64,000 nt of DNA, taken from NCBI RefSeq assembly GCF_000165425.1, contig NW_001799277.1:186001-250000 (forward strand). Direction: 5' to 3'. Of this stretch, positions 1 to 64,000 are shown one piece after another; position 1 is the first letter of the stretch; each line of letters starts with the position of its first letter. The translations under genes and the position numbers were made by a program. This DNA is from Paramecium tetraurelia. Taxonomy: Eukaryota > Ciliophora > Oligohymenophorea > Peniculida > Parameciidae. The notes below the pieces were generated by a model, which saw only the letters and a program-made list of their open reading frames with translations, searched no databases and had not been told where the DNA came from.

Positions 1-231
1 TAAAGTATCATGAGGAAATCCTAAACTTATTTGAGCTGTTTCTTTTGCTCTTCTCAAATCAGAAGTATACACTCCTTTAAATTGATCTCGGAAGGGTAAT
101 AATGCTTGTAATAATTGATTGGCTTGTTCTCTTCCTGAATATTGAGTATTAATTGATTATACCTCTAATTGTCAATCTACTATCTGTCCACCCACAAATT
201 GTATTGCTTAGATTCTAATTGGTTTATCCAT
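1..231 (-). pseudogene. Histidine-phosphatase-like gene, N-terminal part, damaged; runs off the left edge
   Basis: Read on the minus strand from an ATG at 231, the frame gives a short N-terminus and then a stretch typical of the phosphoglycerate-mutase/histidine phosphatase superfamily: GREQANQLLQALL followed by VYTSDLRRAKETAQISLG. In that family the second motif lies a few dozen residues after the catalytic RHG. Here the place expected for VRHG reads QFVGGQIVD, so the nucleophile histidine is missing, and an in-frame TGA (the only ciliate stop) follows directly. No standard GTA...TAG intron of 20-34 nt removes that TGA in frame. The conserved part after the stop stays in the same frame to the window edge. 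I infer a decayed gene or one with a non-standard intron. Only about 77 codons are visible, so substrate cannot be guessed. Confidence 0.5.
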
Positions 232-336
232 GTCTCACGAACAAGATATTTGTAGTATTAGGTTTTCGTATCAACTGTTAGATATGATTTTTCAATAGCT
301 AGTATTTATTCATAGATTAAAAATATTATAAAAAAT

Positions 337-2916
337 TCACAATTAGTAATCCATTTAAGTTTTTAAAGAAGCCAATCGTCTTTTAATATCTTCTCTTAAA
401 TTGCATGCTTCTTCTTTTATCCTTCTTGATAAAGATATGATATCATACATACCTATCTTCAATTTATACTTTTTTTTAGGGAGAATTTTGAGAGTATTAA
501 TTTTCTGATATTGGTGATGTCTGACTATACAAATTCGACTTTAATCTTCTATTATAGCCTCCAAACTATTATTATTCATAGGATTCTTGAGTTTGGAAGT
601 TTGTGCGATTTTACTATGGGATTTCTTCTCTAAAAGACTCATGAATCATATTCAATTCATCCATTAACCTGTTTCTGGAAACAATGTTTTGTTGATTTTC
701 AATTTTAATAGTTTGATTTTCCTTCAACACTACCATATGTTGGTTTAATTACATCTCTCAATCTACAACTTTTATTTGTCACATAAGTCTACAAAGTATT
801 TCTCAATATCTTTGATCTTTTTCTCATAATCTCCAACTACCTTTGAATATTCCATTTGCAAATGATTGTACTCCTATTTCTAATCATTTAGTAATGAAGT
901 GCTGATCTCTACTTGCTTTCTTAATTGATCCTAGTCTACATTTATTCCGCTATTCTACATAATTCTAATAGGAGATCCCACTTGAAAATATGAAATTTTA
1001 ATATTACATCTTTATTGCATTTTTAACTCTCTCAGCTATGATTAGGCTTATGAATACTATTCTTTCAATATTCTCACATCATCTCCCTCAATCTAATAAT
1101 GTCCTAATTGATCTTTTGATGTCATCAATTCTTATTTTAAATAATCACTAATCATTTAATAAACTATTACTATTGCATTTACAACTCTCTTTCTACTTCT
1201 TTTTGATTAGATATCAATATTTTATAATTATTAATTTACTCCTCCTAATTTTCCAATTATTATGAGACACTATCGTACATTTATTTTAAGTTCTACACAT
1301 CGTTTTATTACTAATAATCAATATCCTTTTGTTTTAAAATAACAACATTTTACTCTTTTACCAATAAATTCTTCTTCTTTAAGAGATTGCTTAACCATTG
1401 CATAAATGCCTGATTTAATACTCTATTGTCATATTTCTTGCTCAACAATATTTCATTTTATCTCTTCATTTTCCTATACTAAGCATTATTTTTAATAGAA
1501 TTGAATACTACAATAATATGAATTGAAATACATCTTTATAAGAATAAATTCTCTCTCTTTTTCACTACCTTAACGCTTATATGATTTAATCTAGATAACT
1601 TTTAATATTCCCTTATCCATTATTTAAATTGCCTAAACTTGATAAAGAAATTTCTATTTAATTAAATTTGATTCTCTCTGTATTTGTTTTCCTTCAAATT
1701 TGATTTCAATTTGTTAAACAACTTTTTTAACTTTGCTTGTCCTCTTTACCTAACTATTTGGTTAGCTCTTTCCTTATGAAAATCAGAATTTAATTTCAAA
1801 AACCTTATAACTCCTTTCATTTAATTAATGCGTCCATTATTTATATGTTAATAAATGCACTTTTGTTTTTAATTTTGCTATTTTATCCAGAGAGTCCATG
1901 AACTGAAAACCTACAATAATTCTAAATTTATACTTTAAACAACTTTATTTTATTAAATTCATTTACAGCAGATTAAGCGATTTACTAAAAATCCTTCAAG
2001 CTAAAATTGTATTTCAGATAATTCTATTTCAATTTATAAAAGCATTTTTTTTTTATTTTCTGATTAAAAAATTGAATAGATGTCTTAAGATTTTTATCAA
2101 ATTTCTTTTTATCTTAAATATATTGCTTCCAATTCATCCAGAAATTAATTACAGTCCTTAACTTTCTGACTTCATTAAATTAATTCAATAATGCTTTATT
2201 TTTGATATAATATTTCCATCCTGTAAAGCAATTTTATAATTAAAGATGTTATTTTCTTTGAAGAACATGTTTCAACTTTTTAGAATATTTTGCAGCCTTT
2301 GAAAATGCATCCAAAAAATTAAATTTTAATCTAGCATTTCTCCATTTAATTGCCATGTCCATATCAACCTCATCTTCGTATATCTAGTTTAAGAGATCTA
2401 AATGATCATTTGTTGATATTTGCTCATCTAATTCCCTAAGTTCTGCTATCTAATGAACTAATCAATATCTTTAACTATTTTACTTCTTTAATTTATTTTA
2501 TTTTAATTTTAAATAATCTCTCCATAACATTTCTCCTTTTGTTCATACTTCTCATTATACAGGTTTAACTCATCCAATTGTTCTGCTTATTACTGCACTC
2601 TATCTTCCAATTAAAGAATGAATTAATTCTACTATTTAACTTATTAAATTAGAGTGGCAATAAGCTTTTCCCTATCTTCTCTGTTAAGACTTCTCATTGG
2701 AGGAACCTATATAAGGTCAGTGGAAGTTCGACCAAACTACGCAGTGCTTTTAAACTAAACCGAGCCTTTGGAAGCAGATTCCTAAATTCTGACTTTCTTG
2801 TCACTCCCTCTATTTGATGTGCAAAGCAATTAGTTAGTTGATGGAGATTTTAAAATTGATTTATCATTTTTTATTGCACTTGACTCTCTTGATAAGTATT
2901 TATAAGCTGCAGTCAT
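337..2916 (-). CDS. Coiled-coil protein, function unknown
   Basis: The product is about 830 residues. I place the start at the ATG at 2916 (MTAAYKYLSRESSAIK), because the frame upstream of a later methionine (MRSLNREDREKL) stays open and protein-like. The first ~90 residues are basic and Ser-rich and probably disordered. After them come long Glu/Lys/Gln-rich heptad-type segments to the TGA at 337-339. One intron is clear at 2458-2483 (26 nt, GTA...TAG); removing it joins two frames smoothly (…QRRIHQIAELRELDEQ…). Several other small introns are likely. There are no catalytic motifs, signal peptide or membrane segments. It may be a cytoskeletal or basal-body component, but that is only a guess from the coiled coils. 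It is divergently arranged with the next gene, which starts 95 nt away. Confidence 0.75.
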
Positions 2917-3011
2917 ATTTGTGTTGTATGCTTGAGGAAAGATAGTTAATTGACTGTTGCTTTTTTGATCGTTTAATTTCATTTTTAATTTATTTTATTT
3001 CTGAGTTATTA
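2917..3011. promoter_or_regulatory. Divergent intergenic gap between two coiled-coil genes
   Basis: This 95-nt stretch separates the start codons of two genes transcribed away from each other, so both promoters must lie in it or overlap the coding regions. The sequence is AT-rich with no motif that I can name. The assignment rests only on position. Confidence 0.4.
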
Positions 3012-3993
3012 ATGAATCCAGAAACAGAGTAATTGAACTACGATTTGGAAACTCCACAGATTCCTTATAATTATGATGTCGATGGTCGATTCTATTTGCC
3101 TGTGTCAAATCAAATCTATTAGAAAGTCTATAGTCAATACACTTACCATCCACCCACCTTTTTACTCATGCCACAATAACCAATCTATTAACCATGTCCT
3201 TAGGTGAAGAAACAAAAGAAGAAGAAGGTTAATAATAAAGAAGTTGAAGCACTCAGAGCAAGAATTATGGAATTGGAAATGAGATAACCAGAAGTAAAAA
3301 TAGTAAAAGAAGTTGTTACAGACACCGAATAAGTTTAAATATCACAATAATTATGTAGATAACCAGATTAGAAAAGGAATTACGTATGGTTAAGATGCAA
3401 TTAGAACACGAACATGAGAATAATGCATAAAAGGACAGGACTATTTCTGACCTTAGAGCTCAGATCTAAAAGAATGATTTATCCAGAAGCTCAAGTCTTG
3501 TTTCATTACAAACTACACTTGTTGAGAGAGAAGTATGAATATTCAAATTTATTCTTAGAGATAAATAACAAAGCAAGATGGAATCATTTCTTAACTCCAA
3601 GCTGAAATCAACCTTCTTAGAGGAGAATTAGACGATGCTCATCACCATATTGAAGAATTGTAAACCACACATGAAGAAGTAACAGTAGAAAAAATGACAT
3701 ATCTTTCAAAAGTAATTATTGTTTATTATTAACAATTAAGGAGGTAGAAACCTGGAAATAAAAATTCATTGTCCTCAATAGAGAGTATCACGAAACTCAA
3801 GAAAAGCTCATGTTGGCTGAAGCTGAATTAGAATCAATTAAGAAAGGAGAAGTTAAAGAAGTGAAAGTAATCTAACAATGTAATTTAGCAAATTGTTGTT
3901 GAAAGAAAGGATAATATAGGAAGAACAGTAGATTACAAATAATCTGAATAAGTTTAAGTTAGAAAGAGTGGATTTTTATAGACATTATAGTGA
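3012..3993 (+). CDS. Coiled-coil protein with Pro/Tyr-rich head, unknown function
   Basis: The start is the ATG at 3012 (MNPETEQLNYDLETPQIPYN). The first ~65 residues are rich in Tyr, Pro and Gln, then comes a basic patch (VKKQKKKKVNNKEVEALRA), and the rest is a Glu/Lys/Gln-rich coiled coil. It ends …RKSGFLQTLQ at the TGA 3991-3993. At least three small introns are needed: a 26-nt one near 3533, one near 3711 that seems to end AAG rather than TAG, and a 22-nt one near 3867. Length is roughly 290 residues. The general layout (short low-complexity head, charged coil, short tail) is seen in many ciliate cytoskeletal proteins, but I recognise no family and assign no function. Confidence 0.75.
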
Positions 3994-4050
3994 AAGATAA
4001 TCAATTATAGTGAATATTAATATAAATACATTATTTAATCCAATAGAATT

Positions 4051-7000
4051 ATGGAACAAATAAAAATTTTATTTTTTACACACCTATCTATAATTTCTCA
4101 TTTAAACCAATTTGAATTAGAACTGAAAGAATTATAAATTGAAACAAATTTATGGTTAGGAAATCAATAATTTAAATCAAACTCAATTGAAATGTTCTAT
4201 AACATCTCTGAAATTAATTTAAAGATAACCTAATCCATAACTGGTCCAGAGAAGGTGAACCAAGTAAGTATCAAAACCTTTGATTTAAATATAATCACTA
4301 TATCACACTTTAGATTAATTATCTTTCTATTTTTAAAGAATTATCATAAAATTTGGTTTAATAAGTGATGTAAACGAAGATAGAATAATATATTTTGGTT
4401 CTTTAAGAAATTTTTACTATGAATTTTTGGAATATCACTTTATTTTTAAAGTATGTATCGCTAAAATCATAAAAACAATTGTTAATTATATGAATATCCT
4501 AATAAATAATATTATTTGAAATTTTCATTTTGGTTTTCGTTTGAAGATATGTCTCAAGATAAATTTTCATCTTTAAGGAACTCATATTTGATTTGATTTG
4601 AGATTTCTTTAATTCTAAATTCATTGAGGAAGAATTGAAGTAGTACTTTTAAATTCTTCTATAGAAAAATGTTAGTTCAGAATATCTAAATTATCAAATT
4701 GCTAAGAAACTTGCTTGTTTTATTTTCTTATCTCAGGTGTAAATAATCTGAATAATTAAGTTTTTTACATGTAAATAATTAATAATAATCTCAATAGAAT
4801 TATAACTTGTATATAATGATAATCGACGCACCCAATCAATAATTTCCAAATAGAAAGTTTTAAACAATAAATCAATTAGGAAAGGGAGCTTAAGGTTAAG
4901 TTTATTTAGTGAAATCAATAAATTGGGGAATAAATGATTCAAAATAGTTTGCAATTAAATAATAACCAAAGTTTAATGAGAATGAGCTATAAATATTAAA
5001 TATGATAATGAATTACTAAAAAGGCTAATTTAATCAAGCATCATAAGTGATAAGGATTTATGAAATATTATAATACAATAATAAGGCATACTTGATAATG
5101 GAAACTGGAGAATAGGACCTTTACTCTTACATTGAATCATATTAATAATAATAATAATAATTAAGTTTAGACTAAAAAATAAAAATAATGAAATAAGTAT
5201 TTAAATTAAATATGTATCTAGTTATCATAATCTATCTACTTTTTTCATGAAACTTTAAAATTAATTCACAGAGACATTAAACCTGAAAATTTTATCAAAG
5301 TAGGAGATGATTTCAAACTTATTGATTTTGGTTTAGCTAAACCTTCTCAAGATTTTTTTATGACATAAAATGTAGGAACACCATATTTTTAAGCACCAGA
5401 AATAATTTAAAACAAATAAGATTACACTTGTGCTGTAGATGTTTGGTCATTAGGTTGTGTGTTTTATGAACTTTGTAAATCATAACTATTATTTTAAGGT
5501 ATTATTTTCTATTTAATTTAGCAAATACTATTTAGGAAATATAAAACATTGTATTAAATTTCAATTAAAAGTACTTAGAAGATAAATTAAGTTCAGATGA
5601 GATGCCTTAATCGTTAAAGTATCTTTTAATTTAAATGATTCAACCAAATCCCAAAGATAGATTATCAATTAAAGAAGTACTTAGTAAACTTAATTAAATA
5701 TCAACAGAATAATTTGGAAATTAATATAATAATAGCTTTATAGTTTAAAATGTCTTCTAAAAAAATAATCAACAATTTTAATAATAAAATAATTTTCCAT
5801 AAATCAATTAATAAATCTCATTTAATCCATAAATTTAATAGTAAAAATAATAATAATAATAGTAATAGTAATAATTAAAAGATTAGGATTAAAAATAAAT
5901 AGAATAAAATACTTTAATTTAATAAATTATAACTATTTTAGAAAAATAAAATCTGTAACAAGAATTCAAAAATTTATAAGATCAATAAGATAAATATTAA
6001 TAAAGAATAACTGAATACATTTAATTGTTCTAAAATTAATTTGAGACAAATTTGAATGATTTAAAAAATGAATTTAAAGATTAAAATATTTAATAAATCA
6101 AAGTATAAAATAATAATAATGAGAATTTAACGAAAGTTATGTAAGAATACAAATTAAATATCAAAGATTTAGATTTAAAAAATAGAGAATAAGACATGTA
6201 AATAAAAGAATTAAATTTAAGTATATTTGAATTCAAAACTAAAATATAAGAATAAAATAACCAAATAAATATATTTAAAGATAAAGAATAGGCATAATTA
6301 CAATTAGATTAATATAATAAAGAGTTGATTCAAAAAATTGAAAAATATAAATTCAATGAGATGTAATAATAAATGAAATAATCATAATTATAAAAAGAAA
6401 TACAAGATTAACAAATCTCAATTGAGTAATATGAAAATAATATTAAAAAATATTAAGAAGAGTAATTGTAATTAAATCAATTAATTTATCAATAGAAATC
6501 TTAAGAAAATATATTTCAAAATACAATTTAAGAGAATGAAAAGAGAATTTAACAATGCTCAGATATAATTCAAGATTAAAAGATTTAATTAGAAATATTA
6601 AACAAAGCTATTTAAAATTCTAACTAAATAAAAGAATTAGAAAATAAATTTCAAATTTAAATTAATAAAATACTTGATTAACAACTTTAATGTCAAAAGG
6701 AAAGTGACAAATAACAATAGAAAGTTTTCGCAGAACTCAATTCAATTAAATAAAGTTCTTTGTAATTATAATAAAACCAATAAGAATTACAAAAGGATAT
6801 AAATAGATTACTTAATGTCATTCAATAATATTAATAACAAATTTAATAATAGGAACCAATAAAAGAAAAGTCTTAAATAATAGATTCACTTAAAAAAGAA
6901 ATTCAACTTCATTTTGAAAATGTAAAAAGAAATCCTACAACTATCTGCTAAGTACTAAAATCGAAAATTTATTTATTGTTTGAGGAAATTAAAAAAGAAA

Positions 7001-7170
7001 TCTCCTTTATAATTCAAAATATAGATGATGTTAAGTTATAAGGTAAATATTTAGTCTAAGAATCTTATAAATACAATGTGAATATGGAGAAAATGATTGC
7101 TAACGATTTGGAAATCTTAAAAGGATGGAAATTGGTATTTACTGATCTTTAGAAAAAATTCAAAAAATGA
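4051..7170 (+). CDS. Ser/Thr protein kinase with long Gln-rich coiled-coil tail
   Basis: A complete protein kinase domain starts about 250 residues in. It has the glycine loop GKGAQGQVYLV, a VAIK-type lysine (FAIK), the catalytic loop HRDIKPENF, the magnesium-binding DFG (LIDFGLAKP), an APE (YFQAPEII) and DVWSLGC. The 250 residues before it are not recognisable by eye, and their exon structure is not fully resolved around 4260-4560. The domain ends near nt 5700 and is followed by ~480 residues of Gln/Asn/Lys-rich coiled coil. Two introns are certain: 5197-5221 (25 nt), just before the catalytic loop, and a 23-nt one near 5500. A polyglutamine run encoded by TAA repeats sits near 5140-5165. 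This is a recurrent ciliate kinase architecture; the tail probably drives self-association or localisation. All catalytic residues are present, so it should be active. The start at 4051 is a choice, not proven. Confidence 0.85.
5138..5166 (+). repeat. Short TAA-repeat tract coding polyglutamine in the kinase domain
   Basis: A run of TAA units reads as six or so glutamines in the kinase large lobe, just before the intron at 5197. With the standard code it would be a string of stops, so it is direct evidence for TAA = Gln. Confidence 0.8.
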
Positions 7171-8610
7171 GATAATAAATTATATATTGAAGTGAATCAT
7201 TTTTAGAATTATAATATATATTTAAATATTGATTAAAAATCATTATATTCTTAACATAATGATTGAAAGTCCAGTATTGATCCTATTATCTAAATATTAT
7301 AGTATCAGTAAATTTTCAAACTTGAGCAAACACAATATTATAATTTTAAGTACATCTATCATTATAAATTATAATTTCTAGTTTAGATTTATCCTACCAA
7401 TTGCATTATTCTTTAAAATTTTAATATGAAAGAAAAAAAATTTAAGAAAAATTACATTTCTCTGGATAACAAAGGAAAGTTTTCTTTTTTTTTAATCGAT
7501 ATTCCTGAAGTCTATAAGAACACGCACACCATTATATTCAGTGGAAATTAATTTTATTATATCATTTTCAATTTGAGAAAGCTAAAATGTAGAGAAAATC
7601 TTTTATTCATGATGCTTTTTCATTATAAATATATTATAGGATTTGATAATTTAAAGTTCTAATATTAAACACTGATAAGTTTGCTATTTTTTTTGTTCCC
7701 AAAGAGTATCATAGATAGAATAAAGAATAGAATCATTTTAATATTTTGAAAGATGTTTTAGAAAAAATTTGTAAAGTTAAGGAAAATATGTATATAAAGT
7801 ATTAAAAATAGTAGGTCTTGGGCGATCCATTCTAGGAATACAAACAATACTTACTTAAGAGATATCTATCTTACTCCATGCAATTCATTAATTGTAATAG
7901 TGGAGGCGATAATATTCTGATCTAAGAAAATTAAGTTCTTATATACATCTGAAATATTATCAAAGTAATTGCTTTATTTAAAGAAATGATTCTTGCAATT
8001 TTGAAAAGTTCAAATAATATGGTGGAGTGGGTAATTTTCCAAGGTTATAGGTAAATCTTTAGAGATGATGCCTAACATGTTTAGCCAGCTGCTATTTGCT
8101 AAGTAACATAATTGAGAAATAAATTTCCCCATCTCTTTTATAGGGTTCATTAGAACTAAATTTTTGAGGGATTGAGAGAATTTGGTTTTTCATTTTAAAA
8201 TTGAATTAAATACAACTATTGTACTATTTCTTATTAATATGTGACAACTTTTGCCCTTATTAATTTAATTTTATATATTTTTCCATTCTTTGAATTTTCT
8301 AAAGTATAAAATTATTTTTTTTCATTATTAATCCAAAGATATCAATATGGCTAATCCTATAAGCTGCGATTATGATGATAAATTTGAAGATTATATTGGA
8401 AATGAGAAAAAGGCGAAATTTTAAGGGGTGGGTCTCCCAACCCAAAAAATGCAATTTTCTTAGGAGTTGATATTGATTATTTGCCATTAGCTGAAACAAC
8501 AGCAACCTTTAATTGTTTCTTTAAAAAGAATAGTTCCTGAACTTTAATAAGCCTCTCATTCTAGACATGTTATAAATTTATAACTAAATAGATCATTTAA
8601 CTTTATATGA
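7171..8610 (+). pseudogene. Gene-poor stretch with pieces of coding-like sequence, probably a decayed gene
   Basis: No single intact gene could be assembled here. On the plus strand, an ATG at 7261 with a possible 29-nt intron opens a frame that runs well past 7500 (…YISLDNKGKFSFFLID…). A different frame then reads protein-like from about 7670 to 7950 (FAIFFVPKEYH, DPFQEYKQYLLKRYL), but it carries a TGA near 7950. The same frame goes on with VIFQGYRQIFRDDAQHVQPA and ends at a TGA at 8202. A further open frame of 87 codons spans 8347-8610. Residue composition in these pieces looks protein-like, but frames change without convincing introns. With only one stop codon, open frames of 60-90 codons also arise by chance. 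I infer a decayed gene on the plus strand; a real gene with unseen introns is the alternative. Confidence 0.35.
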
Positions 8611-8679
8611 GATAATCCAAAAATTATTATAAAAAAGGTTATGATAAATAACGAAACAACTGCAGAGAGAACTTCATTA

Positions 8680-9190
8680 GTAAGAGATATACTTTCTTGA
8701 AATTTTCTGATTTAATGTCCCGATTGATTAATTTTGCCTTATGTAAAAAATAATATTGGTAAAGTAATCTATTAAATAATTAAAAATAAATTTACCTGAA
8801 TCAAAATGCTTTCTAGTTCTTTTTGGAATCTGCGTTGCTCAAATCTATGTATTCAAGTAAACTTTCTTAACCAACTTCCATTACGATGCAATGGCTTGAT
8901 TGCCACTAGAAATAATCATACAATTTTAGTATATTAGTGGGAACTTAATGTTAATCATTTCCATTTTCATAATTTCTTTGGTATCGCATTAATTATGAAA
9001 TAAAGACTTTCTCATCTTCTTTCATCTCTTTCTATATCTTAAGCATAAATTGTTTGGAATTATCATCCCAGCCGTTTGAATTTGCGATAAATATTCCTCC
9101 TTCATTAGTAGTTTCAAGATTCATTATTAAATGAAACTACCTATTTGGGAATTCTGTTGTTTTAACTAAAATAGTTGTATTGACTAGTTA
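8680..9190 (-). pseudogene. Relic of a Ser/Thr kinase gene, paralogue of the kinase at 30621-34153
   Basis: Read on the minus strand, this matches the N-terminal half of the intact kinase that starts at 34153, residue after residue: DNSKQFMLKIQKEMK here against DNSKQFALKVQKQMK there, and a shared HCIVMEVGQ. The position of a ~27-nt intron is conserved (near 8770-8800 here, near 33725 there). The copy is broken. The glycine loop is lost (GGIFIANSNG in place of GSGTEGAVY). One frame change lies before the intron and one after it. The catalytic loop has become NRDIKSENF instead of HRDIKPENY. Similarity fades below about 8690, so the C-lobe is missing. The level of match, still obvious in DNA, suggests a moderately recent duplication followed by loss of function. 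Confidence 0.8.
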
Positions 9191-10193
9191 CTAAAAGTAC
9201 ATTCCTAATTCTAAAAATTTTATTAAAAATTAAAATTGAAAGTTTATAATCAAAATTTTTGAAAAAGTTTTTATTTTTCGTTTTCAATTGATCTAAATGA
9301 AAAACAATTATTTAATGCTACAGATATACTTTAGATTGAATTTGAGTTCTTAAATGATTTATATTTATGCAAAAATAAACTATTAATAGTATAAGAAGAT
9401 TTAAAGTTAATGAAATAGAATTATTAATTTATAGGTTAAGCTAATAGAGACATAGAATGAAATAAAATAAAGGATTAGTATAATCTTCTTTAATATATTT
9501 GGAAAGTAACAGTATATCGAGAGAAAAGATAATTAAGAAAATCCTTATATAATTAACACTATAATGCTGAATGTTTGAAATCCATCATTATGAAAAAGTC
9601 TAACATTAAATAAATTCATCTTAACCTAAATCACATAAAAATAGTGATGTAAAAAAACTTAAATATTAAAGAATTTACTTAAAATGAGCTAATATTTTTT
9701 TTATTTCTTAGCTTAATTTATATAATTTTTGTCTAATAAATACATTTTATCTACAAGTAAAATTCAATTGCCAGAATCTATGTTTTAAAGAATTTTTTCA
9801 AATATGAAATCTTATTTATATATTTCTCTGAAATACTTTATATAGCCAGTAAATCATGAGTTGGATTCTAAAGTTTTGATTATTTTCATAACCAATATTT
9901 TTAGTGGATTTTATTTTTATATTAAGAATAATACATAATTTAATAAAATTATATGTTATAGTGCTTAATTGAGTTAGAATTATCAAGCATTAAAATTTTG
10001 GTGAATTAAAACATAAAATTTGAACATACAACAAATATCCTCTATAATTCTATTTTCTTATAAAATTTTTGATATTGATCACGATATAATTTTAATAATA
10101 TTCAAAATTTTAATTTAGATATTTTCGGGGTATTTATATGTTGTAAATATATTCTAAGTGACACATTAATTTTCTTGCAATAAATAACAAACG
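9191..10193. other. 1 kb without a convincing gene
   Basis: The stretch is very AT-rich. A plus-strand frame from about 9280 to 9450 reads in a protein-like way (DLNEKQLFNATDIL…) and stops at a TGA; after that TGA another frame continues for some 80 codons. It may be the remains of a gene, but length alone is not significant when TGA is the only stop. The final ~150 bases must hold the promoter of the giant gene that starts at 10194. Confidence 0.4.
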
Positions 10194-13100
10194 ATGATTG
10201 TTAGATTGATGATAAGTTTACTACTATTGCTTATGCAAACTTTAGTAGAAGGTTACAAATTAATTTATCTTTAGCCATGACGGACGCCTCAAGAGACACA
10301 ACAATAGATGCAGTTGTAATTCTGTCAGTTTCTACTGTCTTGGGGAAGGAGAAATCAAGCCCAATAGGTTCGTTGTTGGGAGGCACAACATTATATATGA
10401 AGGTAAAAATATCATTAAATAGACTAGGTATAAGGTTTGGATTAGACTGCAAGCAATAATGCAGTATATATTGGAAAGTATCCGTGCCTTATCTCAGATA
10501 AAGGTGTTAACGGATTGTTTATGAATTGTAAAACAACAAAACCTGATCCAAATGACCATAACTTATCAGGGTTAAAAATAGTTGTTAAGGTTTTGGATAA
10601 ACCAGACTCGGTTTGTACATACAGTAGTGGGTACTGCAAATTTACATACTCTGAGAATATGACGCCAAAATTATTTTAAGTTGTTCCAAGATCAAACCAC
10701 CCTAGAAGCCTAAGTTATTGGAGAGCCAAATGGACTGTATCTAGCAATGCAGTAGAGTATCTGGAAGGATAATTCATGGATGCTAATAGGTGTGATAGAT
10801 TCACAGTTTAAGATATGTATCCAAAAGAAATCAACCCATTGGATGACGGAGTAGTTTGTTAGGTTTCTGCTGAGATCAGGGCTGGATATTATGGTTACGT
10901 CATAAAATCATAAAGAGGCTATTAAAAGAATGATGTTGGAGTAAATTAGAAGAAGGTCCATTCTGATAGAACTTATGACTCAAAGTAATATTATATAATA
11001 ATAAAATTAGAGTAATCCCACTAATTACAGGTATCAGCACTAATTTTGCATCCCCTGAAGGACAGATACTAGAAATTGTAGGTCTTGGATTTAGTCCAAT
11101 TTCCTCTGAGAATTTTGTAAAAATCTCTGGATAATCTGAAAACATTAAAGTTTTGTCATCCTCCCCCACTAACATTATTGCAAAGATACCGAAGTTGGAA
11201 AACCTACCTAGATTATAGGATTCGACTGAAAATTCTTTATATTTACAAGGAAGTGGATTGCATTACACCAGATGGGATATTTCTGGTTTATCTCTTAATT
11301 GTCCATCTTTTAGATAGCAAATAATTACTGATAAGACTGTATGGAATAGCAGGATCAAATTTGATGGAATCTATCCTGAACCTGATGTTCATAATATTTT
11401 TGGAGAAAACTACGGGTAATATTTCAGAGGCTTCTTGAAGGCACCTTTTACAGCCAACTATAAATTCTATATCTCCTCAGACAATTGCGCTGAATTCTAC
11501 ATATAAACAGCTGAGAAACTAAAACCTATTAGACCTGATAGTCCAATTGTTTAAAGCAGTTGGAATCCTTACAAGAACTATTGGTATGAATACTTGAGTA
11601 CATCATCAGAGATCAAAACTATATCAGAGAATATTTCTTTGGAGGAAGGTTAAATGTATTATATTGAGGCTTATCATCTTAATGGGCCTTAAGAAGGTCA
11701 CCTAACAGTGTCGATGGAAATTGAAAGTGAAACTCGAAAAATCAATTCCCTTAATAGCATCTATCAAATATCCACTTCATACACTCCTATTAAAGAGGTG
11801 ATTGAGTTCTCCCTTTACAATTCAAATGCAAACACCCTATTAACAGGTAAATATAGACTTTAATTCACGTATGGAACTAAGACTTACCCTTAGACAGAAC
11901 TCTATTATTCCTATATTACAGTTGAATTATCATCAAATTCGTATGCAAATGCAATTAAAAATGCCATTCAGAATTGTGGCGCAAACTACCTCGTTACAGT
12001 AGCCCTCACAAAATTAGACAGCACCGGAAAGGAGTTAGAAGAAACTGCTACTACATTTGCTGGATATAAATACACAATTACATTTGATTCCTACAGAGGA
12101 GGAATACCTTACAGAGCACTCCCAAAAATGATATACGCAAATCTTAAAGGAGGTGTAGTGGGATCAAAGATAGAATGCACTCAATCTCCATCAGATCCAA
12201 TCAGTGGTACATTTTAATTGGCTATGACTATTAATGGCTAAGATAATTTATTCTAAACAGCTGAAAATAGTTATGAGTTGAATTTTAATACGGCAAGTGC
12301 AGTATTAGCTGACAATATTGAAAGGCTTACAGGTTATCGACCTTTGGTCTGGACTATAGGAAGAGCCTAAGACGGATGGAGTTGGTTTATAAAATTAAGG
12401 TCACATTCAGAAGATCTCAGTGATTTCAGAGTCTTAAACAATTAATTAGTATCAGGTAATGGCGATGTCACTATTACACTAACACAACCATTACCAAACA
12501 GCAACAACTTATTATTTGAGCCTATTCCTAATGAGTTATTGTTTACATATAGTGAAAATCCATAAGTTTAAGTTGAAGTTTAGTATCAATTAATTGAACA
12601 TGGAAGCGTGATAGAATCTGAATTAATACTAGCTGGATGTGCACAATAATCAGCTTGTGACTTAACTTTGAATGAAGAAAAGACACCATTAGTGACAGCC
12701 TATTCAATATCTGGATCTGTTCTATCTCTTACAATTGAGGAGGGAGTCGATTTGACAATAATTTCCAATGACCTAGTAATTCAATACTTAGGAGCAGATT
12801 GCAATAACATTTAAGTTACAAATGATGGATCACCATATACTATAACTTGTAATTTGGAGTAGTAGGATGGTAAAACAATTAAAGAAGCAGGAGATGGGTA
12901 ATTGCCAGTCGTTCATCATAAAGATATTGGATATTCAAAAATAGATTAAAGTCTAACAGTTGAAAATATAGATTTGAATATAATGTCAATCTCGCCTATT
13001 GCAGGATCTCCAGATGGAGGTACAACAATCACGATTGCAGGCACTGGTTTTCCAAAAAACTCAGATAGAGAATTCACATTCTAAATTGATGGTTAAAATG

Positions 13101-16100
13101 TTAAGCCATTATCAATAACAAACAATTAATTAGTCTTCATTACTCCTAAAAAAGTAAATGGAGGAACTGGAAGTATTTCCCTTTCGTTTAATACAAAAAC
13201 AGCAACAAGCACATTGACCTATGATGATTCATTAAGGATTCAAGTTACTGGTTTAGAGTTTAACTCAAAATCACCAGTATTCAGAGGTGAAATGAAAATC
13301 ACAGGAGTTAATTTTGGAACAGTTAAAGAGGATATTAAAGTTACATTGGTAGGAAATAAATCCTATAATGCTAAGGTATTATCAGTCACTGATTCCTAAA
13401 TTACAGTTTATTTGAGAGGAGGAATGCCTGGTAATTATAGAGTTATTGTTACAAAAAAGAATTTTGGTGATTCCTATTCAAATAACGATGATAATTTATT
13501 TAAATACATAATCCCAATTAATAGTGTGACTTTAGAAGATGGAACTAGTTAGGCAAAAGGATCAGAAGCAGGAGGAACTGTTATTAAGATTACTGGATCA
13601 CATTTTGTAAAAGGAGAAACTCTTGTGTATATTGGTAGAGCTGTGAATTGGTTATGTGAAATAGATGAAACTAGGTTTACCAGTGAAACCATATATTGTA
13701 CTGTTCCAGCAAAATACGAATTGTATACTGAAGAACCTCAATTAGTACTTGTAACTTTACAAATAACACTTGAATCAACTTGTTTCGATAGTATCAATAA
13801 TTGTTTATTTACTTATGAAAATTAATTGACTCCAAAACTTGAAGCATATCCTGAATCTGTTACTTAATACTCAGGGTCAAGAATATTAACAGAAGAGGAT
13901 CATTCAAAACCAGATTATTATAAGCTGATATAAAGGAAGAGATTCTTATGGACAGATGAATCAAAAAAACATGGTCACAATCACATTTTGAATGTTGGCA
14001 AATCTTCAAGGAGAGATATGCTCACATCTACAGATTTGGTTTTGACTCAGTAAAAAACATATAAACCAGGGGATCTAGAAACATTATCAGGAATTGGATT
14101 AACATCAAGTGTCTCAGTTGTATTCAAAGGTCCTGTGACATAGACAGTGGCTGCCACTGTAGATGATAATACTATCACTTATACAATTCCAAATCTACCA
14201 TAAGGATACTATTCTACTTACATATTAACTTAAACTGGTTATGCTGATAAGATATGGGTTAGTATAATTGAATTAAGCGTTACAAGTATTGACAATGCTG
14301 CAATTGGAGGATAGATATTAACAATAAATGGTGCAGGATTTAATGCTAATTAAAATCCAATTGTTAAAGTTGGATCTACCACATGCACTGAGTTGTAAGT
14401 AATCTCCAGTGTATAAATTAAATGCAGAATGGCAAGATAATCAGGAACTTCAGCAGTAGTCACTCTAACTTAATCACCTTCTGAGAGTAATTCTGCTACT
14501 CCTTATACAGTTGAATATACAATAGCCATTTATCCAACTTCAAGTTCCCCTCTTATCACATCTATTAGTGGTGTTACCTATGATAGTACTTAGAAGGCTA
14601 ACAAAATGACAACAGGGGATGTTATTTTAGTATTCACAGGTAGTAATCTATCTGGTACTAATATTCTGGCAACATTGGAACACATGAATCGTAAGATTAT
14701 TGGCACAGTTTCAGCATTGTCTGATACATCAGTAACAGCAACATTTACAAGTGTACCAATAGGAGTTTATTCAATACAATTACTATTGGATAATAAGTAT
14801 GCCTATCATAATGATGCTAATAAATAGAAATTAATTATTAGTGCATCTCAACCAACCTCAAATAATCCTATAGTATCTTATGCAGGTGGTGCCACAATCA
14901 CATTCACTGGCACTGGATTTGATACTTAAACAGAATTCAGCTCTGTTTAAGTATGTGGATTCAATTGTCCTATTACTAGTTCATCATACACAAGTCTCTC
15001 TTGCGAAGCCCCTAAATTGTTGACAACTTCAGTGTTACAACAATATACGGCACTCCAGGAACCTCCTAGATATATTAAACTATCTGAAGTTCAATTATTA
15101 GCTGACACAATCCCCTTAGCATAGACATTCTTTGATCTGCAATAATCAACCTATTATGTTTCGAGTGCTGCTTCTAATTGCTTCTTGTAAGTTGACTTTG
15201 GTTCAAGTAGAAACTTGAAATTGAATCAATTGAGATATTTACCTAGAATTGATGTAGAAGCCATTTATTTGAAAGGAGCTGTTTTTTAATATACTTTAGA
15301 TGGTTCGATTTGGGTGGATTTCTTAACAATCGATTAATCAGTTCATACTGGGTGGAATATCTATGTTCCTTCAGGTGATATTTCTGGAATTAAGGCTATT
15401 AGACTATTTGATTCAAGAGGAACTACAGGTTCATAATGTTAATTGGCTGAAATTGAAATCAAAGGATGGGTACTATCAAACAGTAAAAATGCCTATTCGG
15501 TCCCAACTCCTTGTAATGCAGATCTCCAAGTAAATGGATAATCGATAGGTACAATACTCAATGCTGTCAGTTATTCATCAAGTAGTGTTCCCATGGTTAA
15601 CACAGTAAGTCCAAAGACAGGTAGTTTTACAGAATAGGCTATCATTACTATAACTGGAACAGGATTTGTAAATGGATAAACATAAGTTGCAATTGATGGA
15701 GTGAGTTGTGTTATTCAAAGTGTAACCTAAACTGAAATCATATGTAAGACAGGTGTGAAAGATTTAGAATAAACTTAATTGAATGGAGTATTTTAAGTGA
15801 GAGTTAATGGAAATCTAGCAGTGAACAATTAATAATTCATGTATGCTACTAAGTGGTCAGATATTAATACTTGGGGAGGATATGAGTATCCAGGTGATGG
15901 AGATTCAGTTATTGTCAATGCAGGATAAACATTAATTGTTGATGTTAAAACACCTAAATTGATGTAGTTGTTAGTGGAAGGCACATTAACATTTTCAGAT
16001 GAACTTGATACTTCGATTGATGCTCATTACATTGTTATTAGAGAGGGTAAATTCAATATTGGAACTGAACTGATAGCCCATTAACATAAAGTCTAAATCA

Positions 16101-19100
16101 CTTTGTATGGTGATGAATAAGATGTCTAAATGCCTGAGATGGGTAATAAAGTGCTAGGATGTCATTAATGCCAATTAATCATACATGGAAAAGAAAGAAC
16201 ACCAACTTGGACATTATTATCTAGTACAGCATTAGCTGGAGCTACATAAATTACAGTAGATGATCCAGTAGATTGGTAAATTGGAGAATAGATAGTGATA
16301 ACTTCAAGTGAAGTCTAACATTTGTAAAGTGAAAAAAGGTATATAGTATCTGTGAGTGACGATAAAAAGACTTTGCATCTCGATTATCCTCTTCTGTACA
16401 AACATTATTCAGCAATTGAGACTTATGGAGATGAACAATTCCCCATGAAAGTTGAAGTGGGATTGTTGACTAGAAATATTGTTATACAAGGAGAACAATC
16501 AAGTGTGAAATATGGGTATCATTTGATGATTCATGGAAGAGCTGAAAAAGGTGCTGTAGGCAAAATTTCATATGCAGAATTCAGATATGGTGGATAGCCT
16601 AAAATTATTGGTAGATATCCAGTTCATTTTCATTTGAATGGTGAAATAGATAACTCTTATGTTGTTGGTAATTCAATTCATGATTGCTACGCTCGTTGTG
16701 TGACTATTCATGGTGTACATTACTTGAAGGTTTAGAAGAATGTATGCTATAATACCTTTGGACACGCTATTTTCCTAGAAGATGGTATTGAGACAAATAA
16801 TGTAATTGAAGACAATCTTGTTGCAGGCACTAAATAAAGTTGGATAATGTTGCAAACAGATATTACTGTCTCTACTTTTTGGGTGACAAATCCATAAAAC
16901 ATACTAAGAAGAAATAGATCAGGAGGATCTGAATGGTACGGGTTTTGGTATGAAATCAAAACTAATCCAGATGGACCTTCAGCTACTTCAGACATTTGTC
17001 CACCTGGTCTAAGCATGCTTGAGTTTAAAGATAATTGGTCACACTCTAATGGCAGATTTGGTCTTCGTATTTTCTAAATGGCTCCCAGGTAGTATCCTTG
17101 TATGGATTTGGCAAATTGGGCCAATGATTAACCCTACATTGATAATCCCAGCATTCAATCCGTTTTTGAAACGTTCCGCACATGGAAGAATAATGAATGT
17201 GGAATTCTGGGCGAAGAATTAGGGAATATTTACTTCAAAGATATCATGATTGCAGAATCCAAATTTGCAGGTTTCTAATCCCATAGAACTAATCATTCTG
17301 ATGAAGGAGCTGTTTTAGATAATGCTTTGATTGTTGGAAAATCAATAAACAATGCATATTCAGATGCGTACTATGAAGGATCCAGAGCCTTGGTTGTACC
17401 AAGAACAAATGGATTCTTGGCTAAAAATATCAGAATGTACAATTTTGGAAGCAATACTGCTTTGATCGAGTCTTGTTCGATGTGTTGGCATGATTTCGTT
17501 TGGGTTCAAGGTGGTAAGAATACTCATTTCTTTAACGTAAAAGCATACAATTCAAATTCAGCTAAGAGAATATATTGGTAGAGACATAGAAGAGAAATAT
17601 TCTGGGATATAGATGGCTCAATCACAAATGTAGATGGAGGTGCATACATTATTCCGTATAAGAAACATATTGATGGGATTCCAGGATGTGTTACTCATCC
17701 AGAAGAATATTGGGATAATTCTATCATCTGCGCAATGAATTAAGTTACAATAAGGGATGTATTAATTAATAATCCAACTCCAGAATAAGACTTCAGTGGA
17801 GTGGATCTAAAAATCTATAGACTTGATGATTCTAATATTGAAACTAAAATGGACTAATCTATAGATGAAGCCAAATATATAGAGGCTGAAACTATGATGG
17901 TCATTAAATCAGGTAGTAAGGATGTTCCTAAATCATTTGTTAGTATCTTTGCTACTGGATTCACATACAATGTTCATTTTAAGCTTGGAGCTAGTGATCC
18001 TTTGAGTATGGGTATCTTTGCATCACCTTACTTTAAGGAGGCAGATAATGCTGTGGTGTTAAGGTTTAATTATTCTACAAATAGAGAGACTTTCGATATT
18101 ATGAGACATATTGAAAAATAATTCCCTTTAAATTACACTAAATTAAATTAGAAACCTAATACTCATGTGTGTAATCAAGGTGATTGGTATAATGATAAAA
18201 CAAATAAATTATTCTTCATATGCTTATCTGGTAAAAACAAGAAAAAATATGAGTATGTTGAAGTAAGGGGAGTGATATGCAGAGATGAATGCAGTTCATT
18301 AGGAGATGTAAAATAAGAGGATGGGTATAGATATTGGAGTGATCCCAATACTTGGATTGACAATAAAGTTCCAGTCGAAGGTGATAATCCAATAGTATAA
18401 GCAGCATATTAAGTTATTTTGGATGTTGATACACCAAAGTTGGCTAATTTAACAATTTTAGGAACTCTGATTTTTGATGAAAGAAGAGCATCGACTAAGT
18501 TGGAGGCGGAGAGAATATGGGTAAGATCAGGTAAGCTATTGGCAGGTAATTCCACTCATCCATTTCCTGGTAAAATTAATATCATTTTGAATGGGGAGTT
18601 TGGTGATAATCCATTAATTATTGATTCAAAATTGGATGTCGGAAACAAAGTATTGGCTGTTACAAAAGCCTTGGAATTATATTCGACACCTCCAAGAACA
18701 GTTTGGACTAGACTAGCTGTTTATGCTGATGCTGGAACTACTGAGATTCAAGTTATAGAATGCAGTGATTGGGCAATAGGAGATGAAATTATATTTGGTC
18801 CATCAGGAACTAATCCAGATTAGAGAGAGAAGAGAAAGATTCAGTCTATTTAAGGATGTGTCATCAAATTGGATTAAGCACTTGAGTTTGATCATTATGG
18901 AGCTCCTTAAGTGACTCTGGATAAGGGAGATGTTGGTTAATTAGATATGAGAGCTGTAGTAGGTCATTTGACTAGAAAGATTAAGATTGAAGGAGGACCT
19001 AGTGTACACGGTTTAGGATGTAGAGTTTTGATTTACTAATTTGAGGAACCAGAAGCAAATTTAGGATACCCAAGGAGAGGTTACACCGTATTACATGGAG

Positions 19101-21327
19101 TTGAATTTAATAATTGTGGTTAATTTGATACTTAAAGAAGTGGACTGGATTTTAGGAACCTTAAAAGTTAAATCATTAAGACTCCAAGTGAAGTTATTGG
19201 GTGTTCATTCCATGATACCACAGGTATGTTGATGACAATACAGGACTCATAATATATTACAATCAAGAATAATATATTCTTTAATGGAATTAAAGCTTTG
19301 GTTTAGATTAATAACAGTCAATATGTGAAGTTTTAAGGGAATGCTATGGTTTATGTGAAGAAAAGGATGGTTTAGGAGTTTGAAGGAGGTATTGCAAATT
19401 GGGCTGTATTTGGAAATTTCATCTATATGGATGAATATATACCAACTCGAATGACAAGGGATATCCTTGATATATCTGGTAATGTAGGATAAGGGTCACA
19501 AGACACAGGATTCTTTGTTATGGGTCATAAATGTAGTGATGCTTAAATATCTTCATTCTATAATAATCACTGTTCTGGAACTGTGTTGGTTTGTTTTGCA
19601 GTCAGATAGGTGTCTAGCAAATGTACATATATGTCAGGTCTTTATGCTCATCATAGTGAAGGAGGAATAATGTTAGCGGTTTAAACTGAATAAGTATAAC
19701 TGGAAAATACCATAGTTGCTGAAAATAATAGAAGCATTGTATTAAAATTGGGTTCATGGAACTATTATGATAATACCATTAAGCTTAATAAACTCTTCAT
19801 CTCTGCTTTAGTTAGACCTGATTGTGTTAAATGCTATTCGAGTTCTCTTAGTCCTCATTGCAAAGATTCCTTCGGTATTTAAATGGGTACTGTCTCCACT
19901 ACAGCCTTCCCTCCAATTAATAGTCCCATTTCTTCAGAATTCGATATTATTTGTACATCCTAAAAGATTGATCTTAAAGTTTATTTAACAAATGTGGAAT
20001 TCCACAATTTTAGACTCACTTATGACAACTTACCCTAATGTGGTGAAAATGCAGCCTTCAGATAACATAAAGGAGCACATGACATGTCAGGATAACATTA
20101 CCTAGTTAATTCTCCATGTACAAATTGCTAGTTTGAAGCCCTTTTATACAAGTCATTAGGATTTGAAGTGAGAAAATTAGGATGGTTTGGAGGTTGTGGT
20201 TCATTTGGTTGTTCAGGATTAACCAATTACTTGATTGAGGATTAAACTGGACATTTCTTTGGATCAATCGGTCAAGGCATTGGAAATAATACTTATTTTG
20301 GACCCAATGTTACATATTGTACTAGATAAGAGTCATGGAACGGATATTGGTGTCCTGGTAGAAAGATTACAACCTTGGGCTTTATGAGCACTGCTCCTGA
20401 CTACAAGAAGAGATTGTATTCACCAATTAAATTAACTGACGGAGAATTCTTTAATGAAATGAATAGTTAAATGGAGTGGGCTTGGCTGGGATCAGAACCT
20501 TTGAATTTAAGAGAATCTAAATTCGTTGCTCTTATAGCTACAAACACCATAATCAACATGACCAATGCAGGAACCAATCCGACTTCATCAGAGTATTAAA
20601 TGTCTAAAAGAAGAGAAGATGGTAGTCCAGAAGATTTTGTTATTTTAATGTGGCAATTCTAAGTGCCCTAATTTATTTAAGTTTTTGTTGATAACAAAGT
20701 CATTCAACCTGGATTAACAACTCATTCTAAGCATCATGATCTATTGAAAATGACTGATCAATGTGGTGCTAATAATTATTTCTATGAAAATAGAACCATC
20801 CATTTTGTTGTAAACGGATAATTAGGCTGTAGAGTTAAAATTGCACTTAAAAACACCCTCTAAATATCCACTAGGTTAGAATTGTCTACTGAAGAATTCT
20901 ATGGTGATAAGTTCTTATAATATGCTAGAGCATAATTAGGAGGAGACCCTTATAACTACTTTATCATAGGTATAAAGAAATAAACCAGAAGATTCTTGGA
21001 ACAAAGTGTTAGCTATTAAGTCTCAGTTGAATGGGGTATTGTTGATAGTGCAGAAATCGGATCAGAATAATCATCCAATTCTAAGACAACCTTAGAAGAA
21101 TTTGCTAGTAAATTAGAGTTTTTGAATCCACCCCCTGAAATTGGTAAGATTCTGGAATTGAGTTCATCCTTATCGGTTATTGATAAATTGAATTTCCCAT
21201 CTACTGAGCCAACTTCAGGTATAATTATATATATATTAATTTAGCTTCTCCATAAGGATCTAATACAAACAATTAAAGTAATGGAAATACTAATTCAGGT
21301 TAAGATTAATCATCAGGAAATAGCAAC

Positions 21328-21389
<62 letters not shown>

Positions 21390-21702
21390 TAACAATTAAA
21401 ATGATACTGATATATTATTTACAACAGATGAGTTAGTTAATTAAGGAGATTCTAAGGATGATTCTAATTAAGAAGATATTGGAACAGTTACAAAATCTTT
21501 TAGCAAAGGAGATCCTTAATCTAATACAGTCATTATTGTTGTTTCTGTTATTTGTTCTGTAGTAGGCATCTCGCTTTTGATTGCTGGTTTGTTATATTAT
21601 AAAAAAGTTAAATTGGCCAAACTAATTGCTTCAAGAAATTAAAGAGTTGATAATGAATTTTTCAAAATCAATCTCACAGAACAATAATTGCAAGCATAAT
21701 GA
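10194..21702 (+). CDS. Giant PKHD1L1/fibrocystin-L-like surface protein
   Basis: The product is about 3,800 residues. It opens with a signal peptide (MIVRLMISLLLLLMQTLVEG). In order it then shows an early IPT/TIG repeat (SPIGSLLGGTTLYM), a PA14 domain near nt 11340-11520 (FDGIYPEPDVHN, FYISSDNCAEFYI), and several more IPT/TIG repeats between nt 12990 and 15850 (SPIAGSPDGGTTITIAGTGF, SPKTGSFTEQAIITITGTGF). A discoidin-like segment interrupts the IPT series at 15080-15470. Next come a G8 domain (15855-16060, starting WSDINTWGGYEYPGDGDSV) with beta-helix repeats, and a second G8 domain (18325-18600, WSDPNTWIDNKVPVEGDN) with its own beta-helix region. After a 24-Asn run there is one membrane segment (VIIVVSVICSVVGISLLIAG) and a ~35-residue basic tail. 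This order is that of the vertebrate PKHD1L1 family. Introns include 10985-11010 and ~21220-21245 (26 nt each). The first intron appears to start GTT. It is probably an extracellular, sugar- or matrix-binding coat protein on the plasma or ciliary membrane. Confidence 0.9.
21325..21396 (+). repeat. AAT microsatellite coding 24 asparagines
   Basis: An almost pure AAT repeat with a few AAC codons encodes 24 consecutive Asn in the stalk just before the membrane segment of the giant surface protein. It is in frame and should vary in length between strains. Confidence 0.9.
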
Positions 21703-21909
21703 TTCATTATTAAATAAATTATAATAGTAATTTTAATATATATAATTCTATTATACAGAGTTTAGTTTACTATATTTATTTAGAATACTAGTATGTATTT
21801 AAGATAAGAATAAGTTTGGAATTCTTAAATAAAAAAGTTCATATAAATAGTGGATAATTTAATAATAATAAATTTACTATTAAAAATAAAATTGCAATAA
21901 AATAAAATA

Positions 21910-22571
21910 ATGTTAAATACAAGCTCAATGAATTTAGGAGACACAAGCAAAGTATACAAGCAAAGCAATCAACTTGGAATTTTGTCTACAGCCATAAGCA
22001 AAATAGGAAATTCAGATCACTCATTTCAAAAGGGAGTTAAGGCAGCGAATACTACAAATGTATCTCCTGTAAGGATGCGATTGTTTAGAGAATCCCCAGA
22101 AAGAAAATAAAGAGGCCTAGATGGATTGGTTGTCGGAGAGTTTCAGTAATTAAATAGTTTTATTGTAATAGTCCTCGTAAATAAACTTAAGTGGTGTATA
22201 GTAGCATTCATTAGAGTTCATCTCCAATGATTCATAAACCTCAATAGAAGCAATCATTTTAAGATTCACCTACAAGAGCTAAATAGAAGATAGATAGATT
22301 TAAGAACTGGGACTCCAAACTGGACATTGAATTATAATTACAAAACACTGGAATTACTAGAATGGGAAATGATATAGTCTATCAATCTGGTCCATAACTT
22401 AATTATACTAAATCAATATAATTAAATGAGAGATTAAATCGAAACAACCCTTCAATTACACAATCAGATATTGTATAGCTAACAGCTAAACTAAATGCAA
22501 TTCCAAGGACAGAATTAACTAACTTTACAAGAGGGTATTACAATATAACTATAATTTAGTCACGCTCATGA
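21910..22571 (+). CDS. Small basic Ser/Asn/Gln-rich protein, unknown
   Basis: About 210 residues starting MLNTSSMNLGDTSKVYKQSN. A 26-nt intron near 22150 (GTA...TAG) joins GLDGLVVGEF to HPRKQTQVVYSS; without it the frame hits a TGA. The frame ends …NITIIQSRS at the TGA 22569-22571. The protein is hydrophilic and basic, with many Ser/Arg-Pro sites (RESPERK, SSPMIHKP, FQDSPTRAK) that look like kinase targets. It has no coiled coil, membrane segment or known motif. It converges on the CK2 alpha gene, with ~190 bases between their stops. I do not recognise it. Confidence 0.7.
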
Positions 22572-22759
22572 ATTATCCACACTTTAATAATCATTGCAAA
22601 GGATATTGAAATCAAGCAAAGGCTATTGAGGATGTCTGATAATTTTTATATTAATAAATTTATTGCTTAAAATTAAATTAAATAATAAGAATGAACAGAA
22701 TTAATAAATACTATATGATAATGGTGTTTATATTTGATATTAATTTAAGACTCTAACTA

Positions 22760-23854
<1,095 letters not shown>

Positions 23855-24529
23855 TGTTGGTATTTTGATAAAATTTCAAATTAATATTATAGTGTTTAGA
23901 ATTCAATTTCGTTAATATATATACAAATGTAATCGCTATTAATAAATCAATGTTATCCAACTCAATTGAAATACTACTATAAATTATTTAAACTCTAAAG
24001 AAGCTATTCTATTCTATGATAGATAAAATGAACAGTATCTTTGAAAATCATCTGAGATTAAAAAAAATTGAATCTGAAATCTTCACAAAAAAATGGCTTA
24101 ATTTATATTTGTAATAATGATTTGAATCCTTTTGACCTATTTAATTTAAAATTAGAATATTTTATACAATCAAATTTTTCATAATCTTCTATTAGATATT
24201 ACTATATTCCATTTGAGTATTCCAAATATTGTTAAACATGTCTATCATATTAATATAACCTCTAGGCTGTTAATTCAAGATTCCTGAATAGTTCTGATCT
24301 AATTTAGAGTTGATAAAAGATATTAGATATGATTAGGACTGTGAAATATTTAAATTTTCATTAGTTACAGGTAATTTAGTTTAATGACTAAGGATAAGAT
24401 AAAAATAGAGAAGTGAATTAAATTGGCTAGTTAATTAGAGATGCAAATGAATTGGGTAATTAATAAAGAAGTGAAATTTTGTTATTTAATGAGTTAATTC
24501 GATCCGTTTTTAATTCAATATTAATTTAC
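23855..24529. promoter_or_regulatory. Divergent intergenic region, CK2 alpha and a trichocyst protein
   Basis: These 675 bases lie between two start codons facing away from each other. A plus-strand frame from 23951 to about 24120 (MLSNSIEILLQIIQTLKKLF) reads in a protein-like way but ends quickly, and I could not join it to anything. I name no control motif. The region should hold both promoters. Confidence 0.35.
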
Positions 24530-25715
24530 ATGTAAAAATTAGCCATCTTGGCATTAGTTCTTGCTATCACAGCTGCTAAGTTTGTTGATATTCATACTAG
24601 CTTGGCTTAAATTAATACTGATCCATTTGGACATGTCGTATTGTCAGCTATTAAGGCTCACCTTCTTGCTTAAACTCCAGCCAATGAAGTTAACATGTTA
24701 TTAAATGGTGTTGGTGCTGGTATTGTTCAAGACTAAAACGATCATGATCATGCATTTGAACTTGATACAACTACAAACAATAGAGTAATGATTTGTGTAA
24801 TATTCAGATTGTTGAAGATTTAGAGAAAGAGATCTTATATCATCAAAATCAAATTGCCTCCAACACCTAATTGAGAGACGATACTATTGAAGCATTGGCA
24901 GTCTCAGAAGAAGACATCAGAGTTACTATTGCAGATATTGCTAACAACGAAGCTACCTATGCTAGAGAAGAAGCCACAAGAAATTAATAACATGAAACCT
25001 TTGTTGCTAAAGTCGCTGCCATTGATGATGTTATTGATGCTATTGATGATGCTGCTAAATTGATCTAACATTTAAGTCTTGGAGCCTCATTTGCCTAATT
25101 AAAGAGCAAATACGACACTCTTCACAAGAAGCTTTCAGATAACACTAGTCACAGTGCTTTATTACAAGTATTTAAATAGTGAATACATCTATAGCCAGTC
25201 ATCACTGCTCTTACAGAACTTGCTACTCACGGAGTCAACCAAAAGGCTTTGACTAAGATTGCTTAACTTTTGAGTGAAATTAGACAATAATTAGTCAGCG
25301 AGAAAGCAGCCAAGACTGTATATATTAATTCTTAATAATTAAGGATGTTGAAGATAGATAAGCTGCACATTGGGCTGAATTCTCTGTCCATTTGGCTAAT
25401 GAACACACCAGATTAGTTGAAAGAAAGGCTTAATTGGAAGTCCAAATCTAAGAATAAAAAGATACAATTGAAGATGCCTAATCATGGATCGAATTCCACA
25501 CCTTGGAATTAGAAAACAGTGAAGAAAGACTTGCCGGACAAGAAGCATGGTATGCTGTTTAATCCCAAATCTATGAAACATAAACTGCTGAAAGGTATGA
25601 TATTTTATAATAATAATCTTATAGAGAAGCCCAATAAGAAATAGTTGACAGACTCTAAGAACACATTAGTGAAAAATTGTCAACCACCGCACAATTCATT
25701 GCCAGCAGAAACTGA
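24530..25715 (+). CDS. Trichocyst matrix protein (TMP family)
   Basis: The start MQKLAILALVLAITAAKFVD is a signal peptide, needed for entry into the secretory pathway. The mature part is a long acidic Ala/Glu/Gln coiled coil (EDIRVTIADIANNEATYARE, AGQEAWYAVQSQIYE) typical of Paramecium trichocyst matrix proteins. These are made as precursors, cut by proteases and packed as a crystal that springs out on exocytosis. At least three tiny introns interrupt it. It ends …AQFIASRN at the TGA 25713-25715, about 370 residues. Two more TMP genes lie in this window (34539 and 39430), in the same orientation but well separated. The family assignment is strong; the T1/T2/T4 subgroup cannot be named by eye. 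Confidence 0.88.
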
Positions 25716-25833
25716 TTTCATTAACCAATAATATCAATTATCATTAACATCCTTCCAAACTAATTATTAAATATTAGCTATTCAATTTTCTTAAATAATT
25801 TTAATTTTTATACTCTAGATATCAATCATTTAT

Positions 25834-28800
25834 ATGCCTTCAACCCTAAAACCCTGGATAAGATAAATATTGTTGATGCTTTCTCACTTCCTTACCTTAG
25901 AATATAACTCATCAAAGTTAATTCATATGCTCATCCTCTTCTATTAAATTATTCAGCCTACTTCTTTCATATTTTATAATGCGCAACCTTAACAGGAACA
26001 ATTAAATCACAGTCTAACCAAAATTACTCTCATTACTAGACTGTATGTATACATTACTGACCCAATAGTCAAATAATCAATATTTTGGATTATGGTTTTT
26101 GTGCAGAATATCATAATTCTAATTGCAGCAATCATGGCATTTACAAATTACTACTCAAATCACACTCAATCTTAAATTGGATAGATAATTGCTACTGTTT
26201 TCTCTACCTTTGTCTATTATGTTTCAATAACATTCTATCCAATCATTTTGGAAATTAGCCTATGTTATTCCTCTAACCTAGTAGAATTTATTGTTGCTAC
26301 ATTACTTATGATTGAAACTCTTAGTATTATGTTTATGGGTGAACTCATATTTAGAAGAGGATTAACACTTAAGTCAACATCGAATTTATATATCAACATT
26401 TCAACATACTCATACATAATAAAAACTTTCAAAATATCTTAAATCCTCCTATTCTATTACCTAAACTCACAAACGCTGTTTCCTCTCACAATCCAATGCA
26501 TCCTAAATATCTTAATCTAAATAAGCTTTGTAACCGAATTATGCAAAATGAAGGTGTATGCTTATCACATCTATTCCAAAGCTGCTCTAATTCTAAGTTC
26601 CATTAGCATAGTATTATCATTTGAAGTCTTATTGACTTAAACTACTATCAGTAACAATTATTGGATATTAGTTTCACTTATTCTAATTAAAATATTATTT
26701 ATCTGTGATAATTATATGCCTAATTCTATTCAAAATTTTGAAATTCATCAATTAAAATATTAATTTGCTTAATTAGAACTAAGCAACCCAGAAACTACAT
26801 CCACTAAATTACGTACATACATCCTTTGCAGAAGTCATTATTAAACCTGTGATAAGAGATCATATTGCATATGTGTATCAAGTAAAGAATACTCAAAAAA
26901 CCATTACTAAACTGTGCTTAAACTAATTGAAACAAGGTTGGAATAAAAGTTTTTTGGAAGAGTTGAAAGTTCTAAAGATTCATTAGCTATTGATTATGCT
27001 CAAACGTTGCTCAAAAATCAATAATTAGTTAAAGTATAATAGCACATTATTAGATGTCTTTCTCTTAATTAGTCCATATATCCACAAAATAGGTAAAGAT
27101 TCTCTGCTATTACCACTTTACTGTTGGAATTTTTAAAAGAATAAGTCCTAAATTAAGTGCTTATTTAAATATCTGAAAATATTGGATCTAATATATAACA
27201 TAATAAAATTATAACAGACTCTTTAAAGTCCTTTGTACTTAATGAAAGCACAGATTAATAAATTATTCAACAAATGAAAAAGATCATAGCTGCTAAAATT
27301 TAATTTTACAATAATTTCTTGGAACATCAAAATCAAAATTATGGAAGTGTTCAATTCGCCATTCAATTCATAAAATAGATCAAATAGTTCAAAGATGTTC
27401 TATAAAGTAGATATGAGTAATTTCCAAGTAACTATCATTATATTATTTAAAGCCATTTCTAATCAAAATTTACTGAAGTACTTTTGTCTGAATATCTTAA
27501 ATGATTACATAGAAGCATTCAACATAAACAAATGTAAAGCTTTCGATGATGATAAATATAACACATTTCAAGGATAAATTTACCATAAAATATTTGGTAT
27601 TAATCCTGCATATTTCATTACTGAACTTACATCTGATTTGGATGTTCTTATAACCAAAAAATCAAGTCAAGCAATCTCTATTTTAGAATCTTTAAAAATA
27701 AATTAATCAAAGGCTCATCAAAATAACGAAATTAACGTTTTCTTGCCAGAATATGTAATAGCCTTTCACCGTCAACTTGTAGAATCTTTTTTAAATAACG
27801 GTAAAAATAAATATTATCAATAATAAAACCTAGCCTTTCTTAAAATACAAGACAAAGTGATGTTACCCATTTAAATTATGGTTAGCATCAATCATACAAC
27901 TACTGACAAATTCTCATTTATTATATTCTTTTATGATAGTCAAGAATACCGATCCTATTTGGCTGTTGATAATTAACTAGAAATTATTAATATAAGTTCA
28001 GATATTTAGGATAGTCTATTTTTTAGTGAAACTAAATAACCTTAAACTTCAATATCAAAAATTATACCAAACTTTTAGCAAATTATTTCCTCCTCCCAAG
28101 ATATTTTCTTAAATTAAGAAATTAAATTATTAAAAGATTATCATAACCAACAAGGATTCTTTTTTTATAATGCAAATGTCAAGATTGAAAAGAAATTTCA
28201 TAATTAATTTTAATGTTATTTAGTTGAATTAGATAATATTAGGCCTATTTCGAGAAAATTAAGAGAGGAAACTTCAACCGTTTATAGAACTTCTACTTCT
28301 CAGTTTCCCTGTTCTACCTAAAAAATATTGAATATTAACAGTGAAGTGGATTATTCATGTGAAAAAATGATTCCGTATTCAGATACGGACAACAGAATCA
28401 ATCCTGAAGGCTCATTGTGTGTATTATAGCAGGATCCTCAAATTATATATAATACAGAAATGAATGCTATGGGTACATAATAGTTGATGGATTATTATAA
28501 AATCTAAAATATGTTTGAGCCATTATCATAAAATAGAATGATACACAGTTCTAGATTTTCTTAGGATGATGATTTAAAAAAATAAATGAATAAAATAGTT
28601 CATGAGGAAGAAATCAATGAAATTGGTTCTACATCTTCAATAACTGCAATAAAAAAATCAAAATATTATAAAAAGTTTGAGATTATCTCTGTTTTGATGA
28701 AATCTGAAAAGCAATCAAAGAAAATAATTTAAATGAATAAATTTATTGCACTCTACATATCAATCATCTTGGTTGGTCTCATTATAGTATAATTAAATTG

Positions 28801-30506
28801 TAATTTTATTTTAGTTTATTGTGATGATAGAAAATCTTGAATAGTTTATTTTTGATATTCAAATTCTCTCAGTTAGATATGATGTTGTAGAACCGTATGA
28901 ATCCTTTTATGTCTCTCGCTTCTCGTAAGTCAATTATAGAGAGTAACAAGCTGGCGGCTTTATTAATATTTCTCAATATAATTAATTGACAGTATATCCA
29001 TTTGCTACATTCGAATTGATTTTTAATCATTTAAGAGATAGCATGTATAAAGTTTAATAAAGAGAAGAAATAGATTATTTATCAACGAATCAAAATATTA
29101 GTATTTACTTTTTAGAAAATGCCTATTAAGGGGAAATTAGAAATGTGACAATAAGATCATTAATTAGCATACTTATCAATTATCAATATGATTTTAAAAT
29201 AGGCCTGACAACAAAAGCTGTTGTATTCGAAAGTCCTTTTTTCTACTTCACTGCCAAAAATTACTTGACTATTAAATAAACTTTTGATGGATTAAATTAA
29301 ATTGTATTAGATGCTACATTATAGAGATCAACTCTAGAATAATAAAAATGGCTATCAGTTTTGTTGCCATTTTTAATTTTTAGCTTCCTTTTAAGTCTTG
29401 TAATAATATCACATTACAAAGATTATATTTCCATAATGCATAAGATATTCTTATATTTAATGAGCCTAGATTCAGTTATTATAGATGATGAAAAACAAAG
29501 ATTGCAAAAACACCTTAATATTATTAGTAATGAAATTAAAAAAATCAAAACATATGATTTTGATATTGAAGCCATAGATATAGAATTGGAATAATCTCAT
29601 CCCTCCAAGACTAGACATTTAATCAAAAAAGAACAAAAAAATGTTTATCTCTATAATAATGATTTAAAAAACTGTGTAATTATTACATCGTGCCATTTTA
29701 TTTTACAATTAACCTTTTTTTTGTCAATATTTCTTATCATATAAAGATATTTAGAAAAATATGAAAAAACTGCTGTTGTCTATTAACAGATTAGCGATTT
29801 AGGTGTAGATATCCCCACAATCTATGCTTAGAGAGAAGTTTTATATAGAAGAACATTAAGATACTTTTTTTTATCAGATCAAGAAATTGAAGGAATTTAT
29901 TAAGTATTATTTAAAGCTTATGATAAAGTTGAAGAATTTTCAAAATAAAATTTAGATTTTACTTCAGATTAATATTTATTCGATTAAAATGCCATTACGT
30001 TTTACAAGAATGTGAACGAAGGCAATTTGTGTGACTTTCAAACAGATTAATTTAAAGAGCTTTCCAAAACTATTTGCCCAGTAGTTATGAATGGGAATCT
30101 ATAGAAAGGGTTATCTTAGATTTTAGCTTATATTCTCTAAACAATCAAATCATAATAATACGAAACAAAAAATTTTACTTAATTACCCACTGACACAAAA
30201 CTTGAATTAGAAGGAGCAACAATCTTAGGAAATGTTATGTCAACAATAGTTTATAACTTATATCTTACATTACTTGATTCTTGTTAACTGTTAATGTTTT
30301 ATACTAAATTACCCTGCATCGCTTTCTTAACATTTTAGTCTATATGTTTTATTTTTTATACGTTGTTTGGAAATAAACGACACAAAAAGTAGTTTTAATC
30401 AATCAAACAAACTATATTTTTATTTCCAAGGCAGACATTAATATTTGATGAATTTTTTTATAGAAACTTCAAGTCCATAATAAAAGATGAAGGAATATCC
30501 TAATGA
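25834..30506 (+). CDS. Large polytopic membrane protein with PAS-like region
   Basis: About 1,540 residues. The N-terminal quarter has a series of hydrophobic helices (IFWIMVFVQNIIILIAAIMA; IGQIIATVFSTFVYYVSITF). A Cys/His cluster follows (YILCRSHYQTCDKRSYCIC), then a long cytosolic part with helical repeats and a PAS-like segment (YLAVDNQLEIINISSDIQDS…ISKIIPNFQQI). More membrane helices come after that (FIALYISIILVGLIIV; LLPFLIFSFLLSLVIIS), with a large loop between them. A 28-nt intron near 28785 is needed to keep the frame. The layout matches a family greatly expanded in ciliates, often labelled as PAS/TmcB-type membrane proteins. The gene at 55984 is a second, divergent member with a clearer PAS domain. 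A sensory or signalling role at the surface is inferred only from PAS domains. The frame closes …KDEGISQ at a TGA. Confidence 0.75.
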
Positions 30507-30620
30507 TTAAATTTACTGTGAATTTATACATAATTAGAATAATAATATTTGTCTACAATTAATAACAATTGAATTATAATATAAAAATAACATTATTTAT
30601 TAATAATTAATATTTTACGA

Positions 30621-33600
30621 TCACTTTTTCAATATTGAATTCAACAAGTACTATTTATTGCCCCCACTAATTCCATAAATTAAACATTGTGCTAAGTCGA
30701 AAAATCTAATAAATTTTTTTTTTCTTTAAAGTAAACAATTAAGTCCTTCACTTGATTTAAAGGTTGCTTTGCTTAATCCAAGCTTATTTACATACTTTTA
30801 TAATCTTCTTATAAATAAGTTAGATTTTTTTCTTTTACAATATTTTCCTATCTTAACTTAAAAAGTTCTGCTTGTAAATTTTAGGATTATTTTTCAAAGT
30901 CAGTATTACTTTTTTTCAGTTGATCAATTTCCGTTTGTTTCTGATTTTTTACAACCAAACTATCTTATTAAAACTTTTGAAAGCTTAATTTTAGATCATC
31001 ATATTCTTTTTGTTTTGTAGCAATTTTCGCCTCACTTTCTTTCTAAAATTTTTTTAAATTTTCATTAAGTTAATCATATTCTATTTGTTTTGCTGTTTTT
31101 TCAGCCAAACTTTCTTATTAAAATTTTTGAAAGCTTAATTTTAATTCATCATATTCTTTTTGTTTTGTAACATTTTTAGCCTCACTTTCTTTCTAAAACT
31201 TTTTTAAATTTTCATTAAGTTAATCATATTCTATTTGTTTTGCTGTTTTTTCAGCCATGCTTTCTTATTAAAATTTTTGAAAGCTTAATTATAGATCATC
31301 ATATTCTTTTTGTTTTGTAACATTTTTAGCCTCACTTTCTTTCTAAAACTTTTTTAAATTTTCATTAAGTTAATCATATTCTATTTGTTTTGCTGTTTTT
31401 TCAGCCAAACTTTCTTATTAAAACTTTTGAAAGCTTAATTTTAGTTCATCATATTCTTTTTATTTTGTATCGTTTTCAGCCTAACTTTCTTTATAAAACT
31501 TTTATAAGTTTTCATTTAGTTAATCAGATTCTTTTTGTTTTGCTATTTTTTCAAAACTTTCTTATTAAAACTTTTGTAAATTTTATTCTAGCTAAATCAG
31601 AGTTTAGCTTTATTAATTAAAATGCTTCTTAAAAATCTCTTGCTCCTACTAAAACTTTTGGAGTTACATATTAATTTGATGAATAATTTACCCCTCCTTA
31701 TTTTGTAAATCATTTTCATCTTTTTAAAGATTTTAATTATCAGAAGAAATGATGGTTTCATCATCATTTTTCTTTGATCCTTAATTGTTTATTCTTTGTT
31801 CATTTGTGTTTTATTGTTATGTATCTATTAACTATGATTCCTATATACTCTATTATTACTCCTCTTAGCATTATTATTAAGCATCGTTTTCAATTGATCT
31901 TTAATTACTTATCATTTGTTCATTTGTGCTTTATATTTCATTTTCCTTTAGAGTTTCAGTATTATTTTACTTTTATTCATCCTAGTCTTGTTGTTAATTA
32001 TTGATGTAGTTTTTATCTAATCCTTAATTGTTACTTAAGTTTGACTCTTCGAAATTCTATTATTAAATAGCAATATTTTTATTATTGATCTCATTTGAAG
32101 GGTACATATTTTGGTGCATTATCTCATTTTATTATTAACATTCTTGAATTTTATTTAGGTTGTTCTATTGAATTGTCAAAAATTGATCATCAAAATATTT
32201 CTTCTAATTTTCTAACAAATTTTAATTAATGTTTTCTAATTGGCTTTTATATTCTTCAATTTATTTTTTAAAATACTCTATTAACCTATCTTCTATATAA
32301 TTTTAGATATTGGGATTTATTATAGTTTCTTATTATTTGCATTATTATCCATTTATATTCAAAATGCTTTTTTCTAACTTGATTTCAAATTCTTATTACT
32401 ATTTTTGTAATTATGTTAAAAAATCATTTACTCTTTACTCTAATGGCTTATTCTCATTAGATTATTATTAACTTTAATTTTATTAAGATACTATTAGTTA
32501 ATTTTTTAATTATAAATTTTCTGATATAGAGCCTTCTATATTATTTATTTTATTTTTAATCTAGGATTCAAAATCTTTTTATTAATTTTATAATTAAATT
32601 TAAGCAGAATTCAATCTTTCTTCCATTTACTTTTTCTCATTACTTTATTATTCAACTTATTATTTTAAAGATACTATTAGTTAATCTTTGGATAATAACT
32701 TTTCTGCAATAGAGTTTTCTATATTACTTATTTTATTTTAAATCTTGGATTCAAAATCTTTTTATTAATTTTATTATTTAATTAAAGCAGAAGCCAAGTT
32801 TGCTTCCATTTACTTTTTCTCATTAATTTATTATTAAATTTATTTTTTTTATGATTCTATTTATTCATCTTTTTCTAATAGTTATTTTGTAATTTTAATT
32901 TCTAATTCAGAATATTTTCCTTCTAATTATTTCTATAAAGAATCAAATTATGGTTGTGTTTGTTGTAAATGTGACTTTATAAGAGTGTCCATTTTATTCT
33001 AGAATTCTAAATTAAACTATTATTAATTTTTATTTGTTTTGTCCATTTCTTAATATTTGTTATTTAATTGGCTTAATTCAACTTTCAAGGATTCTATTTA
33101 TTTATCAAATAATTCTTATTCACCTTCTGAAATTTATTAAATACCATTCCCAAATTATTATTCTAAATTTTTTTAATTTTTTTCTAAAATTTTAATTCTT
33201 TCAAAAATTCTTAAGATCTCAGCTTTTTCTTGAAGGCATGATTGCAATTCATTATAAACCTATTGAATTGTTGGTCGCTTAGCTTCCTCAAATGACAACA
33301 TATTAATTATAAGTTTTTTTATTTTTTCTGAAGTCTACAATTTATTAATTTTCTCATTTAGGTAACTTGGAAACTTACCATGATTTGTGATTTATGAGGT
33401 TACTTATTGGAAATTTTCTCCTAAAATTATAAAATATAATACCATCAATTAATGACTTAGATGTTAATACTTCATAAAAAACGCATGCCAATGACCAAAT
33501 GTCAATTTTATCAGTGTACTTATTGCTATTTTATATGATTTCTGGTGCTTAAAAGATTAAAGAGCCAACTTGCATTGTTTTTAAATCTGCAGGGTTTGAA

Positions 33601-34153
33601 CCCCTAACCCAACCAAAGTCAATTAACTTAAAAGTGTCCCCTACTAAGATGTAATTTTCTGGTTTAATATCTCGATGGATTTGTTTAACTTTATTATGTA
33701 AAAATAGTATTGGTTGAGTAATCTATTATGAAATTAAAATCTATTTACTTGAATCAAAACTTATTCTTTCTCTTCTTAAGCTATCTTGTTGGAAGTTATT
33801 TAATCATATAAACTTTTTTAACCAACTTCCATTACGATGCAATGGCATTACTACCATTCGAAATATTCATATATTTAGATTATGTTACTGGGAAGTTAAC
33901 TTTTATCGTTTCCCTTTTCATAGATCTATTGGTATTTTATTAATTATTGAATAAAATTGCTCTCATTGACTTTCATCTATTTTTGTACCTTGAGTGCAAA
34001 TTATTTAGAATTATCTCCCGGTCCTTATGCGATTGCAATATATACTGCTCCTTCTGTGCCAGATCCAAGAGGCTTAATTAATTTAAACACTCTATTTGGA
34101 AATTCGTTTGTCCTGGCGTCTATAACTTTATTGGTGAGTCCTTGAATATTCAT
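30621..34153 (-). CDS. Ser/Thr protein kinase with tandem coiled-coil repeats
   Basis: The kinase domain begins almost at the N-terminus. It has the glycine loop GSGTEGAVYIA, FALK (ATP lysine), [20 protein letters not shown] (the DFG is intact), FQAPEIIQN and KIDIWSLACVFYE. A 26-nt intron near 33725 interrupts the N-lobe/C-lobe link. After the domain come roughly 800 residues of Gln/Asn/Lys/Glu-rich coiled coil. These contain two copies of a 61-residue unit and then four copies of a 50-residue unit. The protein closes …YLLNSILKK at the TGA 30621-30623. Catalytic residues are all present. It is related to the kinase at 4051 and has a broken paralogue at 8680-9190. The long repeated tail suggests a structural or multimerising role, possibly at the cytoskeleton; that is inference. 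Confidence 0.88.
30950..31570 (-). repeat. About four tandem copies of a 150-bp (50-residue) unit in a kinase gene
   Basis: Landmarks such as tgttttgta recur at 31011, 31161 and 31311, with a variant at 31461, exactly 150 bases apart. Each unit codes for a 50-residue coiled-coil block that is itself two related 25-residue halves: KQKEYDDLKLSFQKFQQES… and KQIEYDQLNENLKKFQKES…. The middle copies are nearly identical in DNA, so they expanded recently. Unit length is a multiple of three, so copy-number change keeps the frame. Confidence 0.93.
32540..32880 (-). repeat. Two imperfect copies of a 183-bp (61-residue) unit in the same kinase gene
   Basis: The string attcaaaatctttttattaa begins at 32566 and again at 32749, 183 bases later, with clearly similar flanks. 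This is an older, more diverged in-frame duplication in the coiled-coil tail, closer to the kinase domain than the 150-bp array. Confidence 0.75.
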
Positions 34154-34538
34154 AAACTCTATTTCTATTAAAAAAAAAAATTAAAAAATAATTTAAAGTT
34201 ATTCAGAATTCTATTACAAATTTAAACCTAAATCAAAATGAAAAAGCCTGATTTAAATGTCATTACTTATTCATATAATTACAAGTAATATGATAGTTTT
34301 ATAATGATATAAACCTAGTCTTTTAGACTATTTTAATCTATTAATCATAATAATAAACCAATTAGAAATTTTATTAAATTAATGTATAATTGTATAGTTG
34401 AAGAAATTTGAATATAAAAATGAAGGTAAGCATATTCAAAGTAGTAATATCACTCTGTAATTTGTCATGAATATAAAATGTTTAATTATAAAATGCATGA
34501 TTAATGTGCCCGTTTTTCACAATAATAAAATTAAAATA
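34154..34538. promoter_or_regulatory. Divergent intergenic region, kinase and trichocyst protein
   Basis: 385 very AT-rich bases lie between two diverging genes. I see no open frame of interest and no motif that I can name. A poly-A tract near 34171-34183 follows the kinase start. Confidence 0.4.
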
Positions 34539-35665
34539 ATGAGAGCTCTTTTGACAATATGTTTAGTGGCTGCTGTATTTGCTGCAGATGCAAACAAATT
34601 CGCTGTTTTACTATAAACAGGAACAAGAGGAAATGATGCAGTCGAATCAGTATACAATCTTTTGAGAGATCTCAAAACAGAAAACGTTAATGTTTAAGCT
34701 GCTGCAGACAAGAAGAACAACACAGATGAAGGTAAAAAGTGAAATATCTTTAGAAATCTTCACTTAAGTGATTGGTGATTTGACAAATGTTGCCTCACTC
34801 AATAAACAATAATGGGAATCACTTGGAGCAGTTAGAGGTGATGTTGAAGCTTAAATTAGAGTATTTATTAATAAAATATAATTAGGATGGATATTAATGG
34901 TTATCATGGGCTGAATCAAGACTTGCTGAGATTGAAAGAAGAAATGCTTAACTTTAAGATTAAAGATGTTGGGCCAATGGACTTTTTGTCAAGTCTCTTG
35001 CTGATCATGCTGATGCTATTGGTGTTGTCTAACTTTTAGAATAAGATGTTGCTGGTTTTCTCACAAACAACGCTGGAGTTGAACTTGTTGAAAAGGCTGA
35101 AACCATTGCTGACAAATTATCTGCATATAGTCACCTTTTCTAATAAGATGCCCTTTAAAAATTCCAATCCCTTGCTGAAGTGAAAAGAGATGGAACAACT
35201 GGAGAATAAGTCCTTTAAATCTTATAAGACTTATAAGCCGAATTAGAATCTACTCTTGCAACACTCTAAGAGTAAGAAATCCATGCTGCCTTTGCTCTTG
35301 CCAAATACGTTTCAGATACAAATGCTGAAGTTGCCTGGTTGAACTCAGAACATGAAAGAAGAACAGGCCTTGTTGAAAAATTAGAAACTGTAATTGATAA
35401 ATCAATTTTCTTAGTAACTCCCAGCTGTTCTTGCCTAATAAGCCAAAGCTCTTAAATTATGGAAAGATTCTTTAAATGCAGTTGCCGGTGCCACTGCCGA
35501 TTTGGAAGAAAAGAGAGAATTCTATGCCTCTGAAACTGCTAGAAGATAAGGTATTTAAGTTAAAATTATTTTTTAGAGGAAAACGCTATCATCGATGTTG
35601 TTATACAACTCTTTAAAGATCAAGTTAGATCATTGGCTTCATAAACTTCTCTCAAGAGAAAGTGA
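34539..35665 (+). CDS. Trichocyst matrix protein (TMP family)
   Basis: Starts MRALLTICLVAAVFAADANK, a short signal peptide with a clear Ala-x-Ala cleavage site. A 22-nt intron near 34733 and two or three others are present. The mature protein is an acidic, Ala/Glu/Leu-rich coiled coil with blocks familiar from trichocyst matrix proteins (WLSWAESRLAEIERRNAQ; YVSDTNAEVAWLNSEHERRT). Length is about 345 residues. It differs clearly in sequence from the TMPs at 24530 and 39430, so the three are not a recent tandem array. It ends …SLKRK at TGA. Its expected role is as a building block of the crystalline core of the trichocyst. Confidence 0.85.
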
Positions 35666-35710
35666 TCTGTTCACATTAATATAATAATATAAACAAATTC
35701 ATTTTTCAAT

Positions 35711-37207
35711 TCATATTATTTGCTACTCATCACTACTGTAATTTAAAATCTATTCTTAATTTCTTTCTCTTATTTCATTCATTTTTTCATAATCTTAATC
35801 GTCGTCCTCAAATTTAGCAGGAACAGATTCCTCAAGCTCAAATTTCAACTTTAATTTGTAAAGTTCAAGCAAAACTTTTCCTTCTTAATTCAAAATTTCT
35901 GATACGATCTCAAAAGTGTTTTTGGCTCCAATAAACCTCAATGATATTGGACAAATGTAAACACCTGGAATATCCATATAATAGGGACTTAACAATACCC
36001 CTTTTAAGCATTGATAAAACCTATAGAATGTGATATCATAAAAGAGAGTTCCATAATCATCAACCTCCTCTTTACATTACCTGCAAATCATCGATTCCGG
36101 ATCTATTATATGCTATAAATATTCAAAACTGGAATTCACAGTACAATTTAAAGAATGCAAGTATTTAAAAGAAGCAGGTTTTATCTAAAGACTATCAATA
36201 TTTCCCTTTGTAGGGTATTTTTATTTATATAAATTCTGCCAATATTCTTAGAACTCTTTTGTATTTTATTCTCTTTATTTTTCTTGAACTAAAATCAATC
36301 CTGAACTTATTTGATCATAAGGATAATAATCAAAAATATTCAAAGATATTTTATTGTTTTTTTCCAAATAATTTTCAAAATAACTTATGTTTTATCGTGT
36401 TTCTTTATAACGTTTGCTGTTCTATTCTACAAACTTTTCAAAATGCTGAGTGTTAAGATAATATGGTTTTTGATTATCTTATCTAATACAATTAAAATTC
36501 AATTAACTAGGAAAGATCTAAATTTACAATTTGGATTTTGCAAATTATGATAAAAGTTCTCTTATTTCAAATAAATATATCACTAGCTAATTTGAAATTT
36601 TATTGTATGATGATAGAAGCTTTTTCTATTAATCCCTATCAGCTTTTAATATTTAATCAAAATATGTGCTTTAATTAACTAGTGCTGGAGGAAGCATAAG
36701 TGTGTCAAATTTTAACCAAAAGGAGGGATACTCAAGTTCATTCTTTGTGACATAATCTATATCACTTATCAAATAACTATATACAAGATGCTTATTTAAT
36801 TCATCATACATATTCCATTTATATTGGTTAAATAGATCATGAGTAAATTAAAGATATTGCCATGCCAATTCTTACTTAATTTTGAGGTTAGCATTATTTG
36901 ATTATAGTAATTCCAAAATATTCTTTTATGATTCTATTTGATTAAAATTATCTAATGATTAGTATTACCTATCTTGTATTATATTAAGCATTTCGTTGAA
37001 TTCTTATTTTTCATTCCTGATATTTGCTCCTAAGTAGGTTTATAAAAACGGGTATTTTTCAATGTATGAAACATATAGCCCAAGAAATTCAACTTTTAAC
37101 TACAACGCTAATGTTATCCTGTTCTATAAATATCGAAGTTGGAACTAGTCGATAATTTTGATTATCTAGATAAGAAGACCTGGTGTGAGAAATTATGATT
37201 TTTTCAT
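35711..37207 (-). CDS. Unrecognised ~500-residue soluble protein
   Basis: An uninterrupted frame starts at an ATG at 37207 (MKKSQFLTPGLLIQIIKIID) and runs to the TGA at 35711-35713 with no obvious intron, which is unusual here. The N-terminal half is helical, and the middle holds SFWLKFDTLMLPPALVN. A possible zinc-binding pair follows (MICRQCKEEV), preceded by a single Cys (LNCTVNSSFEYL). The C-terminus is acidic (SVPAKFEDDDQDYEKMNE). No membrane segment, signal peptide or catalytic motif is visible. The frame upstream of the chosen start is also open for ~25 codons, so the start may lie a little earlier. I do not recognise the family. Confidence 0.65.
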
Positions 37208-37523
37208 TAATTATGTTTAATAATGATGATGTTGGGTTAAAAATTAATTTTTTTGTTTTTAATAATAATATTTCACAATTTCTTATAGAATAGATGTAGA
37301 AGGTGAAATACAATATTTGAATATTTTAAAATACAAAAAATATTCTACTCAATAATTTTATTTTTCAAACATAAACAATAAAATCTATTCTGACATCAAA
37401 TAGAATATTCATTATGTATTTGTTTTCGAAAATTAATTGTTTTAAATACCTTCATATAAGAATGCATGTATTCAGAATTATCGAAACAATTTAAAACTAA
37501 AATATATGTAAAATTATTCTAAC
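37208..37523. other. Intergenic, nothing recognised
   Basis: About 315 bases separate two minus-strand genes. They should hold the terminator of the upstream gene and the promoter of the downstream one. No motif stands out. Confidence 0.4.
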
Positions 37524-39080
37524 TCAATTAATCATCATTTTTAATAAATGCAAAGAATCATTAATTCTATATCTAAGAGGATTTATGCAAAATAATCGAA
37601 CAGTTTCATCATTATTCATTTACTCCAAACACTCCAGGATAAAATTATGTCCTTGCCCATTTTGAAGAAGACTTTAACTATTACCTGTGAAGATTGAGTA
37701 ATTATTGCTTGAGATTAAATAGTTAGTAGTAAGAATATTATATTACAGTTTTTCATTATAAGTTGATAACTGTATATTATAGCCTTTGATACAACTAATG
37801 TCTTTATTTATTAAATTCATCAAGGTTTTTTTGATCTGTGGGTTTTAAGTCATCTGAAGTTAATCGTGAAAAAATTATTTAATGTAGTAATATGGATCTG
37901 TAAGAGATTGTTAAATTAATAACTACAATTGATGAAATATAACTTCAGGAGCTTGTAAGTGACACTCTTGTTAATATAAAGCAACTTCTTAATTTTGCAT
38001 ATTGAAGGGCAATTATCTGAACACATCTGATTTGCTAATGGATCCATGAATGGCATATGATACTTTAATAGATAGCACATTTGACTGTAGTTGCAAGATC
38101 ATAGATCTGATTAATTGTTCTACAATTTTCTTTTTAGAAGTGCTTTTACCACCAATGATCATGAAGTTTTTTTGGAATTTATTTTGGCTATAAAAACTAT
38201 CTATTTCGTTAAATGTAGTGATGAGGTTGTTTTTGAATGTATAAGTTTTATATGAGCATTAGTTACGACATTTATCTTCTTAATTCACTCTTATTTTATT
38301 TTTACCCATTAATTAAATGATGGAGGAATTACTGAGTCTTGAGAATAGACAAAACAGATAATCATTTGATTAGCCCTATTAAATGTTAACATTGTTGCTG
38401 TTCTCAATTTTTCTACCTTATTATTTAGCTTTATTTTTCCATTTAATATATGAATTAGATATTTTTTGATCGCATTGAGATTTAGGACTCAGATTCTATT
38501 GCTTTTCTATAACATAATTGCTGAAATTTCTAATTTTGGAGGTGTGATTGACAGAATTATTTGTGTATATATGGGACAATTTTTAATGCATTGTTTCTAA
38601 GGTTTTGGAACTTATAATGGAAGGATTGTTGCTTCTATTTCTGCCTGAACTAACACTATCGCAAAGCTATAAGTTAATAAACTTAATACTTTTAATTCAT
38701 TTTTAACAGTCTCAATCTAATTTTTAATAAAGTTTAACTCCTTATAAATCTACTCATCAATCTATATTTTGATATTTGTATAGCAATACGTGACTAATTT
38801 CTTGTCTCTTTGAATCATTATAGGCTATATCATTTTCTGCTTTTAATGCAATTATTCTATTCAAATAATATTCATCATCTTATTCATTGATTTTGAATCT
38901 GAAATGCCTGCCTTCGCTTGCTATTCTTTTAATTTCATTTTTTCTTTGATTCATCAATTATTCCTTATTGATATGAACTGCCTTTTTATTTGAAGGACTG
39001 TACAAATTCATTAATAAATAATTAGCAGTTATTAATAAAATAACAATTGGCGTTTAAGCTGTAAAATAAACAAAGGCCAT
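37524..39080 (-). CDS. Unknown protein, possibly a very divergent kinesin-like or P-loop protein
   Basis: Starts MAFVYFTAQTPIVILLITAN, which could be a membrane anchor. A charged helical part follows (KRIASEGRHFRFKINEQDD…), with introns of 28 nt near 38780 and 23 nt near 38680. The C-terminal half holds FQKNFMIIGGKSTSKKKIVE, which resembles a degraded P-loop, and ends with ETVRLFCINPLRYRINDSLH. The last stretch and its position recall the end of a kinesin motor (…TVMIANISP…ETLNTLKFA), but the P-loop lacks the GxxxxGK[ST] spacing and switch motifs are not visible. The kinesin idea is weak. The frame closes at the TGA 37524-37526. Confidence 0.55.
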
Positions 39081-39429
39081 AGCATTTTTATTTGATTGTA
39101 ATATGATTAGGTTGTTGTTTAGAAGTTTGTAGCCCGTTTTAGGATAGTATGAGAGTTGCTTGGTGGAGACAGAAGGAAAAGATTTAAGTTAGAATTTTTA
39201 ATGAATAGAAACAAATTATAGATTAATATTACAAGACATTCAATGAATAAATTAATTTGTTTTTTTTTAAATTCTTAAGTTTTAGAGAGTGTAAGTTCTT
39301 TTCGAGAAGAATTTTTGAAATAATAAATTTTCTATTATTAATGAAGGGTTCGCAAATTATGTATTTTAATTAATCAATATATAAATGGAAAGTATTCGTT
39401 TTTGACTTTTTTAATAATAATAACAAAAT
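39081..39429. promoter_or_regulatory. Divergent intergenic region upstream of a trichocyst gene
   Basis: About 350 AT-rich bases lie between two diverging genes. No gene or named motif is visible. Confidence 0.4.
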
Positions 39430-40640
39430 ATGTTAAAAGTAGCAGTCTGCACATTGCTCGTTCTTAGCATAACAGCAATTGATATCAAAGCTTCAGTTTG
39501 GACAAGTCATGACTAAAAAATGTTTGCCCAAATCAAATAATCAGGATGGGGAAACTTTATCTTGAATTTTGGTGAGCTCCATTTATCAACAGGTGGTATC
39601 CTTTCAGAACTCAACACAGAAATTGCCAAACTTGTATCATAATGTGTCTATCTAGATTGATGAATTGGATGTGGAATTAGCAGAAGTCCATCATTAATAT
39701 GCAAGAAGAACAGATGTTCACAACAGAGAAGTAGCAAGACTTGAATAAGAAATCTAAGATAAAGAAAGAGGTAATACTATGATAAAAATCATCATTAGAG
39801 GTGTTCAACGCTCACGATTTCTATGATAACGTCCTCATCCCATAAAGAGATAGATTCGCTGCACAACTTGAATAATTATAAGACAACATTGCTTAAAACA
39901 GAAGAACACTGAACGAGGCAACAGTCTAAAGAGCCAATGATCATGCTGAGTTTGAAGCTTAGGTTGCTGAACACAACGAAGCCATCAGTGCCATTGATGA
40001 ATCACTTGGTTTACTCAGTCAATTATCAGCACCATCACTCGTCTAAGTCTAAAAGGTTTAGAAGAATTTGACAAAAATCTAATAAAGCCTCAAGAGACAC
40101 AGCACTTTCTAAACATTCATCAAGACTCTTATTGAAATCGCTGTCGAAGCCAACTTCGCTGATTAAGGAGCTCTTAAAGAAGTAATTAATCATATAGATT
40201 TTATTAAAGATTCTTGTTGCCTTCAACAACTTGAGAGTTTAATTAGTTGATTCACTTAACACAATCACAGCCGACGAAGCTGAAGCCTAAAAGGATTTCG
40301 AGGCTAGAGTTATTCAATTGAACTAAGAACATGCTGAATTCCAAAGAGCAGTAGTTGTCAAAACAGCTGAAATTGAAGCTAATGCCAGTATTTATTTTAA
40401 TTATATGTAGCCAAAATCGAATAAACCCTTGATTTGATTGATGAATTACATGCAGATTTGGATACATTGAATGGATAATTGTAAGCTGAAAACGACGACT
40501 TTGCTTTCGCCACCGATGTTTACAATGCCACCGTTGCCGAATACAACAAAGAATTGAATGCTGCTCACCAAGCCTTGGATTTATTAAATTAACCAAGATT
40601 CACCGATTATGTTAAATCATAACTCAAGGGTGCATTCTGA
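39430..40640 (+). CDS. Trichocyst matrix protein (TMP family)
   Basis: Begins [20 protein letters not shown], a signal peptide. The body is a heptad-rich acidic coiled coil ([56 protein letters not shown]). Introns of 23 nt near 40390 and several others keep the frame. It ends …YVKSQLKGAF at TGA 40638-40640. Size near 365 residues and composition match the trichocyst matrix family. A minus-strand open frame at 40252-40596 is only a shadow of this gene. Confidence 0.85.
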
Positions 40641-40696
40641 CCTTATTAAATAAAAGTTAAACAAATTCATTTTTATATCAAATTTCTTTAACTATC

Positions 40697-43600
40697 ATGA
40701 ACATGATTGTACATCATCAACTTTCATCCAGTCTCATTTTAAATGAAGAAGAGATGTCAAATACATCAATAGATCTGCAATAGGAAATGCAAGATTCAGT
40801 TCAATTCGAGAATAGAGACAATTTCAACATACAATTCAATAGATAATCAATGATGCATGAGAGTACAGAATTGGGAGACACCATTAATAAACAATTGATT
40901 GAAGAAGAACAAAAATAGTTGTTACTTAATCAAATCACTGAATTGAGAATGAATAATCAACAATTGGTAGAAGAAATCAAAGATTTACATACTGCCGCTG
41001 TCGAACAAAATGAGCATCTTTAAGCAAAGAACACTGAGATTACAGAATTAAAATTGCTCATTCATGAACAGAAACAATAAAACAGAAAAGCAGATGACAC
41101 TATATAACAACTAAAATAATAAATTTAAGATTTTGAGTACAATATATTTGAGAAAGATGAAACCATGTAAAACTGTTTTTATTATACTTAAGAGTAGAAT
41201 TTGGAGAACAAATTAAGAAATTAGAAATGAAAAAACAGTAATTGGAATTGTCGCTAAAAGAAAGTAGAAATCATGTTGCTGCTTAGAAGTATTTATAGCA
41301 TTTTACATTATTTAGATAATAAATTAATAGTTTATTATTAAATTGTTCTCAAATCAATATTGATGAAATTAAAACAGAAATTGATAATGAATAAACTAAA
41401 CATTTACAATCAGAAATGTAATCCATCTCATTTTAATTAGCTAATTATTGCAAGAAAGTTATGATTAATTATTAAAAGAATAAGAAGAATCAGAATTAAG
41501 AGATAATCAAAAATAAGAATAATTAAAAAAGGATTCCCTTCAATATTAACAAACTCTCGTAGAATTGTAGTTGTTGAAGCATACTCTAAATTAGAACACT
41601 TAAGAAATGTTGTAGTATGATGAATTGATCGAAAAAAATGAAACAACCATTTAATAACTGGAGGATACCATCTAATCTTAAAATGAAAGATACGCACAAT
41701 TATCAAAAAAATTCTATAAATCCAAGTAAATAATATTAATTTATTTTAGATTAGTAGTTAACGAACTGAAACATAAGGTATAAGACTTAATGCTTTTGCA
41801 ATAGAATGATAAGGCAATCATCCTCTAATAATAAAATCAAATTAATCAGACTAAGAAGGACTTGGGTAAATTTCGATATCAAAGGGATAGTCTAATCGAA
41901 GTTTAATCTAAATTGTTGAAATCTCAGTATATGGATGAAGAAATTCCTACAAAGTAATTATATATCTATGTAAGGAAATAATTGGATGTTAAAGCAAATG
42001 AGATACAACAATTATTGAATGAATTGAATCAAAAAAAAGATGAATTAACTTAAGAGTAGTAATAACACTTTAAATCGCAATAGTAAATTTTAGAAATGAA
42101 AACAAATTCATCTAGTCTTGAATAAAAATAAATCAGATTGGAAGAAGAACTAAGATCACTAAATATGATTATTATCTAATAAGAAAATAAAATTAGAGAT
42201 TATTGTTAATAAAATTAAGATATCAAAAGTCAAAATTTAGAATTACTTACAAGAATGTCTTAATTTGACAAAGAAACTACTTAAATCATCAAATAATTCA
42301 AGTAAAAATACAAAATTATTTGAAAGTTAAGAAATTCAAAGTTTGAAACAAAATTATAATTTACATGAATAATCGTATAAGGAACTTGAGACAGTGAATC
42401 TAGAATTAAATGATCAACTTAATGGTCAAAGTGAATTGACTCAAAAAAAAATTCAGAAATTAAGGTATTATTTTAGAAATTATATTTTAGTGAGGAGAAT
42501 AACTAATAAAAGATACTTATTTCATAGTTATAAGAGAAATTATTGCTCATAAATACAAGATAAGTCAAGGAGTAATTTTAACAAACTTATTTGAAAACTA
42601 AATCAATTTCCTTATAGACAGATCCAATTGTTGATAAGCTAGTTATTTAGAATGAAGAGGATAAGTTAAGAGATGTGGAAAATACAATTAATTTTATTAT
42701 CAATAATTTGGATACTATGAAGGAGAAGATTAATTTGAATCAAAGCAATATAAACGAGTTACTTGGTTTTAAATAAATAATTTCTAATTTGATTTTAAAA
42801 CAACAAGGAGGAGTTTAAGAGAATGAGTAGTGTTAGGAATCAACCTAGATTCACACTCCTAGATCAATTGAAAAAAAGGATAATAAGGAGTTTGAGTGTC
42901 TTAACTAACAAATTCATTCTTTAGAACTTTAGATATTGGAAAAGGTTTCAATGATAAACGAACTCTAATTGTAATTATAAAAATAAGAATAATAAATAGA
43001 AAATTTGAAATTAAAAGAAACTGAAAAGCATCTTTTGGATATTATTGTTTCAGATAGGCAATAATTATGTGAATGCAAATTATAATAGGAATACAATAAA
43101 TATGTTTCTGACAATCAAAATTTTGATCGCATTAAGCAATTGGAGAGTCTGAATATATAACTTAAAATAAAGGTACTTTGATGTTATTTTTTTGATAGCT
43201 TGAGGCATAATAGGAGATAGCCAAGGAAAACTTACGCTTAAGAAAGAAGATTGCCACTCTGGAGAATTAGGAGATGAAGCAAAGTTCGACTTCCCCCTAG
43301 AAAATCTTTAATAGCAAAATAACTCTTAATACTTTTTAAACTAATTCTACATAGAAGTCGATTGAAAAGAAGAGAAGCCACATCGGAAATTAAAATTGTC
43401 ACTCATATTAGAGTGGTCTTAAGCAATAATTAATTGAATCAGATACAATTTAATCGAAAAGATATGTAGATATGTTAAAAAAATGCATAGAGGAATAGCA
43501 GATGAAGCTATAATAGAGAGAGGATTTGATGAAATAAAGCTTTGTTCTTTTAAATAATTTGTCAACAGATTTAAAAAAAAAATTAAATCTAATTAATAGC

Positions 43601-43735
43601 GAAGATTTAACGAAAAAAAAATAAGTTGTTACATTTATTGAAAAAGTCTAGTTGTAAGTCGATTTTGTAATGAAACGACTCTTATAATATAGAAATACTG
43701 ATTGTGTTTCACCAACTCGATTAGGGAAAGACTGA
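40697..43735 (+). CDS. Long coiled-coil protein, unknown function
   Basis: About 980 residues, starting MNMIVHHQLSSSLILNEEEM. Apart from a ~50-residue Asp/Gln-rich head it is continuous coiled coil (LNQITELRMNNQQLVEEIKD and similar). Small introns break it at several places (near 41168, 41725 and 42465). A Ser/Thr-Pro patch occurs near 42850 (STPRSIEKKD). It ends …CVSPTRLGKD at the TGA 43733-43735. Such proteins in ciliates are commonly cytoskeletal, Golgi or basal-body scaffolds, but no specific family is recognised. Only 39 bases separate it from the channel gene downstream on the same strand. Confidence 0.75.
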
Positions 43736-43774
43736 ATATTATATATATTAATAATTTTTAATTTAATATCACTT

Positions 43775-46700
43775 ATGCTGCCATTTGGGTACATTGTTTT
43801 GTAATATTTAGTTTTTAGTGATTTAAATACTTCGAATTTGAAAAACAGCAGAGGTGTAGTACAAAAAAGTAGAAGTGCAAGAAATTTATGGTAAAATGAT
43901 CAGAAGAGTCCCAGAGCAAATGTGCAATAGAGAAAGTAGTTATAAAACATTGATATGTTAGAACGAGAAAAAAGAGTACTTTCAAGTTTGAAAATGTGCA
44001 TGATAACATCATTCAAATTTAATTGGCTTCAGATGAGAGCTATGAAATGGATATCAACGAAGAGATAGAAATTGATAAAAAAGCTATGTCCAGAGGTCTG
44101 CAAAACGAATTTAGTCCTGATAAAAGGAAAACCTTTAGAGCTAAGCAATTTCAGATTTATAAAACTCTTCAAGAATACATGGATGAGGAGTTGATTGAAG
44201 AAGATAGAGAGGATATTCAAGAACAGACTCCAACTCCTATCTAGAGACAAAATCAAAAAATAACTCCTGAAGAGATCATATTTTAAAAGAATTTATAAAT
44301 CCCAGATATTATATCTGAATTTACGAAATTGTATGAATCTGATCCTCACAATGACAATTACAATCTCTAATTATTGCATGTAGAAGGATGGGAAGAAATA
44401 TGGCTAAACCATTAATTCTATAAGGATGCATATATATTACTATGGTTAAGAAAGTTAATTGTGACATTTTTTAATTCAATATCTTTGATTTGTTATAAAA
44501 TTACCACCAACATAGTGTCAAATTTTATAATGCTTCTATTAGTGTCAATAAATATGGTGTTATACATAACCAAATTTTATGATGATGTCTATACTCAATA
44601 CAAACAATTATTTGATGGATGGTCATTAAGTAATAAATGTTCAATTATAATAGTCTTCTTTTGGATTTATGTTGTAGAACATGGCATAAAGATAGTTGGA
44701 TTAGGATTAGTTTAGTTTTTTAAGGTATTCTGGAATTGTTATGATTTGGTCAATGTAAAAATTATAAAAATTTTATATAGCTAATTCTCTTTGGATTGTA
44801 TATTTATGGAAGTTTATCATTTGATTTTTCTCCCTTGAGAGCTATGAGAATATTGATTTAGTTAGCAAAGATTTCATCACAATTATAAAAAACATTGAAG
44901 GCATTAACTGAATCATTAAAGAATATGATGGAGGCATCATTGGTTGTCTTGATTTTTTGTATATTCTTTGCTAATGTTGGTGTTCATTTATTCAGTCAAT
45001 TATTATAGAATAGATGCTTTTACATTGAGGATGGGATTTAGGATTTCAATTAAAATATTTGTGGTTGGGTGGATTGTCCTAATAATATGAATTGCTTTTA
45101 GTCTTTGAATAATGTGGATACTGCTACTAATTTTGATAATTTCTTTTTCGCCTTTGCTTAAATCATTCGTACAATTACTATGGACAATTGGACTGATGTT
45201 ATGTATTATACTATGTATACATTAAGTCCTATGACATGGATTTATTTCGTTCTTGTCATTTTTATAGTAGGTATGAAATAGCAATATTTTTTTAGGTTTT
45301 TTTGCATTTAATCTAATTATTGCTGTTTTGAAAACATAATATTCACAAATTGTATCCAATTATTAAGAAGACAAAGAAGATTTATCAAATAAATAAACTT
45401 ACATAGAACCATTAAACCTAAGATTTATAAAAAATATAGGATTGTACAATTAAATAAAAACATTATAAAAAGTACGAAAGAGAGCCTCTCAACAATCACT
45501 TTCTCAAAGTCATGTTTCTTAGAATAAGTCAATTGATAATTAAATATTTTCACCAAAAGGAAGTCAATTGATACAAAAATCTAAAGTAATTTCCTAATTC
45601 ACGGGTGGATTTGGCTAAATCAACAAATTGTAAAAAATGGTGAGGAGAGCCAAAACAATAAAAGAAAAGAAGAAATAACAAAGGTTGATTCTGTCAGCAA
45701 GATAACAGAAATTGCTGTAGAAAAGAGAGAATGAGGAGATGGGCATAATGAATAGCAATGAATAAAGCATTTTTGATAAGTTTAACTTAAAAGCCATTTT
45801 GTAACCACAAAGAAATTTTAACATTGAATAATCAAAATATGAATAAACTGTATAAGGGGATATAAAGGGGAAAAAGATACTGATGAGTTTAAAATACAAT
45901 GATGTTTTGGCATGGAAATTGGATCTGAAGTATTCACCCTACCATTCAACATCCAAAAGAGATGTAATAAGCGAACTCAAGGAGATATTGTAGAAAGAGA
46001 AAAAATTGAAAGAGTAGTATGAAAAGGTTAAAAGACAAAATCTGAAATAATATTATATGTTAGACATCTATGATAAGTAAAGGGAGAAGATATCATAGTA
46101 ATTGTAGTCTTCTGATAATGGAAATCCATCTATTCAAAGACTCTACAGTATAAAATATGATATAAATACAAAAAATAGAGACCAACCTATTACATCTAAA
46201 TTGAAATTGAAATTCCCAATCAAATCAAGTAGAAGAATCTTTGGATCTGAATTAAATATGGGTGATTCAAATAATGAAATTCCTACTAATAAGTCATCCA
46301 TTACTCGGAAATCATATTACGATCATTTAAGAAAGCAAAGGCTGTTTTTTCAGAGATCTCAAACTAAAATGCACAGGGCAAGTTCAGATGCCTTTATGGA
46401 ATTTCCAGAATGGCAGGAAGGGCAATCTTATATCACAATAAATGGTATCAAGTGGAATCATGATGCTTGTTCTATTTTGATTAATAGGAAGATTAATGAG
46501 TTGGATGAAGATGATGATAATGATGATTCAGATGATGATCGAATTTTAAAATTAGATTGGATGGATCAAAATTATGAGCACTATATCCAAATTAGAGTAA
46601 TAAATTTAATTTATTATAGAAAAAAGAATTAGAGTAAGGCTTTATAAGAAGACACAATATCTCGATGCTCAACATCATGAATAATTTAACAAAAAATAAA

Positions 46701-49700
46701 TTGATTTCTATACTCAAATCACTAAATAAGCATGACTATAATATTTGGATCTAAGGATTCTATGGCTATTGGATTGTTCTCTAATTTAAATTGCATAAAT
46801 TATTGGAGGAGAAAATGGTATCAATTATTTTTGACTTGTACACAATGGTTAATTTCTTTATTCTTTGTAGTGAAGGCTATTTAAGTTCAGATTTGGTTGA
46901 TTCAATTAATTCAGTTATGACATTCCTATTATTGGGGGAGATAGTGTTGAAGATCATCGGTTATGGAATTAAAGATTTTAGCAAAATGTCTAGTAATAAC
47001 TTAGATGCTTTTGTCATTGTTTTGTGTTTGTTATAATACTTTATTTCAATCACTTAGCCATATTGGTTGGAATAATATAGCAGCGAAATTAAAGTGTTAA
47101 GAGCATCAAAAGCCTTTATGTTATATAGGGTGATTAAATATAATAAATTTGTTGTAAGAATAATGAAGATCGCCTAATTAACAATGAAGTCGTATATAAA
47201 CATAACATTTTTAATGTTTTATGTCATCTTTATGTATGCTATAATGGGATTGTAATTTTTTGTGAATAAATTTGATGAATCGTAAAGATTAGCTTAACTG
47301 CATTCATTTAACAGCATAGGAAAATCGTGGATGACTGTATTTAATACAATTACAAATGATGATGCAGTTGGTATGTTGAAAGTGGCTACTTAATACACTG
47401 ACACATGGATTGGATTGTTATTTTATATTACAATGGTGTTTGGTTTAAACTATTTGATATATGGTTTGGTGAGTGCAGTATTGTTGGATGCATTCTCATC
47501 TGAATTAGAAAAGGGGAATTAGTATGAGGAAAAGAGAGAGAGAATATTGTAGAAACTAGGAATACAAGAGAATATCAATTAGAATGGCACTTAATTAGAT
47601 ACCCTATCATCATATAAGAATGAGAAGGATGATAATGATGATATTCTCAATGATATCAAGATATAATAATAACAATTTATAAAAAGATAGACATTTAACA
47701 GCAAGAAGAGCATTTATCAACAAGTACCTGAAACAGTTAAACATATATTCAGTAAATAGAAATCTTTAGAAATCTAGTATTATAAAGATATTGAATGCGA
47801 ATATTCACTATTCATATTTCAATTTGATCATAATTTTAGAAAGTTTTGTTATCGAACAACGAAATCTGTGATTTTCAAATTTGTATTGAATAGCTCAATT
47901 TGCTCATCAGTAGCAACTATGATCATCATCTCATTTGATGACAGTTTACCATCATTACATACAAATAACTTAAACACATTCTATGAGTATCATTTATTCG
48001 CTGTGAATCTAGTCATCACTATTACTTATATTTTGGAGATTATATCTCAAGGGATGTTATTGGATTAAGGAGCATTCTGCAGAGACATATGGAGATTCAT
48101 CGATATCTTATATTTGATTAGTTATTACTTGTCCTTTATGACTCTGTCTCCTTTTTTGAAATTCTCACTTTATCTAAGTAATCATTAAATAGTATTTTAG
48201 TTTATCTACGTCCTTTGATGATGATAAACATGTTTCAAAGTATCTAAGGTATTAAAAATGCAATGAGTTTGAGTTTGGTGTAAATTCTGAACATTATAGG
48301 AGTTATTTTGTTAGTGTTTTTAATATTCGATGTCATTGGAATGCATTTATACTAAAACAAAATGGGTTATTGTGAAGACTTAATGAATTTCTATGTGAAT
48401 GAATTTCAATGTTCGCAACAAAACAAGACTTGGGTAATTCATCCATACAACTTCGAAAATATTCTAAATGGATTATTGACATTATTCTTGGCTGCATCTT
48501 TAGATGGATGGGGAGAGATCATGCAAGTTTGTTTTAATGCAAATGATTCTAAATATGGACCAACACCTCTTAATACACAATGGGCTACTTATTTATTCTT
48601 TATTTTGTTTATTTTCATTGGAGCAATGTTTTTTATGGGATTCCTCACAGGTGTTCTTTTCACAGAGTTTTAAAAGTATACAAAACAACTAGAAAATAAA
48701 TACTTAACTAGTGACTAATCACAATTCCTTAAAATCTCAGAATTGATACTATAATAAAGTCCAGGTTACAGCAATCCTCCTAAAACTCCCCTTAGACGAT
48801 TGTGTTATAAGATTGTGTTTAGTCTATGGTATCATAAATTCTTCATTGTTGTATTATGTGTCAACACCATTGTGTTATGCTTATTCTATTCAGATGCCTC
48901 ATATGAATACATGTCAAATCTAAATAAGACGTATTAAGTATTGACAGGCGTGTTTGCTCTTGATACGATCATTAAGTTATTGGCTTATGGTCCAACTAGA
49001 TATTTTGGTATATATAGAGTTACTATTTAAAGCTACTAATTGGAGAGTTATTGAATTGTCCCTTTCATTTATAGCTGTGGCTGACTTCATCTATGATAGT
49101 TATTGGGGATGGTTCACTACCTTCTTAGGAGCTAATTAATCGGACAAATACTTCACCTTCTATAGGATTTTGTTTTGTATGCGAGACATCCGTATTCTTT
49201 TGATTATTCAAGAATTCAAGGGGTTACTTAGATTATTGAGAGTCCTTTTGTTTTCGATGCCTTTATTATTTAAAATCTTATACATTCAAGTCATAGCCTA
49301 AACTACATATGCTCTAATAGGGAAGGAATTGTTTTCACATATTTCAAATGGATCTGTAATTGACGATAAATATGCAAATTTTAAGAACTTTATTAATTCT
49401 GCATTGTTGATGTTCAAATGCACTACAGGTGATGATTGGAGAGCCCTGTTGATTGATTGTTCTCCTCAAAACTATTATTGCAGGAGTGACAGCAATTAAT
49501 GCGGTTCTTAATGGTCCTTGCCTTTCTTTCTTTCATATTATTTATTTTCAAATATCATCATCATGAATCTATTTGTATTAGCTTTGGTGGATTAGTTTGA
49601 AAGTAATAGCACATTATTAAATCTTAGATTTCTTCAATGCCTCTACTAATGCCATCCAGACATTCGTTGAGAATGTTGATCACTTTTGCAATGTATGGTG

Positions 49701-50559
49701 CAAATACACATATGAAACTAAAGGAACCAAAATGCATACGCGTTTTATTGCTCGATTTTTGTTAGATTTACAAGAACCTCTAGGAGCTCTCGAAGGAGAT
49801 AACGTATGGGATGCAGCCAAGAGTGCATCTAATTTTAGAATCAGATCAAATAAACAAGGTTATGTGTACTTTAATGAACTACTTTATGAGACAATTCGAT
49901 TTGCTTTTAAAGAGAGTGTATTCAAATCAGGATCACTAATTGGTAGATCACAAATGAAGCAATTTGATTTAGCAATGAAAAGGAAGATGAGAGAAAATAA
50001 CATTAAATAAGAATCATAATTAGATGAAGATTACTTTTAAGAAGAATACATTTCCAAACATTAAAACTTTAACATCCTATCAGAGTATCTAAATGTATTG
50101 ATTGCTCTTAAAACTTGGGAAGCTTACACTGTCAGATTGATCGAGAAAACCAAAAAACTTGATGAATACACTGAATAAACAAGTTCCTCAGATACTGAAC
50201 AAAAATTATCAATGAGTATTGTACCTTCAGTTTAGAATGCATTTTAAAACAGATTGGGATAGACAATCGAGTTAGATACTCATAGAATATCAAGAGATTA
50301 TTGTCATTTGAATATTTACAAAGAAACTAATTTTTATCAATATTAATAGCATTGCATATTATTAGAACCCTTTAGTAAATAGTCACAACATGAGACACCA
50401 CTTCAAAAATCTCCATCGACATTCCTTGAAAATAAAAGTATTTTAATAAATCATTCTTTAGGATAACCAAATCCCAAGAAAACATTAATTAAAAGACAGT
50501 CTTCTCTATTTAAATAGAATGTACAATCATTCAAAGATGTGCTAGAAAAAGTATTTTGA
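43775..50559 (+). CDS. Four-domain voltage-gated cation channel alpha subunit (Cav/Nav-type)
   Basis: About 2,150 residues with four repeats of six membrane helices. Repeat I has the voltage sensor SPLRAMRILIQLAKISSQL and filter TITMDNWTD. Repeat II has VLRASKAFMLYRVIKYNKF and ITNDDAVG. Repeat III has an S4 rich in Arg/Lys near 48215-48260 and AASLDGWGE. Repeat IV has RDIRILLIIQEFKGLLRLLR and CTTGDDWRA. Long basic linkers join the repeats. Calcium channels normally carry Glu or Asp at each filter site; here all four look like Asp. Paramecium ciliary calcium currents are carried by channels of this class, so this is a candidate. Introns of 25-26 nt near 44757, 45272 and 49592 restore the frame. 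The start MLPFG is likely if a 30-nt intron is removed near 43790. The C-terminus after repeat IV is ~300 residues. Confidence 0.9.
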
Positions 50560-50594
50560 TATAAGATTTATACTAATAATTATATATAAACAAA

Positions 50595-51594
50595 TCAAAA
50601 TGCAATTTATTATTTCTTTCTATCTTCCACTTCTTCTTCTTCCTCATACTGCAATTTCACTTTTGGCTTTTTCTTCTTAACATCCTTCACTTCATCATCT
50701 AAGATTATTATTAATGCTTACCATCTCTCCTTAATTAATTAAATGTCTATTTCTAAAACAATCTTTTATCATCCTCTTCATCATCTTGTTCTTAATCTTC
50801 TTCATCATCTTCTTCTAAATCATTTGGATCGAATATCAATTCCTCATCTGAGTAATCTTCCTCCTCCTCTTCCTATTCCTATTGTTCTCTCTATAGAAAT
50901 GATTATTCATTAGAATATACTTCTTCTTCATCTTCCACTTAATTCTAACCAACGACTTTCTCAAAAGCCTTGGTATTGTAATTCATAATTTCATTGTATA
51001 CTCCATTTTTCAATCTGTCTATCAACTCCTATTCTATGGCATTCTCCAAATTGGCAGCCACCAATGCTTTCTACTCTCTTATCTTATCTCTTCTTTCTGC
51101 CTTCTTTTTAATCGGAATCAATTCCTTGCTATTATATATTATTGTTTCATACAATCCCTTCAATCGCATCTTCCTTATTCTTATCAACATCTGTCTTAGC
51201 TTAGTCAATCTTTGCTTATTTTTGTGAATCATGAAATTGCTCCAATATTTCAACTATTCATCTATTTATGCCAATGCCTATAATTGATATATTTTGTAAG
51301 TTTACTTATTCGTAGTTCTTCGATAGTAGTATCTTCTCCCACAATTCTTTTGGTTTTTATGCTCTTTCTGCTGTTTTCACGTAAAGATAACATAATCCCT
51401 TTTCTTCTTTAATTGTGGCATATTATGAATTTGCCAATGGACAGGATTATTTAGAACATAACCCAGTCACATTATATTCATTTCTACAGAAATTCTACGA
51501 GATTGTTCTAATCATAGTACTTTTTTTCTTACTTAATCTTAAATGAGCAATGACCTCTATTAATGACCTGCCATACAACTTCGTCAATTTACAT
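50595..51594 (-). CDS. MAK16: MAK16 ribosome biogenesis protein
   Basis: Starts MQIDEVVWQVINRGHCSFK, followed after a 25-nt intron by [20 protein letters not shown] and LCYLYVKTAERAHKPKELWE, the hallmark N-terminal block of Mak16. The central part (YWSNFMIHKNKQRLTKLRQM, then IYNSKELIPIKKKAERRD) is also family-specific. The C-terminus is a long Asp/Glu-rich tail and then a Lys-rich end, as in other eukaryotes. A second intron of ~23 nt lies near 50700. Length is about 300 residues, normal for the family. Mak16 is a nucleolar factor needed for maturation of the 60S subunit and binds pre-rRNA with other assembly factors. It sits head-to-tail before TAF1 with 58 bases between them. Confidence 0.95.
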
Positions 51595-51652
51595 AATTAT
51601 TAATAATATTGAAATAAATAAAGCATTTTCAATGAAATGTGAAAAATATACT

Positions 51653-54600
51653 TCATTACAACCCCTTCTTTTTCTTCTTCTCCAACCATATCTTCTTCTC
51701 CTTCTTTTAAAAAGCCTCTATTCTTAATTTATAATTTTCCTAATCCACAATTAAAAATGGTTTAATGTCCTCATCATTGTATTCCAAGTCCTTATTCTTA
51801 TCATCCTTATCCAAATCCCTCTTTGTTCTCTTCTTCTTTACTTCTTCAAAATCCTCAAAATACTTCCCCTGCACTTTGATTGTTAGATTCTAAATCAACT
51901 TAGCTAATTGCTTGTCCAATTCCTTCTGATACTGCTCCTTCTACTTCTTGGTTGTCTATCTCTAATTTTTGGCATACTTTTCAATGACATTCAACTACTT
52001 CCTCTACTTCTCATCCAGCAACTCCAAATTCTTCCTAAACATAACAGCGTCCCTACTTTCCTTATCATCTGGATTCTAAGATTACTATAGAAATGCCGTT
52101 AACTTATTGATCATTCTCCACCTCTTTAAGTTGGGTTCAGTCTACATAATTATAAATGAATATAAATACTGTCAATCCTAATTTTCGAGATATATTTTAA
52201 ATGTCTTCCACATGCAACTTACGTAAATCATTTTCAGTACCCATGACTTAAGGCTTCTTCTCTTGAATGGCATTCTAGCCTTTCTCACCTCTCGCTTTAA
52301 GTGGTTTCTTTATGTAATTCAAACCTCCATGACCAGATGTAGGATCTCCAATTCCATACAATAACATCCTTCCCGTTTGATTAGCTGAATGCAGAAATGA
52401 CTAAGATAAGGACCACGCAGTCATGTTTAGTTCATCTTCAATCCTCCTAGCAATAACCCAACTATTAAAATCTTAAGGGTTCCTTGATAAATATTCTTGG
52501 AGAGTCTTCTTCATCTTATCACTATTCTTAAGTTCCTTCAACCCAAACTCTTATAACAAATAAGATGAATGCAACATGGATTCATACAGACACACCTAAT
52601 TAGCAGTTATGTCATATTTCAGAACCTGGATATCGTCGTTGCTTCCTCTCTGATGTCTCCAAGTTTTTTGATTTGATGAATCCTAGATCCCCTTACATTC
52701 TTTCAGGGCAGATCTGATATTGGTATGACTTTGCTTTTAGAATATTTATTCCAATTCATCCTGCTTCACTTCTTAGTCCATCTTAAACTATTTCTTAATG
52801 TAAGTTTTTAGACAATTCTTTAGAAATGTTCCCAAAGGTCTCGAATGAGGAGTGAATATTTCTACTTTCGGTTCAATCTAACCAACCAAGTAAATACAAT
52901 CTATAGGTCTCAGTGTATATTTATAATGACAATTATCAACTCTGGTTCTCACCAATAAGAAATCAGTGGCTGGCAATTTCTGTTTGAAGATCGGAGCTCT
53001 GTAGAGTTCATTCTCTATTACTGCTATGCCGATGAATCGCTCATCTGTCAGTTATCCCTGGAGTGGGATTGTTCCATTCTTATCCAGAAATCGAATTTAA
53101 CCAATATTGCCTAATTGTTCAACTAACATATTTTTGAATTCCCAAAGAGTCATTTCCTCATTTGAAATCTATCCCATTTACCCATAAGTACTTCTATATG
53201 TCCCTTAGAGACTATTCTCTTAAAAGTTATTGTAGTTATCCCCTTCATCTTTGATTCTTTTCTGATTGAATTGCAGGAGTGCCCTACTAGGATAAACATA
53301 CCTAGTCACTTTAGAACACATTCCAGTATTGTTCAATAACAAAGGTCTTTGCTCAATGTATTCCATCAATATAAAGTTTCCCTTTGACAATGATAGATTT
53401 TCAACCTATTTATAATACTCATGACTATTCTATTTCTCAGTTGATTCTTCAAGTAAGATCTCCCTATTGTCCTTCTTTTGTTCCTTGATATTTACTAATG
53501 GAACCAATTCTGTTGTCCATGGATCAAAATATTTGACTTGTTCTCTTTCCAATCCTAAAAATTCTCGTTTCTCTTCATATAAATTGTCAACAATATTATT
53601 TCTATGATATCTTGCATGCTTTGTTAAAACCTAAGAAAAGTCATTCAAGAGGAATGATTCTGCCACTTAAGAATGATTGTAGAATGGTGTAGTTTGAAAT
53701 GCCTTCATTTTAGATTCAATCAAATTCAGCAATTCTTTATTTCCTCCATCCTCATTACCAAATTGCTAATTGAAATCCTATTGTTATTATATTCCATCCT
53801 CAAACTATGACAAATCATAAGACTCTTACTAATCTTCCACACTCAGTAAATTCACATGAGACACAGCACTTCTATTATCCTTTTACCTTGAAACTATAGA
53901 TGGAGCAGCCAACCTATTAGCCAATTGTTATTGCGTCCCAACTTTTTCTGGGAACTTCTTTTAGTGCAATAAAACTTCCAACTTCTCACTAAAGAACTAC
54001 CGATTCTACATATCAATTTCTACTCTGTTATAGGCTTCGAACGATTTAGATAAGAAATTATCTTTCTGACCCATGCAGAATTCAACAATCTCCTTATTGT
54101 AATACGAATAATTGTCCAAAGCCTTTTAAAACTCTTATTCCTTCTTATCGATTTCCGCCTACTTAAAGCTTTCATCTGGTTATTGATTTTACTAATTCTA
54201 TTATTCATTCAACTTCTTTTCATCTTCTAATTACTACTGAATTCTTTACATCAACCCCATTCCTGGTTCATCAGTCTGGCCTTAACATTTTAATGCATTA
54301 ATATCCTATTATGGACATTAATACAAAAAAGATTCCTTGTTTAGAATCCTCTGTTGTTTTTAATTTTAGACTTCTGCATTAAATAGTTCCTATTGTTCAT
54401 TCTCAAATAATTTAAATTTATTTGTAAAGAACCTCTTTAAATTTTCACTGTCTTTCTATCTAATCTAGGCTTCTAACTCCATTTGATTTTTTTTGGGATC
54501 TTAATCTATTTAGATCTATTATTAAAATTCTCGATTTTCTTCTAAGGGATACACATTGTTGTTATTTTCTGTAGTATTTTATACACAATTTTTCATCCGC

Positions 54601-55493
54601 TCTTGAATTTCCTTTCTGTAATTTATGCCTTCCTCCAATTTTATCTTCTTGTGTTTTTTGTTGATTAAATCATTCAACTCTTTGAAGTATTTGGATGTTA
54701 AGAGAGGATTGTGAAAACTCTGAATCACTCCATAAGGGTTCTCCACTATTTCCTCTTGGCATAGGATTGTGTAATTGTCTTTGCTCTCGTTCTATAACTT
54801 AGTATAGAGTGACAGTCTTTTCTCGAGACTCTTCAGACACTTCTATTTCTTGAAGGAGTCCAAGATAATCTCTGAGTCCTTATTTAATTGCAAATGCTCT
54901 CTTATTTATTGATCAGTCAAAACAGAAAAATTCTACATCAAAGAGTCGTAGTAATCGCTATCAAAGGATTTACTCTTCTTATATTTGTACAGAATGTCAT
55001 TTATTACTTTATCATAAATCATTTTAACATCTTCACTTGCAGCATAATAAAAATCAGAAAATGCATACACAGGATACTTAACATTTTGGGACTAACGAGT
55101 ATTATTGGTTTATCCTGATGACAAACTATTTCTTAAGTCTATTTAACGTAAAAATGTTCTCAATTAAGAGTAGTTTCTCAAATGTTAATTTTAATCTGTA
55201 TCAGAAGACAAGTTAAAATTCTATAGATTGGGTTCATTGATCCTGAGATTCTACCTTTACCCAATTCTCTTCTACTCTACTTCACTTGCTTCTTCTTCTT
55301 CCTCCTCGTCATCACTTGTTTCCTCATATTGTCCTTATGGTCTGAATCCTGCAATTAATGCATCACAGTCTAAAATATCCTTGAAGTATCGCATTGCAAA
55401 ATTTAAATCCAAGCTGCTCTTATCCCTTTAATTCATTTCATTCACATCTTCAAATTAGGCGAATAAAATATCTAAAAGTGCCTCGTTTAACAT
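51653..55493 (-). CDS. TAF1: TFIID subunit TAF1
   Basis: About 1,260 residues. Starts MLNEALLDILFAQFEDVNEM with an acidic segment (SDDEEEEEASEVE). The centre carries the TAF1-specific DUF3591 region: GNFILMEYIEQRPLLLNNTG followed by GMCSKVTRYVYP, then APIFKQKLPATDFLLVRT and NCHYKYTLRPIDCIYLVG, and further on YGIGDPTSGHGGLNYIKKP and GTENDLRKLHVEDIQN. Each matches the corresponding human and yeast blocks in order. The C-terminal ~200 residues are a Lys-rich coiled coil with no bromodomain, the condition found in yeast rather than animals. TAF1 scaffolds TFIID and contacts TBP and core promoter DNA. Several small introns occur. The gene ends at the TGA 51653-51655. Confidence 0.93.
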
Positions 55494-55667
55494 TATTTAT
55501 TAAAATAATTACAAATTATATATATATAAATTATTCACAAATTTAAGTCCATAGCTTATTCTCCTCATTGACTTCTCTGTATTATTGCCAAAATGATAGG
55601 AAATATCACAAAAATCATCTCACATCTTTTACTCATTTAAAGAGTGTAATTTAATTTCCTAATTCAT

Positions 55668-55940
55668 TCAATAACCTTCATTTGTTTAAATTCTAAAGTT
55701 TAAATTACATAATTTTGATTCCAAAATTTTCCTCAAAATTTCTAAGAAAAAGTGGAAAGTTATATCATCCCTAATAAGAGGATGGAATGATTTATATTGA
55801 AATTAATTTAATTTGAGAATATTAAATTCATGAACCCTTTTTTTCTATTTATTTTCGAAATCAAACAAGAGATAGCTTCTAAATATGGAAATAGCATTGC
55901 CTTTATAATTATTCATTATTTCATCCTCCTTATCAACCAT
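55668..55940 (-). CDS. Small hypothetical protein, 90 residues
   Basis: The frame begins MVDKEDEIMNNYKGNAISIF and closes …NFRIQTNEGY at the TGA 55668-55670. It is slightly basic, with no signal peptide or membrane helix. At 90 codons it is only a little longer than a chance frame in a one-stop code, but the composition is protein-like and the ATG sits where a start is expected, 43 bases from the divergent start at 55984. It may continue through an intron that I could not place. Unrecognised. Confidence 0.45.
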
Positions 55941-55983
55941 TATCATAAGTAAGTAAAGAAAAGAATTTTAATTAATTAGTTAT
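55941..55983. promoter_or_regulatory. Very short divergent gap (43 bases)
   Basis: Only 43 bases separate the start codons of a small minus-strand gene and a large plus-strand gene. If both are real, the promoters must overlap each other or the coding regions. Confidence 0.35.
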
Positions 55984-58900
55984 ATGATTATAGCTTAGAC
56001 AAGAGATTCGAGCAATTCAAATTTGTCGTCGTTAATCAATTAACTAGACGTCAGCAATATTATATATTCTCACCAAGATGTTACATTTATCATATCAATT
56101 ATCCAATTTGCCTTATCATTATTTGTCACAATGATTGTAATTATATTACTTTACAAAAGAAATCATAATAAGGCTGAGCAAATATAGTTCAGCACCCTTG
56201 GAAATGTAATCATCTCGTTTATATAGATTTTTATAAGATCCATTAGAATAATATACTGGATTCTGTGTTATCTGCTATTATTGGTATCTACTTATAATGT
56301 CATGATAGCCTATGACTTAACTTAATTTCTATCGATGTTCGTTATAATATTTGTAATTTTCTTTACTTTTTTTCATGACTTTGTATTGCTGAATGACAAT
56401 TTTAATAAGTAAGACTTTTTGAATATTGCCCAACCTAAACCCTATATTTTTACCACTTGGATTAAATTGGTTTAATGTGGATTTTCGAGTTACTTTTATA
56501 AAAACCAAACTTCTCATGTACAAATAATAATAATTTTAGATGATTTATTTGCTTATTAGTTTTGCATTATCTTTTCTCAATTACATTTAATTGTAGTATT
56601 TTATGGTAATTTTTGGAAAGTATGATATAGATTAAACCTTTCACTTAGTTAATCTAGTTTATTTTGGATAAAGCTTAGGATTGTGTTGATCCAATACCTC
56701 ATTAATATAGATGATCCTTATACCTTAACAACAATTTTGATCATAATTAATCTTGTTGTCGTGCACAATAGTTTCAGAAAGTGGTACTTAGAACATCAGT
56801 TCACCAGTTGCAAAGACGTATCGAATCGAGTTTTGCTTTTACATTGGTTCAGAGAATTATAAAGTTCAAATGTATATTATATGGGAATTATAATTAAACA
56901 TTATAATCACCCGAATAATAAGAAATGCTTTTTAAGACAAAAGGCCATTTTCTACAGCGGTAAGAAATTCGCCAAGTACACTAACATAACTACCAAGAAG
57001 CATAACATCTAAAAACACAAGGGCTTATTCGTGAAATTCTATATCAAATGCTTGCTTGAAACTTAACTGAAACAATAACCTAACTCATCTGAATTAAGAT
57101 TATTATATGCAGAAATCTTATTCTATAAATTTAGTTTAATCAATGAATCATTCAGATAAATATAGAAGATCAAATCGAATTTCAATTTTAACTAATAACT
57201 GAGAATCATATAGTTAAAATTATCTATTCATAAAAAATTAAAGGAAAACAGTTCATTAAGTTATCGATCCAAACTGCCTTTTGAAAATATGTTGAAATGC
57301 GAAGAATAAATGAAGGATTTTGTTAAAGCTTTTCTTAAAATAACTGAGTTATAGATCATTTTTTGGAAAGGCTAACTTGGGTAATTTATCTCCATTTAAA
57401 ATTAAATTAATATAAGTTAAGAAATTTTAAATGAAATTTAAATTTGTCAAGCTAATTGGAAGAGCATTCATTTTATTAATCCAATTGATGAATAGAATAT
57501 GTTTATAAAATTTAGATGGAGATTCTTCTACCTGTTTTTTAAACTCTATATCCTCCATAAAAAATTAAAAGTACAAGAATTAAAAGAACTGCCTGATCAA
57601 ATTCTTAAGTCATAATAAATATTTTAAGATGAGAAAATAGATGAAAGATCTTCAAGTGAAGATGAAACTTAAGGGAAAGTCTATTATTAAACTAATTCTA
57701 TAATTTCTTCTAATAACTTATTTTTTCGTGTTGATAAATTTGGAGAAATCATTACCGTTAGTTAATCATCACTATAAATGCTCGGGAGACACTAAAATGA
57801 ATACAGAGGTGCTAGGGTTGAAATCTTAATGCCAGACATAATCAAAGAGAATCATAATTACTTCTTAAAATTATTCTATAAAACTGGGCAATCTGAAAAT
57901 TTATATAAAAGAAGATCTATTTTAGTTAAACACAGCAAAGGACATTGTTTTAAAGCCCAAAAATATTTAAAATATCTATTTAATTTAGAATAAAACAGAT
58001 TTGAGTATTTTAGTATGTTGAGAAAAGTCTCAAGTCGATCTTAATACATTATCTTGAATTCAAAATGGGAGATTGATTCATCTAGTGAATTTATTTATTA
58101 AATTTTCGGCGAGTTTAAACTCCCTTTTCTATCTTTGTGTCCAAAAGCCATTTCCTATACTGAATTTGCTTAATACCTTACTACATACGACATGAAAATT
58201 TTAAGTTTGAAATTATGTTCTTTTGGTAGTAGGGAGAGAATTCAAGATAGGAAATTTACCTTTAGAAGATAAAACGATTAAACATTTAGTAACAAATCAA
58301 TACATGAATTTACAAGCTTAGTTTTTAAAAGAGAATTGGAAGAAAAGTAAAAATAGAATGTAGTTAAAGTCTTTTAATAAGTTCTTGAAGAAGACAATGA
58401 AATTGATGGGGCTGCAAAATTGAATAAATTAAGCCATATTAAATTAAACATTAGAGTTCCCGTATACAAAGCTGAATTTCAAGAAGATTATAATAAATAT
58501 GATACTTAAATGAATAATATATTTTATAGCGCGGAAAGTTTGAAAAGGCTAATTTTCAGAAATGGCAATGGAAAAATAAGAGTTGATAAATTTGAATTTC
58601 TTTAACGGTATAGATGGGTTAAAGATTAAAGAATGAAGTTTATATATTCTAAAATCAGTAAGTATTTAAATTAAAATAGAATATTTATTTGAACATTATT
58701 GCTAGGAGTAAGTTCTTGAGAAAGTGTTAAAAGTGGATGCTAATTTGAAGTTCTATAAAACTCTGAACAACACCTCATTCTACATAGTAAAGATTAATCG
58801 TTTAGAAGTCTATGATGAAACCACAAATAACAATGACAAATAGGACATGTAATTCTTTAATTCAAATTCCTTCAAACCCTATACTTCAGCCCTTGTTCAA

Positions 58901-61030
58901 GAAGTTGCTTTAATTACTTAATCAGAAGCATATACCTTGAAAAACCAAAGTGGCTATTAATATTCTGGTAAATATCATTTGTTATCATTTAGATATGGAA
59001 TTTGTAACCAATAGAGACAATAATTTTAAGCCTTTATTGATTGGTCATGCATTGAGAGAGGACTTTCTAGAACAAGGTTCGAACACTATATATAGTTTAA
59101 ATGAATAAAATAATCCTTTTATAAAAGAAGAAATTAATAAAATATCGAAGAGGAATCACAAGTTAAGTTTGCTAGTCTTCTTAAATAGATGTTTATTTTT
59201 TATAGAAATACTGCTTATTTGTTTCACTTACTTTTTTTGCTCATTTTATTACAATCCTTTAACATTACATAATTCTGTTATTCTATTGGGTCACGTATAT
59301 CAAATTTCACTAATAACTGTTTAGTCATATAATTACATCATTGATGTAGGTTTAATGAATGAAAATAAATTGACTAGTTTATTGATTGTCAACCCAACAA
59401 CTAAATTCAATACAACAGGGTAATTTTTATAATTTGTTCAAACAGAAATCGAAGAAGAATACACATTCATCTATAACATTTACACAGATTACGATTTTGT
59501 ATCTATGGTTTATTCTGGGTTTTATATTAACAACTCGGATGTTAGTGGTTTGGATATCTTCGATTAGTATTAGCTTAATTTACTGTAATTCAACTTTTCA
59601 GAAAAGGGATCAATCAATTTAAATGATACTATTATATTACATTTTAGAGACTATATGGTTCCTTATGGATAACAATTGATGTAGGATTCAATTGTTTCAA
59701 GGATTAATGAAGCTATACTCTATTAAACCCAGTCCATTGATAATCTCATACTGTTCATGATCTTCTTATTTTCAGTTTTGATGATTAATTCAGTCTTTTC
59801 ATTGGTAATTAAATATTAGTTTCGAAAACGATGTTAATACTATTTACAATATTGTTGCCAATATACCAAAGGATGATAAAGTAAAAGCAATGATGCAATA
59901 TCAAACACTATTTACTCAATTAAATGCTCTATTTGAAGAAGAATGTAAAAGTTTTAATATAAATTAGAATATGGATACAAAAAAAAATCTATGCATGCTT
60001 TAAATGCAGATACTATAATGTATATATAAAGATAAACTTAGATAACAAGATTTTGAGATTATTGAAGTAGAGAAAGCCAACTAAAAAAGAAATAAAGCTA
60101 GAGTTATTAGATTACCTAAATATTAATTAAATGTATTAATCCTTATCATTTTAGACTATTATTGCTCTTGTATTCTATTTAGCTATCATACTTGTTTTAT
60201 TTATATTAGTTTATTATTTCATTTGGATGAATCAAATGCAAACGAAGTAAATCTTTTTGGATAACAATTATTTAGCTCAAACAAACTATTTTTGGATAAT
60301 TACATTGCTTAAAGAAGTATATAATTATCAATATTAAGAAATTCATTTATGATAACTATTTGAACTCCTCCTTTTATCCAAATATAACATAATTTAGATT
60401 CCAAGAATTTCTTGATGATATGGCAGTAACCTCCCCTCTCTTATACTAAACAACATTAAGCGATATCTAGCGCATTTTTGATGAAACATTATGCGATTAT
60501 TATTCTTATGGTACAAATATCAATTAAATGTTTAGATGAATCTGCAACTTACATCTTCTATGAATAATTCTGTCCTGAAATATTGAATGGAGCCTTGAAA
60601 CGAGGATTAAAATAATTCAACATACTATTATCATAAGTAGTAATAAAAGCTTTGAACCCATATGATGAAAGATATGAAGATTTCAAGATAGAAGACCTTG
60701 CACAATATCAAATATCTTTTCAAATTATTTATGAAATATTTTAGAAGTCCTTTCAGATTTGGGCTTCAAATGCTGAAGATATATTATCAAAAACCTCAGA
60801 TTTAAGTCTAGTGTCTTTGTAATTATATCTAATTATTTTTCAGCATCATTCAACTTTTAGTGATCATTGTCCTTTACTTTGGTTTACTGGAATATTATTT
60901 ATTTAATAAGCTACAAAAAGATTTCGATTTCAGTAAAAACTACTACAGATACTTCATGTTGAATTAAACTATGAATTAAGTGAAGACTATGAGAGTAGAT
61001 ATGATAAGAACTGGCTTATTATCCAAATGA
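55984..61030 (+). CDS. Large polytopic membrane protein with PAS domain
   Basis: About 1,600 residues. Starts MIIAQTRDSSNSNLSSLINQ. The first ~300 residues hold several membrane helices (VTFIISIIQFALSLFVTMIV; VIISFIQIFIRSIRIIYWIL). A cytosolic segment follows, then a good PAS domain near nt 57720-58020. It has the usual landmarks FFRVDKFGEIITVSQSSLQM and GARVEILMPDIIKENHNYFL, with the YKTGQSENLYKRRS block after. Further membrane segments lie near 59190-59260, 59740-59820 and 60830-60900, with a large loop between them. It ends …MIRTGLLSK at TGA 61028-61030. It shares overall layout with the gene at 25834 but is clearly diverged. The PAS domain could bind a ligand or sense redox or membrane state; no output domain such as a kinase or cyclase is visible. 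Several small introns occur, notably near 58660-58690. Confidence 0.78.
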
Positions 61031-61132
61031 TACATTTATAATTATAGCACTTATTAGTCCAAATATTTAAATATTACAATTTATAGAGCATTTTACAATA
61101 TTAATGAAAATCTATTATTCATTCAAAAAAAT

Positions 61133-62130
61133 TTACATTCTACATTTTATATCTGATACTTAGATGCTTACTATAAAGATTCATATAGTAATCTGAGTGC
61201 TTGATAATCTAATTCTGAACTCTATTGTTGCCCATGATAATTTTCAATAAAAAATACGCTTTCCCTTTGGATCTTCAGAGATTAGACTATCGATTCTATT
61301 CTGTAATCAACATATAATTAATAATCGTCATGATGCCTAAATTTATATTCTAATTTATCCAACTGAGTTAAGATTATAAATGGATTGTCATAACCCTTTT
61401 ATTTGACAAGACTTAGAATTTATTAATAAAATTCTGTCTCTTCTTTTCCATTAGGAACCTTATCTAAACTACCATCTAAAACTATAAGGACTTAATGGGG
61501 AATATAGGTTCCACAACTAATGATTTCTTGAGGGAATAACTCGCAGTCTTGTTTCCAGAACTCCCATAATTTATAGGCATATCTATAAGTCCTTTATTCA
61601 ACCAGACTCATATTTTTTACTTTTCCTTCGAGCATTAATTCCACTTATTTGTTTTCCTTAGAACTTAAGTGAATCTGTCCTCTAGTATCGAGAATGTTGA
61701 TTTAACAATTTTAAATTAAATGTGAATTCATTTTCGAAAATATTTAATTTTTAGTTGACTATAGCAAATTTATGCTTTGAAAGTGCTTGGTCCCTTCATT
61801 ATGCAATAAATCTTTTATACACAATGCTTCTGGTAATGTTTGTGTTTAATTTAAACTAGTATTAAATGTTCTAATTAATGATGACTTTCCAGAGCCACTG
61901 GGCCCAAAGAGTATAATATTGCATCTTTATAATTAATTGAATGTTTTTATTTTCTATCTCAGATCATCACAAGTCTTTTTATAAATTTATTCCTATCTCG
62001 TGGGAATCGGTTCATATTAAGGTTATTGCTGATGAGTTTTAATAAATGGAGATCTATTAGTACCACTTGAAGATCTTTTGGTGATTGACTATTTAGGTTT
62101 TTGTGCCTAATTAACGTATATCATATTCAT
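61133..62130 (-). CDS. P-loop GTPase-like protein (IFI44/TRAFAC-like)
   Basis: About 330 residues from MNMIYVNQAQKPKQSITKRS. After a basic ~60-residue head comes a Walker A (ILFGPSGSGKSSLIRTF). About 65 residues later there is DTRGQ, which fits the DxxG of GTPases. Then LIVLDGSLD lies where a central beta-strand is expected, and TQLDK where the NKxD guanine-specificity motif is expected. The order and spacing are those of a TRAFAC-type G domain. The general look (GPxGxGKSS, then a long acceptor region) recalls the IFI44-like group. It ends …SKYQIQNVECKFF at TGA. It converges with the PAS membrane gene, with ~100 bases between stops. Substrate and partner are unknown. A septin was considered but septin-specific motifs are absent. 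Confidence 0.72.
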
Positions 62131-62740
62131 TAATTATTGAGTATATATTTTATATGAAATATTAAAAATTTGTTAACTATTTAATTTCCCTTAACCATTA
62201 CATTTATTGAATTTAAGTCATTGCTTATCTATTTCTCTATTAATTTTGATTCATTCAAAATGTAACATAATTTAATAATAATTGCATCTATCTAAGTAAG
62301 TAGGTTTTAATAACTTGAATTATTATTTGTCCAATAGGAATATTATTTTTATATTCAAATTTTAATCTTCATAATAAATGGTTGTTAAATATAACTTGTT
62401 GACTATTTTTAGATTTTTTATTTAGAATCTAATAATTAGCAAAGTAGTTATTAACAGAATTTGAAAATTTTAAAATTATAAAAATATTAATAAAACAGTT
62501 AAGGAAATGGGATGATCATATTATCTGACCATGTAAAATTTGTAAACAAAATCTCATTTGAATATTTGTTTTTCTCCTTTTTTAATGTTTACATTAATTT
62601 TAGGAATAACCTAGCTAAATTTATTTTTCTAATCATAATGTAAATTTTAAAGAAAATACTTAAGGTTTCAAGTGAAAAAATCCTTTTAGAATTTAGGTAA
62701 AATGTGATAACATATCCAAACCAAATTGTCAAATTTAAAT
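62131..62740. promoter_or_regulatory. Divergent intergenic region
   Basis: About 610 very AT-rich bases between two diverging genes. A minus-strand open frame at 62589-62798 overlaps the start of the next gene and has no support. I see nothing else. Confidence 0.4.
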
Positions 62741-63433
62741 ATGAATAATAATTAATCAGTTCCTGATATAGGAGAGTAAGAAGATGATCTTTAAACAATA
62801 AAGAAAACTGAAAATGAAGATTTTATTTTGTCATATAATTAATGCACTGAGTAATCTTCCTCATTTGGAAGGAAACTAAACTAATAGCTTTGGTAAGAAT
62901 TCTACAAATAGGAATTGATTTATTAGAAAAGGAAGAATCCATAAGCAAATCATAATGAATTAACTTCATTAATTTCAAAAAAGTGGAAAAGCAAGAAATA
63001 AGATAAGAAGACTGTTAATAAATTGAAATTGAAAATAAAACTAGAAAGTATTGCTGATTTTGCTGCTTAAACCAAGAATAATAAATAGATAGCCATTCTT
63101 AATAAAGAAGAACAAAAAGATGATCTTGCTGAAAAGCTTAAAACTTCAACTTTCAAGTTAATTTATTTAGATAATATTTGTGAACTTAAAGGAGAGGCAA
63201 TTTTAGAAGCAATAAAAGGTAATCTTCAGCTCATCTACATAAATAAATCTAATGATATTGAATAATTAGATATCTCTAATTAGGATAAATCCAAATCGAC
63301 CAAAAGTTGCCCAGAACCCTAAGAATAAAAGGAAAGCTTTGTTATGTCTTCAAAGGATTCAGAAAATGAGCCTGTAAATGACGAAAATGAATCATATTTT
63401 GAAATAGCGAATAACATAATGAATTATTTATGA
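62741..63433 (+). CDS. HMG-box-like small protein
   Basis: A single open frame of 230 residues without introns, starting MNNNQSVPDIGEQEDDLQTI. Residues ~45-95 read LNQQLWQEFYKQELIYQKRK and then NPQANHNELTSLISKKWKS, followed by KKQDK. The aromatic at the start of the first helix, the NP, and the Ile-Ser-x-x-W at the third helix fit an HMG box (…F..F..e.r…nP….eisk.lg..Wk.l…k). HMG boxes bend or bind DNA. The rest is charged, with a Ser/Glu-rich acidic tail ending …NNIMNYL at TGA 63431-63433. It is shorter than a typical HMG box and I rate the match as moderate. A chromatin or transcription role is inferred from it. Confidence 0.6.
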
Positions 63434-63676
63434 AAATTTATGAAAATTAACATCTAATTATAATATTATTATGTTAACGATTAAAAGTGAATCTGAAAGT
63501 AGGATCTTCATTTTTCTTTGAAGTAAACTTACTGTTGAATGTGCTGTCTACCACAAAGATCGAAAAATATATATTAAAATACATCAGATTATTGTTATGT
63601 AATAGCTGATTAGTCATTCGAATAAAAATTGTATTTATGATTTTAATTTTAAGAGTAATAAATAAATATAAAAATA

Positions 63677-64000
63677 TTGATGGATTAGCAAGAATCAGCA
63701 AGATCAATTAACATAAGTTTATGATGAAATTATTATTAGTTTAGGTTCATCAAGATATTCTGATAAATTTTAACCATAATTAATCCACATGAATTAGAAG
63801 CAAATTTAAAAGAATAAGGACGATAGTTAAGAATTTAGTCCTATTTATGAGAAATCTTATGATGACATTGTTCAAGAGAAGCCATAGAGGTAAACTAGAG
63901 GAAATTTTAAAAAATCCTTAAATTACCATGTAAGAGAAATTTAAATTAATTTTAGTCAACCTCAATTAATCCACTAGAAAAAGTATAAAATATCAGAGGT
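63677..64000 (+). CDS. Start of an unrecognised gene, cut by the right edge
   Basis: A frame from about 63700 to the window end reads YDEIIISLGSSRYSDKFQPQ and later EFSPIYEKSYDDIVQEKPQR without a TGA, about 100 codons. The first plausible ATG at 63677 is in another frame, so either a tiny intron follows it or the start lies elsewhere. The visible part is hydrophilic and basic, with no known motif. Confidence 0.5.

Follow-up and report, generated by a model that had tools for sequence, protein, structure and literature searches.

A predicted giant surface protein with PKHD1L1/fibrocystin-like architecture in the ciliate Paramecium tetraurelia

PKHD1L1 is required for the coat of hair-cell stereocilia (PMC11043200, in excerpt), and variants of its paralogue PKHD1, which encodes fibrocystin, cause recessive polycystic kidney disease (PMC13424714). 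The latter source, a 2026 review, lists putative orthologues in organisms ranging from green algae to vertebrates, the single-celled ones taken from Bannell and Cockburn 2024, and suggests that fibrocystin binds carbohydrate and has hyaluronidase-like activity; the ciliate gene described here therefore adds to an already known kind. Among the matches listed from the open-licence literature, screened on their titles and the opening of their abstracts, no paper treated a ciliate PKHD1L1-like protein. The available parts of PMC8535419 and PMC4588038 deal with PKD1/PKD2 and do not name fibrocystin, that of PMC3556005 mentions it only for its ciliary targeting signal, and those of PMC12029339 and PMC12223298 contained no fibrocystin-family terms and nothing useful, respectively.

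At 10194–21702, the window, a stretch of 64,000 nucleotides of P. tetraurelia, carries an intact gene when read with the ciliate code. The gene is complete, with the start and stop that the initial annotation had assigned to it (Table 1). Spliced, it has 3,803 codons, 151 of them TAA or TAG read as Q, and its single in-frame TGA is the stop. The five remaining frames of the main exon carry 54–169 TGA stops per frame, by which a chance ORF was ruled out. Under Table 11, no ORF of at least 200 aa was found in the window. The gene has five paralogues (A–E) in the genome. Intron 1 is also present in B, C and D, while matching positions were found for intron 2 in the models of A, B, D and E, for intron 3 in those of B, C, D and E, and for intron 4 in those of A, B, C and D.

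Table 1. Features of the gene, in window coordinates.
Feature	Position	Strand	Evidence or remark
Whole gene	10194..21702	+	3,802 aa, ciliate code, four introns
Four introns, 23–26 nt each	10252-10274, 10403-10427, 10985-11010, 21219-21244	+	
Signal peptide, residues 1–20, split by intron 1	10194..10276	+	hydropathy; equivalent exon and phase-1 intron in B, C, D
IPT1-2-like region, approximate limits	10310..10984	+	assigned by eye from GGT-type IPT signature and position; Pfam match absent
IPT/TIG directly before PA14	11018..11200	+	TIG 23.9 bits, cut-off 20.9
PA14/GLEYA-like domain	11423..11719	+	13.6–19.1 bits in window copy, cut-off 24
IPT/TIG	12977..13216	+	57.4 bits
IPT/TIG	13289..13507	+	40.5 bits
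IPT/TIG	13553..13771	+	30.9 bits
Weak IPT/TIG-like	14069..14233	+	14.8 bits, under cut-off
IPT/TIG	14276..14509	+	41.2 bits
IPT/TIG	14876..15028	+	42.6 bits; piece 14579-15000 counts two stretches, the second without given position
F5/8 type C (CBM32-like) domain	15140..15349	+	19.6–23.7 bits in window copy, cut-off 28.2
Final IPT/TIG ahead of G8	15590..15754	+	39.7 bits
G8 domain 1	15869..16222	+	E 5.5e-30 in genome search
CEMIP/TMEM2-type beta-helix 1	16511..17065	+	PF24606 E 1.3e-50; TMEM2 4.3e-41 by sequence, 1.9e-33 by fold
Candidate site His2120, His2122 (HFH), His2148, His2166, Glu2171, Asp2172	16625..16783	+	conservation
G8 domain 2	18350..18718	+	E 1.4e-27
Beta-helix 2, partly recognised, without candidate site	19088..19363	+	PF24606 26.5 bits (cut-off 27.3); Beta_helix 28.6, over cut-off
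Juxtamembrane 24-residue Asn run from AAT repeat	21325..21396	+	
Transmembrane helix, then 32-residue tail	21514..21603	+	hydropathy 2.99 over 19 residues

A Pfam search of the main exon, with matches listed up to E 1, returned G8 twice (1.6e-62), TIG in seven stretches (8.7e-62), CEMIP_beta-hel twice (4.5e-58) and Beta_helix. Hydropathy revealed two hydrophobic stretches only, at residues 1–21 and 3741–3770. Together they bore out the order that had been claimed, namely signal peptide, IPT domains with PA14, IPT array, G8, beta-helix, G8, beta-helix and a C-terminal membrane helix, which is followed by a short tail. Both G8 domains were found, each with a beta-helix behind it. In the proposed profile search, G8, IPT/TIG and the beta-helices were recovered (helix 2 taken alone scored just below the PF24606 cut-off), while PA14 in the window copy stayed below its own cut-off. 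Placed singly, seven IPT/TIG domains exceeded the cut-off, or up to nine when weak ones are counted. The PA14 assignment draws on the family: the cut-off was passed in paralogues A (38.6) and E (36.6), E≤0.1 was reached in 6/6 copies, and a profile built from the six copies matched the PA14 structure 6qdi (4.5e-07). Searching the PDB with exon 2 returned weak matches only (best E 1). The F5/8C-like domain had been overlooked in the initial annotation and was added during the present analysis. It passed the cut-off in paralogue A (33.4 bits) and was unlisted for paralogue E; a low-confidence model of the region resembles CBM62, CBM32 and F5-8C structures, i.e. carbohydrate-module folds.

Compared with the domain table of human fibrocystin, 9/9 features were in the same order, with domain starts 7–203 residues apart. 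Fibrocystin shares the IPT with PA14, the gap, the IPT array, the twofold G8-PbH1 unit and the membrane helix, PA14 being placed beside the N-terminal IPT in both (PMC13424714). The gap, situated between PA14 and the IPT array, spans about 420–460 residues without named domains in both proteins. The cytoplasmic tail of fibrocystin has 192 residues, against 32 in the ciliate protein, and a SEA domain is listed near the membrane (PMC13424714). None of the six corresponding ciliate segments matched any Pfam family at E≤1, the segment of paralogue A lying mostly upstream; a SEA domain is not known to be a defining feature of PKHD1L1. PKHD1 has been reported mainly from terrestrial vertebrates. In PKHD1L1, PA14 also lies beside the N-terminal IPT. 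Vertebrate PKHD1L1 further shares the signal peptide, the IPT array, two G8 domains, PbH1 repeats, the single membrane helix and a short tail (PMC6707252, in excerpt). According to the accessible parts of the PKHD1L1 sources, it differs by 13–14 IPT domains, a length of 4,249 aa and a tail of 8–9 residues, and no F5/8C-like module is listed for it. The proposal that the ciliate gene mirrors PKHD1L1 therefore stood for the full order, the two G8 domains and, by the fibrocystin table, the spacing; the suggestion that the architecture was acquired whole found no support. Membership of the PKHD1L1/fibrocystin kind, as predicted from architecture, is thus partly supported.

The closest PDB relative of unit 1 was TMEM2, by sequence as well as by fold. 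The predicted fold reached a TM-score of 0.77 over the query, while the next matches, capsule depolymerases and polysaccharide lyases, remained at or below 0.31. Unit 1 and unit 2 were matched by hhalign at 99.9%. TMEM2 was the sole animal member retrieved in the PDB searches, which returned no PKHD1, PKHD1L1 or CEMIP sequence. The candidate site residues are kept in TMEM2, in 4/6 ciliate copies (the window copy, B, C and D) and in 67–70 of the 70 ORFs taken from contigs of prokaryotes and viruses, where conservation was partly selected for, the ORFs having been fetched with patterns containing parts of both site motifs (each locus needed just one of the two). The site is lost in helix 2 and in paralogues A and E, whose frames are intact. 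The second His of GRYPVHFHL (His2122) corresponds to TMEM2 His552 by construct numbering with its 23-residue tag, the unpaired Cys554 being consistent with this, and is therefore equivalent to PKHD1L1 His2479, which is altered in one deaf family (PMC11043200, in excerpt). The same source names a nickel site; in the accessible part of PMC10206443 the terms 'nickel' and 'metal ion' are absent. The enzymatic activity of TMEM2 itself is disputed: for its ectodomain, hyaluronidase activity was not detected and no active site was assigned according to the available text of PMC10206443, whereas that of PMC10474455 describes the activity as robust.

With TMEM2, the member of the TMEM2/CEMIP family that was compared, the ciliate protein shares G8, the CEMIP beta-helix and the HxH and ED motifs. 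TMEM2 has one unit instead of two and a lectin-like insert (chain about 166–338) without counterpart in the ciliate protein, and neither IPT nor PA14 is named for TMEM2/CEMIP. The membrane part of TMEM2 is probably N-terminal, since the crystallised ectodomain starts at residue 106. On account of the absent insert, the two units and the IPT array, a CEMIP/TMEM2-type protein was rejected.

Further relatives were sought in genome and viral contigs with a core alignment including TMEM2. An earlier scan of these contigs with the whole unit-1 alignment had found none, perhaps through patterns in variable places, and none was recovered from the viral contigs when unit 2 served as the query. Bacterial relatives of helix 1 proved common (163/233 candidate stretches). 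From the best 80 of the 163 (78 loci), 67 of 82 ORFs were complete, with 820–1060 aa. They share G8, the CEMIP helix and identical site residues with the ciliate protein, but have a single unit; all 10 of the relatives scanned, which come from contigs of prokaryotes and viruses, carry one G8 and lack both TIG and PA14. A lone bacterial-type adhesin was rejected on these grounds, and grouping with multi-domain adhesins of that type, which had been named as the outcome contrary to the claim, was not seen among the relatives scanned. Identity to the ciliate copy over helix 1 was up to 38% for bacterial relatives and 34% for TMEM2. In a helix-1 tree of the six ciliate copies, TMEM2 and bacteria, the ciliate copies formed one clade and TMEM2 joined a bacterial sequence, L042 (95/86); a grouping of TMEM2 with the ciliates was not rejected (AU p 0.237).

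The G8 search of the genome was run exon by exon, which makes its counts lower bounds. It gave 12 matches, all pairing into six two-G8 genes, so that no single-unit CEMIP/TMEM2-like gene was seen. The signal-peptide exon with its phase-1 intron could be constructed in 3/3 close paralogues (B, C and D); a signal peptide was not established for paralogue E from the comparative gene models. The first models of the close paralogues had begun at a later ATG. Between the window copy and B, C and D, dN/dS was 0.13–0.14, with dS of about 1.4, near saturation, and with these paralogues read across frame breaks; it was higher against A and E (0.30 and 0.46). The number of frame breaks depends on the gene model, strict introns giving 4 in B, 10 in C (plus one in-frame TGA) and 4 in D, and lax introns 1, 1 and 0.

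The product, very probably located on the cell surface, would most likely be a coat protein that binds polysaccharide and possibly also processes it. We consider it probable from these features that it is a PKHD1L1-like glycoprotein of the surface, with type I topology. The IPT array would form a long stalk rising from the membrane of the cell or cilium, and PA14 and the F5/8C module may bind glycans. Helix 1 would hold an acidic polysaccharide, either from the coat of the cell itself or from its surroundings, and may cleave it in a metal-dependent manner, while unit 2 and the site-less paralogues A and E could have a binding or structural role. A coat or adhesion protein that is structural only, with the same architecture and beta-helices that bind or space without chemistry, is a possible but less probable reading. 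The negative result for the TMEM2 ectodomain in the available text of PMC10206443, the loss of the site from a unit 2 still recognisable as a G8-helix unit and its loss from A and E in intact frames all favour it; the retention of the site in the window copy, B, C and D, as in the fetched single-unit ORFs, argues against it.

It is unlikely that the protein is instead a ciliate-specific surface protein for digestion or mating. Lectin-like modules together with the fold of a polysaccharide enzyme would fit a protein that digests bacterial capsules or takes part in cell recognition, and capsule depolymerases are among the fold matches. Most improbable is an independent assembly, in which a ciliate ancestor joined IPT repeats to a G8-helix protein of bacterial type and the order converged on that of PKHD1L1. 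The abundance of bacterial helix-1 relatives and their slightly higher identity are in line with such a fusion. It is made less likely by the agreement in order and spacing with human fibrocystin, from the IPT beside PA14 through to the membrane helix, and two units or an IPT occurred in 0/10 scanned ORFs.

For the chemistry of PKHD1L1 and PKHD1, a ciliate that has kept the site in four copies and lost it in two provides a natural comparison. As RNAi silencing of Paramecium genes is feasible (PMC3556005, in excerpt), these copies would allow direct scoring of coat, adhesion, swimming and polysaccharide turnover. More tentatively, and with low probability, the fibrocystin family might have been founded by an enzyme of the cell surface, in which a metal-dependent beta-helix that processes polysaccharide sat on an IPT stalk, the whole being in place before the ciliate and animal lineages separated. 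Since the ciliate keeps an enzyme-like clade of four copies beside two site-less ones, vertebrate PKHD1L1, whose His2479 is linked to deafness, may likewise act as an enzyme in the coat of stereocilia. With the architecture of a human hearing protein and its His kept, ciliates may show the first role of the family.

The gene of interest (W) was read as a single gene of 3,803 codons including the stop, and the start and end proposed for it in the initial annotation under the ciliate code proved to be exactly correct. Its coding sequence contains 151 TAA/TAG glutamine codons and one in-frame TGA. Paramecium is consistent with TAA and TAG being read as glutamine, TGA as the sole stop, and introns of 23–26 nt. 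Under translation table 11, no ORF of 200 aa was found in the whole window, and the five alternative frames of the main exon of W carry 54–169 TGA stops each. Positions of W, its main features and its neighbours are collected in the table.

Features of W and of its surroundings, with the corresponding features of human fibrocystin (PMC13424714); residues are starts unless a range is given
Feature	Window positions (nt)	Strand	Residue in W	Residue in human fibrocystin
Gene W	10194-21702	+		
IPT			251	258-355
PA14			386	322-485
Following IPT			904	945
First G8			1868	1932
Second G8			2695	2740
Membrane helix			3741-3770	3859-3881
Run of Asn codons in W	21325-21396			
719-aa ORF	25345-27501			
1,170-aa ORF	30641-34153	-		
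Ion_trans channel ORF	46665-48215			
DUF3591 ORF	52140-55568	-		

Five paralogues (A to E) were found in the same genome, in a search of the 69 Mb, 231-contig assembly. The 12 G8 matches detected all pair into six two-G8 genes, inside which all seven matches of the CEMIP/TMEM2-type beta-helix (PF24606) are also located. Protein identity to W amounts to 74% for B, 72% for C, 75% for D, 43% for A and 36% for E. The dN/dS values of W are 0.13–0.14 against B, C and D (dS 1.3–1.4), 0.30 against A and 0.46 against E; between B and D, dS is 0.25. The frames of W, A and E are open. Frame breaks were counted in B (4), C (10, plus one in-frame TGA) and D (4) with strict-intron models, and fell to 1, 1 and 0, respectively, with lax introns; both decay and assembly error are possible explanations.

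Intron 2 of W occupies the same position in the models of A, B, D and E, while the model of C reads through seven extra residues there; intron 3 recurs in B, C, D and E, and intron 4 in A, B, C and D. B, C and D, the DNA of which differs, can each be modelled with a signal-peptide exon and, after it, a phase-1 intron; the most hydrophobic among the listed candidates was taken, the first models having started from a later ATG. Paralogue A has a signal peptide of its own, and none was established for E by comparative gene modelling. At the C-terminus of W, hydropathy revealed one hydrophobic stretch followed by a 32-residue tail. Beside the membrane lies a run of 24 Asn codons, an AAT microsatellite within the coding sequence; the juxtamembrane stretches of B, C and D are Asn-rich as well, but different from this run.

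The contigs of W (C165) and of paralogues B and D (C42) look like whole-genome duplication partners, because two neighbours of W are copied on C42: the DUF3591 ORF (83%), which we take to be TAF1-like, and the Ion_trans channel ORF (88%). The latter has 60 more matches in the genome. Two other ORFs were observed in the window. The 719-aa ORF has no Pfam match and 21 genome matches including itself, ten of which are N-terminal pieces of about 85–150 residues with one or two internal TGA; it represents a repeated family or element. The 1,170-aa ORF contains 152 TAA/TAG glutamine codons and matches no Pfam family at E≤0.001.

Pfam analysis of the main exon, with matches accepted up to E 1, identified two G8, seven TIG (IPT) stretches, two CEMIP_beta-hel and Beta_helix. 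When W was scanned in pieces, seven TIG domains were placed above the cut-off, together with one weak match and one counted stretch without position. The N-terminal IPT1-2 have no Pfam match and were assigned by eye. PA14 stays under its cut-off of 24 in W (13.6 bits when the whole exon is scanned, 19.1 for a shorter piece) and exceeds it in A (38.6 bits) and E (36.6 bits); all six copies match at E≤0.1, and the profile of their PA14 segments retrieved PA14 structure 6qdi (4.5e-07) and CEA1 5a3l (0.0015) from the PDB. An F5/8C-like domain sits among the IPT domains of W with a score under the cut-off. The same domain reaches 33.4 in A (cut-off 28.2) and is absent among the Pfam matches listed for E. 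The low-confidence model of this region of W (mean pLDDT 55.1) matches CBM62, CBM32 and F5/8C structures, and also plexin IPT domains.

Human fibrocystin, as described in a 2026 review (PMC13424714), has two G8 domains each followed by PbH1. All nine features compared occur in the same order in W, with starts lying 7 to 203 residues apart, the widest gap being that of the last IPT. In both proteins, about 420–460 residues without named domains follow PA14. The SEA domain listed for fibrocystin was not found: the segments taken from the six copies match no Pfam family at E≤1, that of A lying mostly upstream. PKHD1L1 is described in PMC6707252 as a protein of 4,249 residues with a signal sequence, 13 IPT (14 in PMC11043200), two G8 and at least 12 PbH1, besides a single membrane helix and a tail of 8 residues. 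Its domain kinds and order match those of W, in which fewer IPT are recognised and the tail is longer.

The first G8 and beta-helix pair of W (unit 1) has human TMEM2 as its best PDB relative by sequence (8c6i, 4.3e-41). Its predicted model, built from 22 sequences (pLDDT 79.3, pTM 0.83), also matches TMEM2 by fold (E 1.9e-33, TM-score 0.77 over the query), and the next matches are capsule depolymerases and polysaccharide lyases (≤0.31). In construct 8c6i, 23 vector residues precede residue 106; this makes the second His of GRYPVHFHL, at position 470 of the chain, His552, in agreement with the unpaired Cys554 two positions further. His552 was aligned to PKHD1L1 His2479, in a site termed nickel-binding, by Redfield and others (PMC11043200), who describe His2479 as altered in one deaf family, the same patient also having a MYO7A variant. 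Neither 'nickel' nor 'metal ion' was found in the searched text of the TMEM2 structure paper (PMC10206443). The equivalent residue in W is His2122, one of six candidate site residues (His2120, His2122, His2148, His2166, Glu2171, Asp2172), all of which are kept in W, B, C, D and TMEM2. Paralogue A displays NFN, Q and QN at these positions and retains the GH histidine, and E retains the first histidine alone. The alignment includes 70 ORFs no shorter than 800 aa, 66 of them on prokaryote and 4 on viral contigs. Every one has the two histidines of HFH, that of IHG and the Glu of FLEDG; the FLEDG Asp occurs in 68 and the histidine of GH in 67. These counts partly reflect selection because the fetching patterns overlap the motifs. 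In unit 2, all six residues are replaced. The two units are homologous by hhalign (99.9%), which aligns 357 columns at 31% identity; helix 2 scores 26.5 bits for PF24606, slightly below the cut-off, and the unit 2 profile retrieved TMEM2 from the PDB at 4.2e-04.

Searching prokaryote contigs with the core alignment gave 233 candidate stretches and 163 relatives, the best 80 of which (78 loci) were retained; viral contigs added four. ORFs are closed at both ends in 67 of 82 cases (820–1060 aa) and run off the contig in 15. In each of the ten ORFs scanned (seven prokaryote, three viral-contig), a single G8 accompanies a single CEMIP helix; TIG and PA14 are absent from all ten. One of the ten additionally carries an SLH domain. 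Two viral contigs (L097, L098) encode G8 plus CEMIP-helix proteins of 1,012 and 1,016 aa, which share a long branch close to a protein from Chloroflexota. For a tree over 384 columns, 31 of 77 rows were chosen, with the two longest branches (L099, L100) left out along with many closely similar bacterial rows. All six ciliate copies fall into a single clade both in this tree (100/100) and in that of 77 rows (100). TMEM2 pairs with an actinobacterial protein in the 31-row tree (95/86), where holding ciliates and TMEM2 together was not rejected (AU p 0.237). Rooted at midpoint and with several long branches, the tree bears on the ciliate clade, not on deeper placement. Placing W in the PKHD1L1/fibrocystin family rests on architecture, spacing, predicted fold and candidate site rather than on a tree.

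W may be displayed at the surface on an IPT stalk, where PA14 and F5/8C would bind glycans and helix 1 would bind or cleave an acidic polysaccharide. Polysaccharide processing has already been proposed for the family and is not new; the review suggests that fibrocystin has hyaluronidase-like activity and binds carbohydrate (PMC13424714). Since the activity of TMEM2 is disputed, one study having found the protein inactive (PMC10206443) and another having found it active (PMC10474455), catalysis by the ciliate protein is put forward as a hypothesis. With W, a known family is extended to a tractable ciliate. In our view the most useful feature is the split between four site-intact and two site-less copies, by which enzyme and structural coat may be distinguished within one organism.
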